64,000 bases of DNA. Origin: Candidatus Sulfopaludibacter sp. SbA3 (lineage in GTDB: Bacteria > Acidobacteriota > Terriglobia > Bryobacterales > Bryobacteraceae). Below the pieces are notes generated by a model, which saw only the letters and a list, made by a program, of their open reading frames with translations, was not told the origin of the DNA and did not search any database. This document shows positions 1 through 64,000 of this stretch, piece by piece; the stretch's first letter is position 1; each line of letters begins with the position of its first letter. The stretch spans positions 124,001 through 188,000 of the forward strand of contig CAMDED010000001.1 in the NCBI GenBank assembly GCA_945893365.1. Direction: 5' to 3'. A program made the translations under genes and the position numbers.

Positions 1-1
1 T

Positions 2-538
2 GTGGAGCGGGCAGTGAGTGATCTGTTGGCAGGGAAAGTGCTTGGTTGGTCACAAGGACGCTTCGAATGGGGTCCCCGAGCCTTGGGGAATCGTAGCATT
101 CTGGCGGATCCAGCCCGAGCCGCGATGAAAGAAATCGTCAACACAAAGATCAAGTTCCGCGAACCTTTTCGCCCTTTCGCACCGTCGCTGATCGCTGGTG
201 CAGAGGATCGCTACTTCGTTCAGCCCCTGGGTAGCCAAGCAACCGCCAAGTTCATGCTGAGGACAGCAACCGTGCGCCCGGAGGTACGTGATTGCATACC
301 CGCGGTAACCCACGTCGACGGCAGCGCTCGCCCGCATGTTGTGGAATCGTCGACGAATCCGCTATATCATAAACTGATTCAGACGTTTGGTGACGCGACG
401 GGCAGTCCGGTTGTCTTGAACACCTCGTTCAACCTGCGCGGTGAACCGATGGTCGCGTCGGCCGACGACGCCTTAGCCACGTTTTTCGGGAGCGAGATGG
501 ACGTGCTATACCTCGGGAGTTTCAGGGTCAGCAAGTAG
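2..538 (+). CDS. Carbamoyltransferase, C-terminal part (NodU/CmcH family)
   Basis: This is the last 178 or so residues of a carbamoyltransferase whose 5' part lies outside the window. The family transfers the carbamoyl group of carbamoyl phosphate, through an adenylate intermediate, to a hydroxyl of a sugar, antibiotic or other metabolite in the cytoplasm. The C-terminal domain is recognisable from RFEWGPRALGNRSILADP near the start, FREPFRPFAPS after it, and VLNTSFNLRGEP near the end. The first Met in view is internal, because the full family length is about 550 to 600 residues. The next gene follows after 15 bases and encodes the small membrane protein that often accompanies this family. The acceptor substrate cannot be told from the sequence. 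Confidence 0.9.
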   Translation: MERAVSDLLAGKVLGWSQGRFEWGPRALGNRSILADPARAAMKEIVNTKIKFREPFRPFAPSLIAGAEDRYFVQPLGSQATAKFMLRTATVRPEVRDCIPAVTHVDGSARPHVVESSTNPLYHKLIQTFGDATGSPVVLNTSFNLRGEPMVASADDALATFFGSEMDVLYLGSFRVSK

Positions 539-553
539 AGGAGGGCTTCTAAA

Positions 554-736
554 ATGAAGGCGCTAGTCCGCACGCTGCGCGGAGGACTGGAAACGGTCGG
601 GGAGCTCCTGCGCCTCTTCAGCAGCGACGGTCGCTGGTGGCTTCTGCCTATGATCATCGTTTTGCTCCTGTTTGGATTGGTACTGCTCCTTGCTTCCTCA
701 TCTCCTCTAGGACCCTTCATTTACACGCTGTTTTAG
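554..736 (+). CDS. DUF5989 family small membrane protein
   Basis: This 60-residue protein has a basic amphipathic N-terminus, then a WWLLPMIIVLLLFGLVLLL membrane helix, and ends in the pattern FIYTLF. That layout is typical of DUF5989 proteins, which are usually found directly behind carbamoyltransferases. Their function is not known to me; a role in anchoring or assisting the carbamoyltransferase at the inner membrane is inference from context. The gene lies 15 bases after the carbamoyltransferase and 10 bases before the next gene, so all three may share a transcript. Confidence 0.8.
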   Translation: MKALVRTLRGGLETVGELLRLFSSDGRWWLLPMIIVLLLFGLVLLLASSSPLGPFIYTLF

Positions 737-746
737 CGGATTACCT

Positions 747-2900
747 ATGTCATGGCCGATGAATTCAATCCGGACGCTCGAACCTGGCAATTGGCGCTGC
801 GAGGATGCCGAGAAACTGTTGAAATTGATCCAAATGCTTCACCTCGCAAGAATCCGCCCTCGTGATATTGGGCCGGGAGACCCTCCTCTGAGTGCGGAAG
901 AGCAGCAACACCAGTACCCCGTGGCTAAGCGAATTCTTGGGAGCGACTTGTTCCGTGAGGTTCAGGGGGCAATGGGCCTCCTGCAGTGCGTGCTACATTA
1001 CGGCTTCGAGGATAGCGAGAATCGGTTCCTCCTGTTCGAACTCGGGTCCGAGCCGCTTTATCTCCCTGTGCCTTGGCTTGCTATCAATGGCAACGAGCCG
1101 AAACGTGACAGCATGACTGATCTGTTGAGGAGCTATCGCGAGGGTCGCGAGCGGCATCAAGAGTTCTTGACAGTTTTTCGCACCCAACATGCACTTTACC
1201 CGGAAGAACGGACGGAGTTCATGATTCTCGCTTCGGATGCGGAGCTGAGTTTTTTTACGCTCTGCTGGGTCATCTGCCAGGCCATTGGCGATGCTCGGGG
1301 TCGCGGCATCTCCATTGCCGATTGGCTTGCAGGCTCCGCTTCCCTCGAGTCTATCTACGGTGACCACCACGATGCATCCTCGCCTGCAGAGTGGCATTCC
1401 GCCCGGTTCGTGGACGCAATGTCGGTCTTAGGCCTTCTCAAGACCAACGATCCAACCTCCCCTACGCAGCGCTTTAAGAACCTGTGCCGTTGGATAGAAG
1501 AAGGGCGTCTTGCGGCCCATCCCGCTTACACCAATCTCGACGTTCAAGTAGACCCGTCGGGAGCGTCATCTCCTGCCCGTGAAGTTCTCGATCCCTTACA
1601 CATCGCGACACTCCTCCAAGCAGAGATGCCCCAATCGACGCTTCTGGCCCTCACCGCATACGTGGGCGGAACCCTTGACCAAACTTTTCGCCAAAGCCAG
1701 ATCATGAATGCCAGGACGCTGGAAAACTACCTTCGTGACCGCAACAAACTTCGGGTGAACATCTCCGGCGAGTATCCCTTGCGTCGCGATGAGGATCTGC
1801 TTCGCTCCTATTTCGCAATACCACTTCGCCTCGGAACAGGTTCCGGCCCCGGTTCGCGACCTTCAATTGAGGCGAGTGAGGACATCGGAGTGTTTGCTCT
1901 TGGGACACTCGTCAATGCAGAACGTCTCGACGATCCCGGAGTGAGTGAGCGAATCCAGGCACTCCGCACTCTCCTCCTCTGCCTTGCAGGCTTCGCGTCA
2001 GCTGAGACAATTAAACAACTAGCAGAGTGGGCTCGGCTCTCAAATGTCAGCGACCTCGCCCATGAATTGAAGCATGTGGGCATCGCGCTTACCAATAAGT
2101 GGCTCCTAACACCTGAAGAAGCGGAACAGATTCGAGTGCGGAATCCAGAACTGCTTCAGGGTCACAAGGTGGCGCCTCGACCGGCGATCATTGTGGCCAC
2201 CGGTCGCCTAATTCAGTTGTGGTCGTTTTCTCAATCGCCCGAGGGGCTCTTTGATAATCACGAACCCCAGTCCTTCGATGACCTGGTCTCAGTAGCGTGG
2301 GGTCTGACAAAAGACACGTTCAAACCACTTGTCTGCAAGGGAGAAGACGTCCGCCTGGCTGAGGATCTAGCTCAAATCGATGCATATCTTTTATCAATCG
2401 ACGCTCTTTGGAATGGCCAGCCCAATCCTACGATATGGAAGCCTGGAGTACCAACTCGGGCGGCGGGCAGTTTCAAAGTATCGACCACTGGCGATCCACT
2501 CCCGAAGCCTTTCTGGACAATGAGTGATTCGAAATCATTGAATTGGTTTCATCTCATGCGCTTTTTCGTCAGTTGCTTCATGGAAGCTATCCGTCACGCA
2601 AGTTGTGAAAAGGACATCAATGTCTCACTCAGCGGAGACGACGACCTGCTCACGATCATTGTTTCGAATGACTGCCGTTTGGAATCAGAACACAGTAGCT
2701 TGGCATCTTGGTTTGTGCGGGCGACGGATCGGGTGGCGACCGAATTAGCTCCAGCAACTGCGAAGGGATCAATAGTGCGGACCAGAATCGCGCGTGCCTT
2801 AGGTGGAGACTTTGTGGAGTCTCCAGAAATGACGAACCCTCACGCAAAAACTTTAACATTTAACATGTCTGCCCTCCACCGGAGTAGCTCAGCACAATGA
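747..2900 (+). CDS. Histidine-kinase-like protein with degenerate ATPase domain
   Basis: This 717-residue protein has no predicted membrane segment or signal peptide. The first 400 residues match nothing I recognise. Around residues 436 to 450 the sequence SDLAHELKHVGIAL resembles the phospho-acceptor H-box of sensor kinases. Residues 600 to 708 look like a GHKL ATPase: FMEAIRHA where the N-box should be, then LLTIIVSND, and a closing KTLTFNMSAL strand. The N-box Asn and the DxGxG loop are not visible, so ATP binding may be lost. The assignment is inference from short motifs. No strong ribosome binding site precedes 747, and a second in-frame ATG lies at 759. The stop overlaps the next start (ATGA at 2897), so the two genes are probably translationally coupled. 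Confidence 0.5.
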   Translation: MSWPMNSIRTLEPGNWRCEDAEKLLKLIQMLHLARIRPRDIGPGDPPLSAEEQQHQYPVAKRILGSDLFREVQGAMGLLQCVLHYGFEDSENRFLLFELGSEPLYLPVPWLAINGNEPKRDSMTDLLRSYREGRERHQEFLTVFRTQHALYPEERTEFMILASDAELSFFTLCWVICQAIGDARGRGISIADWLAGSASLESIYGDHHDASSPAEWHSARFVDAMSVLGLLKTNDPTSPTQRFKNLCRWIEEGRLAAHPAYTNLDVQVDPSGASSPAREVLDPLHIATLLQAEMPQSTLLALTAYVGGTLDQTFRQSQIMNARTLENYLRDRNKLRVNISGEYPLRRDEDLLRSYFAIPLRLGTGSGPGSRPSIEASEDIGVFALGTLVNAERLDDPGVSERIQALRTLLLCLAGFASAETIKQLAEWARLSNVSDLAHELKHVGIALTNKWLLTPEEAEQIRVRNPELLQGHKVAPRPAIIVATGRLIQLWSFSQSPEGLFDNHEPQSFDDLVSVAWGLTKDTFKPLVCKGEDVRLAEDLAQIDAYLLSIDALWNGQPNPTIWKPGVPTRAAGSFKVSTTGDPLPKPFWTMSDSKSLNWFHLMRFFVSCFMEAIRHASCEKDINVSLSGDDDLLTIIVSNDCRLESEHSSLASWFVRATDRVATELAPATAKGSIVRTRIARALGGDFVESPEMTNPHAKTLTFNMSALHRSSSAQ

Positions 2901-4186
2901 CAAATCCTGTACACGTATTTGTTGTCGAGAACGCTACGCCATCCGAATGGGATAAGGTGAAGTTTCCGCCGGATAGTGCATTTAGCTTGATAAGACACGA
3001 CTTTGTCAAGATAAGGGACCACGACACTTTCAACACTAACCTCTCGCTCATATCCAGCGTGGTGGGGCATGCAATCGTACTGCTTGATCTTAACCTGGAG
3101 ATTCGGCTAGAAGAACCAGAACAAGCTGCGCTGAACGCCGCACTGAATCCGATCTTCTCGAGCGCCGGTCTGTCACAAGCAGACCAACTGGAGCGGCAGA
3201 ATCTACAAAGAGTCTATGCGGGTCTGGCGGAGCAACTGAATTCGGGGTTATACTTCCTGCTCAGGCTTCTAGAGACTGCGAAGTGGGATGGCCTCGTCTT
3301 CGTATGTAGCAACACCACCAATCCACCCGCGATAGAAATAATCCGCAATCTGAGTCGGCATAGGGCGGCGGACCACAAGCTGGTGGTATCGGTGAGGGGG
3401 AAAGGTTCTCTAACGGCGAATCCGCAGCAAGCGATCACCGAGGCCCATGAACTTTTCCAACGTGAGTTTGATTTGCTCCACTGGTATCTTCATCCGCCGC
3501 CTCTTGGCGAACAAACCCCTGAGAAAGACGTGTCCTGGTTGGAGCCTAGGCTTATCGGCGGTAAATATCTAGCTCATAACATTGGTGACTCTCACTTTAG
3601 CCAACACTGGGAAGGGATCATAGCCGCATTTCCTAGACTAAAGACTGCAAATTATCAGTGTCTAAAGCCAATTGTCTGTGCCTATGACAGCGGCGGCGTG
3701 AACAACGAAGAAGTTCCACTCGAAGTGTTGGGTGGGCTGCTCGAAGTGCAGATCTCGTTAGAAGATGTTTACTCAAACACAATGTTGCTGGATCGCGGCG
3801 TTAGATTTCCAGTAAACCCCGCGTTCCCTTTCATACTTGCTCTCCGCCAATGGCTCCATGGAAACGTCTTGCAGTACCACGGGAAAGAGCCTGTTAAGGC
3901 GATACTCGTGACACCCTTCGACAATGCAGCCATTTTGGCTATTCGTCCCGAGGTTATACCCGTCGAACTCGCCGCCAAGATCGGGAATAACAGGGAGACG
4001 AACGTCGGAGATTTTGCTTGGCTGCTGCTTCAGGCATGCAAGAAATCTTGTCGGCCGACGGAAGTGCCGGCGCGGGCAAGCAACTGGATGCTTGGCACTC
4101 TTGGCATGCCAGACGACAAGCCTTGTGCCTTTCCGTGGATCACCCCCTTTCACATTGGTATCGGATGGACGTGGGGGAAGCCATGA
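2897..4186 (+). CDS. Receiver-like protein of unknown function
   Basis: This 429-residue soluble protein starts with a beta strand (VHVFVVEN), followed at residues 59 to 68 by AIVLLDLNLE, which looks like the phospho-acceptor strand of a response regulator (candidate Asp64). A helical insertion of about 60 residues follows, then LVFVCSNTT and KLVVSVRGKG, which would supply the Thr and Lys positions. The resemblance is weak and the insertion is unusual, so the receiver call is inference. The last 250 residues are unrecognised. The start overlaps the kinase-like gene by four bases, and the stop overlaps the next start (ATGA at 4183). Its place behind a kinase-like gene supports a signalling role. 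Confidence 0.45.
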   Translation: MTNPVHVFVVENATPSEWDKVKFPPDSAFSLIRHDFVKIRDHDTFNTNLSLISSVVGHAIVLLDLNLEIRLEEPEQAALNAALNPIFSSAGLSQADQLERQNLQRVYAGLAEQLNSGLYFLLRLLETAKWDGLVFVCSNTTNPPAIEIIRNLSRHRAADHKLVVSVRGKGSLTANPQQAITEAHELFQREFDLLHWYLHPPPLGEQTPEKDVSWLEPRLIGGKYLAHNIGDSHFSQHWEGIIAAFPRLKTANYQCLKPIVCAYDSGGVNNEEVPLEVLGGLLEVQISLEDVYSNTMLLDRGVRFPVNPAFPFILALRQWLHGNVLQYHGKEPVKAILVTPFDNAAILAIRPEVIPVELAAKIGNNRETNVGDFAWLLLQACKKSCRPTEVPARASNWMLGTLGMPDDKPCAFPWITPFHIGIGWTWGKP

Positions 4187-5142
4187 GTTGCTGCCTTTAC
4201 CGAATAGCCGCGCTACCAGCTAAAACGCCAGAGGAGTCTAATGCTCACGTTAGCATGCTTGCTTCGGTTATCAAGGACAACCAGCTTTTCTGCACAAGCT
4301 TGGACTCATCGACTTGGGACGCCGTGCCTGAAGACCGAAGAAGCAACGCGCGACCCGTCCCGGGAGCTGCATTTCAAGGGCTACCCGACACCTGCGCTCT
4401 TGCGATACTACATAGTCCCTACGTATTGCAAAAGGGAGATCAAACCTCCTACTATGACTTCCTCAAGAACAGTACAGAGAGCTCTGGGTTGACTTGCACT
4501 GTTGTGTTTGTCAGCAGTGGCCGACTGGAACTTGGGCCTAAACGTGTGGATTTGGGCGAGTCAGTTCGATACCTCCTTCCAATTCCTGACACAACGAAAT
4601 CACTGCTGAATGTTTCTGAAGACGAACGTAGGAGTCGTTGGTCTGCACTCGTCCGTTTTTGCCTTAACAAGGACCGCCTTGATCGCTGGTTTGGAGATCG
4701 CTTTTGGTTGGATGCCGTCGGTGACGACGCGATTCTGCGCATGGTGTTTCCAGTTCCGGCACCTGCTCGTGAAGACCTAAGGCTAATTCTCGCAGGCTGG
4801 CTTGTAGTCAACGCGGAACGTCTAGCCAACCTGAACGCGGACATGTTTGAGACACTCAGGAGCCTCGGAGCTGTTGACGGAGAGCCCGGAAAATGGCACG
4901 GAACTTTCGCCGCAGCCCGCTTTCAGTTTAGTACCGACGGATTCCCTTTGCGGGAGACGTTGCTTGAGGGTATCGGGGCCAGTGGCATTTCCGCTTTTCG
5001 CAGCGAGCTCGCAAATGAGCTTGATGACGCTGAGCTCTCGAACTACAACTCGCTCAGAACCTTGCTCAAGGAGGTTGAAGAGGGGAAGGAGCCAACGACT
5101 CTGCTGGCTGCGTCCGCATATGCGGAGTTGGCCCGCTTGTGA
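4183..5142 (+). CDS. Unknown protein, third gene of the overlapping operon
   Basis: This 319-residue protein is not recognised. The frame is also open upstream back to about 4018, but the ATG at 4183 overlaps the preceding stop as ATGA, the pattern used throughout this operon, so I chose it over the in-frame ATG at 4165. The N-terminal half contains alternating strands and helices (for example LAILHSPYVL and TCTVVFVSSG). The C-terminal half is mainly helical. No catalytic motif, zinc site or membrane segment is visible. The stop overlaps the next gene (GTGA at 5139). Its role must be read from context, as a component of the same signalling-type complex. Confidence 0.6.
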   Translation: MSCCLYRIAALPAKTPEESNAHVSMLASVIKDNQLFCTSLDSSTWDAVPEDRRSNARPVPGAAFQGLPDTCALAILHSPYVLQKGDQTSYYDFLKNSTESSGLTCTVVFVSSGRLELGPKRVDLGESVRYLLPIPDTTKSLLNVSEDERRSRWSALVRFCLNKDRLDRWFGDRFWLDAVGDDAILRMVFPVPAPAREDLRLILAGWLVVNAERLANLNADMFETLRSLGAVDGEPGKWHGTFAAARFQFSTDGFPLRETLLEGIGASGISAFRSELANELDDAELSNYNSLRTLLKEVEEGKEPTTLLAASAYAELARL

Positions 5143-5657
5143 AGTCTGACGCTCATGTGGTGCCTCCTTGGCAGGTTCGGCGCACAGAATGGAGCCATCA
5201 TTGGCTTAAGAACTCGTATTTCCAAGATCTCACCCTTGTTGTCCGAGTGCTTGAGGGCAAGGTCCGGTCTAATCAGACCAACGTGGCCATGATTGGGACC
5301 TTGCTTCGACGATGGCCGCCTCGGGCTGCGGACCTTCGGCAATTGATTAAGGACTTCGAGTCGGCGATGTCGCCGGCCTCTCTCCTTGAGCGGCCCCGGT
5401 TTGCTGGCTTACGGTCAGAGGTCAAGCATGCGCTGCATGTTGCCTTGCATCAGGCCTGGCTGCGAAAACATGGCGTCGGTGCCCTCCAGACTGACGTACT
5501 CCTCGCATTGGATAGGGCGACCACTGCTGCCGATCAGTTGCACGCGCTAAACTCAACTGATGCCGACCCCCTGCCTGCAGTGAAGCAGTTCCGGAACGCG
5601 TTGGCTGGGCTATCCGAAGCTGTGCACCGCCTCCCAAGTGAGATTCTGATCCCATGA
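5139..5657 (+). CDS. Small helical protein, fourth gene of the operon
   Basis: This 172-residue protein starts with GTG, and that codon overlaps the previous stop as GTGA. It is predicted to be mostly alpha-helical, with amphipathic stretches such as RAADLRQLIKDFESAM and AVKQFRNALAGLSEAV. There is no signal peptide, membrane segment or known motif. Size and composition would suit an adaptor or a phosphotransfer-type bundle, but no conserved His motif stands out, so that is speculation. The stop overlaps the ATG of the receiver/AAA+ gene at 5654. Confidence 0.55.
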   Translation: MKSDAHVVPPWQVRRTEWSHHWLKNSYFQDLTLVVRVLEGKVRSNQTNVAMIGTLLRRWPPRAADLRQLIKDFESAMSPASLLERPRFAGLRSEVKHALHVALHQAWLRKHGVGALQTDVLLALDRATTAADQLHALNSTDADPLPAVKQFRNALAGLSEAVHRLPSEILIP

Positions 5658-7525
5658 ACCTCCCAAGAATTCTTGTGATCGACGACACCTACGGTCGCCA
5701 AACTGAGTCGGGTGTGAATTCTGAACGCTCTGCCTTCTGCGCGAACTTGCTGCTGCGCGACGTAAGCGGAGGGGATCTCGACTCGATAGTGGAAGTAACC
5801 GAGGCGCAGGCCGAAGCTATCTTCATGCGGGGTCAGATGCCTCTGCTGAGCAAACTTGGAGACAGCGTTGAAAACGATTTATCTACAACGATTGAAGCCG
5901 TTTCTAAGGTATGGGAGTCACCCGAAGATAACCGACCATCGTGGAGCCTCGTGCTTCTGGACCTGTGCTTTTTGACCGGGCCTGTGACTCCAGAGTCAAA
6001 CAGGGCTATGTTAGGTGCACCCGCCGGTCGGCCGGAGGATTCAGATCCTAGCCGCTATTTTGGCCTGGCGGTACTCCGCGCTCTGCGCAAACGGTGTCCA
6101 GATCTACCTGTGATCATTCTCTCCAGTCAGCCCAATGACGAGCGCGTAGCCCTTTCCTATGCCGAAGCGGGAGCGCTCGGGTTTTTGGCGAAAGACGATC
6201 TCGGCGGCGACGAGCTTCTTCGGCAGTATTTGGAACGCTACGGCCTCCTCGAAGATGATGGGGCAAGTCTCCTAGGCAGTTCTCGACCTCTACTACGAGC
6301 CCTTCGCACGGCCCGCACCGCCGCCGGAACTCGCCATAACGTCCTCATCCTTGGCGAGAGTGGAACCGGCAAAGAGCTTCTGGCGCGTTACATTCACCGA
6401 AAGAGTTCGGCCGCACAGCAACCGCTGGTAGAAGTAAATTCGGGATCACTCTCCGAGGAACTCTTCCAGTCCGAACTGTACGGCCACGTCAAAGGAGCCT
6501 TCACGTCGGCTGACAAAGAGAAGGTCGGGAAGATGGTACTCGCTCAGCGTGGTGATCTCTACTTTGATGAAGTTGGGACACTGCCGACGCGTGTTCAGGA
6601 AGCGCTGCTCCGTACTCTTGAAGAACTGAGAATTGAACCTCTCGGTTCCAATAAACCGGTTTCGGTGGATTTTCGGGTACTTGCCGCGACCAACGCGGAT
6701 ATGCCGTTCTTGCTCGAAACGAAATTGTTTCGATTCGATCTGCATGAACGGCTAACACGAGGCGGCTCAATCACACTTCCTCCTCTCCGCGACCGACCAG
6801 GTGACATCCCATTCTTGGCGGAGAACTTCCTTGGCGACGAACGCCGCAAAGCCGGCAAGGAAGGACAGCAGACAATTACGCCTGAAGCACTTATTTTGCT
6901 GCAGAATCACAAGTGGCCCGGCAACGTTCGCGAGCTTAGAAATGTAATGTCACGTCTAGCAGCTACGTATGCAGACTTGCCGTACATTGTCCCTCACCAC
7001 GTCGAGGCCGTGCTCCCGGTGCCATCCAAAGCGGCCCTACTTTTCCCAGCACATTCCGCCGATTCGGGAGATGTGCTGACAGGCTCTTCGCCCGTGAGTT
7101 CTCCCGTTGTGGCGCCGCGAGACACGTCAGCGAAGCCACCACTTGAGGATCTGTACAGGTATCTTGAGACGTTCCCCTTCGACGGCCGACCGATAGAGGA
7201 ATTGCGTGGGCAGCTCCCAAAGCTGATCGATGCCATCTTGACCGCAGTATCAGCATTACTTCGCGCAGCCATCCGCCACTATCCGAAGCGAAAGCAGCCT
7301 GGCGAGTACTATTTTGAGCCTGCATTCAAGGACGTCGCGGCAGATGAGTCCCTGACAGCCGTAGACGCGTACGATTTTATCAAGCGACTCTTTAAGTTAT
7401 GGCCAGCATCGGCGGCTGCGCTACGTGACCCAGTTATTCGCAGCCTGCATGAACGAAGTAGGCGCGGTCGCTCATCAACGAAATCTCAAGGCGGTGATGC
7501 CTCGGGCGAGAAGTCCAAGCCATGA
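5654..7525 (+). CDS. Receiver plus sigma-54-type AAA+ ATPase without DNA-binding domain
   Basis: This 623-residue protein begins with a receiver domain: an acidic pair at 10-11, WSLVLLDLCF with candidate phospho-acceptor Asp103, VIILSSQ at 153-159 and a Lys in GFLAKDD at 180. The distance from the acidic pair to Asp103 is about 40 residues longer than usual, so the domain carries an insertion. An NtrC-type AAA+ domain follows: Walker A GESGTGKE (234-241), the loop GAFTSA (281-286) in place of GAFTGA, Walker B DLYFDE (301-306) and an arginine-finger region near 358-367. After the AAA+ lid, family members usually have a Fis-type helix-turn-helix. Here there is instead a linker of about 50 residues and a roughly 110-residue helical domain I do not recognise. 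It may therefore act on partner proteins rather than on promoters. Four-base overlaps join it to both neighbours. Confidence 0.85.
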   Translation: MNLPRILVIDDTYGRQTESGVNSERSAFCANLLLRDVSGGDLDSIVEVTEAQAEAIFMRGQMPLLSKLGDSVENDLSTTIEAVSKVWESPEDNRPSWSLVLLDLCFLTGPVTPESNRAMLGAPAGRPEDSDPSRYFGLAVLRALRKRCPDLPVIILSSQPNDERVALSYAEAGALGFLAKDDLGGDELLRQYLERYGLLEDDGASLLGSSRPLLRALRTARTAAGTRHNVLILGESGTGKELLARYIHRKSSAAQQPLVEVNSGSLSEELFQSELYGHVKGAFTSADKEKVGKMVLAQRGDLYFDEVGTLPTRVQEALLRTLEELRIEPLGSNKPVSVDFRVLAATNADMPFLLETKLFRFDLHERLTRGGSITLPPLRDRPGDIPFLAENFLGDERRKAGKEGQQTITPEALILLQNHKWPGNVRELRNVMSRLAATYADLPYIVPHHVEAVLPVPSKAALLFPAHSADSGDVLTGSSPVSSPVVAPRDTSAKPPLEDLYRYLETFPFDGRPIEELRGQLPKLIDAILTAVSALLRAAIRHYPKRKQPGEYYFEPAFKDVAADESLTAVDAYDFIKRLFKLWPASAAALRDPVIRSLHERSRRGRSSTKSQGGDASGEKSKP

Positions 7526-9795
7526 TCGCTCCTTTCGGAACACCGGTGCTTGCATGTGCCTCTTTACGCGCTCGTCGCACGGAGAGCGTAAGTCTTTTCC
7601 TCGATCGGTGTAGAGGCAAATCGATGCCGCACGCCTTTCCACGGGAGAACACGATTACAGTACAGGCTGCCGGGGACATCGCGCATTTTCTCGATCGTCT
7701 TTCTCCAACTGACCTGAGGAACCTTGTTTTTGTCGTAGACCTTGAATGGACCCCTGCGGCGGCGGAATGGGATCTAACCCGGGAGGTTCATCCACTCCGC
7801 CCGGTTGAACTGATGCTGTCGTTCCCGGAAGTCTATTGGATCTTTCTAACGCCGAGTCTGCCTGACCTTAGCGACGCTTTTGCTTCGAGGCGATCAACTC
7901 CACCAGAGTTGAGTAATGGCGCATTCCAGCAGCAACTTCGTTCATTGGCGATCCCGGCACACTTCGTCGAATATGAGAAGCTAGCGCTGCTCCCGCAACT
8001 CATCCAACGTCATGGCGAAGGATTCAGGCCTCTGTTTGATCCTTTCGGCCTGCGCTTCTTTATCGAGGCGATGGCGCAACCGGACATGGCCAAAGCTCCA
8101 GCTTCGAGTTCTCAATTCCTCTTGCCTCAACTTGGAGTGGCGGTAGAAGATGAGTCTACATTTTGCTGGTTTCATGGCTATCTCCTCTATCGCTATGGTC
8201 GGTTCGCATCCTTGGCGCCGACCTATAGCGCATTGCGCACCTGGCAGAAACTGCTCTCGTCCGCGTTGGATGAGATAGAAGGGAACGGCCGGAGTGTACA
8301 TCCCACCGGTTCTGCAGCAGGCGCGACCGTGGAGAGACCAACTAAGATTGCCATCATCGAGGACGTCGAACTGAGCTTTAGTGATTGTAAGGATTGGATA
8401 CTCCGCAAAGAGAGCCTGATGCCTGGCCATTATGAAGCAACGACACATCTGTATCGTGACCACTCGACCGCTCTTCGACTGCGTTGGGACGAGGGACAAT
8501 GGAGCGGACGGTGGGCTCCCCGCATTGTGGTCTCCTCAATTAAGGTCTCGTGTGATGGCCGCGCTATCTTAAAACCCCACAACGGGATGTTTGAGATCGG
8601 AATCGTGGAGAGCCTTTGGAGTCCGCCGAAGGACAGACCGAACTCGCCGCCCACCGAATGCCTCAGATTCAGAACCGACGGAGCGCCTCCTAGCGCTGCC
8701 GACCGCCACAGCGCAACAGGAATGGTCCAGGAGGTGGCCGCACGTCTGCTTATGCGTATTCGGGCAGGGGCGGAGGACGTTCGCGATAGTGACCAAGCGA
8801 TACATTACGCTGCCCTCGCTCTTGCCGCCCGTAGGCTGCTTGGATTTCGCACACTGCATCTGTCCTTGGACGCCATTCGTCTACAGCATCAGATGGAAGT
8901 TGAGGCCGAAGCCAGTTTCATCGGCACATCGAATGATCTGGATGTCGATCTTCGGATGAGGGTCATTGAGGACGAGGTTACAGATATCGTCTGGCGCTGT
9001 ATTGATGGCTTCGAAGGCCCCTGGTCGAGGCGCTGGAGAATGGCTCGATCATTGATCCTGGCGGGCGGTTTGTCGAATCGTCAGATCCGCACGCGGATTC
9101 GGAACCTCGTTTGGGGACCCGGAACCGAAGCTGCACCACTGCGGCCTGAGGATAAGGAGCCCAAACGAAAGCGCCAACTTATTAACGCCATGCTGGAGAC
9201 TTCCTCAAGCTTGCGCGACGTCTATCACAAGCATGACCAGATCGATGATGAAAACGATCTGGTACGTCATTTTTTGTATTGGCAGAATCGCCCTTACAGA
9301 CGCCCAGAAACGCGTGACGTACTCAAATGGACGCTCAGTTGGCCTCTGGGATATCTCAATATTTTGCGAGGAAGTCTGAGAGGGCTCCTGTTTACATCTT
9401 TGTGTTGGGTGATCCTCTTTGCCGCACTCTTTGCCAACTTTGCGGCACCATCCCCAAGTCTGTCCCTGACCGTGCCCATTGGGTCTTGGGGACGCGGAGC
9501 GTATTGGGTCGCCCATTCTGGAGGAGTCTTCATCGGGATGCAGCAGTTCCTCGAGGGTGGATCAGTGCCGGGGGACATGAAGGACGAAATTCTGGCGTTG
9601 GAGCAGTGGCGAAACGAACCAGTTGAGTTTCCGGCGGTGCGCATGGCACGTGAACGGATGGCGGCGGAGTACATCACGGACTTGCGAGCGAGACTTAGCC
9701 GGTGGTGGACTCTGTACGTTTGTGAGATTTCGCTCGGCTACATCCACCTGGCTGTATTCATTGCTCAACTGGCACAGCGACTAAGCCGTCGCTGA
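7522..9795 (+). CDS. Large unknown protein with C-terminal membrane region
   Basis: This 757-residue protein closes the six-gene operon. The ATG at 7522 overlaps the previous stop; an in-frame ATG at 7624 is the alternative. The N-terminal 350 residues hold alternating strands and helices (NLVFVVDLEW, VYWIFLTPSL), and KIAIIEDVELSF begins a second domain. The middle is rich in Arg and Trp and contains paired acidic helices. Residues 614 to 645 form a clear hydrophobic membrane segment (LLFTSLCWVILFAALFANFA), and a weaker hydrophobic helix lies near the C-terminus. No enzyme motif is visible. A membrane-attached output or effector role is inference from its position after two receiver-type proteins and an ATPase. 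Confidence 0.6.
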   Translation: MIAPFGTPVLACASLRARRTESVSLFLDRCRGKSMPHAFPRENTITVQAAGDIAHFLDRLSPTDLRNLVFVVDLEWTPAAAEWDLTREVHPLRPVELMLSFPEVYWIFLTPSLPDLSDAFASRRSTPPELSNGAFQQQLRSLAIPAHFVEYEKLALLPQLIQRHGEGFRPLFDPFGLRFFIEAMAQPDMAKAPASSSQFLLPQLGVAVEDESTFCWFHGYLLYRYGRFASLAPTYSALRTWQKLLSSALDEIEGNGRSVHPTGSAAGATVERPTKIAIIEDVELSFSDCKDWILRKESLMPGHYEATTHLYRDHSTALRLRWDEGQWSGRWAPRIVVSSIKVSCDGRAILKPHNGMFEIGIVESLWSPPKDRPNSPPTECLRFRTDGAPPSAADRHSATGMVQEVAARLLMRIRAGAEDVRDSDQAIHYAALALAARRLLGFRTLHLSLDAIRLQHQMEVEAEASFIGTSNDLDVDLRMRVIEDEVTDIVWRCIDGFEGPWSRRWRMARSLILAGGLSNRQIRTRIRNLVWGPGTEAAPLRPEDKEPKRKRQLINAMLETSSSLRDVYHKHDQIDDENDLVRHFLYWQNRPYRRPETRDVLKWTLSWPLGYLNILRGSLRGLLFTSLCWVILFAALFANFAAPSPSLSLTVPIGSWGRGAYWVAHSGGVFIGMQQFLEGGSVPGDMKDEILALEQWRNEPVEFPAVRMARERMAAEYITDLRARLSRWWTLYVCEISLGYIHLAVFIAQLAQRLSRR

Positions 9796-10046
9796 ATGAG
9801 ATTTCTAAGAACCCGCTTTTTGAGAACAGCCCACGCTGGCGGTCCAGGTCACAACCCGTTGCTGCAAAAGCTGTTATCGTCAATTACACTTTTGGGAAAC
9901 TCAAATTGGTCAACTCAGCATCTGTGTGACTGCCTCGATAGTTTCAACCAATTCAGTTGAGTAATCTGTTCGGTGCCGACGGCTGGGCGAGCGCTTCGGC
10001 ACTCGCTAGTGGCTAGTGATGTAGATGTGCAACTAAGAACGGACGG

Positions 10047-11420
10047 TCACAGATCGGACAAATATTTCGCAATCCGGTTTGGGAGATCACGAAAAGCATC
10101 TTTTCCCAAAATTTCCAAATTCTTTTCACGGGGTCCCGTGTCCTCCTCTACATCGCGCTGCAGTCGCCGGGCCTCTTCAGCGAACAGAGCGCATAGAAGC
10201 AACGATCGGGCACCGTTACCGCCTACTTGCTTGGCGCGATGCAGGACTTCGAACGCCTTGCGCTTGAGCGCGGCCTGGTCTGCGGACAGCGAACACGAAA
10301 TGACAAGCAGTTCATAACCGAGTACCGCCACAACATCCAATTCGAAGTCGCGGTGGACTGTCGCATTGGGCGCCGATTTCGCAACACGTATCGAATGGTA
10401 CACGTTCCACTTCAAATGGCCGGCACGCTCCAGCGCCTCTCTCAATGACCGGTAGGCAAACAACTCCAGACATTGGTATTGCAGGAATTGATTGAGACGG
10501 CCTAGATCAGCGGGGACCAAATGCTCCAGGTGCAGTGCCCATCCGCTGTCGCTACGGCACCAAAGGTTGCCGCCACCGAAATGATCCCGCAATCGTGTGG
10601 TAAGAAGTTCCCAGTTGGGGTAGTTTGGCAGCGTCATCCACTGAATCGGTTGTTTAGGCCAGGACTCCTTCGGCGGCGTCTGTGGCCACCTGGCCCATCG
10701 TCTTTTCGCTCGTCCCGAGTTGCTATCCCAACAAAGTGTCCAGACAGATTGAAGCCAGTCGGCATAGACTCGCCGATTCTCCGGAACTTGCAGCGCAGTG
10801 AACAGATCGCAGCCAAGTTCAACAAGAGCCGGGTCCGGTTTGGACGCGGTGACCCGGAGGTTGCATTGAGTTGAAAAGTATTCCGTCGCGAAACCGTTCA
10901 GTTCAGCCAGCTCGGAAACGGAGAGAGCCCAACTTGCCCTCTCATCCGCTGTGGATGATCTCTTGCTGTGGACGATCACATTCTCGCCGGTGGGCAAGAA
11001 ACTCGTTTCGAGTTCACAAGCGCGACCATCCTCATATCGATATGCGGAGAGCGCTTCCATCGCATTTACGGACATGGCTCTCGAACCACCGCTGTAGTGT
11101 AAATGAAAAACGCAGTCTGGTGGCTGCAGCCTGATCATATTGGCTACTGCCTGCCGAATCGCCTGAGGTTTGGAATAGGGAACCACAAATTGCGTCCACC
11201 TCAGCACCTCCTGGTGGCCAAGCAGAGAGTCGCCTCGGAGGCGGGACTCAAGAAGCCGATAGACACGCTGCGCTTCATCGGTCGTGTCGTCTCGGCAAAG
11301 TACTGAAAATGTGGGCAATCGGCCGTCTCGTTCTAAACCCCAGCAACATAGGCGAAAAGCGCCCACCAGGACTGGAATCTCACTAAGTCCGACGGTCAGG
11401 ATTACGTGGGTTCGATCCAT
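10047..11420 (-). CDS. Card1-like protein: CARF sensor plus PD-(D/E)XK-type nuclease (DUF1887-like)
   Basis: This 457-residue protein has an N-terminal Rossmann-like CARF domain (HVILTVGLSEIPVLVG, then CVFHLHYSGGSRAMSVNA at the ligand loop) and a C-terminal restriction-endonuclease-like domain (FELDVVAVLGYELLVISC). This is the layout of Card1/Can2 proteins, which bind cyclic oligoadenylates and then cut nucleic acid during type III CRISPR immunity. Two things differ. No cas gene or CRISPR array is in the window, and the catalytic Lys normally seen just after the ISC strand is replaced by Ser (ISCSLS); a Lys-rich helix follows a few residues later. The gene converges with the six-gene operon across 251 bases. 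Whether it senses a product of that operon is unknown. Confidence 0.75.
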   Translation of the reverse strand: MDRTHVILTVGLSEIPVLVGAFRLCCWGLERDGRLPTFSVLCRDDTTDEAQRVYRLLESRLRGDSLLGHQEVLRWTQFVVPYSKPQAIRQAVANMIRLQPPDCVFHLHYSGGSRAMSVNAMEALSAYRYEDGRACELETSFLPTGENVIVHSKRSSTADERASWALSVSELAELNGFATEYFSTQCNLRVTASKPDPALVELGCDLFTALQVPENRRVYADWLQSVWTLCWDSNSGRAKRRWARWPQTPPKESWPKQPIQWMTLPNYPNWELLTTRLRDHFGGGNLWCRSDSGWALHLEHLVPADLGRLNQFLQYQCLELFAYRSLREALERAGHLKWNVYHSIRVAKSAPNATVHRDFELDVVAVLGYELLVISCSLSADQAALKRKAFEVLHRAKQVGGNGARSLLLCALFAEEARRLQRDVEEDTGPREKNLEILGKDAFRDLPNRIAKYLSDL

Positions 11421-11597
11421 CCAACTGAAGCTAGCACAGTCCGTTGCACGTGAACTCGCACGAGCACTTCAATTCAGCGTAACCCAACAGCAAGACGTGG
11501 CTCCGCACCTGTTCAGGCCTTGCCCGAGCCTTCTCAGGCCATTGCGAATGCATGGCGAACGTTGTGCACCCGGCGATGCCACCGGTGTAATCTCGTA

Positions 11598-12698
11598 ATG
11601 GAATCAATTAACCTCACAGAACCGACGCACATGCCAAACGACTTGCGATCAACAACACCAACACCTTTAACTGTTGGCATCCCGTATCGCGATGAGGGCC
11701 AGGATTTTGCCCTTCTGGCTGGAGGGTTGTCCCAAGCGTTGGACGCGTTGCCGGCGGAGGTACTGAGGGAGGTCGTCTTCTGTGTCAACGGTTCGCCTGA
11801 GGGTTTTGACAGGCATCTCGAAGTGCTCGCAAGGGAGTCTCCCTTGGGTCATCACGGCGTGCGCGTGATCACATCGGCGGAAGGGAAACTGACCGCACAG
11901 CAAGCGATTGTAGATGCGCGCTTGCTGGCTGGCTATCTGGCTTTTGTGGATTCGGATGTCGTGCTGGAAACAAACGCTTTGCATTGCCTCTGGGACATCC
12001 TGGAATCCGACTCGGATTGCATGGTGTCGTATGGGCAGCCTGTGGCGGTTTTCCCCAAGACTTTCAACTGGGTTCATCTGCTGTTGCGCACGCACTACTC
12101 TCTTCGCGAGAGGGCGTATCGTAGAGCGTATTTCCACGGCCGGGCCTTTATGGTGCGGCACTGGTTTCTTGAACCACCAACTTCCGAGCAGGCTCAACAC
12201 TCGGCACCGGGAAAGCGGTTGCAACTCCACAAAGGACCGCTCGTGGATGACATCGTCTTGAGCCGGATTGCAGTGGCGACTTGGGGGCCGGAATCGATCC
12301 GCGAAGTCCAGGAGGCTAATGTCTATTTCGATCCGCCAGACACATTGCGTGGACTCTATGCAGCACACCTTCGGGTGGCTCTAGAACTCCAGCGACTCGA
12401 TCTCCTCTACCCCGGTCACTCCCATCTCCAGGAGCGCGTCCTCACTGCGAACTGGCGGCCTGAAGCCATTCAGCGATTCTCTCGCCGTTTAAGACTCCTT
12501 CATGCGTGCTATCGCTTGCTCGAAGGATCGCTACGCCGTGCAGCCAGAATTCATGTTGCACTTGTGAAGGCGGGATTATTGAACCTGGACACTCTGTGGG
12601 TTTGCATCCCAGGAACCAAGAGTTTCGCGCGCCATCGAAATTCGTGGCGCTCATTCAGGAGCGACCCCTGCCGTCCAAAGCCTCCTGAAAAAAGCTGA
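11598..12698 (+). CDS. Family 2 glycosyltransferase
   Basis: This protein of about 366 residues carries a GT-A fold. PLTVGIPYRDEG is the first nucleotide-binding strand, and AFVDSDVV provides the acidic metal-binding motif. It would transfer a sugar from a nucleotide sugar to a glycan or lipid acceptor at the cytoplasmic side. I chose the ATG at 11598; the in-frame ATG at 11631 is equally possible, and neither has a strong ribosome binding site. There is no long membrane helix. Its 3' end overlaps the opposing glycosyltransferase by 44 bases, so the C-terminus may have been altered at the junction. Together with the carbamoyltransferase at the window start it suggests glycan decoration, but the cluster is interrupted by the signalling operon. 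Confidence 0.8.
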   Translation: MESINLTEPTHMPNDLRSTTPTPLTVGIPYRDEGQDFALLAGGLSQALDALPAEVLREVVFCVNGSPEGFDRHLEVLARESPLGHHGVRVITSAEGKLTAQQAIVDARLLAGYLAFVDSDVVLETNALHCLWDILESDSDCMVSYGQPVAVFPKTFNWVHLLLRTHYSLRERAYRRAYFHGRAFMVRHWFLEPPTSEQAQHSAPGKRLQLHKGPLVDDIVLSRIAVATWGPESIREVQEANVYFDPPDTLRGLYAAHLRVALELQRLDLLYPGHSHLQERVLTANWRPEAIQRFSRRLRLLHACYRLLEGSLRRAARIHVALVKAGLLNLDTLWVCIPGTKSFARHRNSWRSFRSDPCRPKPPEKS

Positions 12699-13818
12699 GC
12701 CATCGCCCTGCTTGGAGCTCCTGTGTGAATCTATTCGCCGTGGCCTGGCTGTTGCGAGAAAGGCGGGCATGCACTTCCGTGTTTCGCAATGCCAATTCAA
12801 TGCAACCCGCAAGGCTAGCTGGATCTGCTGGCTCACACACCAGCGCATTATCTCCCGGCTCCACATAATCCGCGGTGCCTCCGATGTTGCTGGTAATCAC
12901 GACCAAGCCCCGCGCCATCGCCTCCAGATTGCTGCAACCAAACGCTTCAGGTAGCACCGTAGGATATACGAAAACGTTTGAACGATCGAATAGCCCCACT
13001 ACGCCATCGGTGTTTAGGCTACCGAGCCACCGGACTTGTTCGGCCACACCCATCCTGGCTGCGTGCGCCTGGAGCGCATCGCGTTCAGGCCCATCACCCG
13101 CGACCGCCATGCGAACAACCAAATCGCGGTGGAATTTGAGCCACGAGACCGCATCGAGCGCCCCGTCCAGTCCCTTGCGACGGACCAGCCTGCCCGCATA
13201 GCACACGTCATATTCTCTGCCGCTCGTCGTTGTAGGGCCGAAGAAGGCGGGGTGTATGCTCGCGTGTACAACTGGCCCAAGAACCGCGCCGGCATCCAAC
13301 TCGAACAGACGCGAGAACTCGTTTCTCGCGTAATGGCTTGCGAATGTAAAGTGGGAGCACCTTTCCAAAAGCCGGCGTTCTAGGCGGGCGGTCTTTTGAT
13401 CCGGCGGCAACCCGAATACATTGAGCAAAATCGGGTCGCGAGTGGCGAGACCTGCCAGATCGAGAATGAAGGAAACAACTACCAGATCGAAGGAATGGTC
13501 GCGATAGAACTGCCTCGCTGCCACGTTGAAGGCGAGCGACTCTGGTGCGAGCCGATCGGAATCCCAAAGAGATCTTGCAAAGTCATCGCTCTCAAGCGTG
13601 TCGACATGACCTAACGAAGTCAGCGACATCTCCACAACCCGCACCCTCGAATACTTGAGCAGCGCATCCTCAAAAAGCCTCGTCCGCGAAGTTTGGCGGG
13701 TCAGGATCGTCACTTCGTAGCCAGCTTCTGCGAGCAGCGAGAACAATTGCAGCGTAACGGTCTCGCCTCCGCCCGAAACGGATGAGAGCCTCGGATCATG
13801 GAAAAGAATAGATGCCAC
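12655..13818 (-). CDS. Family 4 glycosyltransferase
   Basis: This protein of about 387 residues has the GT-B layout of family 4. The N-terminal acceptor domain starts with SILFHDPRLSSVSGGGE. The donor domain has VCYAGRLVRRKGLDGAL, and PEAFGCSNLEAMARGLVVI carries the Glu of the EX7E sugar-nucleotide motif. The frame is open upstream to a TTG at 13866, but homologous proteins start close to the first strand, so I prefer the GTG at 13818. It would act in the cytoplasm on lipid-linked or protein-linked glycans. It converges with the family 2 enzyme and shares 44 bases with it at the 3' ends. Confidence 0.85.
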   Translation of the reverse strand: MASILFHDPRLSSVSGGGETVTLQLFSLLAEAGYEVTILTRQTSRTRLFEDALLKYSRVRVVEMSLTSLGHVDTLESDDFARSLWDSDRLAPESLAFNVAARQFYRDHSFDLVVVSFILDLAGLATRDPILLNVFGLPPDQKTARLERRLLERCSHFTFASHYARNEFSRLFELDAGAVLGPVVHASIHPAFFGPTTTSGREYDVCYAGRLVRRKGLDGALDAVSWLKFHRDLVVRMAVAGDGPERDALQAHAARMGVAEQVRWLGSLNTDGVVGLFDRSNVFVYPTVLPEAFGCSNLEAMARGLVVITSNIGGTADYVEPGDNALVCEPADPASLAGCIELALRNTEVHARLSRNSQATANRFTQELQAGRWLSFFQEALDGRGRS

Positions 13819-14000
13819 AAGCAGAAAGACTATCGCAAACAAGAGATCGGATGGACCCCGTCGCAACGGCAGCGAAGCGGAGGCTGCGGGGTGAAGGATA
13901 TTTCCAATCAGTCTGAGGAATCCGGTCGAAGGCTGAGCGCGATTCAGCTCCGATTCCGAGCAGGATTCCGCTGGGAAATCGCACCCGTCTTAGCGAGGTT

Positions 14001-14021
14001 GAGCTGACCCGCGTTCAGCTC
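14001..14021. terminator. Inverted repeat at the end of the DUF2188 gene
   Basis: GAGCTGA and TCAGCTC form a perfect 7-bp inverted repeat around a 7-base centre, overlapping the stop codon of the DUF2188 gene. It could fold as a short hairpin at the end of the minus-strand operon. No clear T-tract follows, so intrinsic termination is only possible. Confidence 0.3.
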
Positions 14022-14245
14022 GGGTACTTTCGCGGGTCCTGGCCGTAGGTACGCTCGCTCGAAATCTTGCCGCCCTCGTTGTGAATCTTCACCTGGGCGA
14101 GGCCGCCGGAGTTCTTGGCGAGCTCGACGGCCCGCTGGATCGCGCCGGCCTTCGTCGGAGCTGATGCGCTGGCGCGATCAGCACCTTCTTTCTTGATGTT
14201 CCAGTCTTCGCCCTTCGTGACGTGGTACACGATTCTCTTGTTCAT
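14015..14245 (-). CDS. DUF2188 family protein
   Basis: This 76-residue protein reads as one small domain. It starts with RIVYHVTKGEDWNIKKEGADRAS, continues with a helix carrying AIQRAVELAKNSGG, and ends in a strand pair with SERTYGQDP. That pattern is the usual DUF2188 signature: strand, Trp-x-Val/Ile-Lys, Ala-rich helix, Tyr-Gly-x-Asp-Pro end. The molecular function of the family is not known to me. The gene is last on this minus-strand stretch, 40 bases after the small Cys protein gene, and a hairpin overlaps its stop. Confidence 0.8.
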   Translation of the reverse strand: MNKRIVYHVTKGEDWNIKKEGADRASASAPTKAGAIQRAVELAKNSGGLAQVKIHNEGGKISSERTYGQDPRKYPS

Positions 14246-14285
14246 GATGTTTCTTAACTTCTTTGATTCGCGGTTCTCATGTGGG

Positions 14286-14534
14286 TCAGCTCTGCACCGG
14301 GTCGCTGTTCAGCGCAGACTCAAGTTGATGAATGACGCTACGAATCTCTTCTAGATCAGCTTGGAGGAATTTCACGGCACAACTGGAACAATAGCGCAGG
14401 ACATCCCTACCGTCTTTGATCGTGAGCCTGGTGTGCCCCCTCAGAATCTGATGCTCTTTGTTATGACGACACTTGTGAGCCCGCTCCGCTGGGTCAACGA
14501 TGAGTTGCGGCAGGAATGACTTAGGCCTTGGCAT
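14286..14534 (-). CDS. Small Cys/His-containing hypothetical protein
   Basis: This 82-residue protein starts at the ATG at 14534, which overlaps the end of the helicase gene by 14 bases; the frame is open further upstream, but only inside the helicase. A HKCRHNKEH motif in the first half and YCSSC in the second could bind one zinc ion. The rest is a basic N-terminus and a C-terminal helix with acidic residues. I do not recognise the family. Translational coupling to the helicase suggests an accessory role for that enzyme. Confidence 0.6.
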   Translation of the reverse strand: MPRPKSFLPQLIVDPAERAHKCRHNKEHQILRGHTRLTIKDGRDVLRYCSSCAVKFLQADLEEIRSVIHQLESALNSDPVQS

Positions 14535-16329
14535 CAAATACCTCTCCTTCAACTTCTTTGACGATCCGATTGATCTCACTCCGAGCCCTATCGATTTGAA
14601 CCTGGGTGAACTCTCCCCGCTCCTTCTCCTTGCGCCCAACGAGCTTGTTAACCTTCTTGTCGATCAGGGCCTTGATGACCACGAAGTTCTCCCTTGGTGG
14701 CTTCACCCTGTCTAGAGTTTTTCCCTTGGGGTTGATTGACCGGCTACCGAGCACGCGCCCGACCGCGTTGCGGATCTCTGCGTCGAGAGCACCCTTCGCA
14801 GCCTGACGTGTCTTCTGCTTTGTGGTTGGCAACGGCTGAAGCATCAACTGGTTCACAATCTCGGGCGTTATTCCTCGCCGCTTGAAGAGTTCGAGTGCGT
14901 TACGAACCTCTGCATCCTCCAGGAGCAGCGGAATAACCTCGACGGCAACCCGTTCCTGATCCTTGATTTCGAAAGGATTCTCATATACGTCACTCGGTTT
15001 CGGTTCAAGCTGAAGCTCCTTCAGATCAATGAAGTTGACTTCTTCCATCGGCAGCAATTGGTCAAAGTAATCCTGGTCAGCCCTACTGTACTCCTGCAGG
15101 TCGGTCCAAACGCGGGCAACGTTCGCCCCCGCGTGGAATACAACCACTCCACGGTTCAGCGCATTGTCTGGCTCGTTTTGAACTATGGCACGCATGATGC
15201 GGCCGACGAACTGAACAAACGGAGAAAGATTCCGAAAGATGCTGCAAACCGCTGCGACACTCAGGTACGGGTGGTCGAAACCCTCTCCAAGCTTTCGGAC
15301 TTGAACTATCACGTCCAGCTCGTGGTTCTCAAGCTTACCGAGAATCTTGTCATTCGTTGCGCTATCTTCGCGACTATGGATGTAGGCCGCTCGGAATCCA
15401 CGTGCGGCGTACGCCTCGACGATTTGAATGCAGTGGTGGTAATTCAAGGCCGAGGCAATGATCTTGTGGCGCTTGTCGCCGGTACTGCTCCGCAGGCCAA
15501 CCAATTCTCGGATTGAGCAGTCAACGATTGTAGCCAAGGTCTCTTTCGAGCTGACGATACTCCGCCGAAAATCCGAGTCTTCTTCACCGAGCCGCTTTAC
15601 CTCTTCTAGGCTCACCTCAACTTCGTGGTCGTCCTCGCGGCGCACGTACTTCAAGGTCGCCGGGTTCAATACCACCGCCTTCAGACGCTTAATGAACCCT
15701 GCGGCGATCGCCTTGAAAATTGGGAACGAGTAAATAACCTTGCCCGCCATCAGTTGGCCATCGGCGCGGGTCGGCGTCGCGCTGAAATTCACTATTCGAG
15801 CTGTGGGAAACTTCTGGCGGAGACCTTCCCAGCTCTCGGCGACATTGTGGTGGCCTTCGTCTACGAGGATCAGGTCGAAGTAATCTGGCGGCAGCTGCGA
15901 CAGCCATTTGTTCGACACACCCTGCAACTGTTGGATATTCGTAATGACCACGTCGGCCTCGTCGAGGTCGGCCTTGTTGGTCGTGTCGCCGCGAATCTCC
16001 GCTGGTTCGGGATAGGTTGGCCCTGGAAGCACGCGGCACTTCTGGTAGAACAGTCGGCCCGAGGTGGGATCGAAATCCTTGAACAGCTGGTCGGCGATAC
16101 GCAGCCCCGGCGAGAGGACCAACACCCGCTGCGCGCGAACCGCGAAAGGGGCAATGGCAATAAGCCCAGACTTGCCGCAGCCGACCGGAAGAACGATGCC
16201 CACTTCCCGATCGGCGTTCGGATCGTTAAAGTGCTTGCTGATCTCGTCGTACGCTTCCCGTTGAGGTACCCGAAGAAACGGATTGTTAGTAATGGTTGGC
16301 GATAGAACTTGGAAATGGTGTTGTTTCAT
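14521..16329 (-). CDS. Superfamily 2 DEAD/DEAH-type helicase
   Basis: This 602-residue protein is an SF2 helicase of the ResIII/restriction type. Motifs in order are PQREAYDEI (Q-like), LPVGCGKSGL (Walker A), VVITNIQQL (Ib), LILVDEGHH (DEGH box), NFSATPTR (motif III) and FVQFVGRIMRA (motif VI). The C-terminal 200 residues are helical and basic. I start it at 16329, preceded by a GAGGCG-type ribosome binding site; the open frame continues to 16437 over the neighbouring gene. No nuclease domain is visible. It lies 98 bases after the DUF6527 gene and may be part of the ubiquitin-like operon or a separate module with the two small genes behind it. Confidence 0.85.
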   Translation of the reverse strand: MKQHHFQVLSPTITNNPFLRVPQREAYDEISKHFNDPNADREVGIVLPVGCGKSGLIAIAPFAVRAQRVLVLSPGLRIADQLFKDFDPTSGRLFYQKCRVLPGPTYPEPAEIRGDTTNKADLDEADVVITNIQQLQGVSNKWLSQLPPDYFDLILVDEGHHNVAESWEGLRQKFPTARIVNFSATPTRADGQLMAGKVIYSFPIFKAIAAGFIKRLKAVVLNPATLKYVRREDDHEVEVSLEEVKRLGEEDSDFRRSIVSSKETLATIVDCSIRELVGLRSSTGDKRHKIIASALNYHHCIQIVEAYAARGFRAAYIHSREDSATNDKILGKLENHELDVIVQVRKLGEGFDHPYLSVAAVCSIFRNLSPFVQFVGRIMRAIVQNEPDNALNRGVVVFHAGANVARVWTDLQEYSRADQDYFDQLLPMEEVNFIDLKELQLEPKPSDVYENPFEIKDQERVAVEVIPLLLEDAEVRNALELFKRRGITPEIVNQLMLQPLPTTKQKTRQAAKGALDAEIRNAVGRVLGSRSINPKGKTLDRVKPPRENFVVIKALIDKKVNKLVGRKEKERGEFTQVQIDRARSEINRIVKEVEGEVFDAKA

Positions 16330-16427
16330 CTGAACGCCTCGATAGTTGTAGAGTAAGAGATTGTCTGAGTTACGCGTTGATGCTCGGTGCACGCCGGCGC
16401 CATGAGTCGAAACGTAATTCCTCTGCA

Positions 16428-16772
16428 TTAAACCCACCTCACGCGATTACGCTCGATGAAGAAATGACTCATGCAGGTGCCGGCTGGCTGCCAGAGCGAG
16501 GGCCGCAACGTCACAGCGCCTTCCTCTTCGAAGAGATCCCAACTCGGACATTTGCTCTTCATCAGGTTTACGTCAATCCGAGCACCGCATCCACAGGGGC
16601 AATCAAAAACGACCCAGCGCGGCTCTCCCCCGCGCGAGACGATGTAGATGGTTCGCCCGAGCCTAATGGGAAGGGAATCCATGGAATCAATTGTCCGGAC
16701 GTTCGCGTAGGCGCTCCGCCGACGAAGTTCTACCCAGAATTTCCGAAGCCAGTTCAAAAGCGCGACGATCAT
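16428..16772 (-). CDS. DUF6527 family zinc-binding protein
   Basis: This 114-residue protein starts at 16772, where its ATG overlaps the stop of the JAB-E1 gene as ATGA. After a basic N-terminal helix it has IYIVSRGGEPRWVVFDCPCGCG, then MKSKCPSW and GTCMSHFFIERNRVRWV. The Cys cluster (CPCGC, further Cys and a His) indicates a zinc-ribbon-like fold. Proteins annotated DUF6527 are known beside E1, E2 and JAB genes in bacterial ubiquitin-like operons. A role as a ligase-like or substrate adaptor is inference. The name rests on pattern recognition of the CPCGCG region and the location. Confidence 0.7.
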   Translation of the reverse strand: MIVALLNWLRKFWVELRRRSAYANVRTIDSMDSLPIRLGRTIYIVSRGGEPRWVVFDCPCGCGARIDVNLMKSKCPSWDLFEEEGAVTLRPSLWQPAGTCMSHFFIERNRVRWV

Positions 16773-18151
16773 TCTGGCCTCCACGTTGTGTCGAGCAGCG
16801 GCTCGACGTCGCCCCGTCCCCATTTCGTCCGGTCTTGGCAGAAGCAATCAGCATCAACCCTGCCCGCAGTCGTTCGGGTAGTTGTTTGGTCGAACAGATG
16901 GAGCACTTCGCTCGAAGCCCTTTGAGAGCCCATGAATCCGGTCAGCCGGTGAAGGAGTTCGGCAACTGCGCTCGATGCAACCGCGCTCGTGAAGGTAATC
17001 ACCGCCGGGGCTGGCCCGGCAAGTTCAGGGGCGTACCCCTCCTTGCGCCATTCTTCGGCCCGCTCAGGATCGAGCGCTGAAATCGATTCGTTCCGCACGC
17101 CTTGGATGGTGATGCGCTGCCGACAGAACAGACATGGCGCGCCAGCAACGAGGGTTGTGACGCGTCCTTGAATGCTGCGGATGCTGCCGTTGTTTGAATC
17201 GATTTTCACTCCCATGTCGAATACGGGCACGTGGTAATAAATCGCGAGGCGCGTTAGCAGAGAACGACCCCACTCGTCATCGGTACAGCCGAAAATCACA
17301 TCGCAGAGCTTGAACTCCTCCGCCACGCTCCGGCATGTGACGTCCTTATGGAAAACCTTGACCCGCGTTCCGAAGCCCATTCGGGTAATGTGGTCCCGCT
17401 GAATTTCTGCCTTTGGCCGGCCTGCGGCGGCGAGAGACGATCCGTAAACGCGTGTTGTGTTTGAAGTGTCGAGGCACTGGCCGTCAGCGATGAGGAGTTC
17501 TCCCACGCCGAGCCGCGCCAATTGCTCGCCTACTGCCGAACCAGTTCCGCCCGCGCCCACGATGCCGATCCGCATCTGGTTCAGTTCGACCTGGAGGTTC
17601 TGGCCGAATGCCCGAATCTGCCGGTCGTAGACACCCAGGTTTGGCTCCGCAATGTGTCCGCGACGAAAGGTGCGGAGGCGATTTCCCACAACTCGAATAG
17701 CCTCGATTGGGACGTGGGAGCCATTGGGCAACCAGACTCGTCCAACTGGGCGTTCCGGTGACGACAGGACAACGCTACCGTGAACCGGTGCGCCGTCAAT
17801 CCGAGCGTGAGCGGTTCTGAACAGCATCATTTCCTGTTCATCATCCCGACGAGATTGCTCCGGCACACCAGCCGGATGCGAGTGCACGAAGACGAATGCC
17901 TGTCTGGTAGCGTTCGCACGCTTCATCGCTCTTAGGAAAGATCGCGAGGCAATTATCATGTGAGTGCGCGATGAGCTTTCCGTTTCCTCGTCCGATACCG
18001 GTATCACCTCGCGGGCCAGCAGCCGGAGCTCGCCGGGACCTGAAACGAGTCGGCAGAGCAGGTACGCAGCGCGTTCCACCCGCTCTGTCTGAAAGAGATG
18101 GCCCACCAAGCCTTCGAACAGCACCTCAGGAATGGTCAAGGAGTACCGCAT
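16769..18151 (-). CDS. JAB protease-E1 (ThiF) fusion protein
   Basis: This 460-residue protein has two enzymes in one chain. The first 150 residues are a JAB/JAMM metalloprotease with VFVHSHPAG followed by SRRDDE, the HxHP...SxxD zinc-binding pattern. From about residue 200 it is an E1-like adenylyltransferase: IGIVGAGGTGSAVGEQLARL binds ATP, NTTRVYG holds the conserved Arg, and PCLFC with a later CFC could bind zinc or carry the catalytic Cys. Together they would trim the ubiquitin-like protein and activate its C-terminus for transfer to the E2. I start it at 18151, one base after the E2 stop, although the frame extends to 18232 inside the E2 gene. Its end overlaps the DUF6527 start. Confidence 0.9.
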   Translation of the reverse strand: MRYSLTIPEVLFEGLVGHLFQTERVERAAYLLCRLVSGPGELRLLAREVIPVSDEETESSSRTHMIIASRSFLRAMKRANATRQAFVFVHSHPAGVPEQSRRDDEQEMMLFRTAHARIDGAPVHGSVVLSSPERPVGRVWLPNGSHVPIEAIRVVGNRLRTFRRGHIAEPNLGVYDRQIRAFGQNLQVELNQMRIGIVGAGGTGSAVGEQLARLGVGELLIADGQCLDTSNTTRVYGSSLAAAGRPKAEIQRDHITRMGFGTRVKVFHKDVTCRSVAEEFKLCDVIFGCTDDEWGRSLLTRLAIYYHVPVFDMGVKIDSNNGSIRSIQGRVTTLVAGAPCLFCRQRITIQGVRNESISALDPERAEEWRKEGYAPELAGPAPAVITFTSAVASSAVAELLHRLTGFMGSQRASSEVLHLFDQTTTRTTAGRVDADCFCQDRTKWGRGDVEPLLDTTWRPE

Positions 18152-18152
18152 G

Positions 18153-18560
18153 TCAAAGGCCCTGAGCGAGCTCCGCCCGAATCGACGCGAGGTAACTCCG
18201 CATGTTGTCGGTGCCGGGCCTCCAACGATCATCTGGAAAGTGCCGTGACCACCGCTGGCAAGTGCGGCCGCAGTGAGTCTCGTGCACGTCGCTCGACTTC
18301 GGCCAAGCCCCGCTCGAGAGTTTGATGTCGGGGCTCGTCCAAAACATGTCGGGTTTGGCGTTCGGGTAGCCAGCGGGCAACTGCACGAGTAGTTCTGCCT
18401 GGTTGGGAGTGTACGGGGCTGGAAACGGGAAGTCTCGAATAATCACCCAGACCGCCCCGTTCTCAGGCTGAACATCAAACGAGTATCCTTTCTCGGAAAG
18501 GAAATCCGCATCGACTTCAGGGATGAGAGCTTTAGAGGTTGTGGTTGCCACTGCGCTCAT
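18153..18560 (-). CDS. E2/UBC-like conjugating protein
   Basis: This 135-residue protein resembles the prokaryotic E2 family found in ubiquitin-like operons. Visible features are FPAPYTPNQAELLVQLPAGY, the PNAKPDMFW segment that corresponds to the E2 P-x-x-x-P strand, then HETHCGRTCQRWSRHF with candidate active-site Cys, and a C-terminal helix with DNMRSYLASIRAEL. It would accept the ubiquitin-like protein as a thioester from the E1 domain and pass it to targets. The chosen start at 18560 overlaps the end of the ubiquitin-like gene by 29 bases. Confidence 0.8.
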   Translation of the reverse strand: MSAVATTTSKALIPEVDADFLSEKGYSFDVQPENGAVWVIIRDFPFPAPYTPNQAELLVQLPAGYPNAKPDMFWTSPDIKLSSGAWPKSSDVHETHCGRTCQRWSRHFPDDRWRPGTDNMRSYLASIRAELAQGL

Positions 18561-18846
18561 CGCGTCCCTCCCCTGCACCCGGGTTCAGGGTGCGCTGCGC
18601 GGAGTAGAACTTCTCATGCGGGGTTAGGTGAATCTTTGTACCGTCATTCGGCACCAGTTCATCGTCACCCTGGCCGCAAACCTCGCGCCAGAGGTCGTAC
18701 CCCGCCGGGACACCGCCCAGCGCGTATAGCGCGGCGCCAGTCGTGGGGTTGGGCGACCTATGATGCTTGCGATCAATGCTGATCTCTACCTCGTGGTTGT
18801 GGTGCTCCGGTTGGTGACCATGCTCGTTCGTCTGTTCAAGGTTCAT
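18532..18846 (-). CDS. Ubiquitin-like protein with a single multiubiquitin-type domain
   Basis: This 104-residue protein holds one beta-grasp domain of the Multi_ubiq type: VEISIDRKHHRSPNPTTGAA, LYALGGVPAGYDLW, then an acidic turn with DDELVPNDG and a final FYSAQRTL strand. About 20 residues follow the fold, starting NPGAGEG, so the mature C-terminus may be made by the JAB domain encoded downstream. No terminal di-Gly is present in the precursor. The ATG at 18846 has a strong AAGGAG site seven bases upstream, which decides the start against the longer open frame to 18930. It is the first gene of the E2 and JAB-E1 operon. Confidence 0.8.
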   Translation of the reverse strand: MNLEQTNEHGHQPEHHNHEVEISIDRKHHRSPNPTTGAALYALGGVPAGYDLWREVCGQGDDELVPNDGTKIHLTPHEKFYSAQRTLNPGAGEGRDERSGNHNL

Positions 18847-18937
18847 TGGGTTTCTCCTTGCCGCATACTGCGGCGGTCTAAGGTCTTTGATATTCAGATC
18901 ATACAGTGGGTGTGCTGTACGAGAAGCCAAAAAAAAT

Positions 18938-19480
18938 CTACCCCATTACTCGATACTCATACTGTTCCCTTCCTGCTGACGAGGCCACCTTTTCACGGCG
19001 CACCAAGCCAAGACCTACCAACTTCGCCAAGCGCTCATTCATAGCGTTGAGATTCAATCCAAGTTTGTCCTTCAGACCGGCAGACGTAACTACGCCCTTA
19101 GCTGCAACTACGGCCTCGAACGTACTACGATCAGTGGCATTGACCTTGCCCAGGAGCTCAAGATTGCGACCTTGGCGCTCAACTATCACCAAGCCCATGC
19201 TCTCCATGGCCTTTATCAGATTCTCTTTCGTGTACTCGGTAAGGTTTTCCACGACGACGAATCGGCCAGAATACTCGCCACCGAGCGACATGACAGTCTT
19301 TCCAAACAATTCGTTGGCAAACGAGAAATCGAAAACATCCACGCCCTTCGCGTCCAAGACCAGAACGTCCCCTCCCGACATCGAGTCCATGAGCTCGACA
19401 ACCACCTTCCGAATCGTCCGAGCCAAATCGCGGGTCCAGAGCTGCTTCCCGTATTCAGCTAGGATCAATCTCTTATCCAT
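18938..19480 (-). CDS. STAS-like (DUF4325) and helix-turn-helix protein
   Basis: This 180-residue protein has an N-terminal STAS-like domain: DVLVLDAKGVDVFDFSFANE, then ELFGKTVMSLGGEYSGRFVV. A C-terminal winged-helix-like part follows, with TSAGLKDKLGLNLNAMNERL and LVGLGLVRRE. Such proteins may sense a partner ATPase and bind DNA, but no target is known here. It lies 31 bases after the STAS/GHKL ATPase gene, and an 11-bp palindrome fills part of that gap. It ends 91 bases before the ubiquitin-like operon, so it could regulate that operon; this is inference from position. Confidence 0.75.
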   Translation of the reverse strand: MDKRLILAEYGKQLWTRDLARTIRKVVVELMDSMSGGDVLVLDAKGVDVFDFSFANELFGKTVMSLGGEYSGRFVVVENLTEYTKENLIKAMESMGLVIVERQGRNLELLGKVNATDRSTFEAVVAAKGVVTSAGLKDKLGLNLNAMNERLAKLVGLGLVRREKVASSAGREQYEYRVMG

Positions 19481-19483
19481 TAC

Positions 19484-19494
19484 CTACAGTGTAG
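19484..19494. promoter_or_regulatory. 11-bp palindrome before the STAS-like/HTH gene
   Basis: CTACAGTGTAG is palindromic around its central base and lies four bases upstream of the STAS-like/HTH start codon, in the 31-base gap behind the ATPase gene. It could be an operator for that HTH protein or a small hairpin. The site is short, so chance is possible. Confidence 0.25.
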
Positions 19495-19511
19495 CAGATG
19501 GAAAACGCCTG

Positions 19512-20375
19512 TCAAGAGCGAATCGAATCTTTCGCGGGCAGCGACAGAGACACTTGCACGCCCGGAACCCGAGGGACTGCGAATTCGTAGCCAATCTTCT
19601 TGTCCATGCGAAAGTGGACTTTTCCTCGGCCGCTGCGAATCTGAACGGAACCGCCGTGGTGGTAGGTAATCTGAATGAGGTGGTGCAAGCCCGTACCCCG
19701 CGTCGGGTCATCGTGTTCGGATACGCCCGGCTGTATGGCGCGGCGAATGGCCTGAACATCCGATCGGATATCGCTGTACTTTGGATTTCGCGTCAACGTC
19801 GCCGTTAATCCCTCGCCGTAGTCCGCAACCGCTACCTCTAGGAAGCGCTTGGCTCCTTTACTTCCGTATACCTGCATCGCGAGGAATCCGCAGGAACCCG
19901 TGTTGTGATCGAACGTATTCTGACTCAATTCGGAAATCGCAACAGCGATGTCAAATGCGTCCCTCTGCCTGTACTTGAGCCGCCGCTGTAACACGGAGAC
20001 AATACGATCGAGTAGTTCGGGCAAGGCGGCCCCGGACGCGATCCGCGTGACCTCAACTAAGAGAGGGTTGCCGCCCCGTTGGTGATCGGAAATCATCTTC
20101 TGAACCCTCGATAGGGGAGGTTCCACCACGGCGATACCGTCGAGAGCAGAGAAGAAGCCCGACCGCGCCAGATAGCCTCTAACATTGACATCATCGACTT
20201 TCACGCTTGGCCGCGCACCAGCGCTCGCCAATGCGTGGCACGCCGCCGTGAGTTGAACCATGCCGGCAGCGGAGATGAATGTGATGCCAGACAAATCAAA
20301 AGTGGACTCGCCTCCATCAAATGGATTGCGGCCTTTCAAGAAGTTGTCGAAGCTCACCGCGTCGATTTTGCTCAT
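19512..20375 (-). CDS. STAS domain plus GHKL ATPase protein
   Basis: This 287-residue protein has a STAS-like N-terminal half (STFDLSGITFISAAGMVQL and VDDVNVRGYLARSGFF) and an HATPase C-terminal half. The ATPase shows an intact N-box (AVAISELSQNTFDHN), a G1 box (VADYGEGL) and a G2 motif (GTGLHHL). This recalls anti-sigma-factor kinases of the SpoIIAB/RsbW type joined to their STAS partner in one chain. The start at 20375 overlaps the stop of a short upstream reading frame as ATGA. The next gene is a STAS-like/HTH protein, so the two probably form a switch pair. Confidence 0.8.
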   Translation of the reverse strand: MSKIDAVSFDNFLKGRNPFDGGESTFDLSGITFISAAGMVQLTAACHALASAGARPSVKVDDVNVRGYLARSGFFSALDGIAVVEPPLSRVQKMISDHQRGGNPLLVEVTRIASGAALPELLDRIVSVLQRRLKYRQRDAFDIAVAISELSQNTFDHNTGSCGFLAMQVYGSKGAKRFLEVAVADYGEGLTATLTRNPKYSDIRSDVQAIRRAIQPGVSEHDDPTRGTGLHHLIQITYHHGGSVQIRSGRGKVHFRMDKKIGYEFAVPRVPGVQVSLSLPAKDSIRS

Positions 20376-20494
20376 CTGCGACTTGACTCTCGGCGCTTTG
20401 CGCCCAGGATTGTGGCATAGGCGGAGGCGTACTCCTTGATGATGGCCAGCTTGACCTCCGACCAAATGCCGATTTCGTCGTGCTCAACCACCAC
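20372..20494 (-). pseudogene. N-terminal fragment of a three-Cys-motif partner (TcmP) gene
   Basis: A frame of 40 residues starting at GTG 20494 contains WSEVKLAIIKEYASAY followed by ATILGAK. This matches the N-terminal helix I know from three-Cys-motif partner proteins, which are normally several hundred residues long. Here it ends at a TGA that overlaps the ATG of the STAS/ATPase gene as ATGA. Either the TcmP gene was cut and the remnant kept as a leader, or a short peptide is translated to couple the next gene. The full-length body and the usual three-Cys-motif neighbour are not found. Confidence 0.45.
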
Positions 20495-20625
20495 AACAAA
20501 ACTCTATCAGAATGTTTGAACACCGGTGAGCAACGAGTCCTAATACCCGCACCGCGGCGCGCCTTGGAGGGAAGCTTTGAGGGGATCACAAAGGTGGGTG
20601 TACGGAAGCGTTCGGTGCTCACTAC

Positions 20626-21459
20626 TCATCGTTCAGCGCCGCAGCGTTCCAGGAGTTGGATGACCTCCCGGAAACGCCCTTCAATTTCTACCGCCGTCGA
20701 GAGAGTAAAGTCGAGTTCGAGCGCTAGAGTCTCCAATTCCGGCCCCCACTCTGGCGGCATGACAAAGGTTGGCGGGAACGCATGAGTCGCACGCGCTCCG
20801 AATACGCGACGCGCTGCATCGGCCGTCTCCGCATAGTTGAGTTGACCGAGGGTGTCGATCAGCAGAATGTCCAGCACGTCCCGCGCCCGATCTGCGGCCG
20901 CCGGACCAGTGCATGCGTGGAGTTTCTGCGCAACCTGCTCAGCAAGACCCAAGCATCTCACGGGCGATGTGACCGGAATCCCAAGTTCCACGAGGCCTCG
21001 GACCTTGGGTTCGATGAGGTCAACTCGGTCCACGTTGGCCGGCCCGAGATCCACTTCGATCGTCTGCCACGAGCGCGTGCGGTATTGGAGTGCTACGAGC
21101 ACTCGAATGGTATCCGCCTGTTCCATATCGCGAGTTGGGCCCTTTATCCGAAATGTGAACTGATCGAAGCCGGCACTCAGCGCCGCCGATAAGGATTGCA
21201 ATCGACTCACCCGCGTACCTTCCATACCCAAGTCCAGATCCTTCGTCGCGCGGGCGCGTTCAGCGAAACGCAGTTCCATCGCGACGCCGCCCTTGAGGTA
21301 GTAGCCGGCAAGATCACCTGCTTGAATGGCGCGGTCAAGAGCTCCGCAGAGCGCGAGAAAGGAGACCCACCGGCGAAGCCGCTCTTGATCAACGCCCTGC
21401 TCCCGAGCGACGCGAGCCAGCCTCTTCTCCAATCGCTCCGGTGGCTTCGGCTTAATCAT
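20626..21459 (-). CDS. abiEii: AbiEii-type nucleotidyltransferase toxin
   Basis: This 277-residue protein is a nucleotidyl transferase of the AbiEii/AbiGii family. The motif LKGGVAMELRF followed by ATKDLDLG carries the polymerase-beta-type GG and D-x-D residues, and VAQKLHACTGPAA lies in the helical C-terminal domain. In characterised pairs this toxin modifies tRNA or otherwise uses nucleotides to arrest growth and block phage. The ATG overlaps the stop of the antitoxin gene by four bases (21456-21459), as in other AbiE pairs. It is complete and shows no missing key residue. Confidence 0.9.
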   Translation of the reverse strand: MIKPKPPERLEKRLARVAREQGVDQERLRRWVSFLALCGALDRAIQAGDLAGYYLKGGVAMELRFAERARATKDLDLGMEGTRVSRLQSLSAALSAGFDQFTFRIKGPTRDMEQADTIRVLVALQYRTRSWQTIEVDLGPANVDRVDLIEPKVRGLVELGIPVTSPVRCLGLAEQVAQKLHACTGPAAADRARDVLDILLIDTLGQLNYAETADAARRVFGARATHAFPPTFVMPPEWGPELETLALELDFTLSTAVEIEGRFREVIQLLERCGAER

Positions 21460-22064
21460 GTTGTTGCCAGTTTGCCGCTTGAGGCACGCAACGACTTCAG
21501 GTGCGACTCGATTCGCCTCCGAAGTTGGCCGGCCTCGGCGGCGCCGATGTATCCTTCACGGCGGGCATCGGAGATCGCCTGCCGGAGCAGGTCGATCCGC
21601 CCGCCGGCCGCCAATAGATCCGTTACCGTCTTGCTGATCGTCGTGAGCGGAAGCCCCTCATGAACTGTGATGTCGCTCTTCGTGAGATCGTCGTGATGCA
21701 CGATAACGTTTTTCAGCTTGTCCCGTCGCAGTCGGGCGGATTTGGGGACCGTGAGGTGAATCGAACTCGGGTTGGCGTCAGAGACTCCGAACAGGGCGAG
21801 CGCCGTTGCGTGCGAAATTGCCACGTCGGCGGGGCCCCGGTTCGCTTTCGCCCAAAGTACAGCTTCCCGGTATTGCGAGAACCGGCCCGGCGGAAAATAG
21901 GGAATCCGGTAGACTCCTCTGGCGACTCGTTCGATTCGTTCTCGCTGGACGAGCCGGGCCAGAACCGAATCTGTGACACCCGCCGAGCGGGCCTGCTCGG
22001 CGGTGACCAGTCCATCGTGTTCTTCTGCGAGGGTTACGAGTTCGTCAAAACGCGAGCGCGGCAT
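21456..22064 (-). CDS. abiEi: AbiEi-type antitoxin and transcriptional repressor
   Basis: This 202-residue protein has the N-terminal winged-helix domain of AbiEi antitoxins: GLVTAEQARSAGVTDSVLAR, then RVARGVYRIPYF. A C-terminal domain includes ATALALFGVSD, a segment IHLTVPKSARLRRDK, and a basic end. It should neutralise the toxin indirectly and repress the operon. It is first in the pair, 35 bases before a 9-bp inverted repeat that probably is its own operator. The family is a type IV toxin-antitoxin system. Confidence 0.9.
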   Translation of the reverse strand: MPRSRFDELVTLAEEHDGLVTAEQARSAGVTDSVLARLVQRERIERVARGVYRIPYFPPGRFSQYREAVLWAKANRGPADVAISHATALALFGVSDANPSSIHLTVPKSARLRRDKLKNVIVHHDDLTKSDITVHEGLPLTTISKTVTDLLAAGGRIDLLRQAISDARREGYIGAAEAGQLRRRIESHLKSLRASSGKLATT

Positions 22065-22098
22065 AGCCTGATTCTTCCCATCCGAGCAATTGAGGCTC

Positions 22099-22133
22099 TG
22101 TCAATATCTTTCCATATCGGAACTATATTGACA
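22099..22133. promoter_or_regulatory. Probable AbiEi operator and promoter
   Basis: TGTCAATAT (22099-22107) and ATATTGACA (22125-22133) form a 9-bp perfect inverted repeat with a 17-base spacer, 35 bases upstream of abiEi. On the minus strand the repeat arms overlap a TTGTCA and an AT-rich block in roughly promoter spacing. AbiEi repressors are known to bind inverted repeats in their own promoter, so this is the likely site. Confidence 0.5.
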
Positions 22134-22661
22134 AGTGCCGCGGAGGACGACGTCAAGCTAAGACCGAGCTGAGGGCACCTGCCCCACACCCTCCATTAAC
22201 CCTCCATTACCAGACCCTCGGAAACCAGGTATCGTTTTGTTGGCGTTTTCCATACCCTGAATCAACGCCATGCGCAGTTATGTCACTGAAAACAAAACAT
22301 TGCCCATTTTCCCAAGCAGGACGTCACGGGCCGAGTTCCGCCTTGAAATGGATCGCGTCACCGAGTCCTGTCCCTCATTAATCTCTTCGTCGAGCTCGGA
22401 GCCCTGAAGGCGAGTCCCGCGCAAAACTCCTGTCTCTTGGAACCAACTCGGGCGACCACGAAGTGACCACCGTTGGAATTCATGGCCGAACCAGACGTTT
22501 CCCCGCTACAATGGTTTTGTTTACTTTCAACGAGATTGCACTTGGTTGAGCCTCATTGGGAGTAGCGAAACGGGTTCGATTCCCGTTAGCGCTACCATGT
22601 TTTCATAGAGTTACGGGCGTCGAGTTGCCATGAGTTGCCACGCGCGACGTTCCACAGTAAT
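22134..22661. other. Non-coding stretch with the element boundary
   Basis: About 530 bases lie between the AbiE promoter and the integrase gene. I find no convincing reading frame. The only recognisable content is a tRNA 3'-end fragment near 22570 (listed separately). This gap probably contains the junction between older chromosome and the integrated element. Confidence 0.5.
22562..22597 (+). other. tRNA 3'-end fragment, candidate attachment site
   Basis: Positions 22570-22597 read as the 3' end of a tRNA gene: a T-arm (ACGGG, loop TTCGATT, CCCGT), a seven-base acceptor strand TAGCGCT, discriminator A and CCA. The matching 5' acceptor AGCGCTA is not found upstream within tRNA distance, so this is a partial copy. 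GTAGCG at 22562-22567 can pair with CGCTAC at 22590-22595. Such 3' duplicates mark the ends of elements integrated into tRNA genes, and a tyrosine integrase gene ends 65 bases away. Confidence 0.6.
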
Positions 22662-23870
22662 TCATTGGACCAGTCCTTCGGGGTTCTCCTGCGCATTCCG
22701 CCCCTGAAACGCCTCCCACCGCCGCGCTGCCTCGTCGTCCTGCCCGCGTATCGCGTGTGAGTAAACCTCCGCCGTTACCCGGACGGAAGAGTGCCCGAGC
22801 CGTTCGGATACCACCGGCAGCGACATCCCTGCCGCCAAAAGATGCGACCCATGACTGTGGCGGAGCGTGTGAAGGCTGACGCCCTTTGGAAGCTTCAGGC
22901 GACGGCACAGAGCGGACACCGATGCCGATACAGAGTCTGGCTTCAGCGGTGACCCGTTGGGGTTCGCGAATATCAAGTCCAGATCGGCGCGGTAGTCGGG
23001 ACCGAACTGGTGGCGAAACTCGTTCTGGCGGTTGCGATGCGTCTCTAAGGCCGCCACGGTCGAGGCTGGCAAGCTAACCCGGCGTTCGCTGTCCTCCGTC
23101 TTCGTACACTTGAACTCCAGCTTTTGCCTGGTCTGGGTCAGGGACCGGGTGATCAAAACCCGGCCATCTTCAAACTCGGACCACCTCAGCGCTAAGATCT
23201 CACCGCGACGAGCACCTGTCCCGGCGAGCACTTCCAGAAAAGTGCCGAGGCACCACGGCTCGGTCGCGGCCGCGATGAGCGTCCTCTGCTGCTCAGGCGT
23301 GAGAGCGATCCCCCGCCGCTTCTTCGGGACCGGAGGCTCGCTTGCCGAGACCGGGTTCACCGTAACCAGTCCCCACTTGATCGCGCGTGCGAAAGCGCTC
23401 GATACTATTCCTGCGATGTTGCGGACGGTCTTCGCCGACAGCGCGCGCGCCTCTTTTGTACGCCTGTGGTGACCGCCGCTCTTCAGTAAACGCTTCCATT
23501 CGCGCCCGAGGTGAAGTGGCGTAATCTCCGGTAGCGGCATCTTCAAGAGGTCAGCGTCGAGGTAGGCGGCCTGTTCGTGATAGCGTTCGATCGTTTTGGG
23601 AGCCAGGTGCTCATCCACGTGCTGGGAGAAAAACTCCTCCAGCAGCATGGATAGCGTCTTCGGAACTTCGATTTCGACGCCCCTCTTCGATAGCTCCTGC
23701 TTCTGTCGCTCCTCGATCCGTCTGATCGCCTCGGCGTCCTCGGCTTTGCGCTTCGTGGAGAAACCGGACGCGGAAATTCGATCCCGATTCTCGCGGGTCG
23801 AGCCCGGCCCGTCGTATTGGTAATACCAGACAATCTGGCCGGTACGGTTGGTGCGTTTGCGGACTGACAT
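22662..23870 (-). CDS. int: Tyrosine recombinase/integrase
   Basis: This 402-residue protein is a phage-type integrase. It has an N-terminal arm-binding part, a SAM-like core-binding domain (LAPKTIERYHEQAAYLD), and a catalytic domain with the Arg of GARRGEILALRW, the His-x-x-Arg of HTLRHSHGSHLL, LGHSSV with the second His, and the nucleophile Tyr in AEVYSHAI. It should integrate and, with an excisionase, excise the surrounding element at a tRNA 3' end. Its 3' end faces the tRNA fragment at 22570-22597. The start codon directly follows the stop of the upstream HTH gene, so the two are co-translated. Confidence 0.95.
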   Translation of the reverse strand: MSVRKRTNRTGQIVWYYQYDGPGSTRENRDRISASGFSTKRKAEDAEAIRRIEERQKQELSKRGVEIEVPKTLSMLLEEFFSQHVDEHLAPKTIERYHEQAAYLDADLLKMPLPEITPLHLGREWKRLLKSGGHHRRTKEARALSAKTVRNIAGIVSSAFARAIKWGLVTVNPVSASEPPVPKKRRGIALTPEQQRTLIAAATEPWCLGTFLEVLAGTGARRGEILALRWSEFEDGRVLITRSLTQTRQKLEFKCTKTEDSERRVSLPASTVAALETHRNRQNEFRHQFGPDYRADLDLIFANPNGSPLKPDSVSASVSALCRRLKLPKGVSLHTLRHSHGSHLLAAGMSLPVVSERLGHSSVRVTAEVYSHAIRGQDDEAARRWEAFQGRNAQENPEGLVQ

Positions 23871-24140
23871 TCAGTTGACAGTTACCTCTGTTTGCGGCAC
23901 AAGTCCAATGCGAGCCCGCGTCCCGCAGGTCTTCTCCCAGTGCTCGTAGGCGTGGCGTGTGACGATCCACCGCCGCCCCAGCCTTATTCCAGGCAAGATC
24001 CCCTGATCGAGCATTGCGTAGACGGCCAGCCGACCGATGTCCAACCGGCTTGCAATCTCCTCAACGGTCATCCGCCCACACGTCGACTTTCCGTTGGACG
24101 AATCAATGTCGGTGAACGGATTGGGCATGAGCTGCTGCAA
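23871..24140 (-). CDS. Excisionase-like helix-turn-helix protein
   Basis: This 89-residue protein holds one MerR/Xis-type helix-turn-helix: MTVEEIASRLDIGRLAVYAM, then LDQGILPGIRLGRRWIVTRH. It is the usual form of an excisionase or a small transcription regulator of an integrative element. It abuts the integrase gene with no gap, which supports control of integrase direction. A second, longer HTH protein precedes it. Confidence 0.8.
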   Translation of the reverse strand: MQQLMPNPFTDIDSSNGKSTCGRMTVEEIASRLDIGRLAVYAMLDQGILPGIRLGRRWIVTRHAYEHWEKTCGTRARIGLVPQTEVTVN

Positions 24141-24148
24141 TCGAGAAG

Positions 24149-24517
24149 CTACTTTGTAACCGCGACCATCGCCGGGCTGAAGGAGTGTTCCGGTTGGACG
24201 TTGCCGCTCTCAGCCGTCCACCGGTGTTCGGAGCGTGGCGCGGCACCCACCGTAGTGAAGCTGTCCTCGGCCACCAGGAACGTTCGCGGGGCAGTCTCTT
24301 CAGAGCCCCGTGATTTCCTCCCTCGCGCCTGGCAGAGTTCTCCAGACCGGAGTCGCCGCTCAAACTCCTCCTCATCCACGCGCACGGTGCCAGCGATGCG
24401 TACCACGCACTCGGGCGGTATCTTGCCTTGCCTGATCCAGAGATAAACGGCATCCGCCGAGACTCGGAATCTCTCGGCAACTTCGCGAACTTTTGCAAAT
24501 CTCGGCGTCATCGACAC
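24149..24517 (-). CDS. Second excisionase-like helix-turn-helix protein
   Basis: This 122-residue protein has an N-terminal MerR/Xis-like HTH (VREVAERFRVSADAVYLWIR, then QGKIPPECVVRIAGTVRV) and a 60-residue tail of low complexity without a known domain. It is eight bases upstream of the first excisionase-like gene. Two HTH genes in tandem before an integrase suggest one controls excision and the other expression; which is which cannot be told. Confidence 0.7.
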   Translation of the reverse strand: MSMTPRFAKVREVAERFRVSADAVYLWIRQGKIPPECVVRIAGTVRVDEEEFERRLRSGELCQARGRKSRGSEETAPRTFLVAEDSFTTVGAAPRSEHRWTAESGNVQPEHSFSPAMVAVTK

Positions 24518-24606
24518 GACCTCGTGATTTCATCAAATCACAGTAACCTCCTAAGATCCATAGGCTTGAGGCCGCTTCTGTTCGCGATGGGTCGCTTCAG
24601 TTCGTA

Positions 24607-27318
24607 TCAGGGCGCATTATTTTCTGGGGGGAAGTATTTCAGGAGGGACTCTACGGTAATGCGCCGATTCGTTCGATTGCCATCAGCCTTGAGGGCACCC
24701 TTTGCTGCGGCCTTTTCAATCGCGCGCTTACCGACGCCACCGAACCTGCTGGCCACCTCGAGAGTGACCGAATGCTTCAGTTTTCCGTCCGCACGGAGTA
24801 TCGCCATGTTGCCCTTCTCGGTCGTCCCCGCATCACGGTTGGCCTTTGACGCAGCGCTTCCCGGATTTGGGACTTGGCGGTCGATCTGGTCTGTGCCACT
24901 TGCGATGTCTGATTGCGTCGGGGTCGGTCGAGCGTAATTGACGAGCCAGTGCCCAACACGGTCTTCGAGGTACGGCTTGATCACCATCGCCAGGTTGTGG
25001 CGTTCGTTCAGCCCGATGTACTTCCACCATTCCAGATTCGACGAATTGATGCCAGGCGGCTCGCCTGGGTTGGGGGGTGGAATGACGGCATAAAAGCGAT
25101 ATCTGTACATGACCGCGTCGCCGACCACTTGGTGGTACAGGCAATTCTTGTCTGGGTCATTTCCTGCAAGCTCGACGACCTCGCGGCCCTTCCATCCGTC
25201 GGTGCCCGACTGCCAGTCTATGCGAGTTACCTTTTCTCCGGGACTGCTTTCCCACTCACTCCCGAAAACATTGCTGAGCAAATTGCGAGCCATCGCATTG
25301 AGAACATCCTGCGCGTCCCTCGCCTCCGTCGACGCTGCTTTGCGATATGCAGCCGCGTTCGCATCCAATACTTTTGTGGCGTACCGCCTGAAGGGCTCAA
25401 TGATTGCGCTGGCCAGGGGCCAATCTGAACCGCTGAACAGTTTCTCGATCTCGCTCCGCAATTCAGAACGTCCGTTTAGAGTAACGTCAGCGATGCGCTG
25501 TTCATCTTCAAGCGGGAGTACCGCATCGTCCGGTTCCTGCGGAACGCTCAGATCGATCCATTCAACCTGGCCGCTCAGTCGCGTGACGGGAATCGGTCCT
25601 TTCTGTGGGGCCGTTATCGTCCAGACCGGGTCTGTTTGTGAGGGCCGGTCCAGCGATCCCTTCGGGGGTGGACTCTGTTTGGCCGTCCTGGAGCGCGCCG
25701 CGTCTCCTAACCATTCAGGTATCTTCATTTCCGTGAGGTTCGGTACTCCGTGGCGTGCGTCTTCGCGGCCCTCTTCGACGCTGCCCAACTGGGATGGTGG
25801 ACCCCCACCCGTGCCGGTGGGCGCTGACGAATCAGCTTGAGCACCGGGCGATTCTCGCCTGTCATCCACTACGATTGTCTTGTAGCTTTCTGGAATCGCG
25901 AGCAGGATTGCGCATGTTGCCGGAAGCTTCTCCTCTCGAATGTCTGAGACGTGGGCACGGAATGCCTCATCCATCACGCCGGTGACGTCAGAGGAGTGCC
26001 GTCGGTAAAGTTGGACTATCCTCTCAGCGACTTGATCGGAGGAGAGAGGTCGCACATGTCGAAGCACGCGGCTCACCTCACCGTAGTGTTCAACGACCTG
26101 AAGCTCGTTCATCGAGCCTATCGCGGTCGCCGTGCGGATGAAGCTCTCTACCAAGGTGCGATCTTTTTCCGGAGTACGTGGGCCGGTCAGGAGGTCGATC
26201 TGATACAGACTGCCCGGATCGCGAGTGCTGAACCGGCTGGCGAGTGTGGCGAACTTGCGACTGATGCACTGGGAGCAGCGACCGCAGTGTGGCTTCTCTG
26301 TGGTCTGCTCGCGTGTGTGCGTGCAACTCACGCTTTGCCCGATCAAATGGCCGCATCCCGCGTCCCCGATCAAATTGACAACCTCGGTCTTGGTTATCCA
26401 AAGGAAAGGATTCTCGACTGTAAAGGTCTCCTCAACGAGAAGACTAAACAAGCTCGCAAAGCCGTCGAGAACTTGTGGATGAGTAGTTCGAGTGGCTCTC
26501 GTACCGACCACCTGCTCGCTGATGGGCAAATTCAGGCTAACGACGCCGTTCTCGTAAAACCGAATGCGCTTGAGGCCGAACACCCGCGCGACTGCGGCAC
26601 CAAGGGAGGCATACAGGAAGGTGCGGCTGCGTTGGGTGTATTCTCGACCCTCGGTCCCGCTCTGATGAACCCATACGGGAACATGAAGCGGTGGATTCTT
26701 CTTGCAAATCCCATGCAGTCCGGCGAGTAGTTTCTTTTGCCGGCTAAATACCTTGGAATTCGAGCGGTGGCTGACCAATGCGACTCGGCGCTCATTGAGC
26801 ACCGCCTCCTGAACTGTTCCGCCGAGTGAGTCCAGGCCACCCGAAAACAATAGCACCTCATCAAGCTCTTGGGTAGTTGAAGCGGCATCGCCAAGGGTAA
26901 GGTATTGCTGCATGGGCACGGCGTTGATTCGTTGCACGAAGTGAAACTCGTAGGTGTCTTCCGAAAGAATCGCGAGAGTCTTCTGCAACACATGAAGAAC
27001 GTTCGGTGACGACCAGATCGACGGCCGCCGAACGGGAATATGGAAAACGAAGTTTCGACGCCATTGAGCGCCGAACGCGAGCACGCCTTCGCCACCGCGA
27101 GTGACTGCCTGATCGGCGCAATACACGTAGCTGGCAATCTCGACCAAGTCCGTCAGGATGTCGGGAACATCGGTGGATAGCCGGCGGCTGATGTTGTCGA
27201 TCTCAAGATCAACGTTCGGCTCGTCGCCGCCCAAGTCCAGGCGGACAATGTTTTCGGGCTTGGCGCGACGTCGAGCCGGCGTACCACCGCAGAGGATGAT
27301 GTGGTCAGCGTTCGCCAC
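24607..27318 (-). CDS. QueC-like ATP-pyrophosphatase fusion protein with C-terminal HTH
   Basis: This 903-residue protein starts at GTG 27318 behind a GGAGGG site. Residues 1 to about 160 are a domain known to me only from QueC-like defence proteins (ASYVYCADQAVTRGG, then FHIPVRRPSIW). The QueC-like core follows with the PP-loop LLFSGGLDSLGG and a zinc motif CGRCSQC. From about residue 450 a disordered linker leads to a domain I do not recognise (FSGSDWPLASAIIEPFRRYA through YRYRFYAVIPPPNP). The last 60 residues form an Xis-like HTH (SVTLEVASRFGGVGKRAIEK). QueC makes 7-cyano-7-deazaguanine; QueC-like proteins in Qat and some CBASS systems act in phage defence. The gene overlaps its upstream partner by 14 bases. 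Confidence 0.75.
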   Translation of the reverse strand: MANADHIILCGGTPARRRAKPENIVRLDLGGDEPNVDLEIDNISRRLSTDVPDILTDLVEIASYVYCADQAVTRGGEGVLAFGAQWRRNFVFHIPVRRPSIWSSPNVLHVLQKTLAILSEDTYEFHFVQRINAVPMQQYLTLGDAASTTQELDEVLLFSGGLDSLGGTVQEAVLNERRVALVSHRSNSKVFSRQKKLLAGLHGICKKNPPLHVPVWVHQSGTEGREYTQRSRTFLYASLGAAVARVFGLKRIRFYENGVVSLNLPISEQVVGTRATRTTHPQVLDGFASLFSLLVEETFTVENPFLWITKTEVVNLIGDAGCGHLIGQSVSCTHTREQTTEKPHCGRCSQCISRKFATLASRFSTRDPGSLYQIDLLTGPRTPEKDRTLVESFIRTATAIGSMNELQVVEHYGEVSRVLRHVRPLSSDQVAERIVQLYRRHSSDVTGVMDEAFRAHVSDIREEKLPATCAILLAIPESYKTIVVDDRRESPGAQADSSAPTGTGGGPPSQLGSVEEGREDARHGVPNLTEMKIPEWLGDAARSRTAKQSPPPKGSLDRPSQTDPVWTITAPQKGPIPVTRLSGQVEWIDLSVPQEPDDAVLPLEDEQRIADVTLNGRSELRSEIEKLFSGSDWPLASAIIEPFRRYATKVLDANAAAYRKAASTEARDAQDVLNAMARNLLSNVFGSEWESSPGEKVTRIDWQSGTDGWKGREVVELAGNDPDKNCLYHQVVGDAVMYRYRFYAVIPPPNPGEPPGINSSNLEWWKYIGLNERHNLAMVIKPYLEDRVGHWLVNYARPTPTQSDIASGTDQIDRQVPNPGSAASKANRDAGTTEKGNMAILRADGKLKHSVTLEVASRFGGVGKRAIEKAAAKGALKADGNRTNRRITVESLLKYFPPENNAP

Positions 27319-28069
27319 CCTCCGCCCCCTTCTGAAGCTCCGAGCCGAGCTTCGTCATGGCGTGACTAATGAATCCCGCCGCCTTCCTTGGCGTGATGCC
27401 GCCCTGGTAATTCGCCTTCGAAAACCACTCGGCCGCGAACTGTTCAACAATCTTAGATGCCTGTTTGCAATGAAGCGACAACGCCTCCCTGAATTGCCGA
27501 TTGGCATCGACCGTTTCGAGTTTGTTCGATAGTTCACGACTCAGGAAATAGGTCAGGTATCTTTCCGTCAGCCGCGCAAAGAAGTCGCGTGCGACCACCG
27601 AGAAATTGACCGGCGTGCCCAGCCGCGCCAACTCGCGATGAATATCTTCGGGCGTCGTTTCGAACAGGCTCGTGGTTCGTTGCCCTAAGACGGAAGTGAG
27701 GGTTTCCGCCGCCCCCATCTGAGCCATTTCTCCCAGATCTGTGCGACCGCCGACGCGGTAAACATGAGCGTCCACGGCATCAGAGAAGCCGCCGACCAGT
27801 TCCATCAGAGTCGCTTCACCGGTAATCGACACACCGATCTTGGCGAGTTCCGCAACGAGGTTCGCTTTTCGCGCGCAAAGTGGGAACTGCGTCAAGAGCC
27901 AAAAGGAGTGAAGAAGTGCGGGGTCGCGCGCCGCATCATCCAAACCAAGTTTGGAAGCACCGAGAGTAGCAGCTGCGATGTCAGCAGTGTCGGCGCCGCC
28001 GCCGATCAGGCCGACGACCTCCTGCCATTTCCGCGTTCGCGGAAGCCTTCCGAGCAGAGAATGACCCAT
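27305..28069 (-). CDS. Unknown partner of the QueC-like fusion protein
   Basis: This 254-residue protein is not recognised. It is mostly helical, with a Gly/Ala-rich middle (LIGGGADTADIAAATLGASK) and a helical second half containing a basic-acidic stretch (FFARLTERYLTYFLSRELSN). I start it at ATG 28069 behind GAAGGG; a TTG at 28081 is the alternative. It is divergent to the large helicase gene and overlaps the QueC-like gene by 14 bases, so both are surely translated together. No enzyme motif is visible. Confidence 0.6.
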   Translation of the reverse strand: MGHSLLGRLPRTRKWQEVVGLIGGGADTADIAAATLGASKLGLDDAARDPALLHSFWLLTQFPLCARKANLVAELAKIGVSITGEATLMELVGGFSDAVDAHVYRVGGRTDLGEMAQMGAAETLTSVLGQRTTSLFETTPEDIHRELARLGTPVNFSVVARDFFARLTERYLTYFLSRELSNKLETVDANRQFREALSLHCKQASKIVEQFAAEWFSKANYQGGITPRKAAGFISHAMTKLGSELQKGAEGGER

Positions 28070-28393
28070 TGCACCCTTCAACGGTCCCTGGACAATTTAG
28101 CGAAGTAACCACTTTACGCTTTTTTCAGGGACTCAAGCGGCGCAAACCAAACCCCTCACACGCCCCAAGCGCCGCCGCCTACGCCGCCCGCTTCGCCATC
28201 AGGTCATGTAAGATTCCAGCGCCGGACAACCCGCTGGGGAATAGAATGGTTGTTCTCGGATAGCGAACGAAAAACAGCGGATCGCTGCGGATAGGCAGTG
28301 GTCTGCCGACGCGATCAGCGTCGCATACTGCCTTTGGCGCGGGGGCCGCATGAAGGATACGGGCCCAAGAAAGATAGGGACTCAGGCGACGAC
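28070..28393. other. Divergent intergenic region
   Basis: About 320 bases separate the QueC-partner gene (leftwards) from the helicase gene (rightwards). It should hold two divergent promoters. I see no clear consensus boxes, no small gene and no repeat that stands out. A short frame at 28298 continues into the helicase frame, but its composition does not look coding. Confidence 0.4.
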
Positions 28394-31300
28394 ATGAATG
28401 TATTCGAACTTCGTGAGCGGTTGATCGGCGATTATTCCTCCTACATCCGGAGTTTCATCAAAATTCGGGACGAGCGAGTCGATGCGCTTGTCACCTCGTG
28501 CCTTGACCGCGGTCTCCTGTGGCCGAATCCGCTGATCCAGCTCAACCCTAATTTTGAATTCTCTGGTTCCGTGGAAGCCATGTCTGCCGACGGCACGCTC
28601 CACCCGGAGTGCGCGCGAGTATTCCGCGCCAAAAAACGGGAGGGCATCGGCAAAACCCTCCAACTCTATCTCCATCAGGCCGAAGCTATCCAAAAGGCGA
28701 GAGAAGGCCGCAATTACGTTCTCACCACCGGAACCGGTTCCGGGAAGAGCCTCGCCTACATCATTCCAATCGTCGATCGCGTTATTCGCGACGGCGGCGG
28801 CAAGGGGATTCAGGCAATTGTCGTCTACCCGATGAACGCGCTCGCAAACAGCCAGTTGGGTGAACTCCACAAATTCCTCTGTGACGGCTATCCCGACGGC
28901 AAAGGCCCCGTGACATTCGCCCGCTATACCGGTCAGGAGGACGATGCGGAGCGGAAACGCATCGTTGCGACTCCCCCGGACATCCTGCTCACCAACTACG
29001 TGATGCTCGAACTGATCCTGACGCGGCCCTATGAGAGCGGGCTGATCAAGGCGGCGCAGGGATTGAAGTTCCTCGTTCTCGATGAACTGCATACCTATCG
29101 CGGAAGGCAGGGCGCCGATGTAGCTTTGCTCGTCCGCCGTTCTCGCGAGTTCTTTAGTGCGAAATCGATGCAGGTGGTCGGTACGTCCGCAACGCTTGCC
29201 GGTCCGGGGACATTTGCCGAGCAACGAGCCGAAGTCGCGCAAGTCGCGTCCGTACTTTTTGGTGCGGAAGTGACCACTGACGACGTTATCGGCGAAACTC
29301 TTCAGCGCTCCACTTCCGAGAAATTATCAGCTGATCCGGACTTTGTCTCTGCCTTGAGGCAGCGTTGTCAGGCCGAAAGCAAACCGCCCGTCCTCTATGA
29401 GCAGTTTGTCGCCGATCCGCTCTCCAACTGGATCGAGGGAAAATTCGGCGTGTATCGCGATCCCGAATATGGCAGACTCCGGCGTCAGAAACCCTCCAGC
29501 CTGACTGGCGCGGCCGCCGAACTAGGCGAACTCACCGGTATAGATCCTGGGATTTCTCAGAGGCTGATAGCTGATACGCTGCTGGCAGGATACCACTGCG
29601 AGCCGAATCCCCAGACCGGTTTCTCCCCCTTTGCGTTTCGGCTGCACCAGTTCATCAGTCGCGGGGATACCGTCTACGCCTCGCTCGAAGCCGAAGACAC
29701 GCGCTATCTCACGTTGAACCGCCAGCAGTTCGTGCCCGGTGATCGCAACAAAATTCTGCTCCCTCTGGTTTTCTGCCGCGAATGCGGCCGGGAATACTAC
29801 TGTGTGCGGCGTACCGAAGATGATGATGCCCCCGTAAACTTCTCGGCGCGTGAATTGCAAGACCGTTCCAGCATCGACAAGTCCGTCGCCGGTTTCCTTT
29901 TCCTCAGTATCGAGCGTCCCTGGCCTTCGGGCACGGAAGAAGAAATTGCGCGAGTCCCAGACGATTGGAAAGAAGAGACCGGCAAGGGCACTCAGATCAA
30001 ACGGTCATTGCGAAAAATGCTGCCTCAACCGGTTTCCATCTCGGCCAAGGGGCAGTCGGGTGGGGACGTGCATTGCCATTTCCTTCCCGCACCCTTTCGC
30101 TTTTGCCTGCACTGTGGGGTTTCGCACTCGTCCCGCACTACCTCTGATTTCGGCAAACTGACTTCTCTCGGCACCGAAGGACGCAGCACCGCCACCACTC
30201 TACTGAGCCTCGCCACGGTCCGTCACTTGCATAAGGAAGGCACACTTGCCCCGCAGGCGCGGAAGCTGCTCAGCTTTACTGATAACCGGCAGGACGCTTC
30301 TCTTCAGGCGGGTCATTTCAACGATTTCGTGCAAATCGGCCTGCTCCGCGCCGCTCTCTTCAAAGCCTGTGAGAACGCCGCCCCGGCAGGACTGTCGCAC
30401 GATGTCCTCACTCAAAGGGTCTTCGACTCTCTTGCCTTTCCCTTCGCCGGTTTCTCGAAAGATCCTGATCTCAGGTTCCAGGCGAAGGTCCAGACCGAAC
30501 TGGCGTTCCGCAACGTAATCGGCTACCGGCTCTACCACGACCTCCGGCGTGGGTGGCGCGTCACTTCGCCCAACCTCGAACAATGTGGACTTCTCGAAAT
30601 CCAGTACCTCTCTCTCGACGAACTGTGTGCAGACCAGCCTTCCTGGGCCGGCCACCATCCCGCCCTCGCGGGCGCATCGCCCGAAACCCGTAAGAAAATC
30701 GCCCACACGCTTCTCGATTTCATGCGGCGCTCCATGGCCATTCAAGTGGACTATCTGGACCAGATGAAGCAGGAGACCATCCTGCAGCAAAGCAATCAGC
30801 GGCTCATCGATCCCTGGGCTTTTGACGAGAATGAACTTCTGGAGCATGCCACAATTCTGTATCCCCGGCCGGGCGCGGAATCGGATTCCAGAGGCGATGT
30901 ATTTGTCACGGCGCGCGGCGGCTTCGGCCAGTTTCTTCGCCGCTCCGAAAACCTGCCCGAATATCGCACCAAGCTCACGACAGCCGACGCTGACCGGATC
31001 ATCGGCCAGTTGTTGAGTACGCTCCAGTCCGCCGGACTTGCGGAAATTGTCCGTGAACCACGGGAAACCGGCGACGTACCCGGCTACCGTCTGCCTGCCT
31101 CAGCCCTTGTTTGGACGGCTTCCACCGGTGAGCGCCCGTTCCGCGATCCCATCCGTGTTCCAGGCGAATCGACCGCCGAGGGTCGAACCAATCGCTTCTT
31201 TGTAGACTTTTACCGCAACATGGCCGCGGAGCTCGTCGGCTACGAAGCCCGCGAGCACACCGCGCAAGTCCCTTATGAGGACCGCATCAAACGCGAAGAG

Positions 31301-33562
31301 CGTTTCCGCAAAGGCGATTTGCCCGTCATGTACTGTTCGCCCACCATGGAACTCGGCGTGGACATTGCCGAACTCAATGTGGTCAACATGCGCAACATTC
31401 CGCCTACACCCGCCAACTACGCGCAACGTAGTGGGCGGGCGGGGCGGAGCGGCCAGCCGGCCCTTGTGTTTACCTACTGCACCACCGGCAGTCCCCACGA
31501 TCAGTACTTCTTCAAACGCCCGCAGCGCATGGTCTCTGGGGAAGTCACGCCGCCCCGTCTCGACCTCGCGAATGAGGACCTCGTTCGCGCGCACCTCCAA
31601 GCCATCTGGCTCAAGGAGTCCGGACTCGACCTTCGGAAGTCGCTTAGCGACCTCCTCGACGTTGCCGGTAACGACCCGACTCTGCGGACCATCGATTCGG
31701 TTCTGGAAGATTTGCGCAGAATACCACCGCGCATCGCGGCGCTGACGCGGGCGCATCGCGTGCTGAATACGTTCCGAAAAGACCTTGAAAGCGCTGATTG
31801 GTACACGCCCGAATGGGCCGATGAGGTCTTCAGCCAGATCGAGACCAGCTTCGAGAGCGCATGCCAGCGATGGCGCGGTCTCTGCCGGGCGGCGCTCGAC
31901 CAACAGCGTACCCAGAACGCCATCATCATGGATATGTCGCGCTCCGTTGAAGACCGGCGTCAGGCTGAACGCCTCCGCCGCGAGGCTGAATCCCAGTACA
32001 AGCTCCTGACCGAAACGCAGAACATCATGCAGTCGGATTTCTACAGCTACCGCTACTTCGCGAGCGAAGGCTTCCTCCCCGGCTATAATTTTCCGCGCCT
32101 GCCGCTCTCCGCCTATATTCCGGCCCGGCGAACCACCCAGCGCGATGAGTTCCTATCCCGCCCCCGCTTCCTCGCCATCACCGAATTTGGCCCGCGCGCC
32201 ATCGTATACCACGAGGGATCGCGATACCTCGTGAATAAGGTCATCTTGCCGCTCGGTACTGACGGGCCGATTCTCGGAAGGCTGAAACGGTGTGAGCATT
32301 GCGGTTACCTTCACGTCATCACAAATCCCCCAGGCCCCGATCTCTGCGAGAACTGCGACGTGCCGCTCCCCTCTGCGATGGACAAGATGTTGCGATTGCA
32401 AAACGTATCCACTCGCCGTAAAGACAAGATCAATTCCGACGAGGAAGAGCGGCTCCGGCTCGGCTACGAAACCCAGAGCGGTTTCCGTTACGCCGAATAT
32501 CGAGGCATGACGTCGCACCAGACGGCCCAGGTGCAGTCGGGGCCGGTGACCGTCGGCGAAATCCACTACGGTCACGCCGCAACTCTCTGGCGGATTAACC
32601 TCGGCTGGCGCCGCCGCAGGAATCGCGACCAGTATGGCTTCGTCCTCGATACCGAGCGTGGCTACTGGCAGCGCAGCGAAGAGAGTCTCTCCGATTCGGA
32701 CGACGGCGGCGTCGATCTTGACCCGGTGAGCCGCCGGAATGAACGCGTAATCCCCTACGTCGAAGACCGTCGGAACACGCTCATTTTCGAGCCGCTCCTG
32801 ACGCAGTCGCGCGAGGTCATCACGTCGCTCGCGTTTGCACTCAAGAACGCTATTCAAATTTCCTACCAGCTCGAAGACGGTGAACTCGCCGCCGAACTAC
32901 TTCCGGATTGGTCCGAACCCCGCACCATCCTGCTCTACGAATCGGCCGAAGGCGGCGCGGGCGTACTCCGCCGTCTCCTGGCCGATCCGGCCGCATTCCC
33001 CCGCATCGCCCGTGAGGCGCTCAATCTGTGTCACTTTGAGCCCGATACTGGCGACGATCTCCATCGCGCGCCGGGTTCCGCGGAAGACTGCGAAGCCGCG
33101 TGTTACGATTGCCTGCTGAGCTACTCCAACCAGCTCCAGCATCCGCTCCTGGACCGCAAGGCCATCAAAGACTTTCTCTTCGAATTCCAAAGCTCGACCG
33201 TCGTGATTTCGCCCGCAGCCATGCCGCGCGCCACGCACCTCGCCGAGCTCAAGCGCCTCTGCGCGTCCAAGCTCGAAGAAGGATGGCTCGATTTTCTTGA
33301 AGCCAACGACTGTCGTCTGCCCTCGTCTGCCCAAGGCTTCATCGAGGCTGCCATGACAAGACCGGATTTCTTCTACGACGGCCACAACGTCGCCATCTAC
33401 GTGGACGGCCCTCCCCATGATCATCCCGAGCGCCAGCAACGCGACCGCGCACAGCAGGACCGGATGGAAGACCTCGGGTACCAGGTAATCCGGTTCGGCC
33501 ATAAGGATGATTGGACTGCGATAGTCCGAAGCAAACGCGGTATCTTCGGAATCGTCAAATGA
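28394..33562 (+). CDS. DEAD/DEAH helicase with DUF1998 and C-terminal nuclease-like domain (DISARM-like)
   Basis: This 1722-residue protein is a large defence-type helicase. Motifs: TTGTGSGKSLAY (Walker A, near residue 115), LDELHTYRGRQGAD, SATLAG, and YAQRSGRAGRSGQP (motif VI) near residue 1015. Cys clusters (CRECGREYYC, CEHCGYLH with CENC, and DCEAACYDCLLSY) surround a DUF1998-type region near 1480-1610. The last 70 residues (VAIYVDGPPHDH, then RMEDLGYQVIRFG) look like a Vsr/DUF559 endonuclease fold. In DISARM, helicase DrmA and DUF1998 protein DrmB are separate; here they appear joined. Druantia DruE is the main alternative by size. I start at ATG 28394. The end overlaps the next gene as ATGA. 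Confidence 0.85.
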   Translation: MNVFELRERLIGDYSSYIRSFIKIRDERVDALVTSCLDRGLLWPNPLIQLNPNFEFSGSVEAMSADGTLHPECARVFRAKKREGIGKTLQLYLHQAEAIQKAREGRNYVLTTGTGSGKSLAYIIPIVDRVIRDGGGKGIQAIVVYPMNALANSQLGELHKFLCDGYPDGKGPVTFARYTGQEDDAERKRIVATPPDILLTNYVMLELILTRPYESGLIKAAQGLKFLVLDELHTYRGRQGADVALLVRRSREFFSAKSMQVVGTSATLAGPGTFAEQRAEVAQVASVLFGAEVTTDDVIGETLQRSTSEKLSADPDFVSALRQRCQAESKPPVLYEQFVADPLSNWIEGKFGVYRDPEYGRLRRQKPSSLTGAAAELGELTGIDPGISQRLIADTLLAGYHCEPNPQTGFSPFAFRLHQFISRGDTVYASLEAEDTRYLTLNRQQFVPGDRNKILLPLVFCRECGREYYCVRRTEDDDAPVNFSARELQDRSSIDKSVAGFLFLSIERPWPSGTEEEIARVPDDWKEETGKGTQIKRSLRKMLPQPVSISAKGQSGGDVHCHFLPAPFRFCLHCGVSHSSRTTSDFGKLTSLGTEGRSTATTLLSLATVRHLHKEGTLAPQARKLLSFTDNRQDASLQAGHFNDFVQIGLLRAALFKACENAAPAGLSHDVLTQRVFDSLAFPFAGFSKDPDLRFQAKVQTELAFRNVIGYRLYHDLRRGWRVTSPNLEQCGLLEIQYLSLDELCADQPSWAGHHPALAGASPETRKKIAHTLLDFMRRSMAIQVDYLDQMKQETILQQSNQRLIDPWAFDENELLEHATILYPRPGAESDSRGDVFVTARGGFGQFLRRSENLPEYRTKLTTADADRIIGQLLSTLQSAGLAEIVREPRETGDVPGYRLPASALVWTASTGERPFRDPIRVPGESTAEGRTNRFFVDFYRNMAAELVGYEAREHTAQVPYEDRIKREERFRKGDLPVMYCSPTMELGVDIAELNVVNMRNIPPTPANYAQRSGRAGRSGQPALVFTYCTTGSPHDQYFFKRPQRMVSGEVTPPRLDLANEDLVRAHLQAIWLKESGLDLRKSLSDLLDVAGNDPTLRTIDSVLEDLRRIPPRIAALTRAHRVLNTFRKDLESADWYTPEWADEVFSQIETSFESACQRWRGLCRAALDQQRTQNAIIMDMSRSVEDRRQAERLRREAESQYKLLTETQNIMQSDFYSYRYFASEGFLPGYNFPRLPLSAYIPARRTTQRDEFLSRPRFLAITEFGPRAIVYHEGSRYLVNKVILPLGTDGPILGRLKRCEHCGYLHVITNPPGPDLCENCDVPLPSAMDKMLRLQNVSTRRKDKINSDEEERLRLGYETQSGFRYAEYRGMTSHQTAQVQSGPVTVGEIHYGHAATLWRINLGWRRRRNRDQYGFVLDTERGYWQRSEESLSDSDDGGVDLDPVSRRNERVIPYVEDRRNTLIFEPLLTQSREVITSLAFALKNAIQISYQLEDGELAAELLPDWSEPRTILLYESAEGGAGVLRRLLADPAAFPRIAREALNLCHFEPDTGDDLHRAPGSAEDCEAACYDCLLSYSNQLQHPLLDRKAIKDFLFEFQSSTVVISPAAMPRATHLAELKRLCASKLEEGWLDFLEANDCRLPSSAQGFIEAAMTRPDFFYDGHNVAIYVDGPPHDHPERQQRDRAQQDRMEDLGYQVIRFGHKDDWTAIVRSKRGIFGIVK

Positions 33563-36423
33563 GCACCTATGCGATCGGTTCCCTCGTTCGCGCCCGCGGC
33601 CGAGAATGGGTCGTGTTACCGGAATCCGGCCAGGATCTCCTGATGTTGCGCCCACTGGGCGGCATCGAGGAAGAAGTCACAGGCGTCTACTTGCCCATCG
33701 AACCTGTGGAACCGGCCAGCTTCGCTCCACCCGACCCGGCTCGTGTCGGCGACTTCCGTTCCTCTCGCCTTCTCCGTGACGCGCTCCGCCTCGGGTTCCG
33801 TTCGAGTGCCGGCCCATTCCGCTCTTTCGCACGCCTCGCCATCGATCCGCGGCCCTACCAGCTCGTGCCTCTGCTCATGGCCCTCAAGCTGGACCCAGTC
33901 CGACTGTTGATCGCCGACGACGTCGGCATCGGCAAGACCGTCGAAGCTGCTCTCATCGCGCGTGAACTCCTCGACCGTGGAGAGATCAAACGCATGGCGG
34001 TACTCTGCCCGCCCCAGCTTGCCGAGCAGTGGCAGCGAGAACTTGCGGACAAATTTAATATCGCCGCTGAACTGGTCTTGCCCGGTACGGCTTCGCGCCT
34101 CGAACGTGGACTCGCGCCCGGTGAATCTCTTTTCGATCAGTACCCGTTCGTAATCGTCTCACTTGACTTCATCAAGTCCGACCGCCGCCGGGACGAATTC
34201 CTGCGAACCTGCCCCGAGTTCGTCATCGTTGACGAAGCCCACACCTGCGCGTGGTCCGGCGAAGGGCGTGCCACTCGCCACCAGCGGCACAACCTTCTGC
34301 GCGGCCTTGCCGAAAGCGCGGCGCGCCACATGATCCTCGTCACCGCCACTCCTCACAGCGGCAATGAAGACGCCTTTCGTTCGTTGCTGCGCCTGATCAA
34401 TCCAGAATTCGCCGCCCTGCCCGCCGACCTCACCGGTCCCACGAACGAACATCATCGCCGCCGTCTGGCCGCCCAGTTCGTACAGCGCCGCCGCCGCGAT
34501 ATCACGCAGTTCCTTCAGACCGAAACCCCTTTCCCCGGTCGCGAGGAGGCGGAACGCAACTATAAGCTGACGCCGAACTATCGCCGCCTACTTGATCGCG
34601 TTCTTGAGTACGCCCGCGAAGTGGTGACCGATGGGTCCGGCCACCGCCAGCGCGTCCAGTGGTGGTCTGTGCTGGCACTCTTGCGCGCTCTCGCCTCCAG
34701 TCCTGCCGCCGCAGCAGCCACACTTCGCACCCGCGCAGCCACACTGGGAACCGAAACCAGCGAAGAAGCCGACGCCATTGGCCGCCGCTCCGTTCTCGAC
34801 CTCACCGACGACGAGAGCAGTGAAGGTATCGACCTCTCACCAGGGAGTGACGCGGAAGCGGAAGAAGACGACCGCGCCCGCCATCGGCGCAGGCTTCGGG
34901 AAATGGCCACTCTGGCAGATGGACTGATGGGTGGTGAAGATTCCAAGCTGGCCGGGGCTGTCGATCTCGTCGCGGGGCTGCTGAAAGAAAACTATCAACC
35001 GATTGTCTTCTGCCGCTTCGTCGAGACCGCGAAATACGTCGCCGCCGCGCTCCGCGCCAGCAACAAGATTCCGAAAGGCACCGAAATCGAATCCGTGACC
35101 GGAGAACTCGCGCCAGCGGAACGCGAACAGCGCATCGGTGCGCTGGGTGAGCACGCGCGCCGCGTTCTCGTAGCCACCGATTGCCTCAGCGAGGGTATCA
35201 ATCTCCAGCAGGCCTTCGATGCAGTCATCCATTACGACTTGAGTTGGAACCCTACCCGCCACGAGCAGCGTGAAGGACGCGTAGACCGCTACGGCCAGCC
35301 CTCTCCGAAAGTCCGCGTCGTCACCTACTACGGCGAGGACAACGGCGTTGATCGCATCATCCTCCGCGTTCTCTTGCGCAAGCACAAGACCATACGCAGC
35401 TCCCTTGGCATTTCGGTTCCGGTGCCCGCCCGCGCGGAGGAACTTGTGGAAGCGATTTTCGAGGACATCCTTCTGCGAAAGCGGCCGCGGAACAACGATC
35501 AGTTACTGCTCGACTTCGCGGACGAAGATCCGCCCGCCGTCCGAAAGGTATCCGAAGAGTGGCAGAACGCAGCCGAGCGGGAAGCCCGCTCCCGCACGAT
35601 GTTCGCACAGGAAACGATCAAGTTCAGCGAGGTTGCGCGTGAGGTCGAGGCAGTGCGCTCTGCCATCGGCTCCGGCGTCGATGTGGCGGAATTCGTGAGG
35701 GAGGCTCTCCGGTACTACGGCGCAACCGTGTCCCGCAATGGGCAAGTGCTCGAAGCGCACCTGGGTGACGTGAGAAATCGCTCTGCATGGCCCCTGCCCG
35801 CCGATTGCAAGAGCATTCGTGCGCGCTTCAGTCTGCCGGTGCGCGACGGCGAGCTCTATCTGCACCGGACCCATCCTCTGGTGGAGACTTTGGCCACCGG
35901 CATCCTTGATTCCGCTCTCGACAGCGCCTCTGCCATCGATGGTTCTGGCAACCTTGCCGCCAGATGCGGAGCAGCGAGAACGCGCGCCGTCGAACGCCGG
36001 ACGACTTTAGTGCTGGTACGATTCCGGTACCACATCGAGACGGAGTGGCGCGATGGACGCCCGGGCTCGCAGTTGCTTGCGGAAGATTCTCAAGTGCTCG
36101 CGTTCGCGGGCCCGCCAGAGAATGCCGAGTGGCTGGATGCGGAGGCAGCGGCAAAGTTGATCGAAGCCGAGCCGGATGCGAATCTTGCCGCCGAACAGCA
36201 AGTGGAATCCGTGCAACGCATCCTGATCGGAATGCCCGCCCTGATGCCAGCGATTGACGACTTCGCACGGGCGCGCGGACGCGAGTTGCTCGACGCCCAC
36301 ACTCGCGTCCGCACAGCCTCCAGACTCCGGGGTGTGTCGCAGCGCGTGGAGCCGCAGTTACCCGCCGACATTTTGGGCCTCTATGTGTTTCTCCCCATCC
36401 CACGTGCAGGAGGCGCGCAATGA
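33559..36423 (+). CDS. SNF2-type helicase (DrmD-like)
   Basis: This 954-residue protein is an SF2/SNF2 ATPase. It has a small beta-rich N-terminal domain ([17 protein letters not shown]), then [18 protein letters not shown] (Walker A, near 120), VIVDEAHTC (DEAH box, near 228), VTATPHSG, a helicase C domain with [14 protein letters not shown], and a motif VI region [17 protein letters not shown]. It translocates on double-stranded DNA in the cytoplasm. In class 1 DISARM the drmD-drmMI gene order is the same as here. Both ends overlap neighbours by four bases. The long C-terminal part shows no separate domain. Confidence 0.85.
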
Positions 36424-39400
36424 GCGCGGGAACCGCGTTCACCACCATACGCACGGAAGGCGCGATCTTGCCGCCCGATATTCTCAACCGCATTGCGGCT
36501 GGCGATAAAGATCTGGGAGGCCTGACCGAAGCCGCATATCATCTGACCGGCGAGAAATTCGGCGAAGCCACGAACCGTGCGTGGAACCGGCTGCAATCAG
36601 CGTGGCTCCACTTCCAGACGGCGCGCGAGAAACTGTCGGAGAGCGACACCGGCACCAGTGTCACCCGTGAACGCTGGCTGTTGCCGTTGTTTCAGTTGCT
36701 CGATTACGGACGGCTTCAGACGACCAAGCCGGAGGAAGTCTTCGGCAAGCAGTATTCGATCAGCCATGCCTGGCACCAGACGCCCATTCATCTCGTCGGC
36801 TGCAACGTGGATCTCGACCGGCGCATTCAGACAGGCGTGGGCAGCATGCGATCCAGCCCGCACAGCCTCCTCCAGGAACTTTTGAATCGGAGCGACCAGC
36901 ATCTCTGGGGAATAGTCTCAAACGGTCTTCGGCTCCGCCTGCTGCGTGACAACATCAGCCTCACGCGTCAGGCCTATGTTGAGTTTGACCTCGAAGCGAT
37001 GATGGCCGGTGAAGCATACCCGGACTTTGTCCTGCTGTGGCTGCTACTGCACCAGTCGCGCTTCGAGGCCGAGCGCCCTGATCTGTGCCAGCTTGAGAAA
37101 TGGTCGCGTGCGGCCCGCACCGAAGGGGTGCGGATTCTCGAAGGACTGCGCGACGGCGTTCAAAAGGCCATCGAGTATCTCGGCCAGGGATTCCTGGCGC
37201 ATCCCTCCAATGCCATATTGCGTGAGGAACTGCGCTCGGGCGCGCTCGACAGGCAAGACTATTACCGCCAGCTTCTGCGCCTCGTCTACCGCCTGCTGTT
37301 CCTCTTCGTGGCGGAAGACCGCGACCTCCTTTTGGCACCCACTGGCGATCCAGCCGCGCAGAAGCGTTACCGCGAGCACTACGCGACGACACGACTGCGC
37401 CGCCTGGCGACCACCCGGGCCGGTTCGCGGCACCACGATCTCTATCGCGGCCTGAGACTCGTTATGGACAAACTGTCGGGCGACGGTTGCCCGGAATTGG
37501 CCCTGCCCGCGCTTGGGGGTTTTCTCTTCTCTCCGCGGGCGTTGCCGGATCTGAATAGTTGCGAAATTTCGAATCTTCACCTGCTCGCAGCCATTCGCTC
37601 CCTGGCGGTCACTCATACCGGTCAAAGCCGTCGAGTGGTGGATTACAAGAACTTGGGAGCGGAAGAACTCGGCAGCGTCTACGAATCCCTGCTGGAGCTA
37701 CATCCTGACCTGAACGCCGGATCAGCGAGCTTCGAGCTGAAAGTCGCCGCCGGGAGTGAGCGCAAGAAAACCGGCAGCTACTACACACCGACGAGCCTAA
37801 TCTCATGCCTGCTCGACTCTGCTCTTGATCCTGTCTTGCTGGATGCTGCAAAGCAATCCGAGCCTGAGGCCGCAATCCTCAAGCTGAAGGTCGTGGACCC
37901 CGCGTGCGGCAGTGGTCACTTCCTGATCGCCGCCGCGCACCGCATTGCCAAACGCCTGGCCGCAGTTCGGACGGGCGAAGAGGAGCCGCCGCCGGAAGCT
38001 CAGCGCAAAGCCATTCGCGACGTCATTGGCCACTGCATTTACGGCGTCGATGTGAATCCTATGGCGGTGGAGTTGTGCAAGGTCTCGCTCTGGATGGAGG
38101 CGCTGGAACCGGGCAAGCCTCTGTCGTTCTTGGAACACCGTATCCGGCGCGGCAACAGCCTTCTCGGGGCTACGCCCGCGCTTCTTTCTCAAGGCATTCC
38201 CGATGAAGTGTTCACGCCGATAGACGGCGACGACAAGGAGATCTGCCGGGAGTTCAAGCGAATCAATCGAGATGAGCGCAATAAGCAGATGCGCCTCTTC
38301 GCGGCCACTACGGAGCCCTGGCTGCAACTCGGTAACTTCGCGGCGAGCCTGATGAACCTCGACACTGTCGGCGACGATTCCATCGAAGCGATCCGAGAGA
38401 AGGAGCGAATGTACGAAGAGGCGATCCGCTCCGGTGACTACCTGGATGGCCGCTTCTGGGCCGACACATGGTGTGCGGCATTCGTCTGGAAGAAGACCCG
38501 CGAATTCAGTTACCCCGTCACCGAGGAGGCGTTCCGCCGCATCGAGCGTAACCCGCATGGGTGCGAGCCCTGGATGCGCCGTGAAATCGAGCGCCTGGCA
38601 GGGGAATACAGCTTCTTCCACTGGCACCTGGCGTTTCCGGATGTGTTTCGGCCCTCATCGGGCGGCGCGAAACCGGAGAACGCGCAGACCGGTTGGATTG
38701 GCGGGTTCGATGTCGTTCTTGGCAACCCGCCATGGGACAAGATCCAGCCAGAAGAAGTGAAGTTCTTTGCTGCGATTCGACCGGACATCGCCAATGCTCG
38801 CTCCGCCTCGGTCCGAAAGGAACTGATCGCTGGGCTGACAGAAGAGGACCCGAGGTTGGCGATGGCTTGGTTCGAGTACAAGCGCGAAATCGATGCTGCC
38901 TGCCATCTCCTTCGTAACGGCAAGGTCCTGCCCCTAACGACAGAAGGCAACCTAAACACGTACCGGTTATTCGCAGAGCTTGGTTATCACTTGATTGCGC
39001 CCAACGCCTACTCGGGGATGGTCGTCCAGACGGGGATGGCCACTGATGAATCAGGCAAGGAGTTCTTTGCCGAAGTCCTGTCGCGGGGCCGGCTGGTCCG
39101 GTTTTTGGACTTCGAGAACCGCGAGGGATTCTTCCCGGATGTCGATTCCCGATTCAGGTTTGCTCTCTTGACTCTTTGCGGTTTTAGGGTTGGTCGAGAC
39201 AGCCATGCTGGTGAGTTCGGATGGCTCCTCCATGATCTGGCAGAGTTGCAGGAACCCGAGCGCCTCGTTCATTTGACAAGCGAAGACATCGCGCTGTTCA
39301 ACCCCTCATCGGGAACTTGCCCCGTCTTTCAATCCGAACGCGAACTGCGGATCAATCGCCAGATCTACGCGCATGGAGAACACATTTCAATTGACGCAGA

Positions 39401-40919
39401 ACGTCGCTTCGGTCAGATTGACTTCCTCGGCGAACTGTTCAACATGACCCGGGATTCTCGCTTTTTCGAATCCCAACCCGATCCAGACGTCGAGTACGTG
39501 CCTCTTTATGAGGCGAAGTGTATTCATCAGTTCGACCACCGCTACGCTTCTCAGACAGGAGACGATTTCCGCGACGTGTCCGGTGCTGAGAAAGCTAATG
39601 CCTTGTACCGAATGTCGCCCCGGAGTTGGGTCCGCGCCTCCGAGGTTAGGAGCCGTCTTGCTCGCCGGAGCATACGCGCACCCTGGATGTTCGGGTTTCG
39701 TGATGTTGCACGTGCTACAGACGAGCGCACCGCAATCTCGGCGATCTTCCCGGCCGCAGCAGTAGGCAACAATATCAATCTTGTTCTCGGTCTCCCAGCT
39801 GAAGAGGCATCGCTGCTGTGCGCGAACATCAACACAATGGCGTTCGACTTCGCCTGCCGCCAGAAGATGAGCGGCATACACGTGAACATTTGGATCATGA
39901 AGCAACTTCCGGCAATCCCGCTCAGCACCTACAACCAGCCTGCTGCATGTACGGGCGCACCGGTCAACGACTGGGTTGCCAAGCGTGCCCTCGAATTGGT
40001 TTACACAGCCTGGGACTTGCGACTGTTTGCGGAGGACCTCCACTACTCCGGTCCGCCTTTCCGCTGGGACGACGGTCGCCGCTTTCTGCTCCGCTGTGAG
40101 CTCGATGCCCTCTATTTTCACTTTTACGGCCTCTCTCACGACGACGCCGACTACATCCTCGGCACCTTCCCAATCGTCCGGCGCAAGGACGAGCAGCAGT
40201 TCGGCGAGTACCGTACCAAGCGCGTGATCCTCGAAATCTACGACGCCATGGCCGAGGCCGAACGCACCGGCGTCCAGTACCAGACCCGCCTCGACCCGGC
40301 CCCAGCCGACCCGCGCGTCGCGCACCAGCGAAAGAAAATCGGTGTTCTGGCGTTTGGTTCGCTGATCGGAGATCCAGGCCGGGAGCTTTCGCCGAGGATC
40401 GTGATGCGCATCAGGACCAAGACGCCATTTCCGGTCGAGTACGGACGCAACAGCAGCTCGCGCGGCGGTGCCCCGACCCTCGTTCCACACGCCAACGGTT
40501 CGCCGGTATCTGCCGAGATTCTCGTGCTGAATGATGATGTCTCAGTGGACGAGGCCAGAGACATGCTCTGGAGACGCGAGCGGCGACGGGAGTGTAGCGG
40601 CGAAAAGTACGTTGAGGGCACCTCAGCCAACAGCGTCCTGGTTCAAGAGGCCAGCGATTCGCCATGGGTTGGCACCGTGCTCCATACCGACTTCAACGAC
40701 GCCGGAAAAATCCCGAAGCCCACGCCAGCGGACCTGGCTGCGTGTGCGATCCAGAGTGTCCGAAAGGCTGAAGGCGGGAAGGACGGAATCAGCTACCTGC
40801 AGGACGCGATCGGGTGCGGGATTGAAACCCCGCTCACGACGGCCTACAGGGCTGAGATCTTGAAGCAGACCGGGGCAACGTCCCTTGAGGAGGCGATTAG
40901 AAAGGCCAATGGGCAATGA
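36420..40919 (+). CDS. Eco57I-type adenine methyltransferase with C-terminal GGCT-like domain (DrmMI-like)
   Basis: This 1499-residue protein methylates adenine in DNA. VVDPACGSGHFLIAAAHRI near residue 490 is the SAM-binding motif I, and VVLGNPPWDKI near 767 is the catalytic NPPY-type motif, here NPPW. Regions before and after resemble the recognition parts of Eco57I-like enzymes. From about residue 1305 a second fold begins: GVLAFGSLIGDPG, FPVEYGRNSSSRGG and SAEILVLND resemble the gamma-glutamylcyclotransferase/AIG2 family. That addition is not part of the DISARM methyltransferases I know. The gene is in the helicase operon by ATGA overlaps, and its stop overlaps the start of a damaged phospholipase D frame. 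Confidence 0.85.
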   Translation: MSAGTAFTTIRTEGAILPPDILNRIAAGDKDLGGLTEAAYHLTGEKFGEATNRAWNRLQSAWLHFQTAREKLSESDTGTSVTRERWLLPLFQLLDYGRLQTTKPEEVFGKQYSISHAWHQTPIHLVGCNVDLDRRIQTGVGSMRSSPHSLLQELLNRSDQHLWGIVSNGLRLRLLRDNISLTRQAYVEFDLEAMMAGEAYPDFVLLWLLLHQSRFEAERPDLCQLEKWSRAARTEGVRILEGLRDGVQKAIEYLGQGFLAHPSNAILREELRSGALDRQDYYRQLLRLVYRLLFLFVAEDRDLLLAPTGDPAAQKRYREHYATTRLRRLATTRAGSRHHDLYRGLRLVMDKLSGDGCPELALPALGGFLFSPRALPDLNSCEISNLHLLAAIRSLAVTHTGQSRRVVDYKNLGAEELGSVYESLLELHPDLNAGSASFELKVAAGSERKKTGSYYTPTSLISCLLDSALDPVLLDAAKQSEPEAAILKLKVVDPACGSGHFLIAAAHRIAKRLAAVRTGEEEPPPEAQRKAIRDVIGHCIYGVDVNPMAVELCKVSLWMEALEPGKPLSFLEHRIRRGNSLLGATPALLSQGIPDEVFTPIDGDDKEICREFKRINRDERNKQMRLFAATTEPWLQLGNFAASLMNLDTVGDDSIEAIREKERMYEEAIRSGDYLDGRFWADTWCAAFVWKKTREFSYPVTEEAFRRIERNPHGCEPWMRREIERLAGEYSFFHWHLAFPDVFRPSSGGAKPENAQTGWIGGFDVVLGNPPWDKIQPEEVKFFAAIRPDIANARSASVRKELIAGLTEEDPRLAMAWFEYKREIDAACHLLRNGKVLPLTTEGNLNTYRLFAELGYHLIAPNAYSGMVVQTGMATDESGKEFFAEVLSRGRLVRFLDFENREGFFPDVDSRFRFALLTLCGFRVGRDSHAGEFGWLLHDLAELQEPERLVHLTSEDIALFNPSSGTCPVFQSERELRINRQIYAHGEHISIDAERRFGQIDFLGELFNMTRDSRFFESQPDPDVEYVPLYEAKCIHQFDHRYASQTGDDFRDVSGAEKANALYRMSPRSWVRASEVRSRLARRSIRAPWMFGFRDVARATDERTAISAIFPAAAVGNNINLVLGLPAEEASLLCANINTMAFDFACRQKMSGIHVNIWIMKQLPAIPLSTYNQPAACTGAPVNDWVAKRALELVYTAWDLRLFAEDLHYSGPPFRWDDGRRFLLRCELDALYFHFYGLSHDDADYILGTFPIVRRKDEQQFGEYRTKRVILEIYDAMAEAERTGVQYQTRLDPAPADPRVAHQRKKIGVLAFGSLIGDPGRELSPRIVMRIRTKTPFPVEYGRNSSSRGGAPTLVPHANGSPVSAEILVLNDDVSVDEARDMLWRRERRRECSGEKYVEGTSANSVLVQEASDSPWVGTVLHTDFNDAGKIPKPTPADLAACAIQSVRKAEGGKDGISYLQDAIGCGIETPLTTAYRAEILKQTGATSLEEAIRKANGQ

Positions 40920-41231
40920 CCTCCGGGCTGTTGCGCGAGTTCGTCCATCGTTTTCGAACGAGCCAGTGGCCCTTTGGCCCGTCCACTGCCGCAGATTTTC
41001 TATGACCCCCGGTCGGTGACGCTCGAACCGGGGAAGGCCGCGGTGCTCCACGGGAAATGCGTGGCGATTGAGGAATTCAATCTATTTGTGTCGTCGGCGA
41101 ACTTCACAGAGGCCGCTCAGCGGAGGAGCATCGAGGTTGGGCTACGGCTCCGTTCGACCATCGTCGCTGCTCGAATCGTGAGGTTCTTCGATGCGCTCGT
41201 AGTCAGTGGCGGTTTTGAACGCTTGATCTGA
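40916..41231 (+). pseudogene. Phospholipase D-family nuclease remnant (DrmC-like)
   Basis: The frame opened by the ATGA overlap at 40916 ends after 24 residues. From about 40965 another frame reads the second half of a PLD nuclease: IFYDPRSV, then LHGKCVAIEEFNLFVSSANF with the HKD-type His and Lys, and TEAAQRRSIEVGLRLRS. The first HKD repeat of a normal protein is missing and the two parts are out of frame. The gene therefore lost most of its 5' half. DISARM operons end with the PLD gene drmC, so this is its likely remnant. Confidence 0.75.
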
Positions 41232-41265
41232 AGCAGCTTTGAGAAGTTGTTACAGTGAAAGCGCC

Positions 41266-42426
41266 ATGTCGTCCAGAACAATTTCGACCGTGATCCAGCA
41301 ACTGACCGAGGACCCCTGGCGGGCCCAAGTCGGCTTCAGCCACGAAATACAGTCCGCGCTCGAACTTATTCTGAACCCTTCCACACCGGACGCCGTGGTC
41401 GTGCAGACCCTGGGCGAATGGCTGTCGAAAAATCAACCCTGCCTTTTTGGTCGCATCGCGGCCAAGAAGGGACTACTGAGCTACTGCCTGCTCAGCGAGG
41501 ACGAATTGGCCGATTCCGACGAGGCCATCGCACAGAAGATTCAGAGTTCTCGCCGCGAGTGGACCCGGCGCGGATTCGAGGGCAAGGCGAGCGGATTCAT
41601 CATCGTCCTCCGTTCGCGCGCACTTGCTACAGCCGCCCCCGATGCCGCAGTCAAAGCCATTGCCCAACGTGTGTGCTCGCTTTACCTCCAGGAAGACGTA
41701 TCGATGGACAAGATTGCCCTGGATCGAACTTACTTGGAGCAGCCCGGAAACCGGCATACCACGTGGGAATGGGTCACCGGCGTGAACTACTTTTCCTCCC
41801 AAGGCGACAAGCGCTGGTGGCAGGATCACCGAATCCCTGCCGGCATGGCCTTTTCTGTTAATTCGGTCGGTCACATGGTCAAGTCAGGAAGGCTCGCTCG
41901 GGCGATGCACGATCTTGAGGAGGCCATGGAGACCGCTCAAGGTGACATGACGAACCCGGTCGTCGACTCTCTTGAAAAGGCGCTGGAACTGGCCATGCGA
42001 ACAATCGCGCTCGCATCGGACGGCCCTTCGGGAAAGGCAACGGCCCTCGTACCGTGGCCATCTGGCGACGGTATTCCTAGGTGCCCGGTGACGCTGCCAG
42101 CGGCCTTTGCCGACAAAGACTACCGTGGGTATCAGGGGTGGTACCACACCGACTACACTCTCCCCTCGGAGTATTTCATCCCTGACGTCGAACGTCCGGC
42201 GTCAATCCGGACGAACGCTCTCGATTTCACATATCTATTTGACAAGTCGCTCGATAATCCAGACTTTGAACGAATGGGTCGCGGCAGAATCATTCGCGAT
42301 CCGGCCGCCACGACCGACCCCGAGCTACAAGAGGCGTACAAGTGGCACAAACGACTTCGCGGAGAAGCCAGCGAGGTTGAGATTGACCACGTACCAAGGT
42401 TGTGCGAGGCGTTACGCAATCACTGA
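41266..42426 (+). CDS. Unknown protein behind the DISARM-like operon
   Basis: This 386-residue protein is not firmly recognised. The segment PCLFGRIAAKKGLLSYCLLS, followed by helices and FIIVLRSRALA, slightly resembles the YqcI/YcgG family, which is itself uncharacterised. Later Trp/Tyr-rich stretches (RGYQGWYHTDYTL) suggest a ligand-binding or enzymatic fold, but I see no definite active site. The start at 41266 fits an AGTGAA-type upstream sequence only weakly. It follows the PLD remnant on the same strand, and its 3' end overlaps the opposing papain-like gene by 15 bases. Confidence 0.55.
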   Translation: MSSRTISTVIQQLTEDPWRAQVGFSHEIQSALELILNPSTPDAVVVQTLGEWLSKNQPCLFGRIAAKKGLLSYCLLSEDELADSDEAIAQKIQSSRREWTRRGFEGKASGFIIVLRSRALATAAPDAAVKAIAQRVCSLYLQEDVSMDKIALDRTYLEQPGNRHTTWEWVTGVNYFSSQGDKRWWQDHRIPAGMAFSVNSVGHMVKSGRLARAMHDLEEAMETAQGDMTNPVVDSLEKALELAMRTIALASDGPSGKATALVPWPSGDGIPRCPVTLPAAFADKDYRGYQGWYHTDYTLPSEYFIPDVERPASIRTNALDFTYLFDKSLDNPDFERMGRGRIIRDPAATTDPELQEAYKWHKRLRGEASEVEIDHVPRLCEALRNH

Positions 42427-43950
42427 GCACCCGTAGCGCACAGCCAGTAGGTGTGCGAGGTCGATCGTTCGAGCACGCGACGTGGCTGGCCGAACTAGTG
42501 CTAGGCAGTGCAAGTTTCTCTCGGTGCTCGTGGTGTCCAAGAGGAAGTCGATTGGGTCTAAGTCCTCTGCCTCGATCCTGACGATGCCTAAATAGCGAGA
42601 GAACGGTACGGATGTGCAGAGGCGCGCCACGAGAGATTCGGGCGCCCTATTTTCCCCGAGTATCAAAGATTCGACGTACGAGTGAGACTTTGCAATCCAG
42701 CAATCCCACGATGTAACCGTTCCTGGCGCGCCTAGCAATGACTGCCGATGCGCGTGTATTTCCCTAACCAATCTGATCGCCGCTCGTCGAAGCTCACCAA
42801 ACGACAAACGAATTTTCGGATGCAGGGGGATCAAGATATGGGTGAGCACCCACGTTTCAACCAACGAAGAGTTCCTGAGCTTGATCTGCAGATGTAGGCG
42901 GCCGTTCCTCCGTCGAATGTCGGCTTTGAGGTACGGACCATACCTGTCGTCATGCACGTAGATTGCGCCCACGTCGCCGGCACGGTCGTCCATTAAGGGA
43001 TCGACGAGACGCTGAACGTGGGACTTATTCGTCTTCATGCCAGCGACCGCAACCGCATGCGCTCGATCGCCCTGCTCGATTATCAGAACCGGAGAGATGC
43101 CGGACAAGATTGCCGAATACAATAGAGCACGGGATACGTCGAACGTATCAGTCCGATACAGATTTGGTGCGTAGCCTAACGATTGGACGGCTTGGCACAT
43201 TTGATCCAGCGATAGTCCCTCGGAAGGCATGGGCCTCCCAAAGGGGAGGGTGAATTGGGAAGCCCGCATTGTGATCTGCGCTGGCGTCGCAGCTGCGCCT
43301 TCTTCGAGCTCACGCGCCTTCTGCAGAGCAGACCATAGCGCAGTTGTTGCGCACGCGCTCACGCCAAGATCTTGCTGCTGAAACGCGAGTCCTCTGACTG
43401 ATAGGGGAACGCCGAGGAGGTGCGCCCTGCAGTCGCAGGCGCAAGCGAAGTTTCGTCGGTACCCCTTTTCCGTCTCGGTTGCGAAGCATCGGAGAATCGT
43501 CCGGCCGACCGGACATCCTGGAAGCGGTTTGATCACACTGAAACCGAGGTAGAACTGCTTCGAGAACTCGGCACTCTCGGTTCGAAAATGCTCAGACGTA
43601 ACCGCGCTCCGGAGGCGCTTCAATTCGTGTTTCAAGACCGGAGGTAGACACGAGAAAAAGTGGACCCGCTGGCAAGCATTAGGGTACGGCTGGAGGCTTT
43701 TCGAATAAAAGACGCTGTGGTCCTCCATATGATCACGGTCGATATAGTGAGCCTCAACGACCAGTGACTGACACCCTAGGTCACGTACATAGCTCTCTAC
43801 GTATTGGAGTTGTCGGTGAGCCTCATCCTTACTGCCGAAAGCCGGCACGTTCAAGGCGAGAACGTCTGCCAGTGAACGATTCCCGAATCTGACGAATGAA
43901 ATCTTTTGCCGCGGTTGTGCCAACGCACGACCTCCGACACGCCCGCTCAA
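42412..43950 (-). CDS. Papain-like cysteine protease-like protein
   Basis: This protein of about 512 residues probably starts at TTG 43950, which overlaps the previous stop as TTGA; the frame is open further up, but only over the small gene. In the middle, QQQDLGVSACATTALWSAL looks like the Gln and catalytic Cys helix of a papain-like fold, GDRAHAVAVAGM provides the His, and QRLVDPLMDD an Asp. That order (Cys, His, Asp) is typical of C39 and transglutaminase-like hydrolases. No signal peptide is seen, so it acts in the cytoplasm. Substrates are unknown. Its head-to-tail coupling with a 68-residue gene suggests a two-gene unit at the edge of the defence cluster. Confidence 0.6.
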   Translation of the reverse strand: MSGRVGGRALAQPRQKISFVRFGNRSLADVLALNVPAFGSKDEAHRQLQYVESYVRDLGCQSLVVEAHYIDRDHMEDHSVFYSKSLQPYPNACQRVHFFSCLPPVLKHELKRLRSAVTSEHFRTESAEFSKQFYLGFSVIKPLPGCPVGRTILRCFATETEKGYRRNFACACDCRAHLLGVPLSVRGLAFQQQDLGVSACATTALWSALQKARELEEGAAATPAQITMRASQFTLPFGRPMPSEGLSLDQMCQAVQSLGYAPNLYRTDTFDVSRALLYSAILSGISPVLIIEQGDRAHAVAVAGMKTNKSHVQRLVDPLMDDRAGDVGAIYVHDDRYGPYLKADIRRRNGRLHLQIKLRNSSLVETWVLTHILIPLHPKIRLSFGELRRAAIRLVREIHAHRQSLLGAPGTVTSWDCWIAKSHSYVESLILGENRAPESLVARLCTSVPFSRYLGIVRIEAEDLDPIDFLLDTTSTERNLHCLALVRPATSRARTIDLAHLLAVRYGCSVIA

Positions 43951-44153
43951 CCTTTCGTGTTGATACGGATCGCGAAGTCCTTTTCGGTGAGGTGTTCTGA
44001 AGAACGCACGGCATCGACGAGTGGTTTCGTCCGGCTCTCCCACCGAGCAATTGCCCGGTTCAAGCGTTCCTGGACTTTGGGGTCAGCTAATCGCTCCGTC
44101 GCGGCACCGGCAGCGGTGGAGTTAGGCCTTCGGACAGTCTTCTTGCGTGTCAT
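43947..44153 (-). CDS. Small basic protein coupled to the papain-like gene
   Basis: This 68-residue protein starts at ATG 44153 behind AAAGGAAG and ends in a TGA that overlaps the next start. It has a basic, likely flexible N-terminus (MTRKKTVRRPNS) and a helical part (KVQERLNRAIARWESRTKPL), then SEHLTEKDFAIRINTKG. It could be an antitoxin-like or adaptor protein for the larger gene; there is no diagnostic motif. Confidence 0.6.
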   Translation of the reverse strand: MTRKKTVRRPNSTAAGAATERLADPKVQERLNRAIARWESRTKPLVDAVRSSEHLTEKDFAIRINTKG

Positions 44154-45280
44154 GAAGTCTTCCTTTGGTCCACAGAGTCGAAAACGTCCATGATGACACA
44201 GCCGACAGGGGCATCGCCATGAGTGTAGTCCCCTAGGTGATTTCCCATTTCCGCCGCAACTCGATGATCGAAGCACCACGGATCTTCCAGCGTTGCTTGG
44301 GTCCAACTTTCTTGGCCTCGACTTCCTCGCGCTTGCCATACTCCTTGGAGTGTTGGCTTCAGTTAACCTCTCCTCCGAGGAAATCTGTGGCCTCTCTTGC
44401 AGTATACCGATCGTCTTGTTTCAGTGGTTTAGCCACTGATCCCGATAGTACATGACGTTTGATGTGTTTGTCTATGGGAATCTGTAGGGATCATGTAGGG
44501 ATCGACAGGTCTGTGTGATGCTGTCTGAGGACCCTCTGGAACAACACCTTCTTCGACGATTCAAGTCAGCGTCGGTCGGTGGACGCGGTCTAGCTGTCCC
44601 CACGCCTGTAACGATGCTTTCGATCCGAGCGACCTCGGCGTTCGTGAACTCAAAAGTCCTCTGCTGGGATCGAGAGCGACGGACTCCATACTGTCCGCTC
44701 CCGAGAGCCCGTGCAGGTTCAGAGGCTGGGTGTGGTCCCGGTGTCAATTTCATTCGATTTGTCCTTTCTGCCTGCCAGGGTCTGTGGCCAGCTCGCGGTG
44801 GGCCCTGCTTCTTGCCTCTCAGGGACGACTTCGCCGCCCCGTCGAGATCCGGAGCCTTGGCGTTCATCGTCCTGACCCGATCCGGTGTCTGGTTGCCTGT
44901 TTCCGTGTGGCGCGTAAACCGCCCAGAGCGACCCCACATATCGCGAGATGGCGACTTGTCGTCCCGGCGGATTGTTCAGGCTGGGCGAACCGACCGCTCA
45001 GAACCTGCCCCAACTTTGCCTAGCGTCGGAGTCACGCCGGGAATGTATCCTGATATGGACATCACATGCGCCCAAACCAGCCTCGCCCAGCTCGTGTAAT
45101 TCTTGCGATGTTGAGGCTTATACGACGCATGACGCGGACGCTGAGACGTCGCCCCACTGTGCTTCGGGCAAGTGGTGGACTCCACTGTTAAGATGTCGGT
45201 TGCCACATGAGAATAAAAGCACACCGGACTCTTCATGGAACCGAGATGCTGAGGCAGAAGGCCACCGGATCGACGTCCAC
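44154..45280. other. Stretch without a supported gene
   Basis: About 1.1 kb lies between the defence cluster and the phage tail genes. Several frames are open on both strands, including a minus-strand one of 155 codons at 44472-44939, but their Arg/Pro/Ser-rich content looks like GC-driven shadow. A minus-strand block at 44234-44353 reads naturally (ending ASIIELRRKWEIT) but has no start codon, so it may be gene debris. The region is a likely junction scar. Confidence 0.4.
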
Positions 45281-45451
45281 TCACTCCTCGGTCGCACCGC
45301 CCAGGTCGAAGAAGACAAGCCGGCCCGTGGCGGAGGCATCGTAAGAGGGGGTTTGGGTGCTTACCGGCCCGTGCTCGGCATAGGGCAGTCGGCGGGTCTC
45401 CGGCTTGCCGTAGCCTGTGAGGGAGGAAGGCCGCGCAGAAACGGGAGACAT
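45281..45451 (-). CDS. Possible small phage protein
   Basis: A 56-codon frame from ATG 45451 reads PETRRLPYAEHGPVSTQTPS and ends LVFFDLGGATEE, which looks more like real protein than the other frames here. It follows the last tail gene on the same strand with a gap of about 145 bases. There is no good ribosome binding site and I recognise no family, so it is tentative. Confidence 0.3.
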   Translation of the reverse strand: MSPVSARPSSLTGYGKPETRRLPYAEHGPVSTQTPSYDASATGRLVFFDLGGATEE

Positions 45452-45596
45452 CGCCGCTCGGCGTCTTGCGGTCTTGCCGCCCGTCGGATCGCTTACGCGA
45501 TGAAAGCATACCGAGCCCGCCGCCGCTCGATGTTGCATTCACGACGAGTGTGATCATGTGTGGGAAGGTGTGATCAAGCGTGTTTCATTGGAGACA

Positions 45597-45827
45597 TCAA
45601 CGGAACTCGTTGCCGAAGGAAAGGCCGAAGGAGAGCACAATCACCACCTGCATGCGCACCGCGGTGACGCGCGCGGCTGAGCTGGCATAAATTGGCTGTA
45701 CTGCTACTTTGGTGACGCGCGCAGCCGAGCTCGCGTAAATCGGCTGTGCCGCTACTTTGGTGACGCGCGCGGCCGAACTGGCGTAGATCGGCTGTACCGC
45801 TACTTTGGTGACCCGGTCGTTCGCCAC
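45597..45827 (-). CDS. Small phage tail protein with repeated 16-residue unit
   Basis: This 76-residue protein consists mainly of three near-identical copies of RVTKVAVQPIYASSAA, followed by RVTAVRMQVVIVLSFG and a short end. Related RVT-type beta repeats occur in small tail-associated proteins of siphoviruses. It starts two bases after the lectin-like tail gene. The repeats are also strong at DNA level (48-bp units), so copy number could vary by slippage. Confidence 0.65.
   Translation of the reverse strand: MANDRVTKVAVQPIYASSAARVTKVAAQPIYASSAARVTKVAVQPIYASSAARVTAVRMQVVIVLSFGLSFGNEFR
45663..45806. repeat. Three tandem 48-bp repeats
   Basis: Units at 45663-45710, 45711-45758 and 45759-45806 start with GGTGACGCGCGC and end with GCTACTTT, with scattered mismatches. 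A partial fourth unit begins at 45807. They encode the 16-residue repeats of the small tail protein, so the unit keeps the reading frame. Confidence 0.85.
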
Positions 45828-45829
45828 GG

Positions 45830-46861
45830 CTATACCGTTCGCTTTTGCCCGAACTCTCCCGCGTCGATTTCAGCGACGGTCCAGGGGAGCCCGGTCGCGG
45901 GATTCAGCTCGAAGATATAGTCGAGCCCGCTATAGACCCCGTGAACGAACTGGTCGCCGCCAGGCGCGAGGTAATCCGTCCCGCTCAGGCGCGCGATCGC
46001 TTGCAGCTTATCCACGCCGCCAGAGTCGGTTTTTGCGTAGGCGCGAACCTGGAGGGCGGCGATAACTCCTTGCGCCGCGGGAAGGGCTGGATAGAGGTAC
46101 GTGTCCGACAGCGGAGCGGAGCCCGCGTTCATATAGCTTGTATCGTAGTCGAGAGCCCCGTTCACGCGCGAGAAATGAGCCGAACCGCTATTCGGCGTCC
46201 ATCCGGTGTTCGCGCCGTCGCTCGCGGGCGCGGCGCTTGTGATCCGCGCGTCGCCGAGAAAGTTATTGTTCTGGGCGCCGGTTGTGTCGCAGACGTAGAG
46301 GTCGTCGAAGAGAACGATAGCGGTTAGGCCGCCGCCGGAGCTCAAACGCTCGGAGGAAAACGAAATCCCGTTACAGCTCCCCGATCCGAACGTCCCCGTC
46401 AGATTCACTACCTGAATGCCGTCCACCAACACGATCGCAGTTCCCGGAGACCCGGGTGTTAGCTTCACTTCGATGTAACTGGCGAAGTGACTGAACGCGG
46501 CGGTCCCCACGAGGGCGTTAGCGGAGTCGTAGAATTTCAAGATGCCGGGCGCTTGATTCCTTACCCTGAACAGAGACGTTGCGCCATTGAGGAAGGAGAT
46601 CTCCGCATAGAGCGTCGATGAGGGGAAGTCCGTCGTCATGGCGCACCCGACAATGACCGGACTCGAAGCGAGGAAGTTGTACAGCGCGACTGTTGGCGGG
46701 TTCAGGAACGCGCCGCTCACGAGCTTGAGAGCCTTTCCCGATCCGGTGCGTCCGGTGACGAGAGAAATATTGGCGGTGTTCTGCAGGAACGCCGCTGTCA
46801 TCGCTACGTCTGCAACAACCGCAAAATCGTCGAATCCCTCAGCAAAAAGCAGCACGGTCAC
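45830..46861 (-). CDS. Phage tail protein with lectin-like (concanavalin-type) fold
   Basis: This protein of about 343 residues is rich in beta strands and Ser/Thr/Gly. The segments AIVLVDGIQVVNLTGTF, FSSERLSSGGG and LFDDLYVCDTTG are typical of concanavalin A-like tail or fibre domains. It probably sits at the tail tip and contacts the host surface. The GTG at 46861 overlaps the previous stop as GTGA; a GTG six bases later has a better-spaced GGAGG. Its C-terminal part (TGLPWTVAEIDAGEFGQKRT) recalls other phage tail proteins. Confidence 0.7.
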   Translation of the reverse strand: MTVLLFAEGFDDFAVVADVAMTAAFLQNTANISLVTGRTGSGKALKLVSGAFLNPPTVALYNFLASSPVIVGCAMTTDFPSSTLYAEISFLNGATSLFRVRNQAPGILKFYDSANALVGTAAFSHFASYIEVKLTPGSPGTAIVLVDGIQVVNLTGTFGSGSCNGISFSSERLSSGGGLTAIVLFDDLYVCDTTGAQNNNFLGDARITSAAPASDGANTGWTPNSGSAHFSRVNGALDYDTSYMNAGSAPLSDTYLYPALPAAQGVIAALQVRAYAKTDSGGVDKLQAIARLSGTDYLAPGGDQFVHGVYSGLDYIFELNPATGLPWTVAEIDAGEFGQKRTV

Positions 46862-47463
46862 CTCCTCCATTCCAGACAAAAGCTCGCGATGCCCTTGATG
46901 TCCCGCTGCCCGCTGCCCGCCGTGATGTCTGGTGTCAGCACGTCGCCGTCGAGTAACGCCGTCACGCTGAACCCGGTGAACGTGACCGGCGTGTTGATCG
47001 CGGTTGCCAGCGGGATCGTGCAGGTAATCAACGCGCTCGACACGCCGGCGCGAACCAGGTTAAAGCGCACCGTCAGGTCGGCCGAGATCGCCAAGCGCAG
47101 CAGACCTACCACACGGGTCGCCGTGCCGTCAGAGAACACGGTCACGTGATCCGCGATGTCGTTGCCAACGGTAGCGTCTTTAACGAGCAGCGTGCGCTCG
47201 TAGCGCACCAGCGGCGGGGCAGGCGGGGCTTCCCAGGTGCCATCCGCCTTCAGGAACTTCCCGGCCGCGGCATCGCCGACTACCGGGGCCGGGACAGCGC
47301 CGCTTTCCGGAGGGGCGAGCGGACTTGAAGGGTCCCCGTCCCCGACCATCAGCGGCATGTAAACGGAGACGTTCCGCGGCGCAAGCGCATCCGCCTGCCA
47401 TTTGCAGTTCGTCACTCCAGAGGGCGGCGGAGGCGTCGTGTCGTTGAGGTTGATGAGAGCCAT
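46858..47463 (-). CDS. Phage tail fibre-like protein
   Basis: This 201-residue protein contains GKFLKADGTWEAPPAP, a pattern common in phage tail fibre and baseplate proteins, and a beta-rich C-terminal domain (LTVRFNLVRAGVSSALITCT). Its N-terminus is Pro-rich. It lies between the host-specificity-like gene (one base upstream) and the lectin-like protein. A tail-tip accessory role is likely; the exact partner is unknown. Confidence 0.65.
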   Translation of the reverse strand: MALINLNDTTPPPPSGVTNCKWQADALAPRNVSVYMPLMVGDGDPSSPLAPPESGAVPAPVVGDAAAGKFLKADGTWEAPPAPPLVRYERTLLVKDATVGNDIADHVTVFSDGTATRVVGLLRLAISADLTVRFNLVRAGVSSALITCTIPLATAINTPVTFTGFSVTALLDGDVLTPDITAGSGQRDIKGIASFCLEWRR

Positions 47464-47464
47464 C

Positions 47465-49909
47465 TTAAGTGCCGTTCACGGTGTAGAGATCGTCAAGGGT
47501 CCCGACATTACTGGGCAGCGCGGATTGCTGGTAGCCCCTTGCTGATAATTCCTCCGACGGGTCCCAATCGTAAATCGACGGATCGGTCTCCTGCACGTCG
47601 ATCTCGGTACCGAGCAGGGTCACCTCGCTGCTCTCAACCTGAACCTTGTCCAGCTTGAGGCGGTGGGCGGAGATCTCCAGAAGCTTGTTCGTCCAGCCGA
47701 GCAACGGCAGGGTCATCTGCACCACATCGAGCGCGGTCGCCTGATAGAGAGCCATGTTGTAGACAAACGTTCCGGTGCCCTGCTGGCGGCGGCGCATCAG
47801 TTCGATCTTGGCGAGCCGCTGCGCCATCGCCGTTGAGATCGTGAACGGAAGCTGAATGTCGAACCAGCGACGGTCGCCGCCGTCGGCCGCGAGGTTGGCA
47901 TCGCCCTCGGGATAGAGCGGAGAGCCGCTGGCGTAACCGTGCAGCGTGTCCTGCGCATAAGGCGGGATATCGCTCGGCTGCCAGTTGTTTGTGGGGCTGA
48001 TGTAGGTTCCCTTGACGCCGTTGTACAGGTCGCGGCTTGAAACCTTCGAGCGCCATCGGAAGGGCCCGGCCGCAAGAGCGAGCGCGCGTCCTGTGCCCGC
48101 GATGCCCGCCGGCGTGGTATCCGGCGGCGTCGTGGACGATACCGCCGCGTATAGCCCGAGCTGCAGAATCGGCGATTGCCCGAGGGACGAGAAGTGATGA
48201 CGCTCTATAGTTGCGAACGAAGTAATGTCGCCGTCGATCGCGTTTTCGGGATCAAGAATTTGGCCGGACCCATACGGGATCACCTTGTACCACGAGGGGC
48301 GCAAGCGCTCCGTCGAGCCATCCGCGTAGACGACATCCATCCACGTATCGTAAATGCGAAAGCGGGCGGGCGGATCGTCGTCGTGGAACAAAGTACCCGC
48401 AATGAGAAGTTGCGCATGCACCGTGCCGTCGATGAGTCCTGCTATGCAGTCGGCCATCGGCACACCGCCCATGCCGTCGCTCATTGCGGGGCGTGTATCC
48501 GTTCGAATCGTATAATTGTCGTGTTCGTACAGCACGGGGGTCGTGCCGCCGAACAAGGCGATGGGTCCAAGATGGAGGCCAGCGTAACCTTCAACGGCCT
48601 CATCGTGCGTATAATCCGAGACCAGCGAAAATGTTGCGGAGACGGCGATACCCTGGGCAAGTTGAATCGAGACGCCCCGCCAGCCTGCCGGGTGGATGAC
48701 GAACTGGCCGCTGGTATAAGTAATCCGGCCTCCGCATGCTGTCAAGAGGTTTTGCAGCACCTCGCCGCGCTTTATCGTGAGCGGGAACGTCCCGTTGCAG
48801 GAGTAGCGAGGCTCGACGCCGCCTGCGGCGATCGCCACGGTTTCATCGCAGAGGTTCACCGCGGCGATCAGCTCAGGGTACGGTATCTCTGTGCCGTACC
48901 CCGCTTTGAAGCCCCACGTCCGGTTGCTGAGGTAGTCGGCGATGCAGAGCACCGGGTTCTCGGTGTAGCCGACAGTCGGCGGACTCGTGCGCGGATCGGC
49001 GATATCATTCTTGCCGCTTACATGGAAGCTGATCGCAGGCAGCCCGTTCGCGAAAATCTCGTCATCGTAGTTCAGCCTCAGAAAGACGGCCGTCTTGCCG
49101 AGCAGACGATGGTTCGCAGTCCATGGGTTGTTCGGGTAAGCGATCAGGTCGCCTGTGTCGCCCTGGTTGGGTGTGCCGGCGATCATTCCGGGGAAGGTTT
49201 CGGTGTGATCGCCGAGCAGCACTTCCATGTGCACATGCCGCCCGAAATCCGCCCAGGTGGTTGAGACCTGACCTTCCAGATCGACGGTGGCGGGGGGCCC
49301 GCCGCAGATGAACGAGAAGGTGACGCTGCCCGGCCCGCCCGGAACCTGGCTGATGATGTGGACCGGGTATCTGCCGTTCAGAGTCGGGTCGCCCGTGACG
49401 CCTTCGACCTCCACGGTGTCGCCGTCCTGGAGCAGCGGAATGTTCGCGTGAAGGACGACGGTGACAACATCGTTCGCGCGCGAGATTCGGAAGATCGGAA
49501 TCGTCTGCTGAACGGGTGTGAAGCTCGTCCCGCTCGTGGGGTCCAACTGGATTCGATGGCCGTCGAACAGCAGATCGTCCACGCTCTTGCAGGCGTGGCA
49601 GGCGAGCACGATCACCATGTCGAGGTATTTGTTGTGCTCATCGAACTGGGCGACGTGGATCAGGATGCCGCCGATTTTTGCGCGGCCGTAGATCACGTTC
49701 CATGGCGCAATCGGATTGCGGGTGGCCGTGCTCGTCCCCGAGAGCGGGCCTTTGGACAGCAGTGTGCCGATTCCACCAATCACCATCCCGGCCCCGACCG
49801 AGATCAGGAACGCAGTGAGCGGAGTCGATGCGCCGAACGTGACGAACTCGAGAAACAGCCCGGTCCCGATCAGGGCGGAGCCCGCGATCACGTTTATGAA
49901 TTTCGCCAT
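47465..49909 (-). CDS. Phage tail tip / host specificity protein (J-like)
   Basis: This 814-residue protein has a hydrophobic N-terminal region (INVIAGSALIGTGLFLEF, and AFLISVGAGMVIGGIG) as is common in J-like tail tip proteins. A long beta-rich body follows (RNPIAPWNVIYGRAKIGGIL, then LTACGGRITYTSGQFVIHPA), with a final domain holding LPLLGWTNKLLEIS. It would form the central tail hub that meets the host receptor. The gene is in the usual place, after the NlpC/DUF6950-like gene and before the fibre genes. Confidence 0.8.
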   Translation of the reverse strand: MAKFINVIAGSALIGTGLFLEFVTFGASTPLTAFLISVGAGMVIGGIGTLLSKGPLSGTSTATRNPIAPWNVIYGRAKIGGILIHVAQFDEHNKYLDMVIVLACHACKSVDDLLFDGHRIQLDPTSGTSFTPVQQTIPIFRISRANDVVTVVLHANIPLLQDGDTVEVEGVTGDPTLNGRYPVHIISQVPGGPGSVTFSFICGGPPATVDLEGQVSTTWADFGRHVHMEVLLGDHTETFPGMIAGTPNQGDTGDLIAYPNNPWTANHRLLGKTAVFLRLNYDDEIFANGLPAISFHVSGKNDIADPRTSPPTVGYTENPVLCIADYLSNRTWGFKAGYGTEIPYPELIAAVNLCDETVAIAAGGVEPRYSCNGTFPLTIKRGEVLQNLLTACGGRITYTSGQFVIHPAGWRGVSIQLAQGIAVSATFSLVSDYTHDEAVEGYAGLHLGPIALFGGTTPVLYEHDNYTIRTDTRPAMSDGMGGVPMADCIAGLIDGTVHAQLLIAGTLFHDDDPPARFRIYDTWMDVVYADGSTERLRPSWYKVIPYGSGQILDPENAIDGDITSFATIERHHFSSLGQSPILQLGLYAAVSSTTPPDTTPAGIAGTGRALALAAGPFRWRSKVSSRDLYNGVKGTYISPTNNWQPSDIPPYAQDTLHGYASGSPLYPEGDANLAADGGDRRWFDIQLPFTISTAMAQRLAKIELMRRRQQGTGTFVYNMALYQATALDVVQMTLPLLGWTNKLLEISAHRLKLDKVQVESSEVTLLGTEIDVQETDPSIYDWDPSEELSARGYQQSALPSNVGTLDDLYTVNGT

Positions 49910-49910
49910 T

Positions 49911-50339
49911 CTATATGTGCCAGGCGCGGACAGCCAGAGATATCGGGACTGCCCAGATGCCGTTCGAAGAAGCGAGGAGGACTTCGCGGCCCGTCAGAGA
50001 AACGAGCCCGAGCGAGACGTCACGGCGACCGTTACGGACAAGAGCGAGGTCTCCGCGCTGCGCATGAGAAACGTCAGTCTCGCGCATTCCGTATTCCGCT
50101 GCGACCGCTTCCACTGCCACCTCGACGGACCGCAGTCCGCACCTGCGCATGAAGCGGCGAGCTTCCACACGAGAGGAGTAAGCGCCGCGAAGATCCGCCG
50201 CGGGATCGACGCCGGTCATGACCTGAACGGCCTCGCCCACGAACAGACAGCAGTCCCACCGGCCATACTCGAACGCCTCGAAGCGATGCTCCACCAAGAA
50301 CGCATGAAGGAGCGCCTGCCAGTTTCCTTTTCTCGTCAC
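49911..50339 (-). CDS. DUF6950-like phage tail protein (NlpC/P60-like)
   Basis: This protein of about 142 residues starts at GTG 50339, which overlaps the previous stop as GTGA; the frame is open to 50372. FEYGRWDCCLFVGEAVQVMT, followed by DPAADLRGAYSS, is the signature of the DUF6950 group, in which the Cys after WD is the candidate nucleophile. A His in the expected later position (SHAQRGDLAL) is present. In siphoviruses such proteins are tail-tip peptidases for host wall crossing. Confidence 0.75.
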   Translation of the reverse strand: MTRKGNWQALLHAFLVEHRFEAFEYGRWDCCLFVGEAVQVMTGVDPAADLRGAYSSRVEARRFMRRCGLRSVEVAVEAVAAEYGMRETDVSHAQRGDLALVRNGRRDVSLGLVSLTGREVLLASSNGIWAVPISLAVRAWHI

Positions 50340-50917
50340 AGGTTGTTGCTGCTCGAAGGAGTGCGTCCCCAATAAATCTGGGCTTCCTGAATCGAACTGA
50401 CAAACTCGAAGCCCCGATCGCCCGGATAGTCGCGCTGCTGGTCTTCGTTGGTGTAGCGGCGGTCCACGGCGACGTTCATTTCGAACAGCCGGTTCTCGCA
50501 GTTGATCGCGATGGTCGCCGCCGTCCCGTTTACCTCAAGCGTGGGCTGGTCCATCTGGCCGGCAAAGGCGCAGACGGGGTCCGCGATCAGAACGCCCGCC
50601 TCGTTGAACAGGCCGAGGGTGACGATCACCGGCAGCCCTACCTGGAACTCGACCAGTATGTCTTCGAGCAGCGCTGCGTCAATTCCGCTCAGGGTGAGCG
50701 TGATTCCCTTGGCCTCGACCGTGCCGCTCTCTTCGATAGTCGAGACGCTGCCGAGAGATCCGATTCCAACCCACTCGTGACCGCCCCAGGTTATCCTGCC
50801 AAGACCGCTCCAGACATAGATAGGTCCCGATGTGAAGTGAGCCTCGACGAACAGCGCGGGCCGCAGCGCCGCGCTCCGAATGGCGGCGAGGTACGCCGCA
50901 GTCATCGGTCGCGGCAC
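50336..50917 (-). CDS. Phage tail protein (DUF2163-like)
   Basis: This 193-residue protein is beta-rich and resembles the minor tail proteins encoded between the tape measure and the tip in lambda-like and gene-transfer-agent clusters: ALFVEAHFTSGPIYVWSGLG, then ITLTLSGIDAALLEDIL and NCENRLFEMNVAVDRRYT. It probably forms part of the tail hub ring. The next gene overlaps its end by four bases, and the gene before it ends one base upstream. Confidence 0.65.
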   Translation of the reverse strand: MPRPMTAAYLAAIRSAALRPALFVEAHFTSGPIYVWSGLGRITWGGHEWVGIGSLGSVSTIEESGTVEAKGITLTLSGIDAALLEDILVEFQVGLPVIVTLGLFNEAGVLIADPVCAFAGQMDQPTLEVNGTAATIAINCENRLFEMNVAVDRRYTNEDQQRDYPGDRGFEFVSSIQEAQIYWGRTPSSSNNL

Positions 50918-50918
50918 T

Positions 50919-51539
50919 TTAGAGAGCCTCGCGAATGTCGAACTGTATCCCGTAGGTCCGCGACGCAGTGATGGACCATTTGCGCGCGTTGGACTTCAGC
51001 CTCCACAGTGCCTTCGTGTTTTGCGTGACGATGACTGCACTGTCCGCGGGCGACTCCCGAAGTTGGGGCCAAATGTTGAGGACGGCATGTCCGCTACCGT
51101 CTGCAGAAGCAGGCGCAAGAATTCGGTAAGCCCGATAGCCGATCTGAATCCAGTCGCCGGGGAGGAGAACTCCGGCCGCACCTGGCGTCCAGCCCTTCGT
51201 GGCGAGCAGGTACCCGCGCTGCGAGGCGCCGTCGACCAGCGGCGTGCCAAGCGCGGAGCCGCGGGGAATAGCGGCGAGCGGATCGCCAAGCTGGAACACC
51301 TTCGCCTGTCCGCGCAGAGCCATCAGGAACGCAATCCACTCCTGCGCCTGCGCGTGAGTCAGGGCAGGCATCGAGACGGAGGCCTCCATGAACGAGGCCT
51401 GCCAGTCCTGCACCTGCTGCTGGCCTGTGAACGGAGAGATGCTCACGGCAACGGTGTCGGTCGCCGTGAAATCAATCGTCGCCGGCGCGGCGGGCGTTGC
51501 GGGCATCGCGATGATGTCCCAATCGTTGAACGTGGGCAT
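50919..51539 (-). CDS. Phage minor tail protein
   Basis: This 206-residue protein has repeated beta segments (TDTVAVSISPFTGQQQVQDW, LPGDWIQIGYRAYRIL) and ends NARKWSITASRTYGIQFDI, a form common in the distal tail proteins that connect tape measure and tip. It is the first tail gene after the inserted pair at 51.8-53.9 kb. No ribosome binding site is visible in front of ATG 51539, which might be an effect of that insertion. Confidence 0.65.
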   Translation of the reverse strand: MPTFNDWDIIAMPATPAAPATIDFTATDTVAVSISPFTGQQQVQDWQASFMEASVSMPALTHAQAQEWIAFLMALRGQAKVFQLGDPLAAIPRGSALGTPLVDGASQRGYLLATKGWTPGAAGVLLPGDWIQIGYRAYRILAPASADGSGHAVLNIWPQLRESPADSAVIVTQNTKALWRLKSNARKWSITASRTYGIQFDIREAL

Positions 51540-51827
51540 GTGTTGTCGTTTGAGTTCAAAGGAGTTTTATCCTTCAGGGAATCCGGACCGCAAGAAACCG
51601 AGTGCCGAAGGAATCTCCGCACTGGGATGCCTACTTGCGCGGAACGCCGACGCACTAAGGAGTACTGAATCGAGGGAACTTGGCCCTTCGCGTTTGACCG
51701 CGGCGATTATGAGATCCTGAAATGCGCGCGTAGATCATCTTTACGTCTGGCTTTTGCCGGGTTTCGAGCAAAGGGCGAGACAATCGTCGACGTCGCATCG
51801 CCCTCCCGGAAACTAGATTGGAAAGCT

Positions 51828-52031
51828 ATGTCGAACAAAAAAGCGGGGGATCCGCGACGATACAGAGGCCTGATGCGGCCGGTACACTCGATTGCACGCC
51901 AGGATGAGGTGGCGTTTCCCGTCACCGTTGGGGACTACCCATGCAGCGAGCTCTTCAAGCCGAGCCGGGTCACGGCTCAACTCGACGTCGCGACTGAATC
52001 CAATCTTCAAGCGACAGACTTCGAAACATGA
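51828..52031 (+). CDS. Possible small protein before the zinc-ribbon gene
   Basis: A 67-codon plus-strand frame starts at ATG 51828 behind GGAAAG and its TGA overlaps the ATG of the next gene (ATGA at 52028), which argues for a real, coupled gene. The product has no known motif. The minus strand of the same place also reads naturally (for example ELSRDPARLEELAAWVVPNG), so the strand is uncertain. The 288 bases to its left hold nothing I can name. Confidence 0.35.
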   Translation: MSNKKAGDPRRYRGLMRPVHSIARQDEVAFPVTVGDYPCSELFKPSRVTAQLDVATESNLQATDFET

Positions 52032-53218
52032 GGCGGGCACTACGACGGACAGTGCTGTGTGCGACTTGTGGTGCGAAGATTTATTGGCTGCCCAGCGAGC
52101 CCTTGGCGGGCGGCGAGCATGTGATCGGAGGCCAGTGTTTTGAACCGCCACCTGCGACGACGCCCTGTCCGAAGTGCGGCAGCGCGGTGGACACCACGAT
52201 GGTTTATCCGTGCATTGACGGATTTCCAATGTCCTTCGATGTTCTGCGCCGCTCCTATGAAGGCTTTGCGCCCTACGTTGAAGGAAATCGTGGAACGATC
52301 GAGGACGATCTCCGGGAGATCCTGAAACTTAGGAGAACACCTGAGCAGATTGAAGAGGCGCTTAACACTCCCGATGCCCAACGATGGTTCCGGCAACGCG
52401 TGTTTTACCGCAGCTGCACCGCCTTTTACCGTTCTATTTCACTCCTGTGTGCATTCCTTACGCTGGAACGGGACGCGTTTCGAACATGGGGACAGGTCAC
52501 AGCGTATTATTCTCGCTTTTTCTTCTTGCAGGCATTCTTGAATCTCCTGCAGGCCACGTACGTCTATCCCGAGAAAGGCTATGCCTTACTTTACTATGAC
52601 GGCAGCCGACTCAGGTACAAAGATGCCAAGAAACTGCCCTCAATGATGCGCAGCGCCGGGTCTCACGAACAGTGGTGGTACCTCATGGAAGCAGTCAAAC
52701 ACCCGGCGGACTATCCCATTGAACACATGGAGATGATTGTCAGTCGCTTGGTGTTCAACCCCAGCAAACGTAACGCTGAGAACTACAGCTTCGAATACCT
52801 GGAAGGTTTTCCCGAACTTGACCGGTTCGACAAAGGGGCCCTGCAACTCCTCAATCACTTCCGCCCGAACCCCCGAACCGACCAGGACATCACTGACTTG
52901 GAGCGCTACTTTGAGGGACAGAATCCAGAAGATTGCGATCCCGGCGATTTCTATACGGATGACGGCACAGTCCTCTGGACCTACCTCGCAGCATACCTGC
53001 AGCTCGTCAAACACCTCGGATTCACCCAAGAATTCCTCACCACGTCGACGATCGCAGCATTAGCAGAACTCCACTTGGGTGCACGGATGCCGACGGTATT
53101 CGAAGGGATCGTACGTGCCACCAAGGAGATCCTCGCCGACAACTTCAGCCTCGACGACTTTCTCAAGGGACGGGCCCAACACCCCGAGCGGCTGTCATCC
53201 TTCTGGCCACCGAGGTAA
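52028..53218 (+). CDS. Zinc-ribbon helical protein inserted in the tail operon
   Basis: This 396-residue protein begins with a zinc ribbon made of CATCGAKIYWL and CPKCGSA. After that it is almost wholly helical (FYRSCTAFYRSISLLCAFLT, SRFFFLQAFLNLLQATYVY), ending with a helix-rich region. A HEPN-like or other helical effector fold is possible, but the R-x4-6-H motif is not visible. It runs against the direction of all surrounding phage genes and converges with a nuclease-like gene. Both features suggest a cargo gene that is not needed for the virion. Confidence 0.6.
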   Translation: MRRALRRTVLCATCGAKIYWLPSEPLAGGEHVIGGQCFEPPPATTPCPKCGSAVDTTMVYPCIDGFPMSFDVLRRSYEGFAPYVEGNRGTIEDDLREILKLRRTPEQIEEALNTPDAQRWFRQRVFYRSCTAFYRSISLLCAFLTLERDAFRTWGQVTAYYSRFFFLQAFLNLLQATYVYPEKGYALLYYDGSRLRYKDAKKLPSMMRSAGSHEQWWYLMEAVKHPADYPIEHMEMIVSRLVFNPSKRNAENYSFEYLEGFPELDRFDKGALQLLNHFRPNPRTDQDITDLERYFEGQNPEDCDPGDFYTDDGTVLWTYLAAYLQLVKHLGFTQEFLTTSTIAALAELHLGARMPTVFEGIVRATKEILADNFSLDDFLKGRAQHPERLSSFWPPR

Positions 53219-53302
53219 CGATTAGTCGCCCGGGCAGGATCTCGTCGGTACGACGGGAACCGTGTCGCCGCGGTCGCTTACGCCTCCTGATGATAGGAGA
53301 AC

Positions 53303-53929
53303 CTACTGACCTGAAACGATGCACGGTAGTCGCACGAATTTACCGCCCTCGTCCTCCTCGGTAAGTATTGGTGGCGTACCGGCTGGCAAGTTGCCGAACA
53401 ATTTCTCGAGGAGTTCGTCCAAGGTGTCGACGGGATTGAACAGGGACCCCCTAACAATACGATGTCTTTCACGCGACGGGCGGACTCCTTCCTTGTTTCG
53501 CGCAATCCGCTTGGCTAGACGGTCTCCTAAAGCGGTCAAGGGCTCCCCTGGTCCAGCGCCGAACCACAAGAAGCGTTTCATGTTAAGGTCGTCATCGATC
53601 TGAATCCAAATAACGCATCCACTTGGCTTCTCAGTGAGTGCCGAAGCCACGGAGACCCGCTCGGGCTTGTTACTCACACCGGTCTTTAACTGAATGTGGC
53701 GTACGACTTTGCCCCACACCATGACCAAGTCGTAGCCGTGGGCATCGAATTCACTCCGTAAAACCTCCACATCGAACACACCGCGCCGCCAAAGCGCACG
53801 AAGAGCCTCACCGACAAAAACATGCTCGATGATCTTCTCCCTCAAAGAGGAGTACAGGTGGTGGGCCGCGTCAGTGTGACGTTCTTCGCCGGCGTATCCG
53901 CTTTGTCGCGTCAGGCTTGTGTCTCGCAT
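53303..53929 (-). CDS. PD-(D/E)XK nuclease-like protein inserted in the tail operon
   Basis: This 208-residue protein starts at ATG 53929; the frame is open upstream, but that extension looks non-coding. REKIIEHVFVGEALRALW is a helix carrying the first Glu, SEFDAHGYDLVMVWG provides the Asp, and VVRHIQLKTG the Q-x-K motif of PD-(D/E)XK nucleases. The second half has no known domain. It lies just past the tape measure gene and faces the zinc-ribbon gene tail to tail, 84 bases apart. Together they may form a defence or counter-defence cargo. Confidence 0.65.
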   Translation of the reverse strand: MRDTSLTRQSGYAGEERHTDAAHHLYSSLREKIIEHVFVGEALRALWRRGVFDVEVLRSEFDAHGYDLVMVWGKVVRHIQLKTGVSNKPERVSVASALTEKPSGCVIWIQIDDDLNMKRFLWFGAGPGEPLTALGDRLAKRIARNKEGVRPSRERHRIVRGSLFNPVDTLDELLEKLFGNLPAGTPPILTEEDEGGKFVRLPCIVSGQ

Positions 53930-54106
53930 AAGAGCAGGTTCACAGCATTCACCGGCTGGACGCAAGCACGCCCACCCCGGATTGGTTATTTCGTCCAGCA
54001 CAGCAGCTGCCCGGTCCAGCCCAGGAATACCACACCGGTAAACTGACTGATCAGCCGCGGCAGTTCCTTCCAAGGCTGGCGTCTGCCTCCAACTTGGCCA
54101 GAACCG

Positions 54107-57100
54107 CTACCTATGCGGCGTTCGCTTCATGTGCTCCTGCTGCACCTGAAACCCGGTGCCGACAGCCGAATTGTGCGCAGCCATGATTGCGGTCCTCGTG
54201 CGCTGCTCAGTCAGGACAGGGTCCGTCCCCCGCGCGTCGATCGTGTAGTAGTGGTCGCCGCCTGAAGGGCGCATCAAGCGCTCGGTTTGTGCGTTGGTCG
54301 TGATCCTCCCGGAGGCTCCGCTAAGAATTTCCCGGCCGTGCTCACCGACCATGTACGCCTTGTCCGGGGAGACTGGCCCACCGCCTGCGCGGTACGAGAT
54401 AGAACTGGTGACAGACTCGCCGCCGCCCCCGCCCCCACCACTACCGCCACCGGCAGCAGCACCGACAGCAGCACCGAAGATCGAGCGAAGCAGGGTGGTG
54501 AAGAAGCCGGGAGCCTGACCCTTGGCCGGCTCGTTGTTGTGGAAGATCAGGTCGCTGGACGAACCACTGCCGAACTTGCCGCGCAGGGCCTCGCTCACAG
54601 CGTCGGTGAGCTTCCCGGCTCCACCGTCGCTGCCGCCGGCGACGCGCTTCATCCGAATCCAGAGCGGATTGTCCTCGGTGCCGTCCGGTTTCCCTTTCGG
54701 AATCTCGATACCCAGAGCCTTGCCGACCGCGCCGAGTCCCCTGTGCAGACCCGATTTGACCGTGTCTCCAACGATCTGTTTTCCGAGATCCTTGAAAGCC
54801 TGGCCGAAGTTGGTCTTGCCTCCCGTCAACAGATTGGTCAGGTTGTCGGAGACCTTTTCGAATGCAGAGGTCAGAGCGTCGTAGACAATGCTCGCGGTGC
54901 TCTTCGCCTGCTTCTGCATGTCGAGGAAGAAGGCCGTCACGCCGTCGCGCGCTCCACCGGTTCGGTTGAGAAGCGCCACCTGGTCGTCAATTGCCCGGTT
55001 GAGAATCTCCTGCTGCTTCGCCGCAACCTGCTGAGCCTCCCCATAGGTCAATGCACGCTTTCCTCCATCAGTGAGAGCATCGACCTGCCGGCGCAGCGCG
55101 TCCGTGTCCTCCCGATATTTGTCGCCCGTCGACTTCAGCGCGAGCGCGTCGCGCGCGTCACCCTCGGCCAGTTCGGCCTTCGTGATATCGATGATTGCCT
55201 GACGCTGCAACTCGAGGGACTCGCGAACCTTGCTGCCAACTTCTTCTGCGTTGATCCGCTGCTCGATCCCGTAAAGTCGCGCCGCCAGCGTTGCTTTGCG
55301 ATAGGCGTCCTCTCCCTGCAGAATGGCCGCGGGCAGGCCCGCGCGCGAGGCCAGATCCTGACGCAAGCCGAACAACGCTGCGTTCGCTGCGTCGAGGCGG
55401 TCTGCTGCCGCCTTCCTCTTTTGCAGCGCGGCCAACTCATCCGTCTGTGTCTTGAGCTTCCGGATCTCCTCGGCCGTTTTTCCGTAGGTGAGGCCAAGCG
55501 CGATGTTGGCAGCCGCGGCTTCCCGGACTGCGCCTTCGCCGAGGAGTTGGGCCGCGGCCAGAGCCTCGGTCTGCACGATCGACAACTCAAGAGACCGCCG
55601 CTGGTCGTCAATCGACTTTGCGAAAACAGCGAGACCTTCGGTATCAGCCTTCTGCGCCAACAGCCCGGCCAGCTTTTTCAGCTCGCCGCCCATCTGTTCG
55701 ATCTCGACGGCGGTTTTCCCGTACGTCAGGCCGAGGATCGCATTCTCGACGCCCGCCTTTCTGGTTGCCTCCTCGCCTTGGGACAGAACGGCGGTCAACG
55801 CGTCCTGCTGCCGGATCGAAAGTTCGGTGGACTGCTGTTCGCCGCTGAGGCTGCGCCCGTATTCCACCAGCGCTTTCGTCGCGTCCTCGGTGGCGACCTT
55901 CTGCCGGATCGTGGCTTCCTGCCGCGGAGTCAGCTTCGCGCGCTGCGAGTCGATCAGCGCGGTGTTCTTTTCGAGGATGATGCCCGCAGCGCGTTCCGCC
56001 GAGGCTGCCGCGGCTATCTTCTCGGGTGAGGCTCCCAGGACCGCAAGGTACGCCCGCTGGGCGGCAATAGCGAGGTCCAGCTTCTTGATCTCCTCGCCAT
56101 AGATGTCCTTCTTCGGCACCGCGATGTCGCCGGTATCGGGAGTGGGAAGGGGCTTACTGTGCGGGAGAGGCGTTGCGGCTGCGGGGACCGCCCCTTTTTC
56201 AGCGTCTTCGCGCTCCTTCTTGGCGCGGGCAAGTACCTGGGCGACCGTCTCGCCGGACTTGTTCTGGAACGTGAGGATCTTCCAGAGCGCGGAGTAGGCA
56301 TCCCGCAGCTTGTAGACCTCGCCTTTTGCGTGGAAGGTGGAATCGCGGAAGTAATACATCCCGGCGGCAAGAGTCGCGATGGCGCCCACTACGATAGTTA
56401 CAGGAGCGGTGAGGACCGCGAGCGCGCCGCCGAAGACATAGGTTGCCGCCGCTGCTATGCCCTCCTCCGCAGCCAGCAGCACCAGGAATCGGGTCGTGTA
56501 CACCACCCAGGCCGAGAACTGAGTCAGGACCGGGATCAGCGCTCCGACGCCCAATAGACTTGCAGTTAATCTGCCGACGCCGGCGACAAGAGTGCCACTG
56601 GTGAGCAACTGCAGCCCGAACGGAATGGCGAACTTGGCGATCTGGAGTGCGAGCAGCGCCTCGATGGCGATCTTCAGGGCATGCGCGTGCTTCACCGTAA
56701 ATTCGAGTACCGTGCCGACCTTCTCGATAGCCGAAGTGACGGTGCCTCCGAAGGCCTTTGCCAGGTCGGGAATGTTCGCTTCCTTCGCGACGGCAATCAG
56801 GCGTTCTGAGAGCTTCACCAGCGCAGGCAAGGTGGCGGCGAGCAAGGACTGGCTCAGCCCCGTGACTACAGCCTTGAGCTTGTCGAGGTTATCGTTCACC
56901 TGCGCGGCCGCGCGCGCGGTGTCGCTGCCGATGACGATCCCGAACTGTCTCGCTTCCGCGGTCAGCTTCCCCTGCGACTCGCCGAGCTGGTTTAAGACCG
57001 GAATCGATGCTGCTCCGCCCTTGCCGAGCAGCATCAGCGAGATCGCCGTCTTCCCGGCGCCGTCGGCCATTTTCGAGAAGCCCGGAGCCAGTTCCTCGAA

Positions 57101-57547
57101 CAACACGCCGGAGTCCTTCAGGTGGCCTTTGCTCGATTCGACCTCCACGCCAAGCGATTTGAAAACACGCCGCAGTCCCTCGTTGCCGTTCTGCGCCGCA
57201 AGTGAGCTCTTGCTGAGTTTGCCGAGCGTCGCGGCGAGCTGCTCGGTATCGACGCCGCTGAACTTCGCCGCATAGCCGAGCGCGGAAAGCGTGTCGGTAG
57301 TCGTGCCCGCGGACTGCGCCAGCTCGTCCAGCCGGTCGGCTGCATCGAGCGAGTGCTTGATCAGCGCCGTCACTCCGGTCGCCACCGCGAGACCCATGGC
57401 GATGCCCGCGGCTGCGATCCGTGAGAGGGAACGTTTCACGTCATTCGCGGTCTTCCCGGACAAGTGCGACATCTTGTCCATCGACTGGGAGAACGAAGCG
57501 GTGTTCGCTTTCAAGTCGATCGTCAGTGTGCCCAGTACGACGGCCAT
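54107..57547 (-). CDS. Phage tail tape measure protein
   Basis: This 1146-residue protein sets tail length and reaches the host membrane during DNA entry. The N-terminus (TLTIDLKANTASFSQSMDKM) and GTTTDTLSALGYAAKFSGVD are typical. Hydrophobic stretches occur near residues 290-410. From about 530 to 840 there are three related blocks of roughly 75 residues around LGLTYGKTA and similar sequences, with coiled-coil content. The C-terminus is Gly-rich and ends as a linker. It begins right after the T chaperone stop. By the usual relation its size fits a tail of medium to long siphovirus length. Confidence 0.95.
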   Translation of the reverse strand: MAVVLGTLTIDLKANTASFSQSMDKMSHLSGKTANDVKRSLSRIAAAGIAMGLAVATGVTALIKHSLDAADRLDELAQSAGTTTDTLSALGYAAKFSGVDTEQLAATLGKLSKSSLAAQNGNEGLRRVFKSLGVEVESSKGHLKDSGVLFEELAPGFSKMADGAGKTAISLMLLGKGGAASIPVLNQLGESQGKLTAEARQFGIVIGSDTARAAAQVNDNLDKLKAVVTGLSQSLLAATLPALVKLSERLIAVAKEANIPDLAKAFGGTVTSAIEKVGTVLEFTVKHAHALKIAIEALLALQIAKFAIPFGLQLLTSGTLVAGVGRLTASLLGVGALIPVLTQFSAWVVYTTRFLVLLAAEEGIAAAATYVFGGALAVLTAPVTIVVGAIATLAAGMYYFRDSTFHAKGEVYKLRDAYSALWKILTFQNKSGETVAQVLARAKKEREDAEKGAVPAAATPLPHSKPLPTPDTGDIAVPKKDIYGEEIKKLDLAIAAQRAYLAVLGASPEKIAAAASAERAAGIILEKNTALIDSQRAKLTPRQEATIRQKVATEDATKALVEYGRSLSGEQQSTELSIRQQDALTAVLSQGEEATRKAGVENAILGLTYGKTAVEIEQMGGELKKLAGLLAQKADTEGLAVFAKSIDDQRRSLELSIVQTEALAAAQLLGEGAVREAAAANIALGLTYGKTAEEIRKLKTQTDELAALQKRKAAADRLDAANAALFGLRQDLASRAGLPAAILQGEDAYRKATLAARLYGIEQRINAEEVGSKVRESLELQRQAIIDITKAELAEGDARDALALKSTGDKYREDTDALRRQVDALTDGGKRALTYGEAQQVAAKQQEILNRAIDDQVALLNRTGGARDGVTAFFLDMQKQAKSTASIVYDALTSAFEKVSDNLTNLLTGGKTNFGQAFKDLGKQIVGDTVKSGLHRGLGAVGKALGIEIPKGKPDGTEDNPLWIRMKRVAGGSDGGAGKLTDAVSEALRGKFGSGSSSDLIFHNNEPAKGQAPGFFTTLLRSIFGAAVGAAAGGGSGGGGGGGESVTSSISYRAGGGPVSPDKAYMVGEHGREILSGASGRITTNAQTERLMRPSGGDHYYTIDARGTDPVLTEQRTRTAIMAAHNSAVGTGFQVQQEHMKRTPHR

Positions 57548-57900
57548 TTAAGCGGTCTCCATTTGAATCGCAGCTCCGGCCGGCAGACCTTTCAACGCAG
57601 CGAGCAGCCCGTCGCCCTCTTGGGCTTCAAGTGGTTTGTGTTCGGGGGCGTGGATCATAAAGGCTTCCGGGCTAAGTGGTGGTTTGGGTGGGGAGAAAGC
57701 GAAGTTCGCAACCGTAGCGGCGACGATTCCGCACAGCATTTCCTCTCGCCGCATGTGCGCCAACTCCCGTTTGCGAAGCGCATGGAACTGGCGGGGTGTC
57801 ATCTCCAGCCACTCCTCGCTGGAGAGGCCGATGTCGTATCGAGCGATGGCCCACGCGCTCATCCACGTGAGCGGCGGCTCTACTCGGCCGTCGCCTTCGT
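57548..57900 (-). CDS. Tail assembly chaperone, frameshift extension (T part)
   Basis: This frame is probably made only by a -1 frameshift from the upstream chaperone gene. Read from 57900 it gives YEGDGRVEPPLTW, then MSAWAIARYDIGLSSEEWL, and continues to TPRQFHALRKRELAH. An ATG at 57862 could also start it alone, but the frame is open without break from the slip site. The G-T fusion protein binds the tape measure during tail assembly, and the following gene is the tape measure, as in lambda. Confidence 0.75.
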
Positions 57901-58251
57901 AGGGTTTGCGGGATCGACCTCGCTCTTGTCGGGCATGGAAGCGGCCCAGGCTTGCAGGATGCCTTCCTGAATCAGCACGATATTCTCAGGCGTGATGAGG
58001 TTGCCCACTTCCGTCAGCGTGTATGTGGCGCCGGCATTCCGCAGAGCCAGATACAGCAGCGCGCGGACGAGTTTGGCTGAGGGCCGCAGCAGGTTCACTT
58101 CGCCCGAAAGAACGTTCAGACCAGTGAGTTCCTCGCAATCGATCAGCACGTTGTGCGTGATGACGAGCGGCCAGTCCTTGCCGTCCAAGCGGAGCAGCAC
58201 CTTTTGCGTGAGCTGCTCGGCGACTTTGCGATTCGATTTAGGCGACGGCAT
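57880..58251 (-). CDS. Tail assembly chaperone (G part)
   Basis: This 123-residue protein has the size and helical content of lambda gpG-like tail chaperones and ends in a flexible DPANPTKATAE tail. It overlaps the end of the tail tube gene by 14 bases. Near its 3' end the heptamer AAACCCT in the right phase allows a -1 shift into the T frame. Normal termination gives the short form and slippage gives the long form. Confidence 0.75.
   Translation of the reverse strand: MPSPKSNRKVAEQLTQKVLLRLDGKDWPLVITHNVLIDCEELTGLNVLSGEVNLLRPSAKLVRALLYLALRNAGATYTLTEVGNLITPENIVLIQEGILQAWAASMPDKSEVDPANPTKATAE
57901..57907 (-). promoter_or_regulatory. -1 ribosomal frameshift site
   Basis: On the minus strand AAACCCT is in the X XXY YYZ phase (A AAC CCT) of the G frame. 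A one-base backward slip continues with TAC GAA GGC into the T frame. The stop of the short form is 21 bases further (57880-57882). No stem-loop was verified downstream. Confidence 0.6.
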
Positions 58252-58687
58252 AGACGATCGCTCCCGCGACCTTCACACCGAATTTGAATTCGGTCTTTCC
58301 GCCCGGAGTGAACGGTCCGGTCTCTCTCTTGTTGATGAAGCCGCGGCCCGTGACGGTGAGCACTCGCGCTTCACTCAACGGCGACGTGATCTTCCACGGG
58401 AATACGGTCCGCGCCTGCGCCAGCGTGTCGATGCTTTGCTGTGCCGCGTCGCCGACATAGTTCCCCGAGACTTCGATTGTGCCGGTCTTCCGAAGGCCGG
58501 CGATGGTCTCCTCGGTGGTGTCCGGCGACAGAAGATGCGTCACGTCGACCTCGCCCACAGTGTAGTCGGCGAAGTTGATGGTGGCGGCTTCGGTAATGCT
58601 CGTGTAGTCGATCTCGACAGGGCTGCCGGATTCCGTTCCGATGAAGAATTCGGTTCCAAGCCCAATAGCTGCTCGCGATTTTGCCAT
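58238..58687 (-). CDS. Phage tail tube protein
   Basis: This 149-residue beta-rich protein begins MAKSRAAIGLGTEFFIGTES and includes GEVDVTHLLSPDTTEETIAG, a typical tail tube layout of lambda gpV-like and related siphoviruses. It forms the stacked rings of the tail. A strong AAAGGAG site lies upstream of ATG 58687, as expected for a highly made structural protein. It precedes the tail chaperone genes. Confidence 0.85.
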   Translation of the reverse strand: MAKSRAAIGLGTEFFIGTESGSPVEIDYTSITEAATINFADYTVGEVDVTHLLSPDTTEETIAGLRKTGTIEVSGNYVGDAAQQSIDTLAQARTVFPWKITSPLSEARVLTVTGRGFINKRETGPFTPGGKTEFKFGVKVAGAIVYAVA

Positions 58688-58716
58688 GTGGTGTTTCTCC
58701 TTTTTGCTGGTCGGGC

Positions 58717-59118
58717 TCAGGTGCCTTGGTTGAACCAGACGTCGTATTCGAGCGCGCGCCGAAAGGACCGGCTGGCAGCATCGAAGAAGTCGATGGCAGT
58801 GCTCTGGAAGATCCCCTGCACAACGGTGGAATCCGCGTCAGTCAGCGTGCCGTGGTATCCGCTCAGAACGGCGTCAATGGCGTTCGCGAGCGCAACACAA
58901 TCGTCCGGGTCGTCGGCATAGCAGTCGATCTGCACGCGGCGCCGCCGAAGGTCAACGACGTTCAGGAACGTGTAGGCAGCCTCTTCGGTGATCATCTGGT
59001 GGGTCCAGGACGGGAGCTTCAAATCTTTGGGGAGAACTTGCAGGTACCCGCCTGTCGCGGCAATAGCGGCCACCGCGGGAGTCCCCTGAACGAGCTTCGC
59101 CAGACCTTGTTCGATCAT
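58717..59118 (-). CDS. DUF3168-like tail completion protein
   Basis: This 133-residue protein starts MIEQGLAKLVQGTPAVAAIA and has the DUF3168 pattern with VQIDCYADDPDDCVALANAI and the end FRRALEYDVWFNQGT. It forms a ring at the head-tail interface. Its ATG overlaps the HK97 gp10-like stop as ATGA. Confidence 0.8.
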   Translation of the reverse strand: MIEQGLAKLVQGTPAVAAIAATGGYLQVLPKDLKLPSWTHQMITEEAAYTFLNVVDLRRRRVQIDCYADDPDDCVALANAIDAVLSGYHGTLTDADSTVVQGIFQSTAIDFFDAASRSFRRALEYDVWFNQGT

Positions 59119-59549
59119 TTGTCGAGCTTCCGGACTTCGCCGCTCATCACGTCGGTGAAGGCTTCCAGTGCTGCGTCGTGCTGCCCGTCGAACGTCGATC
59201 GCAGGAACGGCTGGGCAGGCGCGTCCCTGGTTCCGAACTCCTGAAACATCCCGTAAACGCCGGGGTCGTCGGACCCTTTCCCCGTGTACTTCGGGCCCAC
59301 GCGCGCGCGGCCGCGATCCTGCTTTGGCGACAGCTTGATCAAGGACGTAATCGCGTCTCGAAGATCTCCCGCGCGGCGGTTCTTGGTGGGCGTCTTAAGG
59401 ACCGGAGCGCGGGCTTTCGCTTCCGCGACAAACTTCTCCGCGCCGGCCTTCAGAGCTTTGCGCATCGCTCGCTTCGCCAGCTTCGGACCGGCCTGCGCGA
59501 GCGCGTCCTCGACACCTTTGAGGCCGCTCACTTCGACGGTGATGTTCAC
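59115..59549 (-). CDS. HK97 gp10-like head-tail joining protein
   Basis: This protein of about 144 residues starts at GTG 59549, overlapping the previous stop as GTGA. VEVSGLKGVEDALAQAG, the basic helix AMRKALKAGAEKFVAEAKAR with AP, and YGMFQEFGTRDAPAQPFLR are the hallmarks of HK97 gp10 proteins, which finish the head-tail connection. It is complete and of usual length. Confidence 0.9.
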   Translation of the reverse strand: MNITVEVSGLKGVEDALAQAGPKLAKRAMRKALKAGAEKFVAEAKARAPVLKTPTKNRRAGDLRDAITSLIKLSPKQDRGRARVGPKYTGKGSDDPGVYGMFQEFGTRDAPAQPFLRSTFDGQHDAALEAFTDVMSGEVRKLDK

Positions 59550-59884
59550 TGGTTCCCCTTCAACGCGATGCACATGAGGGTAAGCGAGACGTTCAGTTCG
59601 AGCGGGTTGATAACCTCCCGGATGATGTACCGTCCTCCGAGTGCCTGGACCTGCATGTTGGACTCGATTCCGGCCTGCCAGTTCATCAGGATCGGAAGGC
59701 CCAACTGCGAGACCGTCTGACCGGAGCTGATGACGTCCGTCGCGCTTAGCGGCTCTATTGCGGCGTACGCTTCGAGGAACGGAACGAAGCCGGCCTTCGG
59801 CCCGGACGTGCCCTGTACGCTCACCTGCCGATAGATCGTGATCCGATGCCGGAGCCTGCCCGGATCGATGGATGGCCAGTTCAT
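59546..59884 (-). CDS. Head closure protein (head-tail adaptor)
   Basis: This 112-residue protein has the signature of SPP1 gp16/HK97-type head closure proteins: PGRLRHRITIYRQVSVQGTS, GFVPFLEAYAAIEPLSATD and the final beta strands. It seals the packaged head and offers the tail attachment surface. It overlaps the gp10-like gene by four bases and follows the connector gene by nine. Confidence 0.85.
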   Translation of the reverse strand: MNWPSIDPGRLRHRITIYRQVSVQGTSGPKAGFVPFLEAYAAIEPLSATDVISSGQTVSQLGLPILMNWQAGIESNMQVQALGGRYIIREVINPLELNVSLTLMCIALKGNQ

Positions 59885-59893
59885 TGTGGCGGT

Positions 59894-60565
59894 TTAGCGA
59901 ACGAACCTTATCGCGCCTTGCGAGAGCGCGGCCGTTACTCCATACGGGATTTCCATCGTGGGGTCGAGGGACTTTTCAAACGGCAGCTTGTGGTTGTACC
60001 AGTCGGAGATCAACCGGCGCATTCCGTTCTTCACCTGCTGCCCGTCTGCCTTCCACCAGACTGAGTCGCTCGCGAGGCCACTGGTGTAACGGATCAGAAT
60101 CGCAGAGGACGGCCACGGCGTGAAATTGCGCCACGTGGTGTTGTAGGGCGGCGCCAGCACGCCGGGGCTCTTGGCGGAGTCCACGATGTAGTCGGTGTTC
60201 TCAGCCAGCGTCGTAACGGCGCCACCCGAGTCCCTCAACTGGACCAGGTCCACCGACACCAACGGCGAGCGTAGCCGGATGACGCTGTCCAGCCAGTAGT
60301 CGAGAGACAGGTCCCATTGTTTCCGCACCAGATCGCGCCCCTGCAGAATCTCTGCCTGGGTCCTGGCGGCGGAAATGAGCGCTGCAATCTCCGAGTCTTC
60401 GAGCGCGTCGATGGGCGACCGTGCCGGCGGAAGCTTCAGGTACGCCTTCATTTCTTCGAGCGTGAGCGGCTCTTCGAAAGACTGTTGCGGCGAGGACTCC
60501 GTCAGGCTGAGAGTGCCGGAGGCGTCGAGCGTGTACAGGCCATAATCAACGGAAGAGTCGAACAT
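59894..60565 (-). CDS. Head-tail connector protein (gp6-like)
   Basis: This 223-residue protein has the helix-rich N-terminal part LTLEEMKAYLKLPPARS and ALISAARTQAEILQGRDLV, typical of HK97 gp6-like connector proteins that sit on the portal. A longer C-terminal domain (SSAILIRYTSGLASDSVWW through KNGMRRLISDWYNHK) follows. It comes directly after the glycosyltransferase cassette and starts the connector block of genes. Confidence 0.85.
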   Translation of the reverse strand: MFDSSVDYGLYTLDASGTLSLTESSPQQSFEEPLTLEEMKAYLKLPPARSPIDALEDSEIAALISAARTQAEILQGRDLVRKQWDLSLDYWLDSVIRLRSPLVSVDLVQLRDSGGAVTTLAENTDYIVDSAKSPGVLAPPYNTTWRNFTPWPSSAILIRYTSGLASDSVWWKADGQQVKNGMRRLISDWYNHKLPFEKSLDPTMEIPYGVTAALSQGAIRFVR

Positions 60566-60583
60566 CTATGCGCCCCTCGGATT

Positions 60584-61357
60584 TCATACGGTTACAAGCT
60601 CCAGCGGTCCCGCATGTTTCAGGCGCGCGCTGGCGGGGACTTCGGGAAGGTCGCCCTGCACGCAATGCCGATACTCGTCCTCGCCCTGATTGCCGGGGTC
60701 GATTTGGTTGTACCAGAGATGCTTGCGGAGGCGGTCCGCGCGATCGTTGTAGCCGAGATGCCAGAGCGGAGCGTCGTCGAGCGTTGCATGCGCGCCGTGA
60801 AGAAGCTGCTGCGGAATCGAGGAGCAATGCAGGTTCCCGCCCCACGGCGTCGAGATGAAAAGAAAGTCGCGGTTGAAGATGCGGAACAAGCTCGGCCGCG
60901 CAAACTGCCGGTAAACCCCGTCCACGCGGATCTGGCGGCGCTCCGGGTAAACGCCCAGGTCGCTGTCCCAGAGGTACCGGACAGGCAACCGGAACGCATG
61001 GCCTTGAGCAGATGGAAGAGTTCGGCGGATAACCTCGGGGCCGCGTTCGTCGAGCAGCTCGTCACCGTCAATCGCGAGGGCCCAGAAAGGCGACCGCTCG
61101 TCGCGATCAAGATGAGCGCCGGGAACACACGCCATCGCCTGCGCGAGCAGGAAGTTCTTGTCGCGGCGTTCATCCAGTCCGGCGAACGTCGAGCGAAACA
61201 CAGAGACGCCGCTGATCTTGTCGCACAGCTCCGGCGTGCCATCGTCCGAGTGATCATCGAGAACGAAGACGCGCTCGCAAACCGGCAGAGCCGAGGCGAT
61301 GACGTCGGCGATCCAGCGCGCTTCATTCTTGATGCGGAGCAAACCGAAGACGGTCAT
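60584..61357 (-). CDS. Glycosyltransferase family 2-like protein in the phage operon
   Basis: This protein of about 257 residues starts at ATG 61357, overlapping the previous stop (ATGA). FGLLRIKNEARWIADVIAS with VFVLDDHSDDGT is the GT-A nucleotide-binding half, FWALAIDGDELLDERGP gives the D-x-D motif, and YLWDSDLGVYPERRQIR belongs to the acceptor part. It resembles the WaaE-like or cell-wall type family 2 enzymes. A virion or host-surface glycan is the possible target. It is third of three glycosyltransferase genes between capsid and connector genes. Confidence 0.8.
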   Translation of the reverse strand: MTVFGLLRIKNEARWIADVIASALPVCERVFVLDDHSDDGTPELCDKISGVSVFRSTFAGLDERRDKNFLLAQAMACVPGAHLDRDERSPFWALAIDGDELLDERGPEVIRRTLPSAQGHAFRLPVRYLWDSDLGVYPERRQIRVDGVYRQFARPSLFRIFNRDFLFISTPWGGNLHCSSIPQQLLHGAHATLDDAPLWHLGYNDRADRLRKHLWYNQIDPGNQGEDEYRHCVQGDLPEVPASARLKHAGPLELVTV

Positions 61358-62046
61358 AACAGATCGCCCCACTTCGACCTGTAGATTTCCGCGCCCGCCG
61401 CGATGTTGCCCGGAGAGCGTGGGTTTCCGCGGAACGTGCTTCGAAGGGAACCGTGGTCGACGTAACAGCCGTCGAATATGCCGATCTTCAAACCGGCGTT
61501 GCGGACTCGTCGGCAATAATCGTTATCTTCCCAGCCATAAGCGACGAAGTTCTCATCGAGCAGGCCGACGTGCTCGATCGTTCGCCTCGGGATGAGGACG
61601 CACACGAAAGCGACTGTGCGCGGTTCGTCGCGGAGAGGAGCATCGAGGCCGGGCTCGCCCAGTGAAAAATGAGGCGCCCGCTGCTGAGCGGGGTTCCCGG
61701 CCAGATTGGTTGTCGCCGAGATGATCCCATACTGGTTGGCCGGCCTGGATTTCCGCTGCATGCCAGTGAAGCCGCCATGCGACTGCAGCAGCGCGTCGTC
61801 GTTCATCAGGATCACGTCGTCATCGCCCGCTGCCCGGATACCGACGTTGATGTTGCGCGCAAAAATGAACGGCTTCACCCCTGTTTGCCAATCGACAGGC
61901 TCGTCGCAGGGAAGGAGGAAGCGCGTGGACCCGTCGAAATCGTCCACGACGATGATCCTGCACGTCTCGCCGGCCGCGCGGATCGCGCGCACGCACGCGC
62001 CAAGGTTGGAAGCTGTCCTGCTCGGGATGATGACGGAGAGGCTCAC
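61354..62046 (-). CDS. Glycosyltransferase family 2 protein in the phage operon
   Basis: This protein of about 230 residues starts at GTG 62046 (GTGA overlap with the methyltransferase stop); the frame is open upstream but only over that gene. It shows SLSVIIPSRTASNLGACVRA, IIVVDDFDG, and VILMNDDALLQS for the metal-binding region, then YGWEDNDYCRRVRNAGLKI, the motif of the C-terminal catalytic part. This is the typical rhamnosyl/glycosyl family 2 layout. It is second in the cassette, and both ends are coupled by overlaps. Confidence 0.85.
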   Translation of the reverse strand: MSLSVIIPSRTASNLGACVRAIRAAGETCRIIVVDDFDGSTRFLLPCDEPVDWQTGVKPFIFARNINVGIRAAGDDDVILMNDDALLQSHGGFTGMQRKSRPANQYGIISATTNLAGNPAQQRAPHFSLGEPGLDAPLRDEPRTVAFVCVLIPRRTIEHVGLLDENFVAYGWEDNDYCRRVRNAGLKIGIFDGCYVDHGSLRSTFRGNPRSPGNIAAGAEIYRSKWGDLL

Positions 62047-62600
62047 TTCACGGCCTCCAGAATCGCGGTGATCTTCCACACCTGCTCGTGCACGTCCTGG
62101 TAAGAACTCTCGCCGAGCGATACCACCCTGAAGGCCGCGGTGATGCCGTAGGTCTTGGCCAGCCTGTTGTGCGCGAACGATCCCGCCTCGAAGTACTGAA
62201 ACGAGTTCAGGCACCAGGGCGATTTGTGGGTCGGGTCCTGAAAGAACCCGGCGCCGCGGGAAGCGTTCGGCGTTTCGATGGTTGCCCGCGCGCCCGGCTT
62301 CAGCACGCGGTGCAGCTCGTTCATGAAGTGGATGCGGCCGAGCGGATGGCGTTGCGGTGCAAAGCTGAGCAGCGTTCTGAACGCACTCGAATCCCGATTA
62401 AAGCAGCGGCTGCAGACTGTTCCGGTATGGTCGCAGTCTCCGATGTGCTCGATGACGTCGTGCGCGCGGACCTCATCCACGCTGGCATCGGGCCACGGCC
62501 ACAGCGCAGCGAGATCCGCGATCTGGTCGGCGGGCTCCGCGATATCGACAGACACAAAGCCGTCGATTCGGCGGTCGCAAGCTCCAAGATTGAGTTTCAT
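62043..62600 (-). CDS. Class I SAM-dependent methyltransferase in the phage operon
   Basis: This 185-residue protein begins MKLNLGACDRRIDGFVSVDI, a SAM-binding motif I/II pair, with VDEVRAHDVIEHIGDCD as motif IV-type region and HFMNELHRVLKPGARATIET in the usual class I layout. Such enzymes next to glycosyltransferases commonly methylate sugars, but DNA or protein is also possible. Its ATG overlaps the preceding glycosyltransferase stop (ATGA). Confidence 0.85.
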   Translation of the reverse strand: MKLNLGACDRRIDGFVSVDIAEPADQIADLAALWPWPDASVDEVRAHDVIEHIGDCDHTGTVCSRCFNRDSSAFRTLLSFAPQRHPLGRIHFMNELHRVLKPGARATIETPNASRGAGFFQDPTHKSPWCLNSFQYFEAGSFAHNRLAKTYGITAAFRVVSLGESSYQDVHEQVWKITAILEAVK

Positions 62601-63220
62601 GGCTTTAAGCTGATAGGGGTCCAGGCGGAACCCATTTTTCTCGGGCTCGTGTTCCCGGCGTGAATAGTCGCGTACATCAACTCGCCGGCATCGGCGGTGA
62701 CCAGCTCGCCGAAAGCGCTGGCTTCACTGACGAACTGGTTGTCCTCTCCGACCTGCAACGACCGAAAGCGCCTCGCGCGCCACCACGAGGCCCGGTAGCA
62801 GAGCGACGTTCCGAGCGCATAGTTGGCCGTGCCCGCATAGTTCCACCAACGGTCGCCGTCCGTGAACCGCATGGAGTGATAGCCGGTGACGCTCTTCCCG
62901 CTCTCATCGAGTCGCCGAAGCTGGTCGGCCAGGCGCGCTGGCGCAGAATGATCGTCGTCGTCCCAGTGGGCGATGATGCTCCCGGCCGCGCGCTCGCAAC
63001 CGAAGTTGCGTTTGTCGCCAATCTGAACCGGCCTCTCGAGATGGATCAGCCGAATCCTGTCATCTGGCGGAACCAGGTCTCTGACGTCCTCGCCGTCCGC
63101 CAGAATCAGCAGCTCCGCGTTGCGGTGCGTCTGGTCCTGGAAACACGCAATCGCCCGCGGCAGCCACCGTCTCCGGTCGCGCGTCAGACACAGGCACGTG
63201 ACGAAAGGAGTCCCGCGCGC
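62597..63220 (-). CDS. Glycosyltransferase family 2-like protein with disrupted 5' end
   Basis: This frame reads TPFVTCLCLTRDRRRWLPRA, LLILADGEDVRD, then FGCERAAGSIIAHWDDDDHS with the acidic metal motif, and continues to WWNYAGTANYALGTSLCYRA. The first strand of the fold is present, but no ATG, GTG or TTG precedes it in frame: a TGA lies at 63221-63223 and the frame up to 63220 has no start codon. Removing one G in the GGG run near 63214 would give a GTG start at 63222 with the right frame. A base error, a frameshift mutation or ribosomal slippage is possible. The first in-frame ATG, at 62872, would cut off the catalytic half. Confidence 0.65.
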   Translation of the reverse strand, partial: ARGTPFVTCLCLTRDRRRWLPRAIACFQDQTHRNAELLILADGEDVRDLVPPDDRIRLIHLERPVQIGDKRNFGCERAAGSIIAHWDDDDHSAPARLADQLRRLDESGKSVTGYHSMRFTDGDRWWNYAGTANYALGTSLCYRASWWRARRFRSLQVGEDNQFVSEASAFGELVTADAGELMYATIHAGNTSPRKMGSAWTPISLKP

Positions 63221-63404
63221 TCACCTGCGGAGCTTCGGCGGGGACGATGACCTTTGTTTCGTACCGCACCGCTGGCGCCCCTGCCCTCTGGACGAATCCC
63301 GCCTGCAAGAGCTCCAGCGCCGTTGCATCGTGGCACTCGAACTCCTGCCCGGCGCTGACCGTCCCATACACCCCTGTGAGCTGTCGGTTGGCAACGATTC
63401 GCAT
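63060..63404 (-). CDS. Small phage protein next to capsid gene
   Basis: The N-terminal 60 residues look like a real small phage protein (MRIVANRQLTGVYGTVSAGQ, followed by EFECHDATALELLQAGFV), of a kind common beside capsid genes. The second half turns Ala/Gly/Arg-rich and overlaps the glycosyltransferase frame by about 160 bases, so the true end is uncertain and may lie near 63220. Function unknown; a head accessory role is suggested by position. Confidence 0.5.
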   Translation of the reverse strand: MRIVANRQLTGVYGTVSAGQEFECHDATALELLQAGFVQRAGAPAVRYETKVIVPAEAPQVSARDSFRHVPVSDARPETVAAAGDCVFPGPDAPQRGAADSGGRRGRQRPGSAR

Positions 63405-63407
63405 GGA

Positions 63408-63713
63408 TTAGTCCTTTCGGAAAGTGGTGGTGTCCATGACGCGCGGGCCTTTCGTCGCATCCTTCACCGGCTCGGCCGCAACGGCCCCTCGATGGTCGAT
63501 GCCCGCAGCGAGGGGCTTCGTGTAAACATCCTGATCCTGTTTCAGATCAAAATGCTCGTTATTGTTCGGGACGTCTTTGCCGTCGCTGACAAGGTACGCC
63601 GGGCACCCGGCAATCGCGTGCAACGCTGCGCCGGTGACCGGACGGCTCAGCGTCTTCACGACGCCGTCGAGGTAGAACCGAATGTGGCCGGTATCAACCG
63701 TGTCTGAAATCAT
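63408..63713 (-). CDS. Ubiquitin-like (beta-grasp) small protein in the capsid region
   Basis: This 101-residue protein has GHIRFYLDGVVKTLSRPVTG, then AALHAIAGCPAYLVSDGKDV and FDLKQDQDVYTK. Strand, Pro-x-Thr-Gly-Ala-Ala-Leu helix start, and closing strand match the Multi_ubiq-type beta-grasp and line up with the ubiquitin-like protein at 18532-18846 (shared TGAAL). About 40 polar residues follow the fold. It is directly after the major capsid gene, where decoration or stabilising proteins are often encoded. Whether it is a decoration protein or a phage-made ubiquitin-like factor cannot be decided here. Confidence 0.5.
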   Translation of the reverse strand: MISDTVDTGHIRFYLDGVVKTLSRPVTGAALHAIAGCPAYLVSDGKDVPNNNEHFDLKQDQDVYTKPLAAGIDHRGAVAAEPVKDATKGPRVMDTTTFRKD

Positions 63714-63749
63714 TGTCTGTCTCCTGTTCGAAATGGATTGGAAGGTGGA

Positions 63750-63767
63750 GCCCGCTCGAGAGCGGGC
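63750..63767. terminator. Hairpin after the major capsid gene
   Basis: GCCCGCT, four bases, AGCGGGC form a perfect 7-bp GC-rich stem between the capsid gene and the next gene. It may act as a partial terminator or RNA stabiliser that sets capsid expression apart from the genes behind it. No T-run follows. Confidence 0.45.
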
Positions 63768-63788
63768 CCCAGGGTTAAACGCCAGCGG

Positions 63789-64000
63789 TTAAGCGGGCGA
63801 CGAGGTGAAGCTGCCGGTGACGTAAGAGCCGGGCCGGCGGGTGATGAGCGCAAGTCGTTTTTCCGCACGGACGGCGACGAGGTTCTTGGTGAAGAAATCG
63901 GCGTGTTCGGTCGAAATGTCGATCTGCATTTCCATGCGGTCGCGGATCTCGGCGGCGATGGGATTCCCGCTGCCGACGAGGAAGGTCCCCGCCGCGATGT
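63789..64000 (-). CDS. Phage major capsid protein, C-terminal part
   Basis: The frame continues beyond the window on the right, so only the last 70 residues are visible. They read GNPIAAEIRDRMEMQIDIST, then HADFFTKNLVAVRAEKRLAL and end GSYVTGSFTSSPA, the usual end of HK97-fold major capsid proteins. It confirms that the operon is a tailed-phage head and tail cluster. The stop is at 63789-63791. Confidence 0.85.
   Translation of the reverse strand, partial: IAAGTFLVGSGNPIAAEIRDRMEMQIDISTEHADFFTKNLVAVRAEKRLALITRRPGSYVTGSFTSSPA

Follow-up and report, generated by a model that had tools for sequence, protein, structure and literature searches.

A rare six-gene array with two-component features and a predicted membrane-associated output in an acidobacterial genome

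Does a run of six overlapping genes near one end of a 64,000-nucleotide stretch of the genome of Candidatus Sulfopaludibacter sp. SbA3 (the whole stretch is referred to as the window in this study) encode a signalling or defence system that has not been described, and if so, what might its output be? Our verdict is that these genes, g1 to g6, make up a real, very rare and undescribed system of the defensive two-component kind. Tentatively, and with a confidence that falls somewhat short of even, we read them as the central part of a phosphorelay that is rare, was gained by horizontal transfer and has a membrane effector as its last element. Such an acquired phosphorelay would probably have a defensive role and act by opening a membrane pore, both the pore and the defensive function being predictions.

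Gene order and the first five products

The six open reading frames lie on the plus strand between positions 747 and 9795 of the window, with the same coordinates as in the first-pass annotation, and their base composition per codon position resembles that of coding sequence. All five junctions are four-base overlaps (ATGA at 2897, 4183, 5654 and 7522, and GTGA at 5139), so that the earlier description of six genes joined by five start/stop overlaps is confirmed from both the coordinates and the junction letters. A run of this kind is the usual mark of a single translationally coupled operon and, as the stop codons at the junctions are all TGA and sit within the ATGA or GTGA overlaps, translational coupling of the six genes is very likely. 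The GC content of the operon is 0.549, which is below that of every one of the 40 9-kb stretches sampled from the same genome (median 0.615, minimum 0.567).

The first gene, g1 (747-2900, plus strand), encodes a protein of 717 aa that might be histidine-kinase-like. By inspection, it carries an H-box-like motif (LAHELKH at residue 437), an N-box-like motif (CFMEAIRHA at 610) and a G-box-like motif (AKGSIV at 672). These motifs would fit a divergent kinase but are no proof of one, and g1 has no match in Pfam or the PDB. The product of g2 (2897-4186, plus strand; 429 aa) begins with a receiver-like part, recognised by inspection from the motifs VVEN, LLDL, CSN and GKG, in which the D, S and K positions are present and the acidic pair is E-N. 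C-terminal to this part is AHNIGDSH, which by eye resembles the H-box of the kinases encoded at related loci (SHNLGSH, AHNFGAH; see below). No family match was found for g2 in Pfam, PADLOC or NCBIfam. A profile of the related kinases, used in profile comparisons and hmmsearch, missed both g1 and g2, and a faint match of g1 residues 324-356 to these kinases (E 0.004) was not relied on. The earlier proposal that g1 is a kinase is not supported by sequence: its motifs point that way, but Pfam, the PDB and the kinase-family profile all failed to detect it. The product of g2 is a putative receiver on the strength of its motifs.

The third gene, g3 (4183-5142, plus strand; 319 aa), has a frame that is open back to a TTG at 4018, and the start within ATGA was taken. 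A segment of its product, VVFVSSGR, faintly resembles the V(I/V)TSGRG region of the kinase proteins of the related loci, at a level below detection by profile comparison; the same comparisons detected no homology of g1, g2 or g3 to those kinases. The next gene, g4 (5139-5657, plus strand), has a GTG start and encodes a small protein of 172 aa without a detectable homologue. There was no meaningful match for g1 to g4 or g6 in Pfam, NCBIfam or PHROG, and PADLOC returned nothing convincing for these five (a negligible match for g4 alone). As g1 to g4 have no detectable homologues, a kinase step at the window locus is proposed from motifs. The combination of g1 to g6 is not described in the literature searched and, with no convincing family for five of the six products, the earlier statement that no named system has this content holds.

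The fifth gene, g5 (5654-7525, plus strand), encodes a protein of 623 aa in which a receiver is joined to an AAA+ domain of the sigma54-activator type. It matches Sigma54_activat (5.6e-51), AAA_lid_14 (1.9e-17) and, with its N-terminal fragment, Response_reg (3.6e-5), which bears out the AAA+ and receiver motifs noted previously in this protein. The receiver has the acidic pair (D10-D11), the phospho-acceptor aspartate (D103), the T/S residue (S157) and the lysine (K180), in the motifs IDD, LLDL, LSS and AKD, respectively. The AAA+ part has a Walker A motif from residue 234, a GAFTSA loop at 281 (in place of GAFTGA) and a Walker B motif at 303, and its best PADLOC model is the AAA region of RtcR (2e-75). 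In its receiver and AAA+ core, g5 is similar to NtrC-type sigma54 response regulators and to RtcR. However, it differs from the NtrC type in its GAFTSA loop and in having no helix-turn-helix (HTH) detected in Pfam or NCBIfam, and from RtcR in having a receiver where RtcR has a CARF domain. When g5 was aligned with the regulators of two related loci (L005 and L006), its C-terminus aligned poorly with their Fis-like ends, and its C-terminal ~170 aa are unmatched. A faint match of the g5 C-terminus to the regulator of another locus, L026 (E ~0.05), was not relied on.

If g5 were a sigma54 activator and g6 a membrane accessory, the array could be a two-component regulator of the adjoining glycan/carbamoylation cluster, as genes for a carbamoyltransferase and a GDSL hydrolase and two glycosyltransferase-like genes (the latter at 11.5-13.9 kb) flank the operon. 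However, sigma54-type -24/-12 sites are not enriched in the first 14 kb of the window (1 found vs 1.0 expected), g5 lacks an HTH, and inspection revealed no glycan genes adjoining the relatives of g6. We regard this explanation as the most doubtful of those considered here.

Anatomy and relatives of the sixth protein

The last gene, g6 (7522-9795, plus strand), encodes a protein of 757 aa with two receiver-like domains, a helical bundle and two transmembrane (TM) segments, a division based on homologues, structural models, Foldseek, a TM scan and an alignment. The receiver-like domains had been overlooked in the first-pass annotation. In the window protein, the N-terminal one keeps Asp73 and has lost the acidic pair; the second has E211, D281 and K351-P352, and its strand-4 threonine is not recognisable. 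The membrane part consists of TM1 (~622-640), a possible pore helix (~658-677) and TM2 (~733-751).

Of the six genes, g6 was the most informative and provided the one dependable guide to relatives, of which four were found. Two of them, L005 and L006, are from other Acidobacteriota and came to light when sampled genomes of that phylum were searched at the protein level. A scan guided by an alignment and covering 84,980 species genomes returned three loci with the patterns used, namely L006 again and, as new loci, L008 (a Thermodesulfovibrio MAG, Nitrospirota) and L010 (a Planctomycetia MAG, Planctomycetota). Pairwise E-values against the window g6, in a small protein set, are 7e-13 to 3e-25. 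No further copy of g6 was found in several hundred sampled genomes per phylum (three phyla), and nothing was found in viral-contig scans with g6 and g1 or in plasmid searches with g1, g6, the g6 of L008, the kinases of L010 and L021, and the g5 receiver.

A model of g6 with the window sequence first was poor (pLDDT 48), and Foldseek likened its N-terminus to a receiver-like pilus-assembly domain (4dad, prob 0.90, E 0.75). With the L008 sequence first, the model reached pLDDT 70 and pTM 0.73. From the N-terminus, it has a Rossmann domain (1-150), in which the invariant D72 is kept and the acidic pair is missing, then another Rossmann domain (185-328) and a helical bundle modelled with confidence (356-500); TM1 (521-545), a short helix (552-567) and TM2 (579-610) follow at the C-terminus. 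The residues expected of a receiver lie, in the second Rossmann domain, at the C-terminal ends of the strands: D192/E193 at strand 1, D245 at strand 3, the threonine of VTVG at strand 4 and K313-P314 at strand 5. Four residues (E194, D245, K313 and P314 in L008 numbering) are identical in 5/5 g6 proteins and correspond to E211, D281, K351 and P352 of the window protein. Foldseek placed receivers high for this model (3jte, prob 1.00, TMt 0.63; 2rdm, prob 0.92, TMt 0.67) and listed tetrameric pore-loop channels weakly and at low probability (TRPM8, Kv4.2, SK2-4 and HCN1); none of its matches reaches E 0.001. When a profile of the second domain was compared with the PDB, the best match was the PhoP receiver, which is not significant (E 0.76), and Pfam was negative for the receiver domain of the window g6.

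As the catalytic residues of a receiver sit at the correct strand ends, g6 looks like a response regulator. The L008 model, the invariant residues, the Foldseek results and the PhoP match together lead to the best description of g6, a putative response regulator with a two-TM, pore-loop-like output for which conduction is predicted. This agrees with the earlier suggestion that the last protein is an effector, its modelled anatomy being effector-like. The order TM1-short helix-TM2 in the L008 model is that of the two-TM pore-loop channels of the KcsA/Ion_trans_2 type; however, the membrane part of g6 has no TVGYG-like filter or other selectivity-filter motif and no Pfam match, and its Foldseek similarity to such channels is weak. 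The outputs known for response regulators are mainly DNA-binding, enzymatic or protein-binding. If true, a pore-like output would tie histidine-kinase signalling directly to the membrane potential, and a pore in g6 would be a new route by which a phosphorylation signal leads directly to membrane leakage.

Related kinases, importers and the possible signal

In three of the related loci (L005, L006 and L010), g6 comes after the gene for a large kinase protein; the L008 locus starts where its contig does, so that any kinase gene is out of view. The arrays of L005 and L006 end in a small TM protein followed by a receiver-AAA-Fis-like regulator, and those of L008 and L010 end in receiver-like and receiver proteins, intact receivers being carried by the related loci. 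By inspection, the L010 array is broken by a transposase-like remnant and by frame breaks. The three kinases, and then those of L021, L022 and L026 (in which the kinase family is present and no g6 was detected), share an H-box, SHNxGSH (AHNFGAH in L022), and an N-box, ENxxRN, and a C-terminal region is conserved in most of them. As a Pfam HATPase match was seen in only one of the first three kinases, and below threshold, the kinase call for this family depends on motifs. The idea that the set travels together is thus upheld in part: the kinase and receivers accompany g6 in the related loci, but homologues of g1 to g4 were not detected there.

The loci with a kinase and no g6 vary in content. 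In L021 (3453-11437), a SHNIGSH kinase and then two receiver-like proteins are encoded 3' of the genes for a Liv importer, an asparagine synthase and a carbamoyltransferase. L022 (7739-11989) encodes a 1416-aa protein in which a methyltransferase-like N-terminus (NPPF motif) is fused to the kinase family; downstream, an intact receiver and a protein with several TM segments are encoded. L026 was found in a viral scan with the kinase, as was the phage-like L027, which proved uninformative. This locus (L026/L031/L032, IMGVR_UViG_3300036820_000579) has a Dpp importer, a radical SAM protein, a SHNIGSH kinase and a receiver-AAA protein, and it adjoins phage tail/capsid genes. Its receiver-AAA regulator is without GAFTGA and has no recognisable HTH, and its effector is a receiver protein with a DUF3800-like end, seen by eye and not confirmed by Pfam.

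The co-directional array of the window starts upstream of g1, and not at g1 as was noted earlier, when the upstream block of importer and tailoring-enzyme genes was overlooked. A gene for a small DUF5989 membrane protein (554-736, plus strand; 60 aa; Pfam PF19451, 7.1e-17) lies 10 bp 5' of g1 and connects it with genes for a carbamoyltransferase and an ABC importer further upstream (window 2-538 and past the left edge). The co-directional carbamoyltransferase gene ends 15 bp before the DUF5989 gene, and beyond it, in the same direction, are genes for the GDSL hydrolase and a complete Bmp/Nup-type ABC importer. Like the six-gene array, the DUF5989/carbamoyltransferase/importer block is low in GC for this genome.

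The window array thus also follows an importer. Among the relatives, a binding-protein ABC importer is encoded upstream of the kinase in every locus with enough sequence, of the Liv type in L006 and L021 and of the Dpp type in L010 and L026 (L005 and L008 reach contig ends, and L022 is uninformative). In L010 and L026, the importer genes lie close to the kinase array or overlap it. When the importer queries were run on 679 kb of control sequence, most of it drawn from the same genomes, a single binding protein of this kind was found; three more matches, to a fused query that included an ABC ATPase, were judged to be non-importers. Tailoring-type enzymes are represented by the radical SAM protein in L026, a lysine-2,3-aminomutase-like end in L005, the asparagine synthase and carbamoyltransferase in L021 and, by inspection, a CxxxCxxC protein in L006; in L010, a radical SAM gene is downstream. 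As the relatives carry an ABC importer, usually together with a small-molecule-modifying enzyme, the trigger of the system may be an imported, enzyme-tailored signal. The link to an importer is weaker in the window than in the relatives, as the genes found upstream here (carbamoyltransferase, DUF5989 and GDSL) might just as well be members of a glycan cluster.

Importers next to kinases might also reflect the regulation of a nutrient or metabolite, in which the kinase senses an imported substrate, the receivers tune its uptake, the metabolism or the potential of the membrane, and the site beside a defence island is incidental. This would be consistent with the amino-acid, peptide or nucleoside importers and metabolic enzymes directly upstream in the relatives, and with the regulators of L005 and L006, whose GAFTDA loop and Fis-like C-terminus (inspection) could drive transcription. 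However, the extreme rarity and patchiness of the system (3 loci/84,980 species genomes) and its low GC fit a mobile conflict system better. The defence island in the window, the prophage-side location of L026, and a window g5 and L026 regulator without a recognisable HTH likewise speak against nutrient regulation, which we consider unlikely. A private form of communication is less probable again. In this case, a modified amino acid or peptide made by the tailoring enzyme would be re-imported, and the kinase-receiver relay would trigger g6 population-wide. L006, L021 and L026 do each combine an importer, a tailoring enzyme and a soluble kinase within a single array, and arbitrium, in which a peptide signal imported by the oligopeptide permease (Opp) is read by a cytosolic receptor, provides a precedent (PMC6458997); the importer classes differ among the loci, however (Liv, Dpp and Bmp).

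Genomic setting and a possible defensive role

Downstream of the operon are a defence island and then a prophage. The island (window 14521-40919) encodes AbiEi/AbiEii, a QatC-like protein, a DruE-like helicase, DpdE (E 9e-259), a DrmMI/IIG-like methyltransferase and an E1-JAB-like protein, and it includes an integrase-like gene (22662-23870). The operon of the window therefore borders a defence island, a point that the first-pass annotation had put forward for checking. As the operon adjoins this island and one relative (L026) adjoins phage genes, a role in defence or abortive infection is pointed to; it is location that suggests this role. A search for an empty site with the downstream glycosyltransferase yielded no matching site. 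Between the operon and the two glycosyltransferase-like genes is a gene for a CARF-PD-(D/E)XK nuclease (10047-11420; Csx1/CARF4-like; PADLOC Csx1 3e-38), near which no CRISPR-Cas genes were seen. As it is convergent to the operon and absent from the related loci, it was ruled out as a seventh component.

In the phosphorelay with a membrane effector, which we prefer, the putative cytosolic sensor g1 (perhaps together with g2) would perceive the signal and hand it to the receiver domains. The receiver-AAA+ protein g5, in which DNA binding seems to have been lost, would probably serve as an oligomeric relay or gate. Activation of g6 would then allow its two-TM domain, with the short re-entrant-like helix, to open a pore, and the membrane would be depolarised. 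A bolder form of this proposal appears rather unlikely to us. In it, g6 would be a receiver-gated ion channel that a cytosolic kinase opens directly through phosphotransfer, and it would belong to a mobile immune or alarm system equipped with its own importer and an enzyme that tailors the signal.

Among known systems, Detocs is a defensive two-component system (PMC11249213). It is a defence operon of a few genes, built of two-component parts, with an effector that is activated downstream, the plan that we propose for g1 to g6. However, it has three genes instead of six and a PNP effector instead of a membrane-protein output (family searches detected no PNP family, as a nucleotide-cleaving effector, in any of g1 to g6), and neither the AAA+ partner nor the upstream importer is known from Detocs. 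In STAND/MoxR-vWA conflict systems, receiver domains have been reported to serve as effectors or switches (PMC7159879, PMC8195603), and their use as conflict-system effectors has been noted (PMC8195603). The receivers of those systems are described as independent of histidine kinases, and the vWA/STAND cores are absent here. If our reading is true, g1 to g6 would add a defensive two-component type alongside Detocs, and the recurrent block of importer and tailoring enzyme in the relatives lets one ask whether bacterial immunity heeds imported signals.

Two neighbouring gene sets should be mentioned separately. At L005 (9302-18471), a neighbouring operon encodes, by inspection, a tubulin-like protein, a vWA protein, a HerA/TraD-like ATPase and a ClpP-like protease. 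In the defence island of the window, the combination of DpdE, DruE and DrmMI may be an unusual hybrid system in its own right.

Follow-up and report, generated by a model that had tools for sequence, protein, structure and literature searches.

The window analysed here, a 64,000-nucleotide stretch of the Candidatus Sulfopaludibacter sp. SbA3 genome, contains near its end a small phage gene, P0001, located behind a major capsid gene and encoding a protein with a predicted ubiquitin-like (UBL) domain. The gene, its signals and its neighbours are as follows.

63408..63713, minus strand: phage UBL gene P0001, 101 amino acids, 10.9 kDa (open reading frame; homologues; dN/dS)
63513..63689, minus strand: predicted beta-grasp domain, P0001 residues 9-67 (AF2 and conserved span)
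63621..63641, minus strand: PVTGAAL, start of helix 1, a family hallmark common to the host UBL (alignment, AF2, motif scan)
63721..63725, minus strand: AGGAG, strong Shine-Dalgarno sequence of P0001 (direct reading)
63746..63771, minus strand: GC-rich hairpin in the capsid-UBL gap, 11-bp stem, no T run (sequence)
63789..64000, minus strand: 3' end of an HK97-type major capsid gene, the rest lying beyond the window (Phage_capsid, E 7.7e-35)
63060..63404, minus strand: next late gene, phrog_2616-like, function unknown (E 1.1e-4; conserved neighbour)

When read past the end of the window (locus L008), the capsid gene is complete and of the HK97 type. Its stop codon is separated from P0001 by 75 nt, while a gap of 3 nt separates P0001 from the phrog_2616-like gene. 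Since terminase, portal and protease-like genes, identified from their translations, lie upstream of P0001, and connector, tail and fibre genes lie downstream, P0001 belongs among the late genes of a siphovirus prophage, whose extent in the numbering of the window is at least about 45-69 kb. A hairpin is found at the same place behind the capsid gene in relatives both with and without the UBL gene. P0001 is a genuine gene, as evidenced by its strong Shine-Dalgarno sequence, by 13 further distinct homologues, and by purifying selection, dN/dS over the core of the family being about 0.16-0.34 for most pairs, with synonymous sites saturated in some.

A second UBL gene, P0002, lies in a cellular operon about 18 kb into the window.

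18532..18846, minus strand: host UBL P0002, a single PTTG-type domain (AF2, Foldseek, plasmid homologues)
18153..18578, minus strand: E2-like protein (Prok-E2_E, E 5.8e-34)
16769..18232, minus strand: JAB-E1 fusion (ThiF 1.3e-32; Prok-JAB 2.6e-5; HSHP...S..D motif visible)
18938..19480, minus strand: CapS-like regulator combining a STAS-like DUF4325 with a winged HTH (described in PMC13373217)
19512..20465, minus strand: CapK-like GHKL kinase (PMC13373217)

The host UBL gene thus sits with E1, E2 and JAB genes, and relatives of P0002 on plasmids are annotated as multiubiquitin domain-containing proteins, some of them beside E2/UBC genes. According to PMC13373217, CapK and CapS regulate Bil, Bub and other immune operons in response to DNA damage.

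The two UBL proteins share a sequence signature. Translated in all six frames, the window contains the pattern P-x-T-G-A-A-L-x-A-x-x-G-x-P exactly twice, in P0001 and in the UBL of the 18-kb operon, against an expectation of 0.0 from 200 residue shuffles. BLASTP aligns the two proteins around this motif (10/15 identities) and nowhere wider. We compared profiles, using phage-only alignments built from six phage loci and cellular-only alignments built from genomes of the same class. With hhalign, these match with a probability of 95.9-97.5% over 60-61 columns at 27-28% identity (single-comparison E 5e-9 to 7.6e-12), and the score of 54.4 compares with at most 20.9 in 200 column-shuffled controls. 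After PxTGAAL is masked in both alignments, a score of 33.7 remains, about 12 SD above the shuffles (9.8 +/- 2.0, maximum 18.6), which rules out a likeness confined to the pentapeptide. The phage family matches domain 1 of the cellular proteins at 97%, whereas domain 1 and the second domain of these same proteins match each other at 3%. Common ancestry with the C-terminal Multi_ubiq domain was considered and rejected as weak (8.5%).

Genome searches point in the same direction. In the genomes of relatives, phage-only profiles retrieved cellular UBLs encoded beside E1-like genes in G145 (E 6.6e-5 and 2.5e-4) and G260 (3.5e-4); since a spurious antisense match elsewhere has a comparable E-value (3.5e-4), such values arise by chance, and these matches count by their identity rather than by E alone. 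In the reverse search, the cellular profile ranks P0001 second in the whole 7.9-Mb genome, though with an E no better than 0.09. Pfam, PHROGs, NCBIfam and PADLOC contain no family matching the phage protein, and none of the nine phage members tested matches Pfam Multi_ubiq (PF14452), for which host P0002 itself scores 12.7 bits, below the curated cut-off of 24.5. HMM searches of PDB sequences with the phage or the cellular alignment gave chance matches only. Taken together, the profile comparisons indicate that P0001 is distantly but genuinely related to the UBL modifier of the host operon, with the whole domain in common.

The predicted structures strengthen this relationship. AF2 gives P0001 and P0002 alike a ubiquitin-like fold with a beta-beta-alpha-beta...beta order, the block of P0001 spanning residues 11-60 having a pLDDT of 85-89 (core about 87), with a low-confidence tail outside the domain. 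Nearly all Foldseek matches listed for the phage model are ubiquitin-like (probability 0.9-1.0, E 0.01-0.2, best 0.011); multi-ubiquitin chains are among these weak matches, and of the better ones they show the highest identities, 22-28%. For the host model, multi-ubiquitin proteins of solved structure rank at the top (E 5e-4 to 2e-3, rmsd 1.4-2.0). Because the phage matches have E-values of 0.01 or worse, the fold of P0001 is a prediction of moderate strength, independently backed by the sequence profiles. Homology to the cellular domain combined with a beta-grasp fold is, in our judgement, very probably correct for P0001. The original prediction, that the phage protein shares a ubiquitin-like signature with the protein of the 18-kb operon, is borne out by the profiles, by the controls with the motif masked and by the predicted folds. 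Neither of the two outcomes named as refuting it was observed: the predicted fold is beta-grasp, and the likeness extends beyond the pentapeptide.

The phage proteins nevertheless depart from the PTTG-type cellular domain, represented by P0002 and by the first domain of the BubA-like proteins in G145 and G260. Both have the TG-A-L helix start, the strand pattern and the PN turn before the last strands. However, the phage members lack the acidic stretch of 8-9 residues that forms the cellular loop linking strand 3 to the PN turn, as well as the Ser-Pro preceding the motif, and the Tyr after TGxxL that is invariant in the cellular domain is replaced by His in all but three of them. Nor is there any E1, E2 or JAB gene among the late genes around the phage UBL, whose neighbours are the capsid, phrog_2616-like and glycosyltransferase genes. 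That sequence features typical of the cellular family have been lost points more towards repurposing than towards close imitation, although a decoy acting through the face common to both would be compatible with it.

The gene was also sought in other siphoviruses, as originally proposed. A capsid profile search yielded 166 loci with a capsid ORF. Named hosts of the closer loci are mostly Acidobacteriota (Granulicella, Edaphobacter, Terriglobus), and one closer locus belongs to a metagenome bin of Gemmatimonadetes; for the more distant loci, the named hosts are Proteobacteria. We recovered 14 distinct UBL sequences including P0001, the 13 others coming from siphophages that share its capsid lineage, and every recovered gene lies between the capsid and phrog_2616-like genes, with two tandem copies in L003. 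Profile matches in L018, L046, L047 and L049 were rejected as chance, for they overlap longer opposite-strand ORFs or sit in unrelated loci. A tblastn search of 50,697 phage records gave no usable match to the phage UBL, and scanning 84,980 genomes for a pattern taken from an early alignment yielded none.

Presence of the gene is patchy. Among closer capsid-locus records with room downstream, 18 of 85 carry it (duplicates included), and it is absent from phages whose capsids are 64-76% identical to the present one; since such close relatives do without it, the gene is optional. In the UBL-negative loci inspected, what separates the capsid and phrog_2616-like genes is as a rule a short gap or unrelated inserts such as HNH endonucleases. 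This combination of fixed position, patchy presence and unrelated inserts shows that the phage UBL is an accessory gene at a site that tolerates insertions. When the same phages are compared, UBL identity is 54-61% at best, against 79-83% for the capsid. On the capsid tree, UBL presence and absence require at least two changes, and since few branches are supported, gain and loss are inseparable.

How does this gene compare with known systems? With the dispensable decoration or head-fibre proteins of phage heads, P0001 has in common a small optional gene adjoining the capsid gene, but its sequence matches no PHROG or Pfam family. The solved bacterial multi-ubiquitin proteins (PDB 9cd2, 8u38, 9d5b, 9d59) share the beta-grasp fold but are multi-domain and in some cases filament-forming, and they match the phage model with weak E-values. 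Among phage structural genes, a UBL has a precedent in TAPI of lambda and T1, a ThiS/MoaD-like protein in the tail cluster beside the JAB/NlpC protein TAPK, with a conserved terminal glycine and a second (TAPI-C) domain (PMC1779556). The phage UBL has none of these traits, being encoded in the head cluster, with variable tails, no conserved terminal glycine and no TAPI-C domain, which sets it apart from the known phage UBLs as a variant form. In the literature and libraries searched, we found no description of phage-encoded relatives of Bub-type bacterial modifiers.

The best single role for P0001 is, in our estimate (probability of roughly 0.45), that of a dispensable head-associated protein, decoration or head-fibre-like, which we favour over a decoy on evidence that is not decisive. 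P0001 encodes a phage form of the PTTG-type UBL domain of bacterial multiubiquitin/E2/E1-JAB operons, and siphophages of a capsid lineage found mostly in Acidobacteriota carry it, optionally, among their late genes downstream of the major capsid gene. Its modifier role would have been lost, as suggested by the absence of a conserved conjugation tail, of the acidic loop and of E1/E2/JAB late neighbours. The protein would be synthesised late from the head operon and act without covalent attachment, its folded UBL domain docking on the capsid while variable N- or C-terminal tails project outward. Its gene adjoins the major capsid gene and is dispensable for the capsid lineage, as expected of a head decoration protein. 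On the other side, expression may be lowered by the hairpin that follows the capsid gene, a poor fit for a stoichiometric cement protein, and the cargo-like slot weakens such a role further. Since unrelated insertions, including several HNH endonucleases, occupy the same slot, position alone is no argument for a head role, and the greater divergence of the UBL relative to the capsid, also expected of an arms-race gene, counts against it.

The strongest competitor of this head-associated role, possible but in our view less likely, is a decoy that binds the E1, E2, JAB or UBL of Bil/Bub-like operons, is itself left unconjugated, and blocks modification of virion parts late in infection or upon prophage induction. 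The nearest detectable cellular homologues are indeed the UBLs of such operons, and patchy presence with divergence faster than the capsid would be consistent with it. DNA damage induces many prophages, and the host operon, in the same window, has CapK/CapS-like regulators whose published counterparts respond to it (PMC13373217). Against a decoy, that publication notes that protection against phage is still to be demonstrated for Bub operons. Also, P0001 lies in a head operon and not in an early or anti-defence region, which weakens an anti-defence role, and the cellular hallmarks are missing (acidic loop, SP before the motif and, in most members, Tyr after TGxxL). Only one host is known with both genes, a pair that was noticed since both fall within one window. 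In favour of a decoy, Bil reportedly acts on phage assembly, going by the title of Hor et al. 2024. A wider scenario is likewise possible but less likely than not: siphophages, mostly of Acidobacteriota, might have captured a UBL domain from an immune operon, and a non-conjugatable decoy or UBL coat made from the head operon might shield virion assembly from UBL conjugation. Head-associated and decoy readings predict opposite outcomes in simple assays, and both partners are present in one genome. If virion-bound, P0001 would put the ubiquitin fold to a use new among viruses; if a decoy, it would be a means by which phages counter bacterial ubiquitin-like immunity.

Another late function, as an assembly factor or a partner of the neighbouring glycosyltransferases, appears improbable. 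Glycosyltransferase genes do lie closely downstream in the present phage and in several relatives, but UBL-less phages retain both the phrog_2616-like gene and the glycosyltransferase.

Less likely still is that P0001 serves as a substrate, a role originally envisaged, in the sense that the host E1 activates it or JAB cleaves it, or that the phage uses it as a modifier. Its UBL fold would suit this, and its cellular relatives serve as the modifiers of E1/E2/JAB operons. However, the phage C-termini are variable (FRKD, FKD, KV, PE, KAK, PKP) and unrelated to the cellular tails, and they differ in length, being either long or absent past the last strand. We found no conserved C-terminal Gly or TDKS tail in the 14 phage sequences, which together with the missing acidic loop disfavours both a conjugated modifier and an E1/JAB substrate. 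Finally, a chance likeness or convergence of two unrelated beta-grasp proteins, which the low identity, weak Foldseek E-values and antisense match might suggest, is rendered highly implausible by the shuffled and masked controls and by the 97% versus 3% contrast between domains.

Several other features of the region deserve mention. The prophage head region contains a glycosyltransferase-like gene cluster with a methyltransferase (60584-63199, minus strand). The phrog_2616-like ORF overlaps a glycosyltransferase ORF in the +1 frame (62597-63404, minus strand), and no ATG, GTG or TTG lies close to the junction to start the glycosyltransferase of the present phage and of some relatives. At the junction, 36/39 phages have TTT CGT, although TTT makes up 11% of Phe codons here, and the two ORFs are possibly a +1 frameshift fusion; many relatives have a GTG start at the same junction, which may explain part of this conservation. 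HNH-type endonuclease ORFs are found behind the capsid gene in related phages (L014:5183-5830, L136, L179 and L176). Between the tape-measure and distal tail genes are two genes of unknown function (51813-54073), one with weak zinc-ribbon matches. On the cellular side, the UBL-E2-E1/JAB operon and CapK/CapS-like genes are part of a defence-island-like cluster (14521-22064, minus strand) that also includes a helicase gene and an AbiEi/AbiEii pair. Two large helicases, a DEAD protein with an MrfA Zn-binding domain and an SNF2 protein (28298-36423, plus strand), possibly form another defence system.
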